From Mytilus galloprovincialis (taxonomy: Eukaryota > Mollusca > Bivalvia > Mytilida > Mytilidae), in NCBI RefSeq assembly GCF_965363235.1, contig NC_134839.1:94569743-94633742 (forward strand): a stretch of DNA of 64,000 nucleotides, written 5' to 3'. This document shows, piece by piece, positions 1 through 64,000 of the stretch. The position numbers and the translations under genes were made by a program. Below the pieces are notes generated by a model, which ran no database searches, was not told where the DNA came from, and worked only from the letters and a program-made list of their open reading frames with translations. The first letter of the stretch is position 1. Each line of letters begins with the position of its first letter.

Positions 1-216
1 AAAGTGCATCAGATATTTCTACTTATTTAAATGTTGACATTCATTTTTCATAAAAAGCAGATTCTCATTTCTTTTCTACAACTAATGTTAAAGTTTAAGA
101 TCGCAGATTTGCCATGTTATGTTCTACAGTGGTTTGCACTTCATTTCCAGTTTATATACACATTTTGTCAACATACAATTTTTCAATTTTCAATTTCTAG
201 ACTACTTCAATTTTGC

Positions 217-221
<5 letters not shown>

Positions 222-261
<40 letters not shown>
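222..261. repeat. (TA)n microsatellite
   Basis: About 20 uninterrupted TA units. The ORF that spans it is a by-product. Confidence 0.95.
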
Positions 262-264
<3 letters not shown>

Positions 265-1294
265 AAAAAAATGTACTCAATTTATAAAGGTACGTTTGTG
301 AAGAGACAATATGATGGTGTTATAAGAATACTAGGCAAATGAAACAAATATGTAAAACTAAAAACATACCTTTAGACTTCATACCTGTATTTAAACATGT
401 CGTATATATATTGATTACCTTATTGCATATGTATAATGGAATATCGTACCCGAATGTGACTAAGAATCCAACTGCCTTTGCCAAAATCAACAAAGATAAA
501 ATTTTAATGATTTGTTAGATTGAACTTCCTGGATCATTAGACCCTATCGAATCAATAAAAGATCTTATTTTTCAGTCATTTAAATCTTTGTTCTAATAGG
601 TACAATAAATTTACAATAACTTTTTTGATTTCTTGCAAAATGCATCAGCTGTTTTATACGTCGATTTAGTATACTTTTATCAGAATATTAAATCGAATTC
701 GTTTTTTTAATAGACATACAAATTAAGCAGGTATCAAAGCGCCAAGGGACAAACAACAAAACTATTTCATCAATGAAACAAAATGAAAAGGATACAAATC
801 AGTGATAGTCCTCATTCATTATGCAAAAAAAAAAAAATCAAAAGTAAGGAAAATAATCATCTTCAAGACACATGCTACATGTGGAACTGGTTCGTGTTAA
901 TTGGTCTTTTAGTTCTATCTTATGTTCTTTTTAAATGTTGATTAACTATAGTCGTTTTCTTTTTAGTTTTTTTTATGGTCAAAAGAAGGTTTTTTGCTTT
1001 TCCTTTCAAATGTCGTCTGTGGTCCGTCGTTGTCTATCTTCAATGATCTTTAACAAAGGTCGTCATTTGAAACTACTGCAAAAATTCTTACCAAACTTAG
1101 TCACCAGGTATTTCGTTTTCAATAAATGTTTCTGATAACCGCGTCTACCGACACAAATGACCAACATGTTTAAAATAATTCATCGGGGGGGGGGGGGGGG
1201 GGGAGGGGGGATTGTTTTTTTTGTTTATGATCTTGAAAACAACTACTGAAGTTAGATAAAATCAGACAGGAGCAAAAGCAGTCGACTGTGTGAG
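262..1294. other. Intergenic, no gene seen
   Basis: AT-rich DNA with homopolymer runs: A13 near 826, and a G-rich run at about 1184-1210 that is not bounded by recognisable TIRs. No open frame with coding character. Confidence 0.6.
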
Positions 1295-1297
1295 TTA

Positions 1298-1561
1298 GGC
1301 AGCAACCATTTGATTTTCTTGGGGGGGGGGCTATGTTTTTTTTTTCTGGACAAATTTTTTTTTTCGCAACAAGTCAAAAACAATTTTTTTCTTTTAATTT
1401 TAGCATTACATATAGTGGCAGCTGAGGGTGAAACAAACAATTTTTTTTTCTCAGAATCAAAAACAAATTATTTTTTTCTCCAAAAACTGACAACAAACTT
1501 TTTTTTCCAAAAAAAAACATACCCCCCCCCCCCCCCCAGAAAATCAAATGGTTGCTGCGCC
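1298..1561. mobile_element. 264-bp MITE with poly-G TIRs and TTA TSD
   Basis: Left TIR GGCAGCAACCATTTGATTTT then an ~11-G run; right end inverse with a ~17-C run and GGCGCAGCAACCATTTG. TTA duplicates at 1295-1297 and 1562-1564. It shares the ACCATTTGAT-A/T-TTCTGGGGG core with the 32971-34262 element. The interior is T-rich foldback sequence. The overlapping ORFs on both strands here are by-products of this composition. Confidence 0.78.
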
Positions 1562-1682
1562 TTATTGTCAATATACAACACATTTTTCATTAAAAATTGC
1601 CTTTTACCGCAAACACAGCTCAAAGAATTATTAGGAAATCAAGATCTACAAATAAGTCGACATGATAGAAACATTTAGAATT

Positions 1683-2160
1683 TATGGTCCTCAATGCTCT
1701 CCAACTTCGTACTTTATTTGACCTTTTTAACATTTTTTGATTCGAATGTCACTGATGAGTCTTTAAGACGAAACGCACGTCTGGTGCAAATATAATTGTT
1801 TTAATCCTGGTATCTATGATGAGTTTATTTACAACCACTGGGTCGATGCCACTGCTGGTGGAATTTTAATTCCCCGAGGGTATCACAAGCCCAGTAGTCA
1901 GCACTTCTGTGTTGACCTGAATTATCATTGATATGGTCATAACTTTAAATGAACTGATCACAACACTTTGAATTTTTAAATTAAATAAGGCTTCGCTACC
2001 TCAGGAATAGTTTACCGTAGCTATATCTGGCAAAACCTTTTGGTCCTCAATGCTCTTCAACTTCGTACTTTATTTGGCCTTTTTAACATTTTTTATTTGA
2101 GTCTTTTGTTGACGAAACGTGCATTTGGCGCAAATATAAATTTTTAATCCTGGTATCTAT
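1683..2160 (+). repeat. Two-unit composite mussel repeat, 356-bp period (opposite orientation)
   Basis: Units at 1683-1830 and 2039-2160 share TCAATGCTCT..CAACTTCGTACTTTATTTG and GACGAAACG[CT]; the first bases are exactly 356 bp apart. The linker (about 1838-1965) carries the CCCCGAGGGTATCAC segment. Same architecture as 27541-28100, inverted, but more diverged. Confidence 0.75.
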
Positions 2161-2165
2161 TATTT

Positions 2166-4362
2166 TTAAAGTCAGTGCCCTTTAATCACGATTTTTTTCA
2201 TTTATTGTGCATTTTTGCATACAATGATTATAGCATAAACTATAATTATAAATGCATAAGAAATTTTAATAGCTAAACTAATCAGCGAGGCAAGATCTGC
2301 AAATGTCATGACTACACTCTACAATAGACTTATAATTTCTATTAGAGTTATTGCTCTTTGATGAAAGTTTTAACCACCTTATTGCCTATTATCTTGAAAA
2401 CTATAAAAAAAAAAAAAAAAAAAATAATCAGCAAAATAAGATCAATATACATGTAGGTGTCAACCTGACTGAAATTGCCAGTTAGCTCTTAATGGAGTTT
2501 CCTCTCTATATTGATGATTTATCAACCTATGAGATTGAATATCCCTTTGACATTTTTCGCCCATCTTTTAAGATTATGGCGGTAAACTCATCTCGTACTT
2601 GAGTGTTTTGTCGCTCATTAGAATGATACTTCCAGTAATAAGTCTCGATATAAGTCTTAAACAAAAACGAATTACAGAATGCAACATGTTTGCTGTGAAA
2701 CAGATTTGACGAATCAAACAGTAAATAACCATGGTAATAAAAATATTTGGAAGGTAGTTGAGCTCGGCTACAAAACTCATGCTGCGAATGTCATTATTAT
2801 AAGTTTTGAGCAAAAGAACGTGAATAAATGCTGATTTAATAATAAGAATTATTATAAAATAATAATAATCAATCGAAAATAAGAAAATGTAATTTTGTGG
2901 CTTCTATCTATTCATATACCTTTTCTATTCCGTCTAATGAATGTCCATTGGATTTAAAAAGTTTTAACAAAACCATTTTGTTTTATATCCCAGTATTTAC
3001 TCTAGAAAAATACCTATACCAGCTTACAAATATGACGGTTATATATTTTTTGTTCAGTTACAGAAAAAAAAGTCTGACGTTTGAAATGTTAGTTGTCATG
3101 GACGTCATCCTAATTTGAATTTAAATAGGAGTTCGTCAAATTTGTCATACTTTTTTTTTTTTAACTCTGTTGAGTAAAATAATTTGTTCTCAATTATAAA
3201 TGAACACTCATATAAATATATATATATATCGCAAGTTCACAAGGGAGTGACGTAAACTTTATCCATATAAATATTAATTATAACAGCCTAATCATTATGG
3301 TTTCATTGAATAAACTAAAATTTGAAAACTTAACGAAATTGATATTGTTTAAACCTTTTCCATGTTAACATACGTACTTCAGTTTTAACTGAAGTCTTGT
3401 GTAGGCTTGTCTGTTTTTTCATAGTTTTCACTTTTGGTTACAGTTGGTATATCATGCCTCTTTTGTGTTATTGAGTCTGAACATAGACAGGTAGTTTTTT
3501 CATATGGGTTGCGTTGGGAGACAAGGGTACGAACTAATGTCAAACTCTAGACCACCTGCGTGTATCTAGTACAGAAAGTTTTAACAAAACAATCTCATAT
3601 ATTTCTGTTATATTGACAAAGATGTGTGAACAAAACAATCAGACATAATAGGTTTAAATGTCAAAAATAAAGGTACAGCAGTCAATATTGTGTTATAATT
3701 TCAAACACTGTAAAAATACAAACAAATATGTCAACAAAGAAATAGAAAAACGCATATAGGCAAAGCACATTAGCAAAAAGTAACGACGAGAATACAAAAA
3801 AGCTTACCATAGCCCCCAAAAAATAATGACTGATCCAAGTCAAATAGATATTCCCAAAAAATACAATAGACAGTAAAAGTTATAATTTACAAAGGCAAAT
3901 ACAAGAATAAAAACGAATAATAAACACAGAAATAATTTTAAACACGCAAATATGTACAAGGCGAACACTTGGTTTATTTCTATTAACAATTTCGTCATTT
4001 TATGTCTTTATACTCGAACACTTTGTAGATTTACAACTTCAATTAGAAATACAATGTTTATTTCTGTGTCGAAATTAAAGAAGATGTTGTTAATATTGAC
4101 AGACATAAATAAATAATTTACAGTTATGACACATAAATAATACATATTATTTTGAACTCTATTGAGGGATGGAAGATAGGTTTCATCTCATCTTAAAATG
4201 CAATGCATATCTACTTCTAAAAAGAAATGTCATATATTTTCGCTAGGACAGATGCCTTGTTTCCAGTTGCAAAAAGCTAGTTAACTAACTTTTCTGAGTT
4301 TCATTTGAAAAATATTTTGAATTGATATAATTTGTAATTCTTATTACCAAAAAAAAACCCAT
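2166..4362. other. Intergenic, no gene seen
   Basis: AT-rich; A20 run at about 2404-2423; a short (TA)n at 3218-3229. The longest frames lack coding character. Confidence 0.6.
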
Positions 4363-4364
4363 TA

Positions 4365-4930
4365 AGGAGGCTCGCGGGTATAAGATTTTCAGAAAAAAAA
4401 TAAACTTTTATTTTTCATTACAAATTTTATTTATTACCTTTAGTAGTTGTTACTTTATCATGTGGTACAAAAATTATTCCAAACAATCAATTCGTGTTGG
4501 CCCCAGGTGACTTTGAAAATGTTTATATCATGAAAAAAGCTCCAAATTATCTCCCTTTGGTGCAAAAATGCTATTTTTTTGTCATTAAAATTGAAATATC
4601 TTTTTTTACTCATCGGTGACCTATATTTTTTATTATTGTTTTCAAATAAGCTATACATTAACTAAATAATTGTAAAATTTAAGCGATTTCTGTAATTAAA
4701 TTCGTTTTTTATTTCGATATTACCTCTTTTTCTCCTATTAGTTCAACAGAAAAAAAGTACCTTTACAAAAATGTATGCTTCTTTCGAAGTCAGATTGTGA
4801 GCGTAAATGATCGGTGACCCCCCTTTTTTATTTTATTTTTCTATTAGGTATAAGATAAAGTTCATTTATAGAAAAAATTGGCGAAATCTTATATTAAATA
4901 AAAAATTTGATTTAGACCCGCGAGCCCCCT
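4365..4930. mobile_element. 566-bp MITE, TA target (Tc1/mariner-like)
   Basis: TIRs AGGAGGCTCGCGGGTATAA and (inverted) AGGGGGCTCGCGGGTCTAA differ at two of 19 positions; TA flanks at 4363-4364 and 4931-4932. AT-rich interior without a credible ORF. It lies just 3' of gene 1. Confidence 0.78.
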
Positions 4931-5159
4931 TAAAAATACAAAATTTACTTTGTAGAATTCATTGTTCTAACGCATACAACATTAGCATTGTTCATTTAAG
5001 ATCTTTGTGTTATACACCGGATGTCCCTTTACAAGTTATTTTGATTAATATCACAAGCAAATTTTGAGCTGAAACAATAGTATTATCAAATTATAATCGA
5101 TAATATCATGTCAACATCAAGAATGATCAGTCTGCAAGGGATAGTCTTTTACTACTGAA

Positions 5160-5464
5160 TTACCAGCTGAAATTTATTTCCCTATCGTCTTTCTGGGCCA
5201 TTCTAACTTCCTCAGCCTCGACCTCTTTTTCAATTCTTAATAATGCGGCAATCAGAGTGTTAATTTGACTGCAATATGGACGCCTTCCTCTCCATTTCCA
5301 GAATACTGCATGTAGTAAATCATCAATCTTAGGTAGTTCCTTAGCAAGTGCTACTACGTCTGTTGGGGACATCTTTAGCTGTATAGCTAATTGCTGGGCT
5401 TCATCCTTGTTAAGTTTATTAGCTAGTTGCATTAATGAACTTATCTTAAGAACGTTAATTGTAC
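5160..5464 (-). CDS. Death-domain terminal exon of gene 1
   Basis: The acceptor is at 5465-5466 and the stop at 5162-5160. The exon supplies two bases of a split Cys codon and 100 further residues. The leucine spacing of six short helices and the core motif AVFWKWRGRRPY followed by I-N-T-L-I-A-A-L-L fit a Death domain, where W-R starts helix 5. The same exon in gene 2 has AVFWKWRGKRPY with the same flanking pattern. Death domains form homotypic filaments with adaptors such as FADD, RAIDD or MyD88; the partner cannot be read from sequence. Confidence 0.8.
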
Positions 5465-8400
5465 CTACAAAACAAAACGCATTTTAACAATTGTCATTTT
5501 TATAAATTAACTGTTTCCAAAGTATGAATTAATAGTAAATAGGATTTTCTTATTCAAGGTAATACTATTTGTTTTTCTATCTTAAAAGTTTATTCTGTAC
5601 ACTTTTTCCCATTTTAATTCACTTATTTTATTTTGTATATTATTTCAAACTTCCACTTTTAAAGACCACTTGTTTTTTTTATTTCAAAGATGCTTATTTT
5701 TTGCCTCACACAACGTGCTTTATGTGTTAAATATTCAATATGACGACCATTTAACGAACTTTAAAGCCTAATTTCTAATTTTCTAATTGTCACTCCTTCT
5801 AGTAAGTTTGAGATTGGGGATACTTGCCAATTATAGTGTATATTATGGTAAATATTATAGAACAACCTTTTCTTTAGACTATTTGTTTTGTGAAAATACA
5901 TATCTATAATTATGTAATGCAACTTACAGTCATTATCAATCAAATGTTGAGTATTCCTCAGTTGATTGTCTTCATCTTTTAATATAAATAAAAACGGTTT
6001 AAATATAAATAACATGCTGTATTAATAATGATTTTGTACGTTTTGTTTTATTTGTTCATTATGATTTTCAAATCTTCTACTACTAACAATACTTGGTTTT
6101 GTTTTCTCGTGTAAGTTACTTCAATGGTTGACCTTGGTTTATAATATAGTCTACTTGACTCTCCCGTCCTACAGTTATATCTTACCCTTACATCTGGTTG
6201 GTTGAAGGGAATAAGTTTTATTTGGTTACCAGTAACAGACAGATTCCGGATTGTAATTTTCTGTTTATTTGATTTATCATTGTCTTTCATGACGTTCATA
6301 GAGTTGCCACAAGGACTAATTATAAATGAAAAAGTAATGTCTAAAGGCAATGCAAATATGAATAAAACATATCACGTAGATTGATCAGACACATCGGAGA
6401 AAACATTCACATTTTTACACAAACGGTAACTCGCTCAAACAAAGCTACAATGTTTATGGCAAAAGATTTGATAATTTTCTTTTATTTCTTCTTATAGCTT
6501 TAACGAATCAGCAGTTGTTGAAATGGTATATAGGTTTTGTCATCGTATTTGCAAAGGATACAATAACTTTTCACCGCGCAAGTACGACTACAATTTTCGA
6601 CAGTAAACTTATAAAATGCTTAATCTAAACAAACCTACTAGTATAACAAATAAATTCATACTCACTAACAGCTGATGGTGATTGAAGATGAACAGAAAAG
6701 GATGTCAGATTCGTGTAGGTCGTGACTGGATCTTGTGGTATTAATGTTTCTTTACTTCTGAAACAATTAACACTGTTCAAAACTATGATTGGTTCCTGTT
6801 CTTTCTCTTCTATCAGCTCAATTTGGATTCGACCAATCGGAGGATTAATCCTGTTTGATATCTCAATTTTGAAAGTCTGGTAATTATCTCTGTTCGGATG
6901 AAACATCAGCCTTTGTGTATCTGATTTCTCTGATCCTATGATATTTATATTCCCACTAAACTTAATCTTTAAAACAACAAGTGAAATTAAATAGTCTGTC
7001 ATATATAAACAAAATCAGTAACATTTTAAGGAACACCAATCAATTATATTTTTCTTGTCACATATCAGTATAATGAAATAAAATGACTGTAATATTTTTT
7101 CTATCTATGAAGAAATAACATAAAAAAAATGTAGTGCAAGCTGAATAACCTGCGTATTACAGTCATTCCTCATATTTTAATTATAAATTTTATTTTCAGC
7201 CGGAGACAATCATGAAAAAACGTTGATGACGTCACGGTCACATGACAAAATTGTAAATATGTGCAAATAGAAAAAAACATCGTCAGCCAATCAGAAGACG
7301 CGTTATATCAAAAATTATATTATTGTAACAGTATAGTCAATTCAATAAAACAGAGTTAGTTTCTTTCAAAATATACTTAAGAAGACACGTGCTATCCACT
7401 CTGCAATTACTAGAAGGAAGAAAGAAATAGTTAAACACTTCTTTATATTACTGGTAAGCACAACATGTTTTGCTGTCTTATCAATTCCTGATTTTATTCT
7501 TTTATTATTTTTATTACGTCAGTGTCAGATTTACTATCCATTATACCTTTTTTGTTGGCGTCTTTGTTAATTAATTATATTACTTTAAATGTTTATTTGA
7601 ATTTTTAGTCAGTTTGGTTTTATGTCTGTGATTATGTTTAGGTTGCACTTTGTAAATACAGTTGTTTCTCATACCACGCCTCCTTTGGGGAGATATATAA
7701 TATTCATAGATATGTTGATCTGTTAACGAACTGGTTCCATTTATGATCTTTGTGTTTCATCTCATAAATATATCACTTGGGAATGAAACCAGTATGGAAA
7801 ACATGGTAGCGCCTAAACTTTTAATTCTTAGGAGGTCCAAAAATTAAGGTAAGGGTAGTATATAATTTTAGTATATGTTCAAACTTTAATAGAAGTTCAT
7901 GGCATATAAATGTTGAAAATATGCCGCATAACACTATATTTTTACCTTTGAATAAAATAGTAGTGCATATAAACTTTCCAGTCTGGGATATTATTTTTCA
8001 CGAAACTTTCATAGTAAAAGTGTCAAGAGTTTTAGTCGCAAAGGGAGTTCCTATGGGAAGGTTTGACCATTTTGATCACCGGATCCCAATTATTGTCATA
8101 TTAACCTATTTTGTCTGATAAGTTTGCTCACTTATTTGATGTCTATATAACGGAACTAGAAACAACTGTCATACAGCTGGGATCTTCAGCTTGCTGTAAA
8201 CCAGGTTTAACAAAAACATTTCGTCAAAAAATACCTGTACCAATTTAAAAATAACACACTTTTTTCTTGTTTCGTTCATTGATAAAGCGTGTTTTTTTCT
8301 CAGTTTTAACGGACTTTTCCATTATACATGTGTCTTCAAATTATGTATTTTTGTTATTCCCTTTTAGCTCACCTAGCCCGAAGGGCCAAGTGAGCTTTTC

Positions 8401-11400
8401 TCATCACTTTGCGTCCGTCGTCCATCGTCCGTCGTCTTCGTCATCGTCCGTCGTCGTCGTCATCGTCTGTCGTTAGCTTTTGGATTATAACTCTGAAACC
8501 AAAGCATTTAGAACAAATCTGACATGGGTTATTAGGTAAAGATCTATCTGCCCTGAAATTTTCAGGTGAATCGGACAACCGGTTGTTGGAATGCTGTCCC
8601 TGAATGGGTAATTTTAAGGAAATTATACCGTTTTGGGGCTATTATCTTGAATATTATTATAGATAGAGATAAACTGTAAAGAGCAATAATGTTCAGCAAA
8701 GTAAGATTTACAAATAAGTTAATATAACTCAAAAGGTCAGTTGACCCCTTAAGGAGTTATTGCTCTTTATGGTCAATTTGGAATAATTTTGTAAATTTTG
8801 AAAATTTTTGTAAATTTTAACAAAATATTTTCCTCTGTAACTAATGGGCCAAGTTCATTATAAATTGAGATAATGAGATAATTGTAAGAAGCAAGAATGT
8901 TCAGTAAAGTAAGATCTACAAACACATCACCATCACCATGCCAAAAATAGAATAGATCACTATCAGTATTGTAAAAAAAATTCCAACATTGTTAAACTTG
9001 AACATATATTGTTGCTTGTCATTGGAATAAAAATGGATTGATGTAGTTACATTAAATGTTTATTGTATTTCAAACAAGGCCACCCTTTCATGAAAAAACG
9101 GCTGATTTTCCAATGCATGTTATTGTGGACGTAAAGATGTTACTGCCACAAAAAAACTGGACACGAAAATTTTTTTTTATATTATTTTTTTTAACTAACA
9201 TATCAGCCCTATCAATTAATGCATAGTTTGAATGATTCTTGTTATTTTGATTTTGAGCAGCAGACATCCTTAATATGCACATAGACCAAGGTGAGCGACA
9301 CAGGCTCTTAAGAGCCTCTAGTTTAGACATAACGCTGTGTTTGATATCTACCTTTACATATCAGTGGCGTAGCCAGGGTTGAAATGATGTGGATGTTTTG
9401 CCGAGCAGAGCGAGCCGAAAAATGTTTTGGACCTTTTTGTGCAGAAAAATATTTTTTATTTAAGCACATGTACTCCCCCAGAATCCGACACTAGTTAGAT
9501 TTTTGTTTAAATTCAAAATACCCACCAATTCATATATTTATATTTTTAACCAAATTTTATTGTTTCCTTGAAACTACCATCATTCAATTCATAAATATTT
9601 GATGTAAAGTTTCCCACCCAATCTTCTATTTGACATATCAAAAACCGTTTAACATACCCCATTACAGCGGCACTTTTGTATAATTTAGGAACTTCGGAAT
9701 ATAGGAACTGAAGACAAGTGACTTCTCTTTCCAGGAATTTGAGTCTACAACCTTGGTTTTTTTTTTATTACTGAGCTAAACGCATGCAGGAGACATAAAA
9801 ATACCGGGCGTCCGATCGTCCGGTCTTGTTAGCACTCTCATGTGTACAATTCTTCAAGTGTCAGATTAAGTGAAAGTCAAACTCATATCATAAGCAATGT
9901 CTTTGACAATTTGGAAAATAATTCGTAATCAAATATTTTTAACCAATAATGACCCTTTGAAATATCAATTGTAATGGAAATCCCATTTCATTTGCTGTGA
10001 AGCTTTTATTTCTCTTTAGATATTGAAAATAAAAAATAAAAAAAAACAAAAGGTTTTGTTTAGTTATTCCCTTGTTCCTTGCCCTTTGATAGATAAAATA
10101 TGACATGTAATGTGCATGGCGGGGAACATTGGATCTTTGTTCTTTACTGAATGAAAATAAAATTAGTATTTGAACCTAGATAGAAACGGGAATTCATAAG
10201 CTTAGGACTTATCACGATCTATTACAAATTGTTTTTTTTTATCACGTCGTTTACAATGTCGCTAGAAACGATATCAGATATGGTGTTTTAGTTGTTAGTT
10301 GCTATAGTCAAATGAGAAGCCATCACTCCACTAGGTTCAATTTCAGATGAAACATGTCCACGGGTCTGCGTATCAGTCCTCTCCGCTTGCCTTAGCCGAT
10401 GACATAGACTATTTTTACGAACAAAAGTTAACTTGAAACACTATTCTGCGATTCAACTATCAAACTAAATTAATATCCTAATGAAAGACCAGGCATATAC
10501 TGCTTCGAAAATGACTGGACGTTATCCTCATATCCTGAAGCCTTGTTACATTTGGATACTTCCGTGTTAAACTGCTGCTATTTTATTTTAATTTTTTTTT
10601 TGTCAAAATGATGTGGATGCTTGAGCATCTGAGCATACATGCAAGCTACGTCACTGCATATAGTGAAAACTTGTTGACAAATATATTTTCCCACAAATAT
10701 CACAGTATTATCAGTAATGGACAGGATTGACCAATTGACCTCACATGTAAATCAGGTAGACTACTTACCCGAAACCACTGATTTATCTGGACTGTATGGT
10801 ACATATTATCTGCTTGAATCTCATACTGTGCTTTCTCCCAAGCTTTCTTTCTATTTGATGACTTCCTCTCTAATGCACATTCTATAACAATTGCGTATTC
10901 GTCCCAGGAAATTGCTTTTGCTAGTGCAAAGAACTCGATTTTTCGTTCTTTGTTCAAAGCTTTTTTGATCTCCTTGCAAACGCCGATCATATCCGTATCG
11001 ACCTTTTTCTTTGTTACACCTGTAAATCTACAAAAAAAACAAAAAGAAACGTTTTCCAAGTTTTTTAAGTATAACGTATAAATTGATAAACAGATTGATG
11101 AATGGATGGATGGCTGGCTGTTTGATATCCAATGGCAAATAAAGGCATAATAAGGACGAAAACATGTTAATGAGATAAGAATATGAACACTGCTCTGTTA
11201 ATTACTTCTTACATTTTCTTACCTCTCTGAGGAATTTAAAGTTATATAGTAGCAATGTTATATGCTATTGCCTTTTTATAAGTCAGAGACATTGCAACAA
11301 AACATTCTTCATTGTGTGTTTATTTGTGTCACTTCGTTTTTGGATTGAGTTAAGTCATTCCAATTGATATTTGATAGTGTGTCTTTCTATGTTGTGATGT

Positions 11401-14400
11401 TATACTAATGTTTCAGAAAAGGGAATAGGTTTGTACCATTAAAACGTTTAGTCCCGCTGCAATTGTTTACACCTGTCCGAAGTCATGAATCTGGAGTTCA
11501 GTGGTAGTCGTTTGTTTATGTGGTCCATAAGTGTTTCTCGTTTCTCGTTTTTTTTGTAGATAAGACCGTTGGTTTTCCCGTTTGAATGGTGGGACCCTTG
11601 ATAGCGTGCTGTTCGGTGTGGGCATAGGCTTCGTATTGAAAGCCGTATCTTTACCTATAATGGTTTACTTTTATAAATTGTGACTTGGATTGAGAGTTGT
11701 TTCATTGGCACTGATATCACATCTTCCTATATCTATTTACATATAGAAATCCGCTTTATGACGTATCTAGGAATTGATGTAAAAGGATAACACCATAGAT
11801 CATCCATCTCGGTTTTCTGTTCCACAGTCACCGATTAGTTTGTTTTACGACGCACGTTATATTGATGGGTATACAACGGGTACATATTCTATCGTTGAAT
11901 GCTTGCGAATTTTTTAATTATAAACGAGTTTTAATGCATGTTTATACTTTATTTCTTGCTATAGATATTGCACTTAAGAATTTTTCATAGTTACACTTAA
12001 AAAGAAAGACATATGAATTAATAATATTATATGTGACATGATGACATAACAAATTTCCTCTGGTGTTTCTACAGATCTGTATCTTATAACAATGTTTGTG
12101 TATCCATGACTATATGTATAAACACAGTTACGGTAGAGAAAACAAGTAAAGTAAGTACACATCTTTATTATAATGGGACGATCGTCAGTTAAAATTATAG
12201 GACAAAGATTACTCAACGGGGGGATGAGTTAAGCACTAGAAAAAAGGACAAAAAAATGATCATTCAGCAGTCTCCGAAATGGGCGTCCTAAAATCAAATT
12301 ATTTAGTTTAAGTGAAAATAGACTGCATTGACTGGAATAACTACCTTCATTTAAATATTTCAAGAAATAATAAATATCAACAAAATATAAACGTTTCAAA
12401 TAAAGTTACTCTTCTAAAAAGAAAAATGCAAGTTATTATTTATACCAGACTGCAACTGAACTAAATGAATGATATAAATTAATTCCAACCCAGTTTACCA
12501 TAACCAGACGAAAGACACGGGGATTGAATGGTGTTTTTGATATATTACTTGTCTTTATATCAAACTCCATTGGTATGTTCTGTTTCATTCTAAATTTATA
12601 CACACAGAACAGTTTCCTTTGAAGCAAACACTTTTCAATTTGTCTATTTTTACATTTCCTTCTTCTTTTTTATGGTCATGGAATTGTGATGTTATTTCAT
12701 TTTGTCATTTGTGTTGCTAGGGTGCTGTCTCTTTGTTATTTAATTAGCCTTACCTTTATTAATATTCACGACCAAACAAAACCTTATTTACCTTTCGTTT
12801 TTATGTATTTCTCATTAGAAATAACGAGCCGAAAATGTGATCACACAACACATCATAGTTAATTTTGAACCTAAATGGCCGGTTAAGTGAATTCAACAAT
12901 CCTGCTCTCATTATTACAATAAAAGTTCATCAATAGTATAAATGATGAAAGAAGACAACGTCTTATTGGGTTTCGCCAGCCCAATTATCAGACTTCTGTA
13001 ATGGCATGGTATACTTGATATGTTCATTTCCGTATTTGCTACTATACATGGATTGCCTTATCCGTATTTGACAAACTAACATTTGTGTTTTAATGCTCGC
13101 CAACGTCGTATTTGATTTGGAATTTCTACTGTTATGACCGAACGCCACTGATGAAATGAGATGAGTTGTAGATAACACGCGTCAAATAATTTTAGTTATA
13201 TGTTTTTTTTTTGGATTAAAAATTATGAATATTTTACTACGTAGTAAAATTGATAATCTGTAAGATTAAGCTTATTCAAATAATCAATGAGTTTACAAGT
13301 ATCTTTGATGAGCATTTACATAAAACCTACATAGAGAAGTGTGTGATTTTGAAAGAAGCACTTCTATGTCGACTATCTCTTTTAGCAGCAATAATTTTCC
13401 AATCTTTTATTTCCTCTGGATATTCTTTTGACGACGTTAATATAACTACTTCATTGTCGTCGTTTATCATCGAATGCGTTGGTAACTTTATGTCGATTGG
13501 TTTTTTAGGTTGCTGATGGTTACTCATGGAAATATCAATGATATTTGTAACCAGTATCACTTCCTTGTTCGGATCTGCAACTGCAATATTTACATCTTTT
13601 GTCTCCAAAACCTGTACAAAAGTAGAACCAAGAGATCTTAAACAATTATCTATCTATATACATATATATTGTGTTCAGTTGAAATGCTGTACTTTTGAAA
13701 ATGTTACCCCGGGTTTGTTTTCTCTCAGTCGATTTATGACTTTCGAACAGCAGTATACTACTGTTGCCTTTATTTATATATCTTAACATCAAATTGAACC
13801 AGAATTCTGACCTGATGGAAAAGACCTCTAGTGCACATTTATGTGTGAGATTCGGTTACAAATATTTAATACTGATACATACATAGCAATTTGAATTGAT
13901 TGAGTGTAAAAAAAAAAAATTCTAATTTGAACACAATGACTTAATTCAGGATGTGATTTCGATTTTTTTTTTATAATCTTTTATTACTGAAAATCACGCA
14001 GACACCAATAATTTGAAGAAAACATGATTTTACAAAAACTATGTTACGATCACTCTATATATCAATAAATACAAAAAAGACGCTTCTAAATATTTGCGAA
14101 TGTTTAAATACAAAATTTAGCAGTAAGAAGCAATACAATACAACAGTCTTTTAAATGCTGCACTATGATAATTATTAGCAAATATCTTACATTAAACAGA
14201 AGATGTCCGGGAGAATCAAAAGTGTCCTTGGGTATATCTAGTTCAGCACCTGGTTCCATCTTCGGTTGAATGATCACCGACTCATGCAAGATGCTGAATA
14301 CCTCTGGTTGTACAACGGTAACAAACATGAATGAAATAACTGCACCACGTTTGATGTTGACAGTTACAGTAACATCGGTGTACTGCAACGACCAAAAACA

Positions 14401-17400
14401 TAATCAATGATTATTACTAACAAAGATTTCTTCCAGCAATAACAAGAAACAGTGCAATAAACCGTTAAAGCACTAAATTCACCAGATGCGCATTTCAACA
14501 ATGAATATCTCTTCAGTGATGCTCGTAGTTAAATTTTTATTTGAAAATCCCACACTTTAAACAAAAACTACGAACAGCCTATCAACTAAAAAGGACAAAA
14601 AGTATAGTTAATGTCGTACAAGTTCGTTTTCTAAATTGGTTTAATCAACCAAAGTTTAGTTTCATCAGTAGAATAGAGAACACTATAATCTAGATTTTTA
14701 AAGTCCGTTAGATTGATCGATGTTAAAGATGGCTTATGAATTTATTATCATGTTCAATCCTATAGTCTGTCAGACTTATTTTTAAGGTTAAGGCATGTAC
14801 ATTGTTATCGACTTTTTTCAATATTATTTTTGTCAATCTATTGTCACATCGTTGCCAACATTATGGAATTTGGTGCGACTGTCATACAGGTGAGAAGTTT
14901 ACCTATCTATAAAACCAGTTTCAATCAACCATTTTCTACAGTAGAAAATGTCTGTACCAAGGCAGGGATATGACAGTTGTTATACATTCGTTTGATGTGT
15001 TTGAGCTTTTGGTTTTGCCATTTGAGACTTTTTGATTCGAATCTTCCTGGGAGTTCAGTATTTTTGTAATGTTTTTGTTGAATGAAAAGTTTTAATTGTA
15101 TAATATGGGTAAAATGTTGAACTGAATGTTATTTGAGTAAAAAAAAGCATACAAAAAGTGTACATCACGACACGAACTATTCTCAATAAGAGACAATTGA
15201 AATATACTCTCAAAGAATTATTAGTGATAAAATAGTCAAGTGGCAATTGACAATTACTGCCGAAATGAGCATCTGGAGCAGTAGGTTTGTATTATAATAT
15301 TTATATACTGGACAGATAGTAGTAAAATTGCTACTTTATATAACCTTAGAAAGCATTGCAGGTGATGAATAACTAGCATGCAGTGTTCTTGTGTCTTTGT
15401 TAGATGTTGAGACCTTTATCCGTGTTGTCTTATTTATATATATATATAAAGAAAATTTAAATTATCTGAAAGTTAACTGCTTTTTATATACTATGTAAGA
15501 AGGTAACTGTGAATCGATATATTGACTAGTATACGTTAGAAAATAATTTTCCTTATAAACAATAACTTTAACATACGTTTTTCCTTTTAAACCGAGAAGA
15601 GATGTCGATATGTGCGACATTTCCATCAGGAGAAATGGCTTTCAAGGTTTCGTTGCTCTTTGGAACTCCATTAAGCTTTAGTTTCAAAGTTACTGTAGTT
15701 CCAGAAAATCCCCATGTTTTACATTCGAATATATCACTGAACAACTCTTCGCCTTCACTGATATACTGCCGGATATTCGTGTATTCTACATGAATTTTGG
15801 AACAGTAGATGAAGTATGGTAGATGTTGGATATTCTGTGACAAAAGTGTCACTCCTAATTTTTTCATATCCATATCACTTTCAGCTTCAATGTGTTTAAC
15901 AGCGAATTTTATGCCACTAAGAAGCAAAAAAATTTAATAATATTATTTTTGTGTTTCGGATAATATAAAAAGAACATGTGGTATAATTGCCAATGCGACA
16001 ACTCTCCACAAGATACCAAATGACACAGAAATTATCAACTATAGGTCACCCAACGATCTTCTACAATGTGCAAATCCCATAATGCATAGTCAGCTATTAA
16101 AGCCCCCGAAATGTATACCAATAAAAGAATATGCATTTGCAATGCCATGTTTTCATAAAAAGTAAAATAAAAAGAATTTATTTGTTTGTGATGCTGCAGG
16201 TAAGGTTGTTTGTCTTACTACAGAGCTGTTCAACGGTTATGTTACATTTTTGGTCAAGGTACAGAAAATTGGTCGTATCGAAGTTTTTGAAATTTTTTGC
16301 ATACGATTTTGGCTCATTGAACTTTAACTGAAAATCGACAATAATGCATTACAATGTAGTTGCTTCTATTTGGTAGATGAATGTTAATATAGAAAGTAAA
16401 TTGACATCAATTAAGAATTTGATCTCGAAATTTTTTTTTACAAATATATATATATAGAATGATAAAACATCATTTGTACCCATGCTTATAACCAGCAACA
16501 CGACAGTTTTGCCTCTTGAATGTCTCAACAATGTCTTGATCTCTCATTTTCTTTGACTGTATTGTTTCTTCTAACCATTGCTGGTAAAATTTCCAAAAAA
16601 GGTATATAAATAATAATGCAGTATTTTTTTTGCGATGCAATACCCCCTTCTTGGATTATGAAAATCATACTAGTGTGAAATATGGTTTCAAAATATTACC
16701 TTTCTTTAAAAAATTAAAAACAACACGTTTAATAATTTCTTGCGTCTGAAGCGCTTTTCTGGATTTACCTTCATCAGGAACGCTTAAAGCCAAACATTTG
16801 AAATCCGAAGATGTATAAGTACCGAAACCGCCGAAAAAAAAAAACTAAAATAAATAGCAAAATCCATCTAAAGCCAACTTTGCCTGAGGGAGTTGAAACC
16901 TCAGTTTCTTAATAATTTCAAAATTTATAAACGGACAATTTTTGTAAAGTTTGTTTAATCATGTCAGTACCTAAGTATTAACTACTGAGCTGATGATACC
17001 CTCGGGGACTGATAGTCCACCAGCAGAGGTATCAAGCCAGTGGAATAAAAAATTGAAAACAGCACGCTTTTAAATACCAACAGGAATCGATTGATATGCA
17101 ACAAATATGAACATTTTTTTGTCCATGGATTTATGAGTTTTGAACAGCGGTATACTACTGTTGCCTTTATTTTGAAATTAAGTTCAAACTGACATTATCC
17201 CTGTGTACATTTTAACGGAAAACCTACTTGTTTAATATTCATCTTTAATTTTTTTACTCACAACTTTTATATCGTTACATGCAAGATAGGACCCCACTAT
17301 GATATTGAATTTCACCTGTCAATATCAGTAGGGCTTTCACATTTTTTTTGTATATTTAAGGAAATTGTAACATGCTAAGGACTATGTGTCTCACTCTAGA

Positions 17401-20400
17401 AATAGTTGTTTACGTAATTATTTCGGTTAACTAAGGGGGAATAATGTGTTTGCAATTAAATTTCTAATACATGTAACAAATTTACATTTTTGTAAGAGGA
17501 GCTACCTTTCTTAATTAAATCCTCATCGTTTTTGCCACTAATATTTCGAAAATTAATTTCTCATTTGAGTTCACAAAGGTGTTTTCCACACAAACGCACT
17601 ATACATTTTTTTCAGTTTTTATAATTCAATAAGATATTGGTTTTCAAATTTCTCTTATATCTCAATTACTTTGTTATTATATCTTCATGAACAATATTAA
17701 TTCTATAACCTTAGAAAATAATCAAAATAAGGACGATATAGTCACCTCCATTCCCTTTACTTTCACAATAAACAAATATGTTGCTGTTTATAACATTGGT
17801 TTCACAGTTGTCTTCCATATCAATGAAGTGTTCATAAATATCTCGAAAGATTTATTTCAAAATCAACTTAACCCTTCATTCAAAATATTATTTTCAAGTA
17901 ACAAAAGAAATTCATGGCAGCATTCCGTGCTGGCATGTTGCTTAATTAAAACGGAATCAATTAAAAGCCAAAATCATCGGTTTTGTCTAGAAGTTTTTTT
18001 AAAAAATAAAAGAAAGGGAGTTTTTTGTTGTGGTGTTTGTAAGGACAATGATGTAGTTTGGTAATTAGTAAAAGGATTGAATTTTTGTTACCTTATTTTT
18101 TTTTAATTTCTAAATGATAATGGAACAACCTTATTTCTCTATCAAGCACCAATGTAACTTTTCAAAATATAAGAAATTTCTGAATTAATAAAATGCAGTT
18201 TATTCTTACCCAGTCTTGCATGACAAGATCTGCTCCAAACAGACACAAAGCATCGATAACCTTCACATGCTTTTTCATAACAGCTAGCTCCAAAGGAGTC
18301 TGACCTTGCTAAAATATTTATATATCAGTGGGCTAGTTAGTCATATTGTAATCATAAATGCAATAAGGAACAATTGGTTTAAAGATCATTAGTAACATTT
18401 AATTTAAATATGTAATTTCAAATCTCATAAATATAAAATTAACTTCTTAATGAAACAAAACTTTGTCCCTTGTTATTTCTCATTCCGATTTATCACTAGC
18501 CCTTTTTTTATAAGTTAAAACCAGGTCCAATCCACTATTTCTACATTTGAAAATGCCTGTACAAAGTCAGGGATATGACAGTCTTTGTCCATTCGTTTGA
18601 TGTGTTTTATCATTTGATTTTGCCATTTGATTAGGGTCTTTCCGTTTTGAATTTTTCTCGGAGTTCAGTATTTTTGTGAATTTATTTTTTAGGAGTAAAA
18701 GTCATACCAAGTTCAAGGCATTAACATATGCGTCATTTGCCACCAAGGCGACAATGGTTGTCTCATTGCCCGAACGTGCAGCTTTATGAAGCACTGTATC
18801 TCCGTTCTACAATATAAAGAAAGAATCATTTTCTGAATCACGTTATTTATAATATGCTGTTAAAAGTCAGAAATAGATGTGCGACTTCATTGCTGTATTT
18901 TCATTTATTCCCGATCTTTTCCTATTGTTAAATTTCACTATATAGCTTATTACATGCATGAATGAACGTATGATGCTCACACTGAGAATATCATGAGAAT
19001 TTTACAGTTAAAGATTAATATGTTAATGACTTAAAAATCATGAATCTAGGATTTTTTGTCCATCTTAACTCCTATCAAAAGTCTTTCATCTATCAAAAAT
19101 ATAATCAGTAAAGGAGTAAAATTAACCCCGGATAAAGTCCTTTTTGTAAAGTTGCTATAATGAATAAAACCTGTAAATATGTACTAATCTTTGATTATGA
19201 ATGGATTGAAATTTCAACAAATCAGGCATATTATATTATATAACATTCTCAACAGTATACACTGCAATCAATAAGTAATAAAACATTCCATGTTTGCTTT
19301 TAACATTTAATACTAAGGATTTTCTTATCCCAGGCATAGTTTACCTTAGCCGTATTTGGTACAACTATTTCGAATTGTAGGTCCTCAATGCTCCTTTTTT
19401 ACTTGTTTGGCTTTATAATTATATTGATCTGAGCGTCACTGATGACTCTTATGTAGACGAAACACCCATCTGGCGTATACATTATAAGCCTGGTACCTTT
19501 GATTACTATTAGTACTGACATGTATCGTGGAGATAGATTGAATCGTAACCCTAAATCACGAATTACCACATTTGTCGGGGACAGTGAACAATGAACCTTA
19601 GCTATGGTAAGCTGACGGACATAGACTAGAAATTTGATTAATCATTCATCTGCTGAAGTTAAATGTTGAACTTCTTTTCATAACGTACAAGTACACAAAG
19701 GTTATTACCTCCTGAGGTTTTTAATGTTATTGTTTGATACTCCATTAGGATCGAGGTTTTTAGTTAATTGCATTGATTGTCCCATATAATGGTTTTGAAG
19801 AAATTTGGTCATTTAGACTCTTAAAAGACATTAATGTTGCACGTTCCAAAAGCCGGTATTGTTGTGCTCCAGTTATGTTTATACATGTTATGCGATTAGC
19901 TTTAAAATACAACATTTCTGTTAATTTGGGCCGGCCATGACCTTTACTGCATTTTTTAAAATCTGAATCTGCCCACAACGAAAAAATCAGATTTTATATC
20001 GGATTCTCTGACATTGATATTTGTTATTCGAGAAAAGATTTCAGCAGATTAGGTCTTCACTGAGGTCACATGTACCTTGTAGAATCAATCACTACCTTAG
20101 GTGGTTACGAGACTTCTTTACTTTATTTCATTTTTTAATTGTTATTTAACATTGATTCCAAATGTCCTCAGAATTTACAAAATAAAAACTGCTGTCTAGT
20201 TGTATCTCAAAAGCGAACACATGAACTATTGTTGGACGATGGTGATAGTTTCAACCCAATCTATTCGTAAAGATATTAAAATTGAAAATATTGCTATTAA
20301 TTCCATTACAATTATTGAAGGGTTAATCGTGCTCAGAAACATACAACGCATATCTTCCCCTATATAATAAACAAAATAAAAAAATCTGAAATATTAGATG

Positions 20401-22070
20401 ATTTTCCCCTTTTTTGTTTACAATACGAATAACTTACACAATCCCGGATGTGTACACTGGTACCTTTGGAAAGACATTGTAAAATCAAATCGTCATATCC
20501 TGCTAAGGCTGCATAGTGTATTACATTACTTTTTGTCTGAAATAATTAATATCATCGATAGTATTTTAACGTATCATCTTCTTGATGGTGGCTGTTTATT
20601 TACAATATTACAAGCACACAATACGTATCTGAACTCTAAAACAGAATTTTAATATATACGTCATAGTTGTTTTACAAATTGAACGCAATACTGTTGGCTA
20701 ACTTATCAACAATTTGCAAGGGCAATGTAATCGAGTATTATAATAAGTAAGCCAGTAGTTATTCGAGGAACACCATTGAAACGAATTTTGACATGTATAA
20801 GGAAGTTTTTCTTTAATTATGAATTTATAATGCAAATGTCTTTAATCAGTGCATCTATTATGATTTAAATAACTTCTATAGAAATTTTACTGATGTAACA
20901 TAATATGCAGTCAATTTATCTATTAAATTCCAATTTACAAATAAAATTCGTTCAATATCGACTATACATTTAACCAACTGTCAACTGCCAACTGATAACA
21001 AGTGAACAAATACGTACACAAAGGAAAACATTGTTAATATTTAAAGAGCAAAATATTTATATTTTCTGTTATGATCTATAGTAAACTTAAAGTATATTTT
21101 GTCAATGTGATAGGCGAAACTTTTTTCTTCTTTATGGCTTAAAATATATAAATTACTGATGTGAATAAATCATATATTACATAACTTTTGTAAACAAGTA
21201 TCATATTGTACGGAGAATAAATACTTAAAGTTGTAATTTTTCTTATTTGTATTTAGAAATAGTACTTGATCAAGACAATGTATATCAGCTCCGTTGTCGA
21301 TGAGTTTTAAAGCTACTGTTTTCATCTTATTCTTCACAGCAAATAACAGTTCAATCCCTGTACCATCCTGAAAGTAGAATTCGACAAATTTAGTTTTTGA
21401 TGTTCAAATCTCATAACTCGATTAAGGATTTACAAACCAAGGCAACACACAAGAACTGAAGTATTGCATGCGTTCAAAATTTACCGAGATCAAAGCTGAA
21501 CGATAGTAATTGTCTCTTATAATATAGTTAGAGCTTTTGCTATTGCATTTTGATAAAGGACTTTCCGCTTTGAATTTTCTTTGGAGTTCTTTATTTTTGC
21601 AATTTTACTTTTTTATATGAAATCTCTAAATAAAAAAATACGATTTGATTATTTTAATAATGATCTACTTTTAATTTAACAGAACAAAGCGAATTCATGT
21701 TGTACATGTCCATTTATTGATAATCTTGTTAATGCCGCAACTTTGTATTTTTTCAAATTCGTAAACTCTTATCAATGGACAATATTTAGCTCACCTTTGG
21801 TTTCAGAGTGTTGTGCAAAACAACTCGTAGACCTGATACATTTTTCCCTTTCGTTGTCTTAGCTGGAAATACTTTGGCTGTAAATTTCGAATAACGTCGA
21901 TTTGCTTTGGTCTCTTCTGAATCATTATCGACTGCATTCTTACTCTTGTTGTTATCGGCAGGTTGATCATGCTTTAATGTTTCGTCTCTCGCTTTGGTAG
22001 CTTTATTTGTTTGTTTTTGTATATCTCGTGACTTGTTTGAAATAGTAAATACTTTAATTTGGTCAGCCAT
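5160..22070 (-). CDS. Ankyrin–ZU5/UPA–Death domain protein, gene 1 (complete, 13 exons)
   Basis: Exons (minus order): 22070-21795, 21367-21266, 20536-20438, 18806-18708, 18308-18210, 16580-16480, 15916-15577, 14382-14191, 13611-13331, 11027-10769, 6966-6666, 5975-5928, 5464-5160. Every intron is GT-AG and the phases join to one 2502-nt frame (833 aa). Residues 1-92 are a lysine-rich, low-complexity N-terminus starting at ATG 22070. Residues 93-225 are four ankyrin repeats. About 226-372 is a linker I do not recognise. About 373-716 resembles the ZU5/UPA region of PIDD, UNC5 and ankyrins (IPKDTFDSPG; a W...HFS segment). Residues 733-833 are a Death domain. No signal peptide or membrane segment is seen, so a cytosolic adaptor in apoptotic or immune signalling is inferred. 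Introns carry several MITEs. The closest relative in the window is the paralogue at 57632-62647. The exon chain is well supported; domain names rest on motif recognition; the 48-nt exon has the weakest acceptor. Confidence 0.82.
6048..6315 (-). CDS. Possible alternative last exon of gene 1 lacking the Death domain
   Basis: An open frame runs from a good acceptor (pyrimidine-rich tract, then TTAG at 6319-6316) to TAA at 6050-6048, giving 88 residues with a charged, beta-rich composition. It needs a donor leaving two bases. The preceding exon (6966-6666) has a second GT (GTATGA, at 6661-6660) four bases past the main GTGAGT donor, which gives exactly that phase. Using it would swap the linker and Death domain for a different C-terminus. 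I see no counterpart in gene 2. It could also be a fortuitous ORF. Confidence 0.35.
6967..8361. other. Intron of gene 1, proximal part
   Basis: Contains TTGATGACGTCACGGTCACATGACA near 7223-7246, a CRE-like palindrome next to an E-box-like CACATG, and GCCAATCAGAAGACGCG at 7287. These could be regulatory or part of an old repeat. Otherwise featureless. Confidence 0.3.
8362..9324 (+). repeat. Interspersed 'AGCTCACCTAGCCC' element, copy A (~0.96 kb)
   Basis: It starts TTTTAGCTCACCTAGCCCG with a small hairpin (GCCCGAAGGGC), has a (GTC/CGTC)n stretch at 8410-8470, and ends GGTGAGCGACACAGGCTCTT..AGAGCCTCTAGTTT. The same order, inverted, is at 53923-54822, and a truncated inverted copy is at 28842-29665. 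Non-coding; it lies in the gene 1 intron next to the 9362-10656 element. Confidence 0.75.
9362..10656. mobile_element. 1.3-kb non-autonomous element, CAGTGGCGTAGC ends, 5-bp TSD
   Basis: The left end CAGTGGCGTAGCCAG pairs with the inverted right end CAGTGACGTAGCTTG. A subterminal ATGATGTGGATG / CATCCACATCAT pair follows. CATAT is duplicated at 9357-9361 and 10657-10661. It sits in the intron between exons 11027-10769 and 6966-6666 of gene 1. No ORF of note. Confidence 0.8.
10769..15916 (-). CDS. ZU5/UPA-like core exons of gene 1
   Basis: Exons 15916-15577 (113 codons plus one base), 14382-14191 (64 codons), 13611-13331 and 11027-10769 (86 codons plus one base) encode the beta-rich middle of the protein. 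The 14382 exon ends in an I-P-K-D-T-F-D-S-P-G segment typical of ZU5 folds. The 13611 exon carries a P-I-D-I-K-L-P strand, a D-W-K-I-I segment and the closing H-F-S that is split by the intron and continues as I-F-T-G in the next exon; this order recalls the end of ZU5 and start of UPA in PIDD and UNC5. In PIDD a H-F-S-W/H-F-S-S-type site is used for autoproteolysis. Here the residue after HFS is I, so cleavage is not predicted with confidence. Exons 14382, 13611 and 11027 have counterparts in gene 2. Confidence 0.7.
11028..13330. other. Intron of gene 1 (2.3 kb), no gene seen
   Basis: AT-rich, with a diverged mussel repeat near 11480-11740 (GGTCCATAAGTG, CCGTTTGAATGGT, GATTGAGAGTTGTTTCATTGGC). 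No convincing ORF. Confidence 0.5.
16725..17055 (-). repeat. Interspersed 'GCGTTCCTGATGAAGG' repeat plus CCCTCGGGG linker
   Basis: The reverse complement matches 34765-34945: ACTCCCTCAGGCAAAGTTGG, ACATCTTCGGATTTCAAATG and CTTGATGAAGGTAAATC occur in the same order. It is followed at 16985-17045 by the same CCCTCGGGGAC linker as in the 356-bp repeats. Intronic in gene 1. Confidence 0.6.
18210..21367 (-). CDS. Ankyrin-repeat exons of gene 1 (four exons, one repeat each)
   Basis: Exons 21367-21266 (34 codons), 20536-20438, 18806-18708 and 18308-18210 (33 codons each) are all phase 0 at both ends, and each encodes one ankyrin repeat. Visible hallmarks are VIHYAALAGYDD, TVLHKAARSGNE and TPLELAVMKKH, followed by the second-helix leucines and a G-A-D or equivalent turn. 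One exon per repeat fits growth by exon duplication and makes in-frame repeat skipping possible. Intron 20437-18807 holds a mussel repeat unit (about 19321-19500); intron 18707-18309 holds a 'GTCAGG..ATATGACAG' repeat tail. Confidence 0.85.
18525..18690 (+). repeat. Interspersed 'TCAGGGATATGACAG' repeat
   Basis: CCTGTACAAAGTCAGGGATA..CCATTCGTTTGATGTGTTTT..TTCAGTATTTTTGTGA. Other plus-strand copies, mostly 80-160 bp, are near 14905-15066, 21520-21605, 24815-24965, 26310-26375, 35330-35420 and 46574-46710. Non-coding. Confidence 0.65.
19321..19500 (+). repeat. Single unit of the GACGAAAC(G) mussel repeat
   Basis: Runs from GGATTTTCTTATCCCAGGC to CCTGGTACCTTTGAT with GACGAAACACCCATCTGGCG in the middle. 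Intronic in gene 1. Shorter relatives of the core lie near 24690-24750 and 26110-26165 (plus) and 42655-42760 (minus). Confidence 0.65.
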
Positions 22071-23044
22071 TTTTATTAAACCAGATATATTTGTCGATTT
22101 TCGTTATTCATGTCTATAAATAAGGAAAACCAGTTTTATTAGAAATGCAAAAAAGTCATTAAACATTTCAAGCTTAATACACTTGTGTTAATTGATGTCA
22201 CAAATAGGACTTTCATTTATTTTGAACTAAACAAATACTTAAAATTGGTAATTGTCTGTTAATTTTGACAACGGGAAACATAAAAGAGCGCATGCATCGA
22301 CAATAAAGATCTTTTAAAAGTAAGTTAGATATAACAATTTACATATTATAATAGACTTGACTACTAAGACTGGGGGAACCCGCGCTCTGTGATTCTAATT
22401 CTTTATTTATCCAAGCATGGGTTAACATGCAATTATTTTTTTTCCAGAAAAGAAACATCTTAATGTAATATTTGTAATTAAAATACTATAGTATCGAGAA
22501 GAATATGACTTAATAATCTTTTCTAAGTTCATTAGTATATCACTATATATTTAGAAAAGGTAATATTCCGGTCGTATAAAATTATTAGAAAAATGGAAAA
22601 AGTACAAAGATGCAACTACATACCTTCAGACTTATATCTGTATTTAAACTTGACGACTAATTGTATATATAGTTCACTAACATGTATATACGCAACCCAT
22701 ATCCTGTTCAAAAACAACAAAACTACTAGGTTAACTGTTGATGCTATGTAAGAAACACTTCCTTAATCACAGAACCATATCGAATCAATGTATAGATTAG
22801 AAAAATACAAAACGAACGCTGGTTCATGCAGATTTTCTAGGAAAATGTAGCAGTCATTTTATACGTATAGAACTTTTCAGAAAAATAAGAAAATATACAA
22901 ATAAAAACAGGTGGCAGGAAAACCAATGAGATGACGTATATGCTGTCAACTATAGGTTACGGTAGGACACTGATCAAAGCATATATTGCAAAGGAAGTTT
23001 GAAAACGCCCCAGCATAACAAAATATAAAACAAGACAAAAAAAA

Positions 23045-23150
23045 AAAAAAAAAAGAGGGGCAAAAGATACCAGAGGGTATCAAGCTCATAGATTGAAAAT
23101 AAACTGACAATGCCATGGCTAAAGAATGAAAAGACAATTTAAAAAAACGA
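23045..23150 (-). repeat. 3' tail fragment of the Penelope-like element
   Basis: GGGGCAAAAGATACCAGAGG..AAACTGACAATGCCATGGC matches the 3' UTR at 63150-63235. It is preceded by an A18 run. Confidence 0.6.
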
Positions 23151-23175
23151 CGACCTGAAAAATATAAAGGAGTTA

Positions 23176-23747
23176 GTCCGGTAAGGGTCGATTTTGGCCT
23201 CAAATTTCAAGTTCATCTAACGAAAGATTTTAGACACTTTTTAAACACTTAAGTGTTTACTTCAATTGATTCTATTAGTTTATGTGAAAGATTTTAACTG
23301 ATTTACTCATTAAAAACGCTCCGATTCAAGCTTAAATATGACAAATCTTTCAAATATGCCAAAAAACGTCACTTTTTAGATGGCTTTTGACAAAAATGAA
23401 AGTGGCCGCATCCGTGTTCATCCTCAATCTTTATATATATTATGTATTATCATCAAATACAACTTACATTTCAATATTATGAATGAACACGAATGCGACC
23501 ACTTTCATTTAAGACGGAAACCGTCTAAAATTTAACTAAAAGGCTAAAATTATGAAGATTTCATTAATTTAGGATGACTTAATGATGCTAGTACCCGATA
23601 TATGTGCATTGTATTGTCAAAAACAGCCCATATTTATGTAGCAGAGGCATTCTACTTTAATACTTCCAATAATAAGCTTAAAGAGTACAGTTTCACAATT
23701 TTGTAAAACTGCTATATTTTGGGGCCACAAGGGGGTCTTACTGAACC
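23176..23747. mobile_element. 572-bp MITE with internal hairpin, TA target (Tc1/mariner-like)
   Basis: The left end GTCCGGTAAGGGTCG...TTTTGGCCTCAAA and inverted right end GGTTCAGTAAGACC...TGGCCCCAAAA are imperfect TIRs; TA at 23174-23175 and 23748-23749. An internal inverted pair (GAAAGTGGCCGCATCCGTGTTCAT near 23398 and its near-inverse near 23485) could form a hairpin. Confidence 0.65.
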
Positions 23748-25724
23748 TAATCCTTTTAACATTAAACATAACAATAAAAATATTTAATAGAATTTACAGC
23801 AACAACTGAATTACAGTATTCTAACTATGGATACACACACACAGAATGCATGTATACTAGAGCCTAATTCTCCCTAAACCCGGTATAACTATATAACATC
23901 ATATAAGAACGGACTATAAAAATCACATCTTGTAAATATAAAAATAAATAACAAAACGACCAAACACACAGACACTGAAAGATTGTCCGAACCCAATAAA
24001 AAACCTAACTCAATAGCACATGTATCAAAGACAAAACAAACCGGTAGACATCTAATGATATTTGTGAACAGAAGTCATAACAGTCTTAAAACGACCTTGT
24101 GTGAAAAAAAATATAAGTGTTTTCAGAATTTTAGTTTGTTAGTGTAATACTTTTTGCAATTTCAGTTTTTTTTTTAATGATATACGAGATCCTTTTACTT
24201 TTGAAATTTTCAATTTTCCCCAGATTGGAAGCAATATACCAATTTGTGCATTTATTTCATGATTATTCGATATCCAAGAGCGTGCATCAACTACTCAGAC
24301 TTATAAAGCCAATAGTGTCTGTGCAGAAAGTTGATTCACCAGGGATATGTCAAAGAACTTCTAGTCCTTTTTTAAACAAGTTCATTGGAAGATACCTATA
24401 CCTTGTTTAAAGATTCTCGATACTGACGTTGTTTTTCATATTAACTACATGATATATTGTTTTGTTCATTTATTTGTCTTATTAACCTAACCTCTTTGGA
24501 CCATTTTTGGGGATTTCTTTTGCAGTGGATCGGAACTTATGAGTCTCGCCAATGTGCTGTTGTGCTGTTTTTTTTTTATATTCCTGTCTTTCAATTCTGT
24601 TTATGTGTTTGCTTATATTTTTCTTTAATGACATATTTGTTTTTTATTTCTTTTTATAGTGACGAAGATTATAACAAAATGTGTTTGTCTTTTGTAAACA
24701 AAACGCACGTCTGGCGCAAATATATATAAAAAATAATCCTGCTATCTATAATGAGTTCATTAACTGCTGTAACCCATTTTTGACATTTTTACCCACTATT
24801 TGTTTTGCTTGCACACTATAAAACCAGGTTTTATCCTGTTTTTTTTTTTTTTTTTTTTTTTGACATAAGGAAATGCCTATATGAAGTCAGGATTATGACA
24901 GTTGTTTTCCATTCGATTAGGCACACTCCGATTTGAATATTCCTTGAGGTTCTGTATATTTGTTATCCTACATGAATTTCAATAGTAATTTAGTTATGTT
25001 TTAACTAATTGATTACAACAGACATAAAACAGTGAGTCACAAAGGACGGACAACACAATGACCACAGTATAGGAAAATACCATCTAACTTTACAGAAAAC
25101 TAAAACTTTTCGCAAAATTATCCCACTGAAAAAAGGGATAAACCTGCTGTTCCGACAGAGCCATCAGATCTGAATTTACTATTTGCACGCTTATTATTCT
25201 TATTAAAGATTTAGTGAACAGTCTCAGTTGATACTTTTAATAAACGATAAATGACGCAGGTTACATGCTACAATAAGCTTAGTCATAATTCTGATTATAG
25301 ATCTATGCATTCAAATCGGCATACAAAGACAGACAAAGCCTTGTTTAGAACCAATCAATATTAAAGAAATTAACACAATGATATGTTTGACATTGAGAAC
25401 GAATTTAAAGGATAACCAAAAGATTTTTAATTCAATGACATCCGGAAATCAAATTCAAAATTTACTCGAATATAGTTTACTGACAATACCTTTCTGATCA
25501 ATAAAACTTTAATTCGGTTAAAAATATTATTTGATATCTATTTTGATGTACCATTTACACATTTCAATATGAAATGTTACGTGAGGTAATATTTCACATT
25601 AAATTGAATGTTTATCTTTAAATATTAAATTGACAATTATTTGGTCGTCAGTTTAGTGGCACGCGTGTCGTACACCTTAGCTATAGAGTAGATACCATCT
25701 AATCCTAAACCTCACTATCATACG

Positions 25725-25810
25725 AAAGCCGAGAAGGCTCATCTATAATTCAGAATTCAGCATTCAGAATTCGGCATTCAGAATTCAGAATTCGGAATTC
25801 AGAATTGGGA
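25725..25810 (+). repeat. (GAATTCA)n-rich repeat, copy 1
   Basis: CGAAAGCCGAGAAGGCTCAT then ~8 short units of CAGAATT/CGGAATT/CAGCATT. Near-perfect reverse complement at 34432-34520. Confidence 0.75.
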
Positions 25811-26589
25811 AATCATTTTTATCAAATGTTATAACATACATATTGTAATAATTGATATATGTTTTAGTTTTGATATGAAAATTGTATGCCTGTCTTTATG
25901 TTAACTACTCCACCTTATATAAATAGTTTATATCTATTTCGTTGTCCATAATATAATCTATAGTTGGGGTTGCTTTTCATCATATCTTTGTGCTTTTGCC
26001 GTTTTGGAATCTACCCCTGTAACTCTCTGGTTCAAAATGTCCCCCTCATCACCGTCCTAACATACACCCCTACGTTGTTTTTCAATCCTAGTTTCATAGT
26101 CTATCTGGGCGTCACTAGTAAGTCTTGTGTGAACAAAATGCACTTCTGGCGTATCAAAAATTTTAAACTTGTTGCCTTTTGTTAGCTATTATTCGTGTGT
26201 TTCTTTGTCAATTGTGTTCTATTTATTTATATTGTAGTCCTGTAATGTTTTGTTGTCATTTTAATGTTGTATTTCATGGCCATAAAAGAGGGAGGTTTGG
26301 CATACCACAAAACCAGGTTCAGCCCACCATTTTTTCCTTTACAAATGTCCTGTACCAAGTCAGGTCGTTTGTTTTCTCTTATTTTTGAGTGTGAATTCAC
26401 ATTACTATAAGATGTGTCACGGTACTTATCTATCCCCAATTCATGTATTTGGTAATGATGTTATATTTGTTATTCTCATAGGATTTTGTCTAGTGCTTAG
26501 TCCGTTTCTGTGTGTGTGTGTGTATTACATTTTAATCTTGTGTCGTTGTTCTCCTCTTATATTTAATGCGTTTACGTCAGTTTTAGTTT

Positions 26590-26670
26590 GTTACCCCGAT
26601 TTTGTTTTTTGTCCATGGATTTATGAGTTTTGAACAGCGGTATACTACTGTTGCCTTTATTTATTAACTC
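26590..26670 (+). repeat. Interspersed 'GAACAGCGGTATACTACTG' repeat tail
   Basis: GTCCATGGATTTATGAGTTT..GCGGTATACTACTGTTGCC. Two further copies, near 13720-13785 and 17120-17180, share the same ending TTGCCTTTATTT. Confidence 0.6.
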
Positions 26671-26855
26671 CCTCAAAATATGTCCATTACACGATAAAAC
26701 AAATACTACCTATCCCCACCCCGAATGTATCATGTTCGAAAAAAAGAAGAAGCAAACAACCGCTTAACGTCATATTAATCAGTTCTTCTTCACTATAGGT
26801 GCGAATCCAGGTGGATATCTTCACTGAAAAACGGAAAAGATGCGAATCAGATAAA

Positions 26856-28533
26856 CAGGGCCGTAACTAGGGTTTGAATTCAGGGGAGGCAGGGGTTTGG
26901 AGGCTGCCGATTGAGGCCCTCAAGATTAGGGGGTTGGGGCGCAGCCCCCCTCCCTTCCGCCGATTTTTTTCTCTCAGTAAAATGGCTAAAAGTGACCCTT
27001 TCCTTTCGATTTCTTTACTTTAGGAAACATCAGTCTGCTTGAAACTTGAAGCAATTTTTATGCAAAAGCAAGCTGAGGTTGCTGTTCGGAATGAGCGAAG
27101 GCTCCGTCCTGAACGTCGTACTTTAGCCTATAATTATAAACATTAAATACATCGTGATCGCGGATTTTTTGGGTTTTCTCTCGATAAAATCAGTGGCTAA
27201 AAATGACCCGTTTACCTTCGATTTCCATCAGTATTGCTGGATCCTGGAAGCAATTTTTATGCAAACAATAATTATCAGTATTTAAAGATTATTTTGTTAG
27301 AAATCAAACTAGTAATTAACAAAACATCATAGAACGCAAGATATTCTTTTTATCGAGGACCTTGAATTTCAATATTGTTGAAAGCTGAACAGACCTGTAT
27401 ATAACTACAAACAGATAATATTTCTATACTAGTATATATTTAGTATAAAAAGTCCCTGCTACAACGAATGGGAGTGTTAAACTACTAAGGCATTGACCAT
27501 AAAGACATTGTTGTTCTCGTACGATCGGAAGACGTTAAAAATAGTTATCAAAAGTACCAGGATTATAATTTAGTACGCCAGACGCGCGTTTCGTCTACAC
27601 AAGACTAATCAGTGACGCTCATATCAAAATATTTATAAACCCAAACAAGTACAAAGTTGAAGAGCATTGAGGATCCAAAATTCCAAAAAGTTGTGACAAA
27701 TACATCTAAGGTAATCTATGCCTGGGATAAGAAAATCCTTAGTTTTTAGAAAAACTCAAAGTTTTGTAAACAGGAAATTTATAAAAATGACCACATTATT
27801 GATATTCCTGTCAACACCGAAGTGTTGACTACTGGGCTGGTGATACCCTCGGGGACGAAACGTCCACCAGCAGTGGCATCGACCCAGTGGTGTAAATAGT
27901 TATCAAAAGTACCAGGATTATAATTTAGTACGCCAGACGCGCGTTTCGTCTACACAAGACTAATCAGTGACGCTCATATCAAAATATTTATAAACCCAAA
28001 CAAGTACAAAGTTGAAGAGCATTGAGGATCCAAAATTCCAAAAAGTTGTGCCAAATACATCTAAGGTAATCTATGCCTGGGATAAGAAAATCCTTAGTTA
28101 AAAAAATATTCCAACAGCTGATTCAGCCGGTAACGAATTTCCGATATCATAAAAGATTCACAATACAAAGGGAAATTACTTTCTCTGCTTAATTGACGGC
28201 TCCTAAATAAATGGGAACAGTTAAGTTTTAATCAAAATTGTCGAAAGCAAAGTTTCATATGTGTTCTCATACGAATAACGAATAACATGACGGACGGCCA
28301 CACGAAAAAAAAATGATAATGCTGAAACGTTTCACTATCGATCAAAAGTCCGGAAAATGATAACACTGTTAACACTATGGTAAAACTGTAAACTTGTGTT
28401 GTTTATAATATAAATTGAAGTTCTTCGTGAACATATTGTCAATACATCATTTTATTACTTCAAAAAACATTTTGGTGTAGAAAATTCAGGGGAGGCAACT
28501 GCCTCCCCTGCCTCATAGGTAGTTACGGCTCTG
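26856..28533. mobile_element. 1.7-kb non-autonomous element, CAG(G/A)GCCGTAACTA ends, 5-bp TSD
   Basis: The left end is CAGGGCCGTAACTA and the inverted right end CAGAGCCGTAACTA. A second inverted segment AATTCAGGGGAGGCA lies just inside both ends. ATAAA flanks at 26851-26855 and 28534-28538. The interior carries a two-unit mussel repeat (27541-28100) and no ORF. The superfamily is not assigned; the size and TSD match the element at 9362-10656. Confidence 0.75.
27541..28100 (-). repeat. Two-unit composite mussel repeat, 356-bp period
   Basis: 27541-27750 and 27897-28100 are almost identical (one clear change, GTGAC/GTGCC) and carry GCCAGACGCGCGTTTCGTC. The units are spaced by exactly 356 bp, with a linker containing CTGGTGATACCCTCGGGGAC. 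They sit inside the 26856-28533 element. Confidence 0.85.
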
Positions 28534-28841
28534 ATAAAGATATTTTTTACAGTACTGACCTTAGATCAAGCATCATTTTATCGGACTCGTATCTAAAACT
28601 ATCCATCTGTATTTTGTTGCAGATTTCATACTCCCAAAGTAATTAACCCTCTTTAAAAGTCAACACATTAATGTTGACTCGAATTCATCCGACAAATTTC
28701 CAGCAATAGTTTATAAGACTAAGGTAGCTCTTAAGTCATAATCAAAGGTGATAACAAGTTTTTGTAAAGATGACAAGAGGTGTTAATTACAATTGGATCT
28801 ACTGAACATATGAAAAGAAGAGATGACAAAACAAAACATGA

Positions 28842-29665
28842 GACTTTTGTGTCGCTCACCTTGGTCTATGTGCTGCAGTGCATATTAAACAAACTAAGAC
28901 ACTCAAGAACTATATAGGCAAGAATATAAAGAATAAAACTGCCAAATGTCCTAAAAATGACCAATTCAGGGAACTAATCAAACAGCAGGTTGTCCGATGC
29001 GTGTGAAAATTTCAACGGTAGATATATCTTGATGAATAAGTTTCAGAGATATAAGCTTAACTGTTTTTTTACCCCCATTTCTACTTTTAGCCATGGCGGC
29101 CATCTTGGTTGATGGGCGAGGTTTTCAGATACTTTTTATTAAACAACCTTCCCTGAGGATGGTTCAGGCTATGTTTTGTTTAGTTTGGCCCTGAAGTTTC
29201 TGAGGATAAGAATTTTGTAAAAGATTACAAAAGTGTACAAAAAATTGCAAAACAAATGACTTCAAAGGGCGATAATCCTTATGGGGTCAATTAATAAGAA
29301 TGTGTATCTCCAAGGAACTGAGACAAATATCCAGAAAACATCCAACATGAGGCGAATAATGGGAATAAAAAAGGACAAATTCAAATAATATGGAGAATGG
29401 AGTTGGTCATTTTAGAGAATCTTAACCCATAAAGTTATGGCAGATGCATTGTCGGTAAAATGAGCTGTCGGAATAATGAGCTGTCGGAGTAATGGGTTGT
29501 CGGAATAATTGGATGTCGGAATAATAGTTGTAGGACTTACGCGACGTCACCCTGCCGGCTCCTATCAGGCAAAATATAATGCAAGGTTGCACGGATGTTT
29601 TAATGTTAAAAAAACGTTTTTGAGTTATATTGTCCGAAGTGTGGACGACGGACGGACGGACAACG
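28842..29665 (-). repeat. Interspersed 'AGCTCACC' element, copy C (truncated)
   Basis: Begins TTTTGTGTCGCTCACCTTGG and ends in a GACGGACGGACGGACAACGG stretch without the terminal AGCTCACCTGGCCC. It is interrupted by a short tandem array at 29461-29530. Confidence 0.6.
29461..29530 (+). repeat. Short tandem array, ~16-bp unit
   Basis: About four units of GAGCTGTCGGAATAAT with substitutions (GAGCTGTCGGAGTAAT, GGGTTGTCGGAATAAT, GGATGTCGGAATAAT). It lies inside repeat copy C and is absent from copies A and B at the matching place. Confidence 0.7.
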
Positions 29666-29667
29666 GT

Positions 29668-32600
29668 TATACAACAATACCGTAATAGTTTTATTCTAAA
29701 CGCACATATACAAATGTTTGATCCTTTAAAATCTATTTTCTTCAATTTCTTCAGCTATTTCAATTTCAACTATTGAAATCTATCATCGTTTTTGTGGAAT
29801 CTAAATTTTACATTTTTGAAGATATTTTTAAGAAATTCTGATACATGTATAAAATACCTATTTGGCATTGATACTCATATGGTCCAGCTGGTAAATATCC
29901 TACCGTACGTGTATGACCTGGCTTTAATTAATATACAGACCGACTATGACAACATACAACTGTGTAAAGTCGGAAGTAAATAAAACATGCATTCTCAAGA
30001 CGCATTGCGACATGTGAAATAATAAAATTTCACCCAAAAGTCTGCAGACCTTAATATCACATTTACAACTGTGTAAAGTGTTAATTAAGCCAATTATAAG
30101 AGGCATTTTCAAAATACAGCGCAACATGTGCGAAATATATTCCCCCTTTAAATATTTTTATTAAAAGAAGTCCGTATCTCTTGTAACTAAATACCTAAAT
30201 AAAAATGTCATAAAAAATTAAACAGACCTTAAGACTATATATAATAACAAAGAATTGTGTAAAGTTTAAAGCCAATCAGATATGGCATTTTAAAGATATG
30301 TGAAAAAATACCTTCCCTTTTTTTTTAACTAATAAAAAAAATCCCATAGTTCTGGACCGAACAATCATAATTTCACCAAAACGTATACAGATCGTTTGAC
30401 CGTGCCCTGATCACTGTACCGGATAACGCGCACGGATGAGTAACGGATAGCATCTCAATTTGTTACTTTAAACAATTTGTTCGTGTCCGTTCATATCCGT
30501 TAAAATCCGTTGTTCATCTGGTGTACCCCTTAAGTATATGTTGACGGCCGGTGGAATCCGTCCTGTCAGGTGGACAATTTGGAGCATGTTCAAAACAAAA
30601 TTATTTATTACAAAACTTTTTCTATATGTCTTTTTTTTTATTAAGTTAAATACAGTCAAGTCAAAATTCAAGATACGTGATGTGGAAAATGAAAATTATC
30701 ATCGCATGTACGTGTTACTTACTGTATGTCAATCAACTGTTACGAATAAACATTTCCCGCGCGTGCCTCCCTACACACTCGTCATTAACTGCAGTATCAT
30801 AAATTAAAGTACTAGAACAAATAATAATGGTTATATTTAAAAAGATATTAACTATTTATTATCAATTATGAGTTCCAAAAAAAAAAAAGACATCTTTATA
30901 TACAAGTCTGAGCAATAAATTAAATGTATAATTTGTTTTTATTTTTCCTTTTCTACAGACAATCATTTATATATATACATGTAGCATGATATGTTCAAAG
31001 ACTGTAATATCTATAATATGTGTTCTGTATTATTTTTGTGAGGGTCTCAAGGTAGATTAGTGAATGCTAATTGAGTCACATTCTTAAAATACAGTAATTA
31101 TTATTATTATAAGATCTAACTTTCAACTGCGACCGACTTCAAATTAAATACAAGATAAAGATAAAGATAAGGAATACACAGGTTATTTACTTGTCAGATT
31201 ATAGTATTAGAACCTTGAGAATTTGCTGGCTTAAGATAAACATACACAATGATTTTAATAGTTCTGTAATTGATAGTCTATGATGATCGGTCATTGCTTT
31301 CCGTTTGTATAGTGAGTGTCAATTAAAACGCAACAACACATGGGAACATTATTTTGTCTAAAGATTGAAACAATTTATCTCCCATGAAATATATCAGTAG
31401 CTGTGTAAATAACAGGACTTTATAAAAAAAAATTTGTTCAGGGAAGAATATTTTATACCATGGAAGTAATATTTAAACATACATGATTATACTAAACAAA
31501 CTAGATGGTCTCGTTGTTAGCGTGCTTGTCTGAGTACAGAATGTCGTAAGTTCGAACCTTTGTCCGCTAGATCAATCAAAAGACTTTGAAATTGGTATCC
31601 GGCTCAACATATCGGACAAACACAAAGCAGAGTTTATTCATCATTTATTCACATGTTCACATCAGGAATATGCATATAGTTTATTTGCGTCTGTACGTTA
31701 AGCAGAATTCATTCACTCACTCGTTAAACTATTATGATCGATGCAAATGAATAAAGAAACATGTGCAATACCCCAGGTTATTATTTTTTTGTTGCTTTTA
31801 TTATAGTAGATAATGGAGTAACTGTAATAAAAGTTTCAAACTTGTTGTGTTGCGTTTTTGTATGTTCTCAGTATTGTGTAAGTTTGCTTTCACCACACTA
31901 AAAATCGCGGGAAATTGATATCGCCTTTCTCAGCAAGATATGTACACGTGCTTATCGCGTCAGTGGAAAGGGGATTGCAAATAAATATAGGATATAATAT
32001 ATCTCGGAACTTTTTTTCACAATCAAACATCTTTCAGAGAAAACGTTTCACGGAACTAGTAAATTCCCTTCAAAAACATGCGTTTATACAAGGGCAAATG
32101 ACAAAAAAGGGATTGCAGTTAGACTCATAGGCATGTAATAGTGTGTAGAGAGAGAGCAAGCCCAAAGCTAAAAAAAAAGTGCTAGAATCCGCGTCTCCTG
32201 TTTGTCGCCTTGCTTTTTCCCCTTAAATAATCCCTTCCAAATTATAGATATAAACTATATGGAGGTCCGTATCTACATGTCAAAATACGGATAATTGAGA
32301 ATACTTTTTTTACAAAGTTTTGCCAGAGAAATTATCTTTCGATCATGAAAAAGCTTTTACTACCTAAGTTTTATGTAATTCTTTATTAAATTTTAACGCT
32401 AATCGGATTTTCGCTTTTTTTTCGAAAGATAATTTCGGGGTTTGATGAACATGCATGTTTTTAGAGAGTAAATAAAGACAAGGAATATAAACAGCGTAGT
32501 GGTGTATGTTGGGATGGATGTAAGGGTGGAAGTTAAAACCATAGGATTACAGGGGTCGATTTCAAACCAGTAAACACACAAAGATGAAATGAAAGCAAAC

Positions 32601-32759
32601 CCTCCTGGAGAAACCCTCCAATATAGATTATGCCATGTACAAATAAATAGAATTTATTTATATAAGAAGGAGTAGATGATATAAAGACAGGTATTAAATT
32701 TTCATAACACAATGAAAACAAATAGTAATTATCACGATAATAACTAAGTTTATTTAAGA
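29668..32759. other. Intergenic, SINE but no gene
   Basis: Three AAAGT-rich segments (29965-29985, 30060-30080, 30255-30275: 'CTGTGTAAAGT') look like a degenerate ~115-200 bp tandem series. Apart from the SINE at 31497 nothing is identifiable. Confidence 0.4.
31497..31580 (+). repeat. tRNA-derived SINE head
   Basis: GATGGTCTCGTTGTTAGCGTGC..GTAAGTTCGAACCTTTG has a plausible A box (GTTAGCGTGCTTG) and B box (AGTTCGAACC) about 35 bp apart, as in bivalve V-type SINEs. It cannot fold into a good cloverleaf, so it is not called a tRNA gene. The body continues to about 31800. Confidence 0.6.
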
Positions 32760-32908
32760 ATTGGATGCTTCTTTTTGTAACTTCATTGCGGTGTAAAAGC
32801 GTTGACCGAAGTACATTTTGTATGAAGCGCGGAAGCGCTTCATTCTAAAAATGTGCGCACGGTCAACGCTTTTACAACCCTATGAAGTTACAAAAAGAAG
32901 CATTCAAT
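32760..32908. mobile_element. 149-bp near-perfect palindrome (foldback MITE)
   Basis: Outer arms ATTGGATGCTTCTTTTTGTA and its inverse, then inner arms GTAAAAGCGTTGACCG and CGGTCAACGCTTTTAC, around a central TGAAGCGC-GGAAGCGCTTCA. Almost the whole unit can fold into one long hairpin. No clear TSD. Confidence 0.75.
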
Positions 32909-32970
32909 ACTTATAATTACATTTTTTAGCTAGGATCATGAAAACACGATTTTTATCAAGTTTTTATTTA

Positions 32971-34262
32971 GGGGACGACCATTTGATATTCTGGGGGGGG
33001 GGGGGGGGGGGGGCAGGTGGATTTTGAAAATAGATAACTCAGCCATGATAATCACAAAAATAAAAGGTTTGTTCTGTGGTAGTTTGAAAATAAATTACGT
33101 GACTGGCAATGTATTGAAAATAAATAACTCAGCATGTCTAATCGAAAGTGTGAGATGGCACCAGATTCTTCGTAAATTATCTTTTCCCCCCCAAAAAATC
33201 GCGAAACACTTCCCAAATTTTTTTAATAATAAAAGTATAAATATTATTTAAATATACTTGATATGTCTGAAATTTGGTTTTATTTAATTTGAGGTATCTT
33301 GTCTCAGGAAACATTATCTCACTTTTATTTTAACATATATTTTAAATGCTTCATGTAGGAAATTTCAAAACTAAACGCTTGTCTCCATATCAAATTGTGT
33401 TCACAGCGAGTGCCTTGAAAGAAGCAAATTCTGTTTTCGCTCAGACGTAGCCCTGATTTTTCGGGATCAATATTTCTTATTTATTTGTCTTTTGTTCATT
33501 GATTGCGCTTCTGTATTCTGTTAGTGTTGCATTCCTTTTGTAATCTAGTAATTTTGTTATGAACTTGATCACGAGTTTAAAAAAAAAACAGCAGCCACAG
33601 ACTTAACTATGTGAATTCCATTTTTACTTTATCATGCACATTGGTCTTTTGATGTTGTCCCTAGAAACTTGAGTCTTACACTGAATTTAAACATTTTGCT
33701 TTGAGACCAAAATATTGTCAAAAAATTATTAATACAAAACTTGCATTTTCAGATTATGAAAGGGTCTTTGGAACACTCAGAAAGCATGATTTTGCATCAT
33801 TTGTTCTATAGCTTCTTGGGCCTTCAGTGGCTCCAAAACCCTTTAAAAAAAAATTTGCCTCGCTCCGCTCGCCAAAATATGTTTGCCAATACTTTTAAAA
33901 GAGGCGTTACAACCAAACTTTAATACTATGTATGTATGCAATACATGTATATGCAGTTGGAAATATAAAAGATTCATTTCTGCAGAGGATGATGATTAAT
34001 TCTGATTAAAATGGTACATAATGACTTGACTATACATGTATTATTTATAATAAACAAATCATTTAAAAATTGTTTTCGAATATCATAAATATAGTTGTGA
34101 AAATGAATAATCAGTCCCTTGCTTTAATGAAAATGAAAAATATTGCTTCAATAGTGCAGAAAATGAATAATCTGTCCTCTTAGTTTACAAAAATAAATAA
34201 CCGATCAAAAAAAATCCTCCTGCCCCCCCCCCCCCCCCCCACAATATCAAATGGTCGTCCCC
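32971..34262. mobile_element. 1.3-kb MITE with poly-G TIRs and TTA TSD (PIF/Harbinger-like)
   Basis: Left TIR GGGGACGACCATTTGATATT, then a G21 run (32993-33013); the right end is the inverse with a C18 run (34223-34240). TTA flanks both sides (32968-32970, 34263-34265), the usual PIF/Harbinger target. The interior repeats motifs such as GAAAATAAATAACTCAG in both orientations. No transposase ORF. Confidence 0.8.
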
Positions 34263-34431
34263 TTAACTTACCTGTGCACTTTATTGTGGGACCTCGTGTT
34301 ATCATGAACGAAAAGTTTTATTGAGTCATGTAATTGCTTAAGGAATAACACGTGGTGTACAGTTAGCCAATCAGAATAACGTATTATAATGAAACATACA
34401 TCTAATGTTATTAAAACATTATAAAACGAAT

Positions 34432-34520
34432 ATTTCCGAATTCTGAATTCTGAATTCTGAATGCTGAATTCCGAATATTGAATTCTGAATTATAGGTGAG
34501 CCTTCTCGGCTTTCGTACTA
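34432..34520 (-). repeat. (TGAATTC)n-rich repeat, copy 2
   Basis: CCGAATTCTGAATTCTGAATT..GAGCCTTCTCGGCTTTCG: inverse of 25725-25810, with ATAGT flanking in both. Confidence 0.75.
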
Positions 34521-36083
34521 TCACGTACTTTTTCAGTGCAGCTATGTGCACTTCAGACCGGAATTCGCTACTGCAATGATTTTAATAACTAAATGATATA
34601 AAAATATTGAACTCCAACGCAAATATAAGTGAGAAGTCCATACAATTTAATTCATTTTTATATACGGGACTGTTTTATACCTGAGGAAATATTGACCTGA
34701 ACAGTTTACTTTAAAAACTTCACTAAAATTATCCGTTTATAAATTGTGAAAATATTAAGAAACTAAGATTTCAACTCCCTCAGGCAAAGTTGGCTTTAGA
34801 TGAATTTAGCTATTTATGTTTTGGTATTTTTGACATATAGCTTTTCAGCGGTTTCAGTACTTATACATCTTCGGATTTCAAATGTTTGGCTTTGGGCGTT
34901 CTTGATGAAGGTAAATCAAGAAAAGCGCTGAGAGCGTATTAGTTAAAGCGCGAGTCAAACACACTTACATCGATCCTAAACGTTTATTTTCAAACACATA
35001 TTGATCCTATATCTCCTCTTATTCATGTTCAAGAGCTATTTCATTTATCAATATGTAGTATATATATAAAAAGGTTGATTTTTATGGCCAGTAGGGATAC
35101 TTCTTTTTGCCAGTGACTATCAAATATTGGCATATGTACAAATTGTACACATGTAGTCGACATCAAAGGTATTTACGCTTACATTGTTATTATTTGTTGA
35201 AATAATGTTTATACGACTAAATATTGAACGCATATTGATGTCACACCTTTTTGGAGAACATTAGTGTATACTTATGCACCTGTAACGTCTTCGGATTGTT
35301 ATAAACAATTAATAATCAATTGTCAATTGCTCATACTCAGTGAAATGCATGTACCATGTCTGAAATATGAAAGTTGTTTCCATTTTTCTGATGTGTTTTA
35401 GCTTTTTAATTTTACATTAGTACATGCCTAGAATAAAATGAATTTAATAAAAAAAAAATCAAATAAAAAATTATCGCTATCTTTATGTCCCTGCATCCAA
35501 CGCTTCAAGAACAGGCGGACAAATTAAATATAGAACATATTTTGTTTTTGTTCGCGTTTGCGTTTTACTTGATCATACACAGTTTTAAAAAAAAGCTGTA
35601 AAACGTTTACACTTGTGATACTTATGATGTCAAGTGTGTTCTTTTTTTTATATTCTGAATTTCTGTGATAGACTTATTTGCTCAAGAAAAAAAATATTTA
35701 TTTTTTGATATGGAAAACTTATATTTTTTTTTTATAAACATACACAGAACGTGTCCCGAGTAATAAAACATATACCTCTTAAAGTTCAACAGAATAATCA
35801 ATGCAATATATATAGCAAAATTGCACGAATGAATAGTTTTATACGTTACTGACGAAGGGGAAATAACACTCATTTACAAGTAGAAAATATATTATATAAT
35901 AGTAAATAACGGACTCAACGCATTGTCATGTATCGTTTTTGAACAATTCTAAATTATAGTTCTTTAATTTCAGTAGTATTTGATAAATGATCTACTCCAC
36001 TCTTCATCACAAAAAGACAAATATTTTGTTATAACACAGGAATCTAATGACCTTTATCCAGAACATCATTAGTCAAGGAACAG
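34521..36083. other. Upstream region of the secreted repeat gene
   Basis: Holds the repeats at 34765-34945 and 35330-35420. No TATA box with a supported start could be picked for the gene at 36084. Confidence 0.4.
34765..34945 (+). repeat. Interspersed 'GATGAAGGTAAATC' repeat
   Basis: Opposite-orientation copy of 16725-16915, with CAACTCCCTCAGGCAAAGTT at one end and GATGAAGGTAAATCAAG at the other. Confidence 0.6.
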
Positions 36084-39000
36084 ATGGGTTCAGTTTTTGT
36101 TTTGGTTATGTTTATGACATGCAGCGATATAGTTTCGGGTTTTAGAAACCTTGCACACATGCATGATAATTATTTTTATCCAGGGCGGACTACAACATTA
36201 AAGTGTGGCAATGGCTTTTGTCCAGAAGTAACAACGACATACAAATTTTACCATGATGTAAAACCAGAGGGGACACAAACTTATAAGTTGGATACTGATG
36301 TAATATCGGGACCGGTTGAAGATAGGCCTACTGAGAAAAAATAAAAGTGAGTATCCTATGTTTATAATAAATTGAAATGATCTTGCTTTACAGGTATAAT
36401 TTCAATCTTTAAGTTTTTACTTTTTCTGTTAACCGATTATTTTACTAGGTGTGTTGCTAAGATTGGAATATCTCCTGGCATAGTTGTTGGTGGTATTTTT
36501 CCTTGATGGGTAGGTATAACCTCGCCCTGGTGTTGCATAAGGACCAATGGTTGAAAATAAATTTGGTAGGAATGTTTTGACGTAAACGTAGCAACGCGCC
36601 TGTTTACGTATCAACCTAATCCAAGGAAATACTGAGGGAAAATGCAAGTGCTGAAATATCATATTTACTTGGAGATATATACTCATATGCAGCCAGGTTT
36701 TACTTGGATTTTGCAAAATAAAATGAAAAGTTGAAAGCTGGGAAGCTGAAATAATCTATTATGTAGTAAAGTTTTGTTCTCAAAGGACCAAATATATTTT
36801 TATTGATGTATATATTATCCTATGCAGCCAGGTTCTTGTGGACTTTGAATGACATACACGGTATCTTTTTCACGATAACGCTTGATCTTCGGGGGTTTCG
36901 CCCCCTTTATCTGAGGTCCTCTGTCGTCGAGCAATTATGGGCGTACACTAAAAATGACCTTGCTGTGCCATTGTTTACATATTAAAAGCTAATATGATGG
37001 TGTGGACCATGTTTGATGTAAATATAAATGCATCTTGTTTGCATTACTGATCTATTTTTCCATATACGTTTTTAATAAACTGACAAGTAAAACGATTTTT
37101 TCTCATAAAGTATTGTAATGCTGGGGACTTTTTTGTTTAAAATATGAAAACAACTTGATGGCATTACTGACCTATTTTTCAATTTTTTAATCAAGGTCCT
37201 TTGGATATAAGTCCGTTTATAGATTGTTTTACTATTCCTTAAAAACTGTTATGCTGTATGCTATTATTCCTAATATAAATACAGTTTGTTTGCATTATTG
37301 GTCTTTTTTTAATCATTCATATTTTTCGGCAACTTTTCCGTGTATCTATTCGTTTCATAATTCAATTATAATTCATTTTCTACTGTTTGCACTGCTGTAT
37401 TTTTCGCAAATAGATTGTTTCATAAACTAATTACTGTAAGCCTGCAGAATAGTTTTGCTCTGCTTTCGTAATGAATTTTAGTGTAAAATTTTGGCAAAGA
37501 TTAATATTTAATTGATAGTTTTTTTTCTATAAAATTTTATAGCATAAAAAGTTGTTACATGTCATTTCAAATATAGCTAAGATCCATTCTGTTATCTACC
37601 TAAATATTTCTTATTTGTTTGGAGTTTTTCTTTTTCTACTGAATTACTGAGAATATGTGGGTCGTAAAAAAATACACTTTTAGTATATAACGATGTATGT
37701 ATATGATGGAAATAAAAATAAAAAAAATAATCCTATCCGTTATTATCTCAATCTAAATTGTGTTCATTCAAACTATAACCAGAATAGTGCAAAAGAACAA
37801 AAATTTAATAAGCATTTTTTGTTGAAAAGTGTCGAAATCCGGGGTGACGATGAGCACAAGTTAGGAGGAGTCAAAGTAATCCTTAGTACAAACATAAGTC
37901 CCGTGATTTGGATTTCTGTATTATTTCATTGTCTAAATCGATCCATTAATGGTGACTCGGGACTAGAAATATGATAGCCACACGTCTCCTTCCGACCATC
38001 AATTAAACCATGCCGAAGTGTGGCGTCCGTTTGACTGTGCAGTATGTACAAGTACGCAGCCACATGTATGACATATTTGTCAATTGCCATGAGGAAATCG
38101 ACTATCAGTTCAACCGTCGTTTTAAATTTCACATCTAGATGTGAGGTTTAAACATTTTCACATAATACAGTTAGTGCATATGATTGCTGCGATAAAATAA
38201 ATTAAAGAGGGGCGAAAGATACCAGAGGGACATTCAAACTCACAGATATAAAAATAAACGGACAACGCCATGGGTAAAACATAAAAAGACAAACAGACAA
38301 GTAACAGTTTACAAGACACAACATAGATTTTGACAGGTTGTAGTTTCACATAGTGGATGATGCATGGTAGGGGACGTTACACGTTCTTCCTACTTTATTT
38401 CTCTAATGTACAGATGTGTGAATAGAATGGAGACAATTTTTTTAAACCAAAAATATTCTGTTTATTTTGCTTCTTAAATTCTTTGTTGCTATTGGTACAT
38501 TTATTCCAACTTGAATGTATTTGAGGACATGTTTATCAAAAATATTCAATTGATTCATAAATGATATAAAAGTTTGTTTTGACACGTTGTCTACTTTCTT
38601 ACTTTCATTTAAAACCAAATAATTGTAGATCAGCAGTATTCTAAAACTATTTATTTATTTACCTCTACCAACGTGCTAATGTTCCAAAAGAAAACTTTCA
38701 ATGTTTTTTTGGTAAGGAGTATTTCTTTGATTTAGTAAATTTAAAATTTCTTTATATACAAATATATACGTATAACTATGATGGTTTTTTCCAGAGCAAA
38801 CCACAACTAACAAGTATTCACGTGGTTTACATCTTACGAGAACCAAAATATACATGTCTGGTTATGGAGTGTATCCAGAGCTTATCACAACATCACTATT
38901 TGACGATAGTGTGTTACAAGAATGGACCACAAAATACAATTATGATCATAGTGTATACCCCAAGGGACACATAACCTCCAAATATGGATATAGTGTTTAT

Positions 39001-39148
39001 CCAGAGGGGACCACAAGATACAACATTAACAATAGTGTATTCCCTAATGCAAACAGATCTTCAAAGAATCGTTATGGTGTTTATCCAGAGTGGACCACAG
39101 AATATTTGTATGATAATCGTGTTACAACAGATCTTGGGGAGAAAATAA
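36084..39148 (+). CDS. Secreted tyrosine-rich 14-residue-repeat protein (two exons, interrupted)
   Basis: Exon 1 is 36084-36346 and exon 2 is 38795-39148; both end in a phase-1 GTGAGTAT donor, and exon 2 has a TTTTTTCCAG acceptor. Residues 1-19 look like a signal peptide (hydrophobic V-F-V-L-V-M-F core). Residues 30-85 are four 14-residue units (GFCPEVTTTYKFYH, DVKPEGTQTYKLDT and others). Exon 2 has six more in perfect 42-nt register at 38866-39117 (GVYPELITTSLFDD, SVYPEGTTRYNINN, GVYPEWTTEYLYDN and others). The consensus is roughly [GSD]-V-Y-P-E-x-T-T-x-Y-x-x-x-[DNH]. In exon 1 a TAA at 36342-36344 follows an A6 run and precedes the donor by two bases, so as written only 86 residues are made. 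With one A fewer the exon would stay open in the phase exon 2 needs. Function is unknown; a byssal, shell-matrix or other extracellular structural role is a guess from composition. No third exon is visible before the inverted-arm element begins at about 39166. Confidence 0.6.
37040..37310 (+). repeat. Three degenerate ~120-130-bp tandem units
   Basis: GCATTACTGATCTATTTTTC (37042), GCATTACTGACCTATTTTTC (37162) and GCATTATTGGTC (37293) recur with an AT-rich spacer. They are in the intron of the secreted repeat gene. Confidence 0.45.
38203..38330 (-). repeat. 3' tail fragment of the Penelope-like element
   Basis: GGGGCGAAAGATACCAGAGG..GGACAACGCCATGGGT, same segment and orientation as 63150-63235. 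Lies in the intron of the secreted repeat gene. Confidence 0.6.
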
Positions 39149-39165
39149 GTGAGTATTTTCAGAAA

Positions 39166-39940
39166 TAGTATCTCACAAGTCCAGCGGATATCAGAATAAT
39201 TGATCACTTTATGGTAAAAGCATGAAACTTAGCATAGTGAAAGATTAAGGGGTATAGACAAAATTCAGATATGGAGCCACGAAAACAAAATCCAATATGG
39301 CTGCCAAATTCAAGATGGCCGACATTAGTATGACATAATTCACTTGATGAAGTTTTCCAATTTTAATGAGTTCAGAAGATGTCACAAACTTAAGGAAATA
39401 CAATTAAGATATGTCAATTATTTTTTTTGAAACCTTACAATACAGAAATCATCAAAATGGCGTCCAAATTCAAAATGGCGCGTCAAAATGTCTAAGTTTG
39501 ACAGTATTCGTATATGTACACCATCATTGTGTGATAGAAAGTTACCAAATCCGTGAAAGTGATTATTTGATATCGACAAAGGCCTACAATGTATCATTAA
39601 TGCCTGGGTGCATATATAATATTTTCAAAATGGCGGCAATATTCAAAATGGCGCCGTTTAACAAGTCAAAATTTGACGTTTGTTTTTAAATATGGTATAA
39701 AAATTATTAAAAAATAATGGATGATTTATTTCAATACAAGCACGTAAATACAAACATATTATTATTTAATGTAACAGGTGACATTAACTATGAAATAAAA
39801 ATGGCCAATATAGTTCAAAATGGCGTCTTTGACGAGTTCTCATTTTTCACAGTTACAGGTTATGTCCTTAGAAAATTTCACAATTTTCCTGAAATGAAAA
39901 AAAAAAAAAAACATATGCAGTATTGAATCAGTGCAAAGAG
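39166..39940 (+). repeat. Left inverted arm with ~170-bp 'ATGGCGCC' repeats
   Basis: At least four degenerate units of about 165-175 bp, each with a paired core like AAAATGGCGNCCAAATTCAA (near 39297, 39460, 39630, 39800). The outer end (39175-39330) matches the reverse complement of 43905-44030: AGTCCAGC, AATTGATC, CTTTATGGTAAAAGC, GATATGGAGCCA and AAATCCA follow in the same order. The outer boundary is not sharp. Confidence 0.65.
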
Positions 39941-40051
39941 TATTTCTTTTTTAGAAATGAGATAAGGAATTAAAAAAAGAACTCACAAGTAACTATTTAA
40001 CATAACAACAGATTAAAACTACAATTAAAATATGATTCAAATGCAGGAAAA

Positions 40052-42560
40052 TCAAAAGAAAGCACAGTCACAATCAGTTTCTCTTTCACAGTCCGGTGAG
40101 CAGTTGCATAATGCTGCTTTCAAGAATTTACATGCTCTTCGACATCCTTTCTTACATCCACAGTGGATGAGCTCTTGGCATGATATTGAAGCTTCAGCAA
40201 GCACAGACCAGAATGGTACCCAAGTACCATCAAGTTTTTGCCAACCAAATAAATCTGGTGATGGCATACTTGAATTTGCAACTAAACAATTGCCCCAAAT
40301 AACACTACCTTGGTAAGCTGCACGTTTCGTATATTCAATGAAGAAGTGCATCTCGTGTTGGAGGAATATTGTCAATTGTTCTTGTCTTCTGCGTTAATAA
40401 CTGTTTTCTTAACTCATTCACCATATTAGCTGTACTAGACCGATCATACAAAAGCACAACATATCGTTCTATTACTTTTAACACTTTTAAAATTTCCACT
40501 TTATTTGGATTTTCAATAACCTGCAGAAATGCTTCTGACAACTCCTCATATACAAGACCATGTGTCCCAAGCTAATTTCGTACCTTTCCCAGAAAAAGCT
40601 GAGACTGTGTCACAACCGATAAATAAATGGAACAGTGGAAAGACTTTCAATTTCAATGGTCCTAGAGCAAGGCACAATCCATGAATTGAAATATATAGGA
40701 AGTTCTTTCCAGTGCAAAAACCTATCCACAGCTGTTCAGCCATTTGAATTACCCTTTTAATGCAGCTGGGAATGAGGACATATCAATTGAAAGTTCTCCT
40801 TCAACTAATGGGATATCTGGTTCGCTGAATCTTAGTACAGCTGGTGGAAGATTTGAATAACTCTCTGGTAAAAGAGACATTCTCTTTGACTGGCATTTCA
40901 ACATAGGCTCGGATTGGTCACATGTTTGAACAACGCCTTGAACATCCTCTGAAATATGTTGGAATAAAGATATACCTGTACCATGGAATGAATCTTTTAA
41001 CGAGATACTGCTTGAATTGTGATCAATGTTGTCTACAGCAGTTGAAGTAAATACATTTTGTAGTGGATTGGTAGGGCAACCAATACATTCTTGGACATAA
41101 CGACGACAAGCATCATTGGCCATGGAAGTAGAAACTTCTAACACTCGGTCGTAGGAGACAGACAGTCCAAGTTTGAAGAAAGTATCTACTAGATCACGTT
41201 TGCTAGTCTTACATGGATCATGATTCCCAAATAAGCACAAACTGGAGGTTCATGATCTTTCATGTGACGGTTGGTTAGTTTCTTTGTACAACTATACATC
41301 AGAAGATGTGCTATTGTTAATGTCGACTGAGAATATGAACGATCCTGAATGTTGGGTCAAAACTGAATCATGCTGACCAAAGTAAACAATGACTTGGGTA
41401 CAGAAGCTTCCTGATATCGCTTTGGGAAGGTTCCTTTAAATTCTGAATTTGATGCAAAAATATCTTTACTCATTATCAAAGTCTTCTAAGCAGACTCTCT
41501 TCAATGCAGGACCAATGTCATCTTTGAAAGTAAGAATGTTTTCAGGACCTTGTTAGTAAGCATCTAAGTTAGGGAAATTACAATTCTGTGTTTTAGTCGT
41601 GTACTATTAACTCGAGATGAAACATCTGTACCTAGACATGTTATTCTTTCTGTATAAAGTTTACATAGATCTGACAACTTGTAAACACTTATGGTCTCAT
41701 CGCATGACCTTGTTTCATTTATATAAGAGACTAGTTCTGAAAATGCAATACCATGGATTTGACTTTCCTTCTTAGATTCGACATTATCATTTTTCATTTC
41801 AATTCGAGATGCACGCAGACGCGGATTTAGAGGGGGGCCAGGGGGCCCGGCCCCCCCTTTTTGGGAAAAAATTTGGTTGCTTATATAGGGAATCACTGAA
41901 GCGTGACTGGAGCGGGCCCCCTCTTAGGTCAGTCAGTGGGCCCCCACTTATGAAAATTTCTGGATCCGCCACTGGCACGATTATATAAGGAAACAAAACA
42001 TTTAGAGTCGTACTTTGCTTCCTGTGCAATTAGATCACCAGCACTTAACTTTGCAAGTAACAACGTGTCATTTAATTTTACTGTACATTCTCTCACACGT
42101 GTATCTTGTCCAAACGTTGAGAACCCATGAAGGGCTTCTTGGTCATTTTCATTACAGAAAAAAACACACAGACGGGTTACTGGTGGACTGAACGGGAAAA
42201 CTATGTCTAGTTTTCTTTTTAGATGTGGTTGCTTTATTATCTATTCTCTTATGTGAGGTTGGTTTTTCTGCTCTATCCAACTTTGTCCTGTTCAGTTTTA
42301 AGTTGCAAGATTTGTGCCAACATGCCTTTTGGTCAATGAAAGACTGTGCTATTCCAGATCCCTCATCTAAGTTTTCAATGCACACATTAATGCCTTCAGG
42401 CATCAATCGTGATTCATGAAATGTCTTAATATTGTCAGCTAAAGATTGATAACCAGCACCAACATTCAGACGTTTATAATCAAATGGGCATATACGTTTT
42501 TCATCTATTATTTCTTGGCAGAGGATGCAATTTGCCCAATCAATATTATTTAATTTAGTC
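40052..42560 (-). pseudogene. Decayed gene of a multicopy CXC-motif family
   Basis: Fragments in minus order share one protein order: a zinc-binding start with C-I-L-C and C-P-F-D (42560-42410), a helical stretch (42406-42152), R-I-T-C-L-G-T-D-V (about 41650), then L-G-L-S-V-S-Y-D-R-V-L and V-D-N-I-D-H-N (41240-40749), L-F-I-G-C-D-T-V-S-A-F-S-G-K-G (about 40610), and a cysteine-rich end H-C-G-C-K-K-G-C-R-R-A-C-K (about 40110) like a tesmin/TSO1 CXC half. I recognise this as a multicopy ORF family in corals, molluscs and lancelets with no accepted name. The frame is broken by several shifts (for example at the T run near 42170) and by a 159-bp MITE at 41816-41974. It lies between inverted arms (39166-39940 and 42846-44035), so it may be the cargo or recombinase of a transposon. 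Confidence 0.65.
41816..41974. mobile_element. 159-bp GC-rich MITE inserted in the CXC-family gene
   Basis: The ends CAGACGCGGATTTAGA and (inverted) CAGTGGCGGATCCAGA form imperfect TIRs. GCACG is duplicated on both sides (41811-41815, 41975-41979). Removing the element plus one GCACG joins the host reading frame exactly (…N-R-A-S-R-I…), which dates the insertion after the CXC gene was in place. The inside is rich in G and C runs. Confidence 0.85.
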
Positions 42561-42845
42561 GGTTTGTCATATTTTACACTTGATACCCTGAACGTCTTTT
42601 CAGTAGAAATATGATCGTAAACTAGTTTATATATTCCTTGTGGATAACTTCTGTATGCCAGACGCGTGTTTCGTCTACAAATGACGTATCAGTGACGCTT
42701 GAATCGAAAAAGTTTAAAAAAGACAAACAAAAAGTATGTAATTCAATATTTGATGACCTGAAATCCTGAAAGTTTTGCAAAGCACAAATATTTGTTGATT
42801 ATTAATAGCTTTCTAGATATACACGATATAGTTTCTGATAATAAG

Positions 42846-44035
42846 ACTTTTGACGGCCATTTCGAATTTGTCGGCCATTAAGGAATTATTTTTGATTGTT
42901 CCATTTTCAGAAAAAATTAATTAGCATCATAACTACCTATATGCAAAGTTTTGTGCTTTTATTATCAAATGATCATTTATACCATTTTTTTGGGGGACTC
43001 TGCCTCATGACTGTTGGCGGCCATTTTGAATTTGTCGGCCATTATGGAATTATTTTGATTGTTCCATATTCATTAAAGATTAATAAGCACCATAACTAGC
43101 AATATGCAAAGTGTTGTGCTTTTATTTTCAAATGATAAATTATACCATATTTTTAGACTCTGCCTCATGACTGTCATCTTCGCTAGCCAAGGGTTACGAT
43201 CCATTCCCGCTCTCTTCACCCTTGGCGGAATGAGATAATATTTCGGAGACACAAGGTAAGGATTTTTATTGGTTGCAGTAGAAACTCGCTGCATCCAATC
43301 AAAAAGCGCCTATAACATCATCACGTGTAAATGTAGAAAGTGTTTGTAAACAATTGCCACGTGTTTATTGTGCAATAAGTCTTTACATCACTAAACATAC
43401 AACTATATTTAGTGACAACTTGAATGTTTTTAATCAACTAATAGAAGTTCCTGTGTATGTTTCATGCACAAATGCATGAATGTTGACGTCTATTTTCGTT
43501 TCCGGTTTTACCAAGTGGGTAGAATCTAGACGCTACTGTGTTTTTACCTCCGAATTGAAGAGATCAAGTGCTACCATTGGTCAAGAATAATGTATTCGGA
43601 ATGGGCGTGACTTTAATCTTCCGATAGATGGCGCAACATTGATATCACAAATGTTGGCTCAATCTGCCAAGGGTGAAGAGAGCGGGAGTGGATCGTAACC
43701 CTTGGCTAGCGAAGATGCATGACTGTTGGCGGCCATTTTGAAATTGGCGGCCATTATGGATTTTTTTTTTAATGTTCCATATTCAGAAAAGATTAATAAT
43801 CATCATAACTAATAATATGCAAAGTTTTGTGCTTTTATTTTCAAATGTTAAATTATACTATATTTTTGGACTCTGCTTCATGACTGTTGGCGGCCATTGT
43901 GGATTTATTTTTTGATGGCTCCATATCCAAAAATGTTTATAAACATCATAACTAACACTGTGCAAAGTTTCACGCTTTTACCATAAAGGGATCAATTGTC
44001 CCAAAATATTGGACTTAGCTGCTGGACTAGAGATT
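42846..44035 (-). repeat. Right inverted arm with ~160-bp tandem repeats
   Basis: Units start with CTGTTGGCGGCCATTTTG (about 42850, 43011, 43721, 43880) and run through GTGCTTTTATTTTCAAATG and GACTCTGCCTCATGA. Spacing is about 155-166 bp once the inserted 543-bp element is removed. The outer end is related in inverted orientation to the left arm at 39175-39330. Confidence 0.7.
43175..43717. mobile_element. 543-bp MITE with 52-bp TIRs and 9-bp TSD (Mutator-like)
   Basis: The left end starts CATCTTCGCTAGCCAAGGG (43175-43226) and is the inverse of the right end (43666-43717), with one mismatch over 52 bp. The flanks carry CATGACTGT at 43166-43174 and 43718-43726; removing the element and one copy restores the tandem repeat CTCATGACTGTTGGCGGCC. 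A 9-bp TSD with long TIRs fits Mutator-like elements. There is no coding capacity. Confidence 0.9.
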
Positions 44036-44594
44036 GTTAAAAGTAAAATTTATAATTTGGAAATATTTTACATGGGATTTTTTTTTTCTTAAAACATAGA
44101 ATTGAAAAAGAAAGAATAATAACGAAATTTTCAGTTCGAACTTAGGTATTAAAGCATATCAGGGCTGTATCTGTAATTGTGACTAATTTATTGTATGTTA
44201 TGACATAGATGTAGGAAGATATGAAATGAGAACATGTACATTTGATGTATTACATTTCTAAATTATGATTAATTACAAGCGAATATTGGTGCATTGGCTG
44301 TTAGTTTTTGACTAGAGAATGATCAGGAAAATGTTGATATTTGTTAAAATTAATGAGAATATGGAGTAATATTTATTTGAAAATAAAATTATTCATGACA
44401 TTTATGAAAACTAGGTTTTGAAAAAAGCTACCACTTTTATTTGCTGTTATATTGTTAAAAATTGGCTAAAATCTCCATTGTTGTTTCTGATTTCTGATTT
44501 AACTGTAAAGATATTAAGAAACCACTACAAACTAAAAGCTTCAAAATTGCAAGTAAAACCCAACACTCCTATAACATCCCCTTTATAATAATGG

Positions 44595-46157
44595 TTGCAA
44601 ACATTCTGTTTTCATATTATATTCTTATTTAAGAACATGCGAGTAGTTTTGAGTATGACCAAGACGCCAAAGAATTTCTCCAAGAATGCCCAAACGGACC
44701 AGTTTTGCAAAAAGTTATTATGCTATCCATCCTTAGAATACAATATCAGTTTGGTCAATGGCATTATTCCTTACTCTTCCGATTTGCGTATGTTCTTTGC
44801 TGATGATATTCAAAACTGCAAGGAACTTTTCACCAAATTTATTCAATCACAAAATAACGTAGTATCAAATGCAGATGTTTACAATTATTTAATGAATGAT
44901 TCTACCTGCATGGAATTTGCTTCCTTCACAAACAAAAATATCTTTCTAATGAAATTAAACGAAAGAGGAAGCATTTTTACAAAATTCATATTTCCGTATG
45001 AACCAGCAAACTTAATACGAATTTATGTCATATTGAAACAACATTCATGTAGGGAACATTTTAATCAATACGTTGATTTGAATAGCCCACAATTGTTTGA
45101 CGATGAACTAGCTCTCAGTATTGATACTATAATTCACTTTTATCAAGGAAATGATTGTTTGAATATTCGGTTTTCTTGCAACTCTAGGAATCATCACTTC
45201 TATGACACTTTTATTTTTGTACCCGACTCTACAACAGCATATGTGCATATGGGAATGGCAGTTGAAGTTACGATATTAAATGGATTTGTTTTATTTATAT
45301 TTCTACAAAAAGAGAACCGAACACCTGTCACTATTCTACTGTCTTTTTTGGCGGGATCGGATGTTACTGCTGTAGTCCTGATGACGATTCCGGTTTTTAT
45401 TTCATCGGTGGCTCGTTGGAGTACAAGTACAGGACCAGCTATTATTCTTTTTGACTTTCCAGAATGTTTAATTGAGCATTTTTTTGATCAGCTAAAGTAT
45501 GTATTCCATTTTACATCTGTTCTTTTAACATCTTTGTTATGTCTGCAGAAAACAGCAGCTCTGCTTTTCCCAATGTGGAGCAAACGACGTTTGAATAACA
45601 GAGTAAGTATCAAATGTTCTATTGCTGCCTTTGTCATAAGCATTTGCATTAATTCTCCAAACATCATTGAAAATCTTCTTAGACTTAAGATTTTCAACGG
45701 CAGATGTTGTACAAATTTTTCTGATGACACATATAATTACCATTACACTATAGTAAACATTTGTTTCCTAGTATGTTGTTTGGTGGTAGCTTTATGTACT
45801 GTTTATATAATATGCAAATTAACTTGCCTGAGAAGAAATCTCCCGTTGACCGATAGTCATATTGTCCAGAAAAGAAACCGTATCTCAGCAATTACAGTTG
45901 TTTGCATTTGTATCATATTTCTGTTATCTGAGTCAGCGCTTATTGTGTCCTATTTCACGAGGATGCTATATATTTCTGACCCATCGTACAAAGACATCTA
46001 TGTTGATATTGAATTTGCACTGAGACAGTATACGGACCTCAGTCTTATTGTTGGATATTCTTTGAACTTCATAGTTTACATTGTAATGAGTAAGCAGCTA
46101 CGTCATCAATTAGTTGTTGGCGTTATAAGGATTGTAAGATGCTGTAAATGTTGGTGA
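44595..46157 (+). CDS. Rhodopsin-like GPCR with large ectodomain (intronless)
   Basis: A single 520-residue frame. Residues 1 to about 215 are a cysteine-containing extracellular region with N-glycosylation sequons (such as N-I-S, N-D-S). Hydrophobic helices follow at about 216-240, 244-272 (with L-A-G-S-D, the TM2 Asp), 298-327, 336-358, 383-409, 429-454 and 479-506. The cytoplasmic end of TM3 reads C-L-Q-K-T-A-A-L where class A receptors have D/E-R-Y, and TM7 has N-F-I-V-Y instead of N-P-x-x-Y. The tail is short and ends in a cysteine cluster (C-C-K-C-W), plausible palmitoylation sites. The pattern fits the expanded lophotrochozoan peptide-receptor-like GPCRs; the ligand is unknown. The first ATG is used; ATGs at 44637 and 44655 are alternatives and no convincing signal peptide is present. 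Confidence 0.75.
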   Translation: MQTFCFHIIFLFKNMRVVLSMTKTPKNFSKNAQTDQFCKKLLCYPSLEYNISLVNGIIPYSSDLRMFFADDIQNCKELFTKFIQSQNNVVSNADVYNYLMNDSTCMEFASFTNKNIFLMKLNERGSIFTKFIFPYEPANLIRIYVILKQHSCREHFNQYVDLNSPQLFDDELALSIDTIIHFYQGNDCLNIRFSCNSRNHHFYDTFIFVPDSTTAYVHMGMAVEVTILNGFVLFIFLQKENRTPVTILLSFLAGSDVTAVVLMTIPVFISSVARWSTSTGPAIILFDFPECLIEHFFDQLKYVFHFTSVLLTSLLCLQKTAALLFPMWSKRRLNNRVSIKCSIAAFVISICINSPNIIENLLRLKIFNGRCCTNFSDDTYNYHYTIVNICFLVCCLVVALCTVYIICKLTCLRRNLPLTDSHIVQKRNRISAITVVCICIIFLLSESALIVSYFTRMLYISDPSYKDIYVDIEFALRQYTDLSLIVGYSLNFIVYIVMSKQLRHQLVVGVIRIVRCCKCW

Positions 46158-47211
46158 AGAGATTGAGCTACAGTTGAAATTTTTCTATCGCATATTTATA
46201 TTGCTTGCTAAAAAGTGGCCAATTTATGAACATTGAATTTGTACAAAAAAGGAGTTCTCTTTAAGATCAATGAACAAAATGATTGAGTATTTTGTTTTTA
46301 TCATGTTATTCAGATAATATTTCATAATTTTTATAACCTCCATTTGCGTAAAAATAACGGTATTTGATTGGTGAATACTGACTTAGAATAAGCAAAACGT
46401 TTTAAATAGTATTCACTACATGATCTTTTTATACTGTTCTACCGCTATACAAATTATGCTTGGATTTGAGCATTTGAAAAAGGACATTTTCTTAACGTTT
46501 TATTATATATTTGTACTTGTAACATAGACATGATTATGATTGATCTTTCTATAGTTATTGTTGTTGTTGCTTTTAGTTGTACCAAGTCAGGAATATGACA
46601 GTTCTTGTCCATTCGTTTTTGATGCGTTTTGTTATTTGATTTTGCCATGTGATTATGGACTTTCCCAATTGATCTTCCTCTAAGTTCAGTATTTTTGTGA
46701 TTTTACTTTTTTTTTATATCAAAATTCTTTTTGAAAAACAAAATTGTTGTTCTATGTAAGTAAGTTAATTATTGGCCTATAGTAAAATCAGTATTTTCTG
46801 TTAGATTCACATGTTTTTATCACCCTACTGTCAGTCTGATAAGGATGGTCCTCGTTGATTTCATACTCATATGTCAAATTATGGAAAAAAATGATAGAGT
46901 CTTAGATTATATTTACTTTAAAAGATCTTTGGTTTTATTTTATTATCCACGTCTGATTCACCCACCTCTAGAATAGGCAGTTTCACCACAACTTTTGAGC
47001 CCAGTTTTGATTGCTGATAAAATAGATGTTAGTAATTTAGAAAGAGGTTTCGTGGAGTACTAGTAAGACCTAGCAATATGCTGTTGTTTCTAAGGACGCG
47101 TATGTAGTTAAGGAATCAAATACAGTGATGAAAGATCCAGTTCTTCATCTTTGGTTGAATTTCTAAAGGACATAGGACAGACCTATGATTATCCCGGATT
47201 TCCTCTTGAGT
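46158..47211. other. Intergenic between GPCR and LINE
   Basis: Contains one 'TCAGGAATATGACAG' repeat (46574-46710); otherwise AT-rich without genes. Confidence 0.5.
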
Positions 47212-47226
47212 AAAGATACTTGAGTA
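47212..47226. repeat. Left target-site duplication of the LINE
   Basis: AAAGATACTTGAGTA, identical to 53091-53105. The insertion point itself lies in a short duplicated motif (TTGAGTAAAGATACTTGAGTAAAGATACC), so the exact length is ambiguous by a few bases. Confidence 0.85.
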
Positions 47227-47487
47227 TTGGGGAATTAAGATGGCTGCCAATGTAGTAGTGGGTTGATTTTCAGCTCTGCAGTTTTTGGCAATTTAAAGCT
47301 GTTTTTTGAAGGAATTTATCTATGCAAATCATATCATGATGTTTGGAATTTGATGAACTTTACAGAAATATGATTTACTTCACATTTTGTTGAAAGATGG
47401 ATTTACTATAGTGGAATTGTATATTTTGAATTGGAAAAGTATTTGTAATTTATTAATTTTCTGAGTAGTGTTGTCTGTATTACCACC

Positions 47488-48450
47488 ATGCCTGGGGACA
47501 GTAAAGGAGCAAAAACTATACAAACAATGTTAGCAGCTAAAAAGCCTGGGAGCAATGATTCTTCTAAAGACTCTGTAAAGGAAAAACCATCCAAGCAGAA
47601 CAAACGATCCCATTCAGATGTTGCAAATGACAGTGTGGAAGGTATTGATTTGACTGGTATTCAAAATGATTTAAGTGAAATAAAACAATCTCTTCAGGGC
47701 ACAGTTACAAAGACTGACCTTACTAATGCTATGGTTAATTTGGTACAACAAAAGGACTTAAAAACTTTAGTTAGTAACATTGTCTAGAAATTATTAGATC
47801 ATTTTGAAGAGAAGATCACCAGTAAGTTTGAGTGTAAAATAAGGGAGGCAACTGGAAAACTTGATGACAAGTTAGATACATTGATGATTGAGAATGAGGA
47901 TCTGAGGGAAAGAATCAGGGCAAAAGATAGAGTTATTGAAAACTTAGTGGAAAAGGTTGGTGACAATAATAACAGATCTATTGATGCTTTGAAGTTAGCC
48001 AATTATAATGAACAATACAGTCGAAAACATAATATAAGAATGCTAAACTTTCCTGAAAAAAGGGGTGAGAATTTGAGAAAAGCATTTATTGAAACTTTAA
48101 AGAGTGACTGTAAAGTAGACATTGAGCCCAGTGATGTACTAGCCATCCACAGAATACCTGGGAAAGATGGTTATCAGAAGCCTGTCATAGTTAAGGTAAA
48201 GAATACTGAAACTAAAATACGGATAATGCGACAAAAAAGATCCCTGAAAAATGAAGTGAAATTGCATGATGACATATCACAACGCAATCTTGGACTAATG
48301 GCAAGACTTAAAAACACTGAAAAATTTGAAAATGTATGGTTTTATAACTGTAATGTGTATGCCAAAACTGAAACTAGTAGCAGAATAAGATTTGATCTAT
48401 TTGACAATGTAGAAGAAAAAATGAAAAAGAAATTGAAAGATGGAAATTAA
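47488..48450 (+). pseudogene. LINE ORF1 protein, one in-frame stop
   Basis: 321 codons in one frame, with an internal TAG at 47785-47787 (codon 100); a CAG-to-TAG change would explain it. The N-terminal ~80 residues are basic and low in complexity. Residues around 100-175 form a predicted coiled coil (I-E-N-E-D-L-R-E-R-I heptads). From about residue 175 there is the RRM-like/C-terminal region of L1-type ORF1 proteins (Q-Y-S-R-K-H-N-I-R, D-V-L-A-I-H-R-I). It would bind element RNA as a nucleic-acid chaperone. An ATG at 47881 could restart translation past the stop. Confidence 0.75.
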
Positions 48451-48934
48451 TTAGTTTTCATATTAGTCTGTTACACTTGTTAATATTTTTTGGAAAATGT
48501 ACAGTTTTTATCAGTATAAATAGATAGATATAAATGTGAAAGATAAATACTGAAGTGTGTCATGTCAACTCCAAATTACAAAATCCTGGATACATATATA
48601 GAAAATAGTATAAGAGATTTTTTTACTATTTTTTTTATTAATATAAATTATACTGTCACTATAGAGTATAGGGGAAATAACTCTAACATTTATTATGAAA
48701 TTAATATAATCTTATCTCCCCTTAAAACATCTATTCCTTTGCTAGATTTATTCATAACTATATAATGCCATACTGTAAATTAGTTTATACATTCAATGTT
48801 GTATAAAGAAAATAATATGCGACATCTTATGTTTGTATGTGTGTATGTTTGTGTATGTCTTATGTGTTACAATTGTATATTTGTACTTATGAACTTGCTT
48901 ATATGTTTTATAAATCATCACTTCAGATATAATC

Positions 48935-49693
48935 ATGGATAATAATGTAACGATATTATCAATGAATGTGAGGGGTCTTTTTTCAAACTCCAAAAAGAGG
49001 GCAGATGTTTTTGATTGGGCTAGGAGTAAAAATACTTCCATAGTGTGTTTTCAGGAAACTCATAGCAATAAAGACATTGAAAAATACTGGGAGGATGAAT
49101 GGGGAAATAAGTGCTTTTTCAGTCATAAAGACAGTAAAAGTGCAGGTGTCTCTGTTATGTTTAAAAAGGGTCTGGATTTTGTTGTGCATAATTCTATTAT
49201 TGATGATAATGGTCGTTACATTATTTTAGATATAACAATTTTTTCACAAAGATTAAGTTTTGCATGTTTGTATGGTTATAATACAGATGAACCTTCATTC
49301 TTTGACACAATAATGCAGAATATTTTAATCTTTAAAAACACCAGTGTTTTACTATGTGGTGACTGGAATGTTGTATTAGATAAATTTATGGATACATATA
49401 ATATCAAACATAATAGAAACCCTAACTCCCGTAAAAAAATTAATGAAATCATTGATGTTTTTGAACTACTTGATCCTTGGCGTACATGCTATCCAGAAGA
49501 TAGGAAATATACCTGGCGTCAGTCCTCACCAATAAAACAAAGTCGCCTTGATTATTTTTTAATTTCAGAAGACCTTTTTTCACTTATGAAGAATACCATT
49601 ATCATTCCTGGTTATAGAACAGACCATTCGGCAATTTTTTTTCACCTTCTCAGCTTGTTTAGAGAAACGGGGCAAAAGTTATTGGAAATTTAA
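48935..49693 (+). CDS. LINE ORF2, APE-type endonuclease part
   Basis: 252 residues with the exonuclease-endonuclease-phosphatase fold signature: S-M-N-V-R-G-L at the start, Q-E-T-H (catalytic Glu), L-C-G-D-W-N-V (Asp/Asn), S-R-L-D-Y-F and the closing T-D-H-S-A-I-F with the catalytic His. The frame ends at TAA 49691-49693 because the reading frame shifts relative to the reverse transcriptase. The most likely site is the T8 run at 49635-49642, just after the T-D-H-S motif. Confidence 0.8.
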   Translation: MDNNVTILSMNVRGLFSNSKKRADVFDWARSKNTSIVCFQETHSNKDIEKYWEDEWGNKCFFSHKDSKSAGVSVMFKKGLDFVVHNSIIDDNGRYIILDITIFSQRLSFACLYGYNTDEPSFFDTIMQNILIFKNTSVLLCGDWNVVLDKFMDTYNIKHNRNPNSRKKINEIIDVFELLDPWRTCYPEDRKYTWRQSSPIKQSRLDYFLISEDLFSLMKNTIIIPGYRTDHSAIFFHLLSLFRETGQKLLEI

Positions 49694-52600
49694 CTCTCAG
49701 TTACTTAGAGATGCAGATTATATAAAAATGGTTAAATCATGTATTAATGATACTATTTTGGAATACCATCTGTCAGGTGATATGGAAAATCTTCTTTCTG
49801 TTGAGTTGTCATGTAATGATCAAACATTTTTTGAAATATTAAAAATGAAGATTAGATCCTTGTCAATAAATTACAGCATTAATAAATCCAGAGAGGAAAA
49901 AAATGTCACTCTCAAACTTGAAAATGATATTTTAAATTTTGAAAGTATTATGAATCATTCTCCAAATGATGAGGTTCAAAAATCTTTATTTGAAAAAAAA
50001 CTTGAACTAGAAAATTGTAGACAAAAGAAAGTTGAAGGCTTGCTGCTTAGATCCCGAGCTAACTGGCATGAGAATGGTGAAAAGTGTACAAATTATTTTT
50101 GTAAATTAGAAAAGAAAAATTTTATTAAGAAAACCATAACAGAACTTATTGATGATAAAGGTCAGCATATTTCAGAGCAATCAAAAATTCTGATGGAACA
50201 ACAAAATTTTTATAAAAATTTGTACTCAAGCAAAAAATTAGATTGCAATGATACATCATTTTTTAATCATAACATTAAGCTTACAGAAGAACAAAGTGAT
50301 CTTTGTGAAGGAAATTTAACTTTTAAAGAATGTGCTGAATCTTTAAAATTTATGACAAATGGTAAAAGTCCTGGTTCTGATGGGTATTCTGTAGATTTTT
50401 ATAAATTTTTTTGGAAAGATATTGGCCCTTTTGTCTTTCGATCTCTTCACTTTGGATATGCGGGGGGTAAATTTTCTGATTTTCAGTATCAAAGTATAAT
50501 AACTTGCATTCCTAAAGAGGGAAAAGACAGACAGTATATTAGTAACTGGCGTCCTATTGGTCTTTTGAATACTGATATGAAAATAGCTTCTGCTGTTATA
50601 GCTAATAGACTTAAACCCGTTTTACCATTTATCATAAGTGACACACAAAAAGGTTTCATTAAAGACAGATTTATGGGTGAGAACACACGCCTTTTATATG
50701 ATTTGATGCACTATCTTGAGGAAAATAATAAGACAGGTCTTTTATTACTTGTTGATTTTGAAAAGGCATTTGATTCCTTGGAATGGTTATTTTTAAAAAA
50801 TACTTTGAAAAGCTTTAATTTTGGGCCTTCTTTATGTAGATGGTTTGAAACTTTATACTCAGGGGCATCAAGTTGTGTTATAAATAATGGACACATGTCT
50901 AAGTTTTTTCATTTAGAAAGAGGTTGCAGACAAGGAGATCCTCTTTCTCCCTATTTATTTATAATTGGGGTTGAATTATTATCTTTGAAATTAAAAGGTA
51001 ATCCTGACATAAGGGGAATTACTATCAATGATGATGAATCACTTTTAAGCATGTACGCAGATGACACATTCCTTATGTTAGATGGAAGGGAAATATCGTT
51101 GAGGGAAACACTTTCATGTTTTGAATCTTTTTATAAAATTTCAGGTTTGAAAATAAATGCTTCAAAGACAAAAGCACTATGGGTTGGAAGTAAAAAATAT
51201 TCTGATCTTATTTTATGTCCAGACTTAAAACTTCATTGGTCACATTCAAATTTTAAACTTTTGGGGATTGAATTTTCTTTAGATTTAAGCTGTATCACAG
51301 AAATTAATTTTGCTAAGAAAATTAAAGAGGTCTCTGCAATTCTGAAGAGCTGGCAACATCGAAAACTCACATTATTAGGAAAAATTACAGTAATTAAATC
51401 ACTTGCTCTTTCAAAGTTGGTCCATTTATTGACTGCATTACCAAACCTATCACACTCCAGGTTAACAGAGCTCACTTCATTATTTTATGATTTCATATGG
51501 AATGGAAAACCAGACAGAATTAAGCGAAACACACTTGTTGGTAATATTTCACAAGGTGGACTTAATATGGTACATCTTCATTCATTTAATATCTATTTGA
51601 AAATTAGTTGGATAAAAAGACTGCTGGCAAACCCTAGCGGTGGCTGGCAGCAGTTGTTACTGGCAGACCTTATGCAGAACGGGGGTGAAAGGGTTTTAAA
51701 TCTTCAGAAAGAAAAGCTGATTGAGATTGCTAAAAGATGTAAAAATTCTTTCTGGAAGGATGTTTTACTATGCTTTTCCGCTGCAAAACCTATTACTGAG
51801 ATTTCTGTCAGTGACATTTTATCCTTAGATATTTTGAACTTTTCTTCTATGGATGATTTCCCATATTACATTCAATGGGAAAAGAGGGGTGTGCAGTCAG
51901 TAAGTGACCTTATTAATCGTGAAAATATGATTTTTTATAAATTTGAGCAATTTCAAGAAAAAGTACAAACCAACAATTTTATTAAATATTATGGTTTGAT
52001 ATCAAAAATCCCTAACGCTATGAAAAAATGCCTTAAAGATAACTGTCTAAATCAAGATTTAGAGAAGTCTAACACTGGTGATACTTTCTTAAAAAAAATC
52101 AGGTGTAATGTGAAAGCCAAATTTGTATATAAAAACTTAGTAGATGAAGTTATTCAACTACCAACAATTAAATTTTTGAAATGGGCAGAGCTGTTAGTTA
52201 TTGATACTACAGAATGGTCAGAGTATTTCATGATAACAAAAAAGTCTTGTAGAGATGCTTATTTAAGAACCTTTCAATATAAATTTTTGCATAGAATTAT
52301 AGCAACGAATACCTTTTTGTACAAAATCAAATTAAAAGATACCAAGTTATGTACTTTTTGTAAACTTGGAGAAGAAACCATTGAACACCTGTTTTTTGAA
52401 TGCCCAATAACTTTTCAATTGTGGCAGTCTTTTTTCAATATTGTGAAACTTTTTTTTGTAAATTTTGATCTCAACAAAGAGAATGTGTTTCTTGGTTGCA
52501 AACATGAAAGTTTATTATTGAATCTGCTAATCATAATTACAAAGAATTATATATACAAATGTAAATTAAATGAAACAAAACCAAATATGATCGAGTTAAA

Positions 52601-52709
52601 AAATAAAATAAAGAAATACCAATTTCTTGAAAATCATATTGCAAAGAAAAATGATAAAGTCCAAGTTTGTGAAAAATTTTGGTCTCCTTTACATGTAATA
52701 TTTAACTAA
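49644..52709 (+). CDS. LINE ORF2, reverse transcriptase part
   Basis: The +0 frame is open from upstream of 49644 to TAA at 52707-52709. The first in-frame ATG is 49728, but in the intact element this is a continuation of the endonuclease, not a separate protein. It contains the linker G-K-S-Y-W-K-F-N, the fingers N-W-R-P-I-G-L-L-N-T-D, L-L-V-D-F-E-K-A-F-D-S, G-C-R-Q-G-D-P-L-S-P-Y, and the catalytic M-Y-A-D-D at about 51051-51065. Near the C-terminus there is a C-x2-C...H-x4-C zinc knuckle (CTFCKLGEETIEHLFFEC). All key RT residues are present and no stop interrupts them. Confidence 0.85.
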   Translation, partial: TFSACLEKRGKSYWKFNSQLLRDADYIKMVKSCINDTILEYHLSGDMENLLSVELSCNDQTFFEILKMKIRSLSINYSINKSREEKNVTLKLENDILNFESIMNHSPNDEVQKSLFEKKLELENCRQKKVEGLLLRSRANWHENGEKCTNYFCKLEKKNFIKKTITELIDDKGQHISEQSKILMEQQNFYKNLYSSKKLDCNDTSFFNHNIKLTEEQSDLCEGNLTFKECAESLKFMTNGKSPGSDGYSVDFYKFFWKDIGPFVFRSLHFGYAGGKFSDFQYQSIITCIPKEGKDRQYISNWRPIGLLNTDMKIASAVIANRLKPVLPFIISDTQKGFIKDRFMGENTRLLYDLMHYLEENNKTGLLLLVDFEKAFDSLEWLFLKNTLKSFNFGPSLCRWFETLYSGASSCVINNGHMSKFFHLERGCRQGDPLSPYLFIIGVELLSLKLKGNPDIRGITINDDESLLSMYADDTFLMLDGREISLRETLSCFESFYKISGLKINASKTKALWVGSKKYSDLILCPDLKLHWSHSNFKLLGIEFSLDLSCITEINFAKKIKEVSAILKSWQHRKLTLLGKITVIKSLALSKLVHLLTALPNLSHSRLTELTSLFYDFIWNGKPDRIKRNTLVGNISQGGLNMVHLHSFNIYLKISWIKRLLANPSGGWQQLLLADLMQNGGERVLNLQKEKLIEIAKRCKNSFWKDVLLCFSAAKPITEISVSDILSLDILNFSSMDDFPYYIQWEKRGVQSVSDLINRENMIFYKFEQFQEKVQTNNFIKYYGLISKIPNAMKKCLKDNCLNQDLEKSNTGDTFLKKIRCNVKAKFVYKNLVDEVIQLPTIKFLKWAELLVIDTTEWSEYFMITKKSCRDAYLRTFQYKFLHRIIATNTFLYKIKLKDTKLCTFCKLGEETIEHLFFECPITFQLWQSFFNIVKLFFVNFDLNKENVFLGCKHESLLLNLLIIITKNYIYKCKLNETKPNMIELKNKIKKYQFLENHIAKKNDKVQVCEKFWSPLHVIFN

Positions 52710-53090
52710 GTGTTGTTTTCATATTATCTATGTTTAGTTTAGAGAAAAGAAATAATTTATAAATTATGAGCAAATTTATTTCTTTAAAAAAATTGTATTA
52801 AAAAGTAAGTCATGATACATATTGTAACAAAACAGATGAGTGAAAGTATTAGTGTTGTATGTGAGTAAGTCAGAGAGAGAGAGAGAGAGGAGAGATCAAT
52901 CAAATACAATTAATATGTAACCTAAAATATTCTTATTGTTAAAAATTAATTAGTCAGAGATTCTTTTTGTATATATTGCTATATTTTTTTCTTATATATT
53001 CTGTATTTACCCCTTGATACCATTGTCAGGTGGTAGTGTAATGGGGTGTGTAAAATCCTGACTATTGAAAAACAAATAAAAGATAAAAAA

Positions 53091-53105
53091 AAAGATACTT
53101 GAGTA
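53091..53105. repeat. Right target-site duplication of the LINE
   Basis: AAAGATACTTGAGTA directly after the A-rich tail, matching 47212-47226. The leading A residues may belong to the tail. Confidence 0.85.
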
Positions 53106-53922
53106 AAGATACCATAAAAATATGGTATAATTACTCAAAACTCTTAATAGTGATTAAAAAGTAATGCTATTATGGCATTGAACGTCGTTTGTCAAGTTAT
53201 TATGACCATATGCTGGTGAACGAATTTACCAGACTTTGAAAGCATTGGTAATAAATATCCCTTAAGTACCCTTTAAAAGTAAAAACAAGTGCTTGCTTGC
53301 TAATACATATTTGTGACGTTATTATAATAATGGCCTTGACTTTTAGCGTTGTAGTTTATAAACAATTCTAGATCGTACGTTGTCATATTCTCAAATGTAC
53401 ATGCTCTATTTGTATGACCTACAAAAGCAGTTTCGATTATGGATCTAGGATTAAGGTTTGTGCATTCCAAATTAAGATTTTTTACTATGAAAACCTCTAA
53501 TCAGGAAGGTAAAAGCCCTTTGGTGTCTCAAATGTTATGCAATGGAATGAAATGTGCAGTAGAATCCACGTTTTTCATTTCTCTTTTAGAAAAAAAAAGG
53601 TAAAATTATGTGTTATATTTGATTGATAACGTATTAACCAAGTTAAAATTCAAATAGCTTTAGAAATTTTACTTAAGTACAAAATCTATTCACTGTCACA
53701 ACTTCTCATTTGTTTGTAGCGATTCCAATAAATACATTCGCTTTGATTTCCCAACTGGTCGATGAATAAGCACAAATAGATATACTAAGAGAATCGTTCT
53801 CGTGACGATTACACTTATTCAAGAACTTTTATTGCGTTAATTGTCTGATATTGTTTCAACAAATGTGTATGGATCATGTTAAAATAGCAGTTAAACAAAA
53901 CAGAACAATTTCCCAGAATATT

Positions 53923-54822
53923 AAACTAGAGGCTCTAAAGAGCCCGTGTCGCTCACCTTGGTCTATGTGAATATTAAAAAAAGGAAGAAGATGGATTCAT
54001 GACAAAATTGTGTTTTCAGTGATGATGATGTGTTTGTACATCTTACTTTACTGAACATTCTTTCTGCTTACAATTATCTCTATCTATAATGAACTTGGCC
54101 CAGTAGTTTCAGTAAAAAATGTTAGTAAAAATTTACAAATTTTATGAAAATTGAATTGTTAAAAATTGACTATAAAGGACAATTACTCCTTAGGGGGTCA
54201 ATTGACCATTTTGGTCATGTTGACTTATTTTGAGGTCTTATTTTGCTGTACAATATTGCTGTTTACAGTTTATCTCTATCTATAATAATATTCAAGATAA
54301 TAACCAAAAACAGCAAAATTTCCTTAAAATTACCTATTCAGGGGCAGCAACCCAACAACGGGTTGTCCGATTCATCTAAAAATTCAAGGCAGATAGATCT
54401 TCACCTGATTTATAATTTTAAACATGTCAGATTTGCTCTAAATGCTTTGGTTTTGAGTTATAAGCCAAAAAAACTGTATTTTACCCCCTATTTTTAGCCA
54501 TGGGGGCCATATTGGATTGTTGGACGGGTCACCGGACATATTTTGTAAAAAAGATACCCCAAAGATGGTTGTGGCCAAATTTGGATTAATTTGGACCAGT
54601 AGTTTCAGAGGAGAAGATTTTTGTAAAAGATTACTAAGATTTATGAAAAATGATTAAAAATTAACTATAAAGGACAATTACTCCTAAAGGGGTCAACTGA
54701 CAATTTCGAAGGAGAAGATTTTTGAAAAAGTTAACGACGACGGACGTCGGACGACAACGGACGACGGACGCTAAGTAATAAGAAAAGCTCACTTGGCCCT
54801 TTGGGCCAGGTGAGCTAAAAAA
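53923..54822 (-). repeat. Interspersed 'AGCTCACCTGGCCC' element, copy B (~0.9 kb)
   Basis: Inverse orientation of copy A: it begins AAACTAGAGGCTCTAAAGAG and ends GGGCCAGGTGAGCTAAAA, with the GACGACGGAC stretch near the end at 54730-54770. Both ends are complete. No TSD found. Confidence 0.75.
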
Positions 54823-57631
54823 TGTACGTCTTTTTAGTAGTAAATCGGACATCCACGCAATTTGATTGGTGATTAGTTGAACATATTTTAAATTATTTGC
54901 AGTCGGGTTTTTTGTTTTGCCATTTGTTTTTTCGGTTTTCTTTCGACTTTATATTCTGTCGTTTTATTTCTGTTGTTCAGTTTCAAAATAAACAACATGT
55001 TTTGAACTGACAGACTAGGATTAAACCCCTGAATTTAGTAAGTAAATGAATTTCTACATGTTGAACAGGGTTTCTCATCCTTTCGGAGCACCTGATATTA
55101 CCTCCATACTTTGTTGTTGGGTTTCTTGTTGTCTTCAGTTTTTTATGTTGTGGTTTGTAGAAAGTCGTTTGTCTTTTAGTCGTTTTCGATTTTTTAACAT
55201 GGATTTGTCACCCTTTTATACAAACAATTGAAATAATTCTATTAATACCTTATTTCTAAATGTACACAAATAAAAAAACAACACTGACAAACACTACCGA
55301 GTTTTATTATTTCGAAATTAGAAAATAGAACACTAGTCATTAAAACAGTCTAACTCAAACAATGTATAACATCATGTTCTGTAATAACATATGAATTCTG
55401 CACAGACATGTTGGAAGCCAATTTTCAGTACGTGAGTATTCATAATAAATAATCAAATTAAACGGTACCAATTTTACTGATCCAGATGCACATTTCCTAA
55501 CAATGACAATGAGATGTTCACGTAGGAGACAACTTTCTTCAAATGATTCCTTAATCTTCAATGACAGACACAAAACACCATTAAACTTTATCCGTATTTA
55601 TGATAGTTCCAAATTCTTGATCGAATTTATTTACCTGGTAGGGGTACTTCCGGAGATTGAAAGCCCACAATCAGAGGTTATAGGCCCGATAGTAGTATTC
55701 AAATGAAATGGTACCAATACTTATTCACGAGATGACAATGTTATTGATAGGACAGATAACGTATGTTTACATGTGGTATACTTTTCAGGAAATGATATTA
55801 AACATATATAGAGCCATAAACAAGGAAATCATTTTGTTTTAAAAAGACAGTTATGTACAAGATTAGAAAATTCGGCCACATCGTGAATATACATTTAAAT
55901 TTAAAACAAAACATGGGTCCTTCAAAAATGATACAATACTATGTTAATAATGACAGACATAAATTACAGTTCAAAATAACACAATAGCGTTCTATTAATG
56001 TTTCTGTGACATGATTGTTTTCGTTCCCCCTTTCTTGAATAACACCGTTGTTATTAATTAATTACTGTACAAGTTCTTTTTAAGAAATGGTTAAAATTTA
56101 TTACCTCAAGCACGTTTCATAAACTTGTATATTTCATGAGTCGAAATTTACATACGGCAAAACAGATTAGTCATCTATTTTATCTTTTTAAGTTGCCCAA
56201 ATGACAATAAAGCAATATGTTTTACCCTTCTGTATTTATATATATTTAATTCAAATTATGGATTAGATGATGTTATAACTTGAAGTTGATACTTTCGAGA
56301 ACTAGATGATGTATTTAATACAAAAATCATTACACAATGTTAAGAACAATCCTGCCGTGAAAAAAAGAGTCCATGAGAAAGCTTTCCAATTTGTATTGAT
56401 GAATGATATAAAATCTAATTTTAGTACAACTTCCATATAAAAAAATGTGGTATGAGTCCAAATGAGGCACTTCTCAATCCAAGTCACAATTATAGAACAA
56501 AACCATAGTCGGGAGCTGATTGTAGATGCATTGTAAAATGCTGACAACTGAAAAACAAATATTAAGTATAAAAAAAACCACGAGACAAGAAATAACTCTC
56601 TGGTGGTAAACAAATTCTTTTCGGATGTAGCGTTAATTGAAACATTGAACATATTTTTATGTATATATACATCTAAACAATTGTGTAAAACAGTACTAAT
56701 AATAAAAAAGGAAACAATAAAGAATTAACAGATATCTGTCATCAGTATGAGTATGATGATGTAAACTGAATCCTACCAATCTGTTCCGATTTAACTGCAA
56801 CAATCTTTACATGTATACAATTGAATAACTAACAACGCATGTATAATAACTTTAAAAATGACGTTATTTAAGTATTTACATAAGAGACTGTAGATATATG
56901 ATTCTAAACCGAAAAGTAATATGCGATATGAACTGATACAATTCTAAAATTACACAAGTGGCAACAGTTCTGTTCTTAAAAGAGAGACTGCACAGAAAAC
57001 ATTGTATAGTGTTGTCAGCCTTCCCGATCTGGTAATCATGTATCCTATAAGTATGTGTTTTTTAATTGTTAATTATATTACTGTTAACTAAATCAGAAGA
57101 AGAGTTTGAAAGACATCAGTACTAATATCTAAATCATGTGACATTAGACAACGACCTACAAAGCGTAAAAAAAATCTATACTTGTATTCCCCTTGTATAG
57201 ATAATTTAACAAACGATTAAACAAGTATCTCTCTGTTAAACCAACGAGTACCCTTTTCATCAGTGAGTTGACATCCTTAATTTTATTCTTTCAGTTATAT
57301 AGCACAATGTAGGAAGATCGGTTACATTTTATGTTAACTTGATAAATTTTACTTTACAGTAATTGGAAACCGACTAAGATAGAACGTTTGATTGATTTTC
57401 ATTCGGGTGAAATGTTAACTAGCTGCGTTTTGGATGGGCATATAACCAATAAAAATATATTCCGAGTGTTCCTCAATTGGTTTTTCAATCAATATATATA
57501 TATAAATGTATAAAATCAGCAGCCTCTTCCCAACTAAAATCAATACTAGAATATTATAAAATTATGAACGAAAATAGAATATCAAAATAAATAAATGGTC
57601 TCTTATGGGTTATCCATGTACTACTAAATTA
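54823..57631. other. Intergenic 3' of gene 2
   Basis: Contains a retroelement tail fragment (55045-55220). A 116-codon minus-strand frame at 56652-56302 is hydrophobic but AT-driven, with no homologue that I recognise. Confidence 0.4.
55045..55220 (+). repeat. 3' fragment of the Penelope-like element, opposite orientation
   Basis: TGTTGAACAGGGTTTCTCATCC..CGGAGCACCTGATATTACC is a diverged reverse complement of 63310-63360 (GGTGATCTCAGGTGCTCCGG, CTGCTCAACATGTGG), continuing toward the TTTATGTTGTG segment. Confidence 0.5.
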
Positions 57632-57933
57632 TCAGTCGAAACAAATTAGCCTTTCTTCTTTGTGAGCTGCTCTGACCTCTGCAGCCTCCAATGCTTTTCC
57701 ACTTCTTTCTAATGCATTACCCAGAGCCAAAGCTTGGCTAGCATATGGACGCTTTCCCCTCCATTTCCAGAATACTGCTTCACAGAAGTCATCAATTTTA
57801 GGGAAATCTCTAGCAAGTGCTGCTACTTCAGCTGGGGTCAATTTTAGAAATGTTGCTACTTCCTGGGCTTCATTCATGTTAAGTCTTTTCGTCAGTTCCT
57901 TTAAAGAATTCATCTTAAGAACTTTTATTATAC
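57632..57933 (-). CDS. Death-domain terminal exon of gene 2
   Basis: The acceptor is at 57935-57934 and the stop at 57634-57632. It encodes 99 residues after the split Cys codon, with helices L-K-E-L-T-K-R-L-N-M, A-Q-E-V-A-T-F-L, P-A-E-V-A-A-L-A, the core AVFWKWRGKRPY, and L-G-N-A-L-E-R-S. The reading frame is intact and the surface residues differ from gene 1 far more than the hydrophobic core, as expected if both copies are under selection. Confidence 0.8.
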
Positions 57934-60900
57934 CTACAATCAAATACGTCAAATTTCAGAAAAGATATATATAATTTCAGTGAATATGTGTGTCTATATA
58001 AACAAAAGGCTCAGATGCTGATTAGCATAAAACAACATGTTGTGTATAAACGTAGATAAATTCTACCACTGCATCGGATGTTTAACAATATTTATCTACT
58101 CAAAGCGGTTAAATTTTTCAAATTTAAAACGTCAAGATTGGTAGAATATCGTATCACTCAAGTTTCGATTTTTGAACCAGTTTATCTGATGCCTAAAAAC
58201 GAAATGTAAATAAAGTCTCTTATTATTTTCAAATGATCTGCAAAAAGACGTGATCTTTCTATGTGTCGTCGTCAAAGATGGTTATCTTTTTTCATGTCGC
58301 CACAAACATAAAACCCGTAGAAAGCAAGAAAATATTAAAATCTTAACCTATTAACGATTGATATCAAACAAACACTCGTTGATAATGAAGAAAAAAGTCA
58401 TTTTGTCAGAAAAATTATAAATCTACTGAGAATTAGGGAACAGTTATATGGTACAGTTTATTCACGAAACAATCACTTAAGTTCATTGTAACATTATGGA
58501 TGAGAAGATAGTTTAGAAAAACAATTAAAATTTTATCAAAGAAAGGTCGTGCATTAGAAGTTTTTCGTCATATATTTTCCATCATTTGTTTTTAACATAC
58601 AGTCACTTTTTTTAATAATGAACAGATACATGACAGTGGGTATCCATTTTCGTTTTGAAATTTTTCACTATAAATTATGTCTCATATTTGACAACTTAAC
58701 AAATTTCTAACTTGTAAATAATGAACATTACCATTTAAACTTTCTAGTTTCTGTAGAGTCATGAGCTATCGTCAGTTTGCAAGATTTATTTTATTTTGAA
58801 TAATGTTATAGAACTTGTACTTTGGAAACCAAACTGTATTACCCATATTCATAAATGTTGTAAGCGTTTTTATAAAAATCATCATTTAACTTTTTTCACA
58901 TTTTTATTGTCTAGTAAGAAATTCAAATTTTAAAGTATTAGGTGGGTGATGAGGAGTTACTACCCATAGTTGAAAATAATAATGACAATTAACCTGTCTT
59001 CATATGATTATTTTATGAAGAAAAAAACAAGAGAGCTATATATATTGCTACTTACAGTCATTATCGGTCAAAGGCTGAACTACCTTAACTTCAATGTCTG
59101 CAACTGTAAAGACAAAAAAAAATTAAAACCGGATATTAATTTATTAGAAATATATATGTTGAAATGATGTTATTCGGTTTTTTTCTTTGTTGATTTTTCT
59201 TCTTCATTTTTCTTTACTTACAATGTATATGCTGTTGTTATCTAATATAAATTATAACTAGAACTGAATAAAGTTTTGAAATAAAGTAACCTGTACATTT
59301 CTCATCCTTCAATAAAACCGATGCTCAATGAAGATGTCATCAGTTAAGCTATTCGGGATGTATAAATAATCCGCATCGGAATGAGGACGCTTCATACTAA
59401 GTCACATATTTAAAGATTGTGTTCAGCTACATTTCTGTTGCAACAGCTTCATATATGTAGATTTATAGTTGTAACCAGAGGGAATTGATGTTTATTATCA
59501 GACTTTTCCAAAACTGAAAGAATGACTATTAAACGCGCAGTAGTCTTCACATGATTTGGCACCATATGATATTATACAAAATCTAAATATAGAAACATAG
59601 TACATACTTTTACCCTCACCGGGAGCTACCTTCTCTGGAAGAAGGTGCATGGGTAAGGATGTTAGATTCGTGTAAGTCGTGATTGGATCTCTTGTTATTA
59701 CTGTTTCTTTACTTTTGAAACAATTTTCACTTTCTGAAACTATGATTGGTTCCTGTTCTGTCTCTACTATTAGTTCAATTTCGATTCGACCAGTCGGAGG
59801 ATTACGTTTGTCTAATAACTCAGTGCTGAAAATATGAAAGTTATCTCTGTTCGGATGAAACATAAGCCTTTGTGTATCAGATTGCTCTGTTCCTGTTATT
59901 TTTATATTCCCGCCGAACTTTACCTGTAAAAGTATAAGAAAGTTATATTAAGCAAATGGTCTCCAAATTTTTCTTTATAATGAAAATCAATATTAAACAG
60001 GTAAATTACTTACTCGAAACCACTGATTGATCTGTACTGTATGACACACCCCCTCAACTTTTTGAATGCTAAATTGCTGTTTCTCCCAGTCCTTCTTTCT
60101 CTTTGCTGCCTTTCTCTGTAAGGCACATTCTATAACTATTGCGTATTCATCACTAGAAAGCGTTTTTGCCAATGCAAAGAACTCCACTTGTCGTTCGTTG
60201 TTCAAAGCTTTTTGTACACTCTTACATACACCGGCCATATCTGTCTCAACTTTTTTCTTTGAAACACCTGTAAATCTGCAAACAAAGAATAGAACTAATT
60301 CAAACCATAGAATTTGATCTTTATAAACAAAGTCAGAAAATCATTAATTTCCTCGTCTAGGTTGCACTTTGTACATACAGTGCTATAAATCAAGCTAATA
60401 CCGAACAATTGACCAAAAAGCTTATAATAGCATCGTGGACTAATATATCGCCATCAGTGGTATCGACCTTGTGCTATACAAAAAGAAAATAACACTTTAT
60501 AAATGTTATGAGTTTGAAGCGATTTCTGTATCCCCTATCACAAGGAACTTTCAAAACTATATATTCAAAGGTTGTGTAATTAAAAAACCCCAAAAAGGAG
60601 CTAAAATTTGAGGAGAAAAAACGAACTACAAAAAACAGTCAAACTTATATATGGTCATTTGCTTGGAGTAGTTGGACAATTTAGTTTCTAAATAATTTCC
60701 TTGTTTTAAACGGACAAATCAAAGGAGGTATGGAAATTAAGAAACAATATGGTTAACATATAAACATACATGGAGAAATGCGAGATTCTGAAGGAAGCGC
60801 GATTTTTCTCTTTTTTGGCTTCAATGATTTCCCAATCTTTTATTTTCTCGGGATATTCTTTAGACGACGTTAAAATAACAATGTCATTATCTTCATTTGC

Positions 60901-62647
60901 GGTCGAATGCATTGGTAACTTTACGTCAATTGGTTGCTTAGGTTGTTGGTGGTTACTCATGGAAAGATCAATTACATTTGTAACTATAAATGATTCCCTG
61001 TTCGATACTCCATCGTCAATGCCGACATCTTTAGTCTCTACAACCTGTAAAACGTACTATACTTAAATGTTAACAATATATCTTAGATAAATTGCAAATG
61101 TCACTCATATAGCGCGCCTAAAGACAATACTATATATATATTTCAAATTGTAAGATACATGTTTTAATCTAAAAATCAATCATTTGCCGAAAAAATGCAC
61201 ATACCAAAAACACCCATACATTATTGAATCAATATCGAACATAATATCTTAAAATACACTTTATTTTGAAAGACATTGAGTGCTAGTGAGCTGATATAAT
61301 AAAGCCTTGAACCTGTTATAGCTGACAAGGCTTTGCTCATTGTTAAAGACCGTTCGGTGGCCTATAGATGTTAATCATTGTGACATTTAGTATCTTGTGA
61401 AGAGTTGATATGAAATAATTCGTTAAACCAATTCATAATAATGACCATTAAACAGATTTAAGTTTTGTTATGTGTGCTATTGTTCGTCTTCTGACCGTTT
61501 TTGCCATTGCATCGTCAGTTTGTTTCCGACTTGCAAGATGAGTATGCCTTTCGTTATATTTTGCCTTTCATTAATTAATGTTGATTTCAGTCGTTCTTCC
61601 TCATAACTCCTTTTGATGCAGTTATGGTAAAGAAATTATCCGTTATATTGATTGGTGTTTAACGCCACTTTCAACATTAATTGTGTCATGTCGTGGTGGT
61701 TAGTTTTAATTTGTGGCGGAAGCTGGAGAGAACCAACGACTTTCGGTAGGATAACTTATCCCTTACAAATGAAATTCACGTGAACATTCACGAGCGTAAA
61801 GTGTACTTTTTTCTATATTCGATATTCTGGATGGATTTTGATTCAAGTCAACAAGTCTATCAGTAGTGCAAAATTAATATGGATGGAAAAATTGAATGTC
61901 TGTTGAATTAACAATCCAAAAATATAAAAATATGTTGTCGATCATAAAATCACATTTCAATCATCATCTTAATGTCCTCATTGTTGGCATTTTTGTGGTT
62001 CTTTTCAACTTGGATTTGTCATGACCCAAAACAAGGAGTTTGATTATATGACATTTAATAGAGCACCTGGAATAGAGGTCTTTAAATCACACACTGATTA
62101 TTCCTGTTTATCAAATCCATATATAATCGCCAAAGTCAAATCTTATGGAATCATATTCAGAAAAATTCTCATTAACGGGTTACTAAACTATGATGAAGGC
62201 AATTCTAGATTAAAGATTGATACATACTTTTTAGCCTGATTTTGCATCTTAAATTTCAAACATTCAAACGGTAACGCTTATGGGTTTTATTTATTTGTTT
62301 ATACCAACAATACCAGAAAACATATAAGTGTACATGTTAGACATAAAATATAGCTGATGGCCGTCTATGCATAATTTGGAGTGCATGTGTTTCTATAACA
62401 AGTTGATAAAGTAATTCAACTACTGAACTATGATAACAATTAAAAAATATCATACATTAAACAGAAGATCTCCGGGAGAATCAAACGTGTCCTTAGGTAT
62501 ATCTATTACAGCATCCGGCTCCAATTGTGGTTGAATGGTCACTGCCCGCTTAGTAATGCCGAATACCTCTGGTTTTTTAACAGTAACAAACATGAATGTA
62601 ACAACTGCACCATGTTTGATGTTGATAGTTACAATCACATATGTGTG
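57632..62647 (-). CDS. ZU5/UPA–Death domain protein, gene 2 (3' half, six exons)
   Basis: Exons (minus order): 62647-62456, 61044-60770, 60275-60014, 59923-59620, 59103-59056, 57933-57632. They total 1383 nt (460 aa plus stop). Each matches one of the last six exons of gene 1 in sequence, phase and nearly in length (192/192, 275/281, 262/259, 304/301, 48/48, 302/305). The protein segment holds the I-P-K-D-T-F-D-S-P-G motif, the split HFS-IFTG junction, the M-F-H-P-N-R-D-N block and a complete Death domain. The 59923 exon has two possible phase-1 donors (after 59620 or after 59614). Upstream exons, including any ankyrin repeats, should lie past 64000; the equivalent of gene 1 exon 15916-15577 is not seen in 62648-64000. 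The gene is partial only because the window ends. Confidence 0.8.
61045..62455. other. Intron of gene 2, nothing identified
   Basis: AT-rich; equivalent in position to the short intron 14190-13612 of gene 1 but longer. No repeat family recognised. Confidence 0.5.
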
Positions 62648-63144
62648 CTGCAAAAAAAAAATCATCAAGCGTCATTGAAAATTGTAATTTACATTAAATA
62701 GCAAACCTTCTTCATTCAGAACTAGCATGAACTATTTATAGATTATCAATGGATTTTTTTTTAAACGAGTGGATGATTCTTAGCTATAATCTCCTCGAAG
62801 GGGGACTGAATAGCAAGGGAAAAGCCTTATGTTTGAATAGCTATTGATGATATGTTTATTGCAGTATTCCTGTGCAACGTCAATGACGTAGAACATTGAG
62901 CTATACATTATCGTTCTCTTTTCTATGTAAAACGCATATCACTCGAGGAGCGTGATATAAAAGTATATTACAAAACAAGAAATATTTCACAAAGTAGCCT
63001 TAATATAATAGCTTAGTGCTTGATAGTAGCTTTAGGATCTATAGTCGATAAATACCTACAAATATTTGTAAGACAAAAGGAAATTGTTTAGAGATACTGT
63101 GATGTCGCATTAGAATGACGTACATTATAATCCTGAATTTATAA
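62648..63144. other. Intron of gene 2 up to the retroelement
   Basis: No exon matching gene 1 exon 15916-15577 is visible. The Penelope-like element that follows at 63145 is therefore probably inserted within a gene 2 intron. Confidence 0.5.
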
Positions 63145-64000
63145 TTGTATAAAAGACGGACGAAAGCTACCAGAGGGCCTGTCAAACTCATAAATCTAAA
63201 ATAAACTGACAACGCCATGGCTAAAAATAAGAAAGTTAAAATAACAACCAATAGTACACATTACACAACATAGAAAACTAAAGAATAAGCAATACGAACC
63301 CCACCAAAAACTAGGGGTGATCTCAGGTGCTCCGGAAGGGTAAGCAGATCCTGCTCAACATGTGGCACCCGTTGCTTATGTGATGACAAATCTGGTAAAT
63401 TGTTTAATTCGATAGGTCACATTCATGAAAGGGAAGGGTGTGTAGTTACGACGCTAGGAACATATCCGATATCATTTGTGAAACGGTTATTCCATAACGG
63501 TCAAACAACTCGTGATGGCGTCCGTAAAATTTACGAAGGGATGATTTCAACTTCACCATTTAGAACTCTTGTTTTAATATTTTCCTTGTGAGCAGCAACC
63601 TTCTATCAAGAAAATCATGATAGGAAATGCAAGCACGGGAATATCGTATCAATTGGGAGATATATACCATGTATACAGGTGCTGCTGGAATGTTGCCACT
63701 TAGAAATGGAAAGTTCACAATTGGAAAGCTGAAATCATCCATTTTGTCGTAAAGTTTTGTTTTCAACCGACTCTCATTGTCAATTTTTAGATGTAAGTCA
63801 AAATATGAGGCCGATTTAACTGTATATGTTGTATCCTTTATCTCTAGTTAGATGGGATAGATGCGTTCAACATAGTCACCAAATTTCGAATTAATTAGTG
63901 AAAGAACATCATCTATATAGCGGGAAGCAGAGTTAAAGGATATTGCTTACTTCTTATCTTTCTTCCTAAGAAGTTCCTGTATGAAATTAGCCTCATAATA
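63145..64000 (-). pseudogene. Penelope-like reverse transcriptase element, decayed 3' part
   Basis: On the minus strand from 64000 the reading shows the RT motif R-Y-I-D-D-V-L-S-L (about 63923-63897), then S-A-S-Y, K-T-K-L-Y-D-K, F-P-I-V-N-F-P-F, S-Q-L-I-R-Y-S-R-A-C and F-L-D-R. I know this as a very common mollusc and lancelet RT family with a G-I-P-M-G-T motif further upstream (off the window). The frame is interrupted by at least three in-frame TAA codons (near 63948, 63852 and 63560), so the copy is dead. 63145-63400 is its 3' UTR, ending in the widespread GACAACGCCATGG segment. Assignment to Penelope-like elements is by resemblance only. Confidence 0.7.

Follow-up and report, generated by a model that had tools for sequence, protein, structure and literature searches.

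What is the origin of a gene of a CXC-domain protein family that lies between two inverted arrays of repeats? This question is raised by a locus in the 64-kb stretch of Mytilus galloprovincialis DNA analyzed here (the window), where a preliminary description had proposed a large, undescribed and autonomous DNA transposon. Our analysis indicates that the locus is, in all likelihood, what remains of a cut-and-paste DNA transposon of the AcademX type: a degenerate copy that has lost part of its interior and can probably no longer move.

To define the element, we compared its two arms with each other. The left arm (39178..39830, plus strand) begins with the terminal octamer AGTCCAGC, followed by a terminal inverted repeat and then by repeat units. 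The right arm (42845..44028, minus strand) is inverted relative to the left, contains four units and terminates in GCTGGACT at 44021-44028. Matching these octamers places the element ends at 39178 and 44028, as defined by self-comparison of one old copy. The terminal match falls slightly inside the limits proposed earlier, 39166-44035. Upstream, a plus-strand open reading frame of ~42-bp repeat units without a Pfam match (38854-39168) ends 9 bp before the element.

The proposal that the arms are inverted to each other and match in their outer parts was borne out. The left 205 bp aligned with the reverse complement of the right 185 bp with a score of 94 over 113 columns, while the maximum among 925 random window stretches of the same size was 27. 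This alignment begins within the element, 20 bp from its left end and 31 bp from its right end, and the 42 nt at 39198-39239 are 90% complementary to 43956-43997. Once a 544-bp MITE had been removed from the right arm, comparison of the whole arms scored 95 in inverted orientation, against 26 in same-strand orientation (274 controls, maximum 35). When the outermost unit of each arm was also omitted, the inverted comparison still scored 51 and the same-strand comparison 26 (271 controls, maximum 35). Requiring at least 8 of 12 matching terminal bases, we found no 3-4-bp target-site duplication among end positions 39166-39199 combined with 44005-44044, a scan of one old copy with self-defined ends.

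Both arms are built of repeated units with a common core, as had been described. The units recur at ~143-173 bp and carry TTCAAAATGGC-like cores; similarity between inner units of the left and right arms is found mainly around a core of ~30 bp. Spacings are 160, 173 and 171 bp in the left arm and 163, 713 and 143 bp in the right, the 713-bp interval containing the MITE. Scoring a TTCAAAATGGC-like site as a 14-mer with at most three mismatches, we counted 41 in the window, 27 of them outside the element on both strands. The 14 within it divide by arm and strand: eight on the plus strand, all in the left arm (39288/39306, 39448/39466, 39621/39639 and 39792/39811), and six on the minus strand, all in the right arm (43906, 43763, 43745, 43051, 43033 and 42869). 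They form six pairs (four left, two right) with members 18-19 bp apart, plus two single sites in the right arm. Elsewhere, the window holds a 206-bp direct repeat whose copies are 100% identical (27539-27744 and 27894-28099), as well as diverged duplicates ~53 kb apart (5138-5437 and 57607-57906, 71% alike; 6684-6981 and 59641-59938, 81% alike).

Later events have altered the element, and three of them were absent from the preliminary description: the MITE, a smaller insert and an internal deletion. The MITE (43174-43717) is a later arrival in the right arm, with 69-nt inverted ends that are 91% complementary and an 8-bp duplication, CATGACTG, on its two sides. The smaller insert, 159 bp and G+C-rich, lies in the transposase gene at 41816-41974 and is flanked on both sides by GCACG. 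Beyond the element, the window also contains an L1-like LINE (47881-52709, plus strand) with endonuclease (Exo_endo_phos, 2.3e-12), reverse transcriptase (RVT_1, 1.5e-35) and zf-RVT matches; its upstream open reading frame (47881-48450) has no Pfam match.

A single minus-strand gene of the CXC family does lie between the arms (~42610-40088), as claimed, but it is not intact: it is broken by frameshifts, stops, the 159-bp insert and a large internal deletion, and its pieces lie in three minus-strand frames. In order, these encode the N-terminal C2-HC clusters, a region with the first catalytic Asp motif (VDNIDHN) and, past the deletion, the end of an XPG-like nuclease (IGCDTVSAFSGKG) followed by a C-terminal CXC knot. 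Searches with the Mytilus proteins P0001 and P0002 (tblastn) gave 63.9% to 94.7% identity, the low values arising where a match spans a frameshift. Against the 1,364-residue P0046, the gene aligns to residue 414 and resumes at 1144, so that ~730 codons are missing at the junction (40731..40737, minus strand). The same junction peptide, FKWLNSCG, forms the C-terminal end of P0002 from M. edulis, indicating that the deleted form is present in at least one further record. With the deleted part, the transposase has lost its second D and its E, and the nuclease every acid except the last; the window copy is therefore not autonomous, contrary to the earlier proposal, and it cannot make the enzyme. 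From the 4,851 bp of the copy, less ~0.7 kb of inserts and plus ~2.2 kb deleted, we estimate an intact element of ~6.3 kb.

We next considered the protein family. The proteins closest to the window gene are from Mytilus, and several very similar M. edulis records are located on different contigs. Ninety-five of 120 listed relatives reach at least 1,400 amino acids (median 1,520); 85 of these 95 are on contigs of at most 8.5 kb (median over all 95, 5.85 kb), an uncontrolled and only suggestive pattern. Pfam scans covered the protein only in part, through DUF6589 (best match 4e-6), and some relatives are named in public records only as Tesmin/TSO1-like CXC domain proteins. The family had been said to extend across corals, molluscs and lancelets. 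Corals and molluscs do appear among the matches listed, and lancelets do not; hosts named in that set include Mytilus, Saccostrea, Priapulus, Capitella, Oculina, Actinostola, Nucella, Patella, Homarus, Petrolisthes, Myxine, Merluccius and Amphimedon. One record, P0284, is named as a Sedimenticola bin and is probably host contamination. Within mussels, two transposase subfamilies, ~41-58% identical in their best stretches, can be separated (P0001-P0006, P0009 and P0058 versus P0010, P0088, P0090 and P0098).

We aligned 43 full-length or nearly full-length relatives, coral, annelid and crab among them (P0241 numbering). D496, D499, D669, D887, H890 and E891 are invariant in 43/43, as are the nuclease-site acids D1127, D1170, E1261, E1262, D1264, D1288, D1290 and D1348. 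The D496/D669/E891 set of a DDE transposase is thus complete at the level of the family, while the window copy lacks the second D and the E. The N-terminal clusters (C27, C30, H96 and C99; C147, C150, H199 and C202) show no substitution, with 35 to 43 of the 43 rows aligned, and the CXC cysteines are retained in 34-40 of the 43 rows, with gaps at this place in three. The comparison of folds with known transposases and recombinases that had been called for gave Hermes and RAG1 as the best structural rows for the DDE region, at moderate Z. The family protein carries two N-terminal C2-HC clusters, an RNase H-like DDE domain and a FEN1/XPG-type nuclease, both predicted, and a C-terminal CXC knot. 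The DNA transposon reading is well supported by the inverted arms and by this DDE/nuclease family, of which M. edulis has several closely similar records on different contigs.

Which kind of transposon is it? In the AcademX lineage of Academ DNA transposons, the nuclease is of the XPG type. The lineage was reportedly treated by Kapitonov and Jurka in 2010 and by Kojima in 2020. Both the nuclease and the terminal inverted repeats of AcademX are found here, as are a DDE transposase, bivalve abundance and a similar length. The window copy differs from AcademX in being internally deleted, and no 3-4-bp duplication was seen at its self-defined ends. Pfam scans of three sets of relatives (7, 37 and 37 proteins, many incomplete) found no helicase family, a search that a separate helicase gene would escape. 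Since the nuclease is present and a helicase was not found, AcademX is the fitting lineage. AcademH would belong to the same superfamily if the Academ assignment is right, but excerpts of PMC10045372 describe it with a helicase and with target-site duplications of 9-10 bp, compared with 3-4 bp for AcademX, lengths apparently related to the encoded helicase (AcademH) and nuclease (AcademX). In PMC10294476, the curated Academ elements of bivalves number 100 and average 5,565 bp, and an Academ amplification specific to bivalves is reported. Compared by published description, the element probably fits this already described kind of transposon. Contrary to the earlier suggestion, it is probably not undescribed, because the AcademX description already pairs a transposase with a nuclease and Academ is a known bivalve expansion. 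Hermes-like hAT transposases and RAG1 recombinases differ from the family, which has a fused nuclease and a CXC knot, and no hAT transposase/dimerisation or RAG1 domain was matched by Pfam at the cut-offs used. Relative to FEN1, XPG and EXO1 5'-nucleases, the family's nuclease sits within the transposase polypeptide and is ~14-16% identical in aligned rows.

The same features could belong to a separate, undescribed superfamily outside Academ that also combines a DDE transposase with a FEN-type nuclease. Partial Pfam coverage, the AcademX-length duplication not seen at the window copy and a comparison with Academ made by published description leave some room for this reading; we consider it unlikely, given that the transposase and nuclease pairing published for AcademX (excerpts of PMC10045372) and the abundance and similar length of bivalve Academ elements (excerpts of PMC10294476) both fit Academ. 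A more specific version is decidedly unlikely: a non-Academ superfamily with an RNase H-fold transposase and a flap endonuclease in one protein, whose ends would be recognized through arrays of paired sites, spaced by roughly one nucleosome repeat, and not through a single terminal site.

Two further readings would detach the gene from its surroundings. The arms might form an independent repeat of the fold-back or MITE-array type that received an unrelated gene or gene-bearing element, as could be argued from the single copy examined and from inner units that match mainly around their core. Yet the gene is bracketed by inverted arms with matching outer parts, as expected for one element, and its family's product is transposase-like, making such an origin very improbable. 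Alternatively, the gene could belong to a host family, such as one of CXC-domain DNA-binding proteins that had been domesticated, and the repeats beside it would be incidental. The Tesmin/TSO1-like names suggest this, but we regard it as extremely improbable: the window gene is broken, very similar copies occupy different M. edulis contigs, and all 43 aligned relatives, from coral to annelid and crab, retain every DDE and nuclease acid.

On the best reading, the element would move by DDE cut-and-paste, with the subterminal site arrays serving for binding. The arrayed TTCAAAATGGC sites may be bound by the C2-HC clusters, as putative zinc fingers, by the CXC knot or by both; the DDE domain would cut and join the element ends, and the fused 5'-nuclease may trim flaps or the ends of strands when the element excises or integrates. 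To our knowledge, the role of a fused 5'-nuclease in DNA transposition is untested so far. The window copy could be mobilized only with protein from a full-length relative. The AcademX-type assignment would account for many animal proteins that are so far unnamed, or in some cases filed under Tesmin/TSO1-like CXC, as transposases with a fused FEN-type nuclease. It also provides residue-level targets for both putative active sites, and the site arrays offer a concrete hypothesis for how the ends may be recognized.
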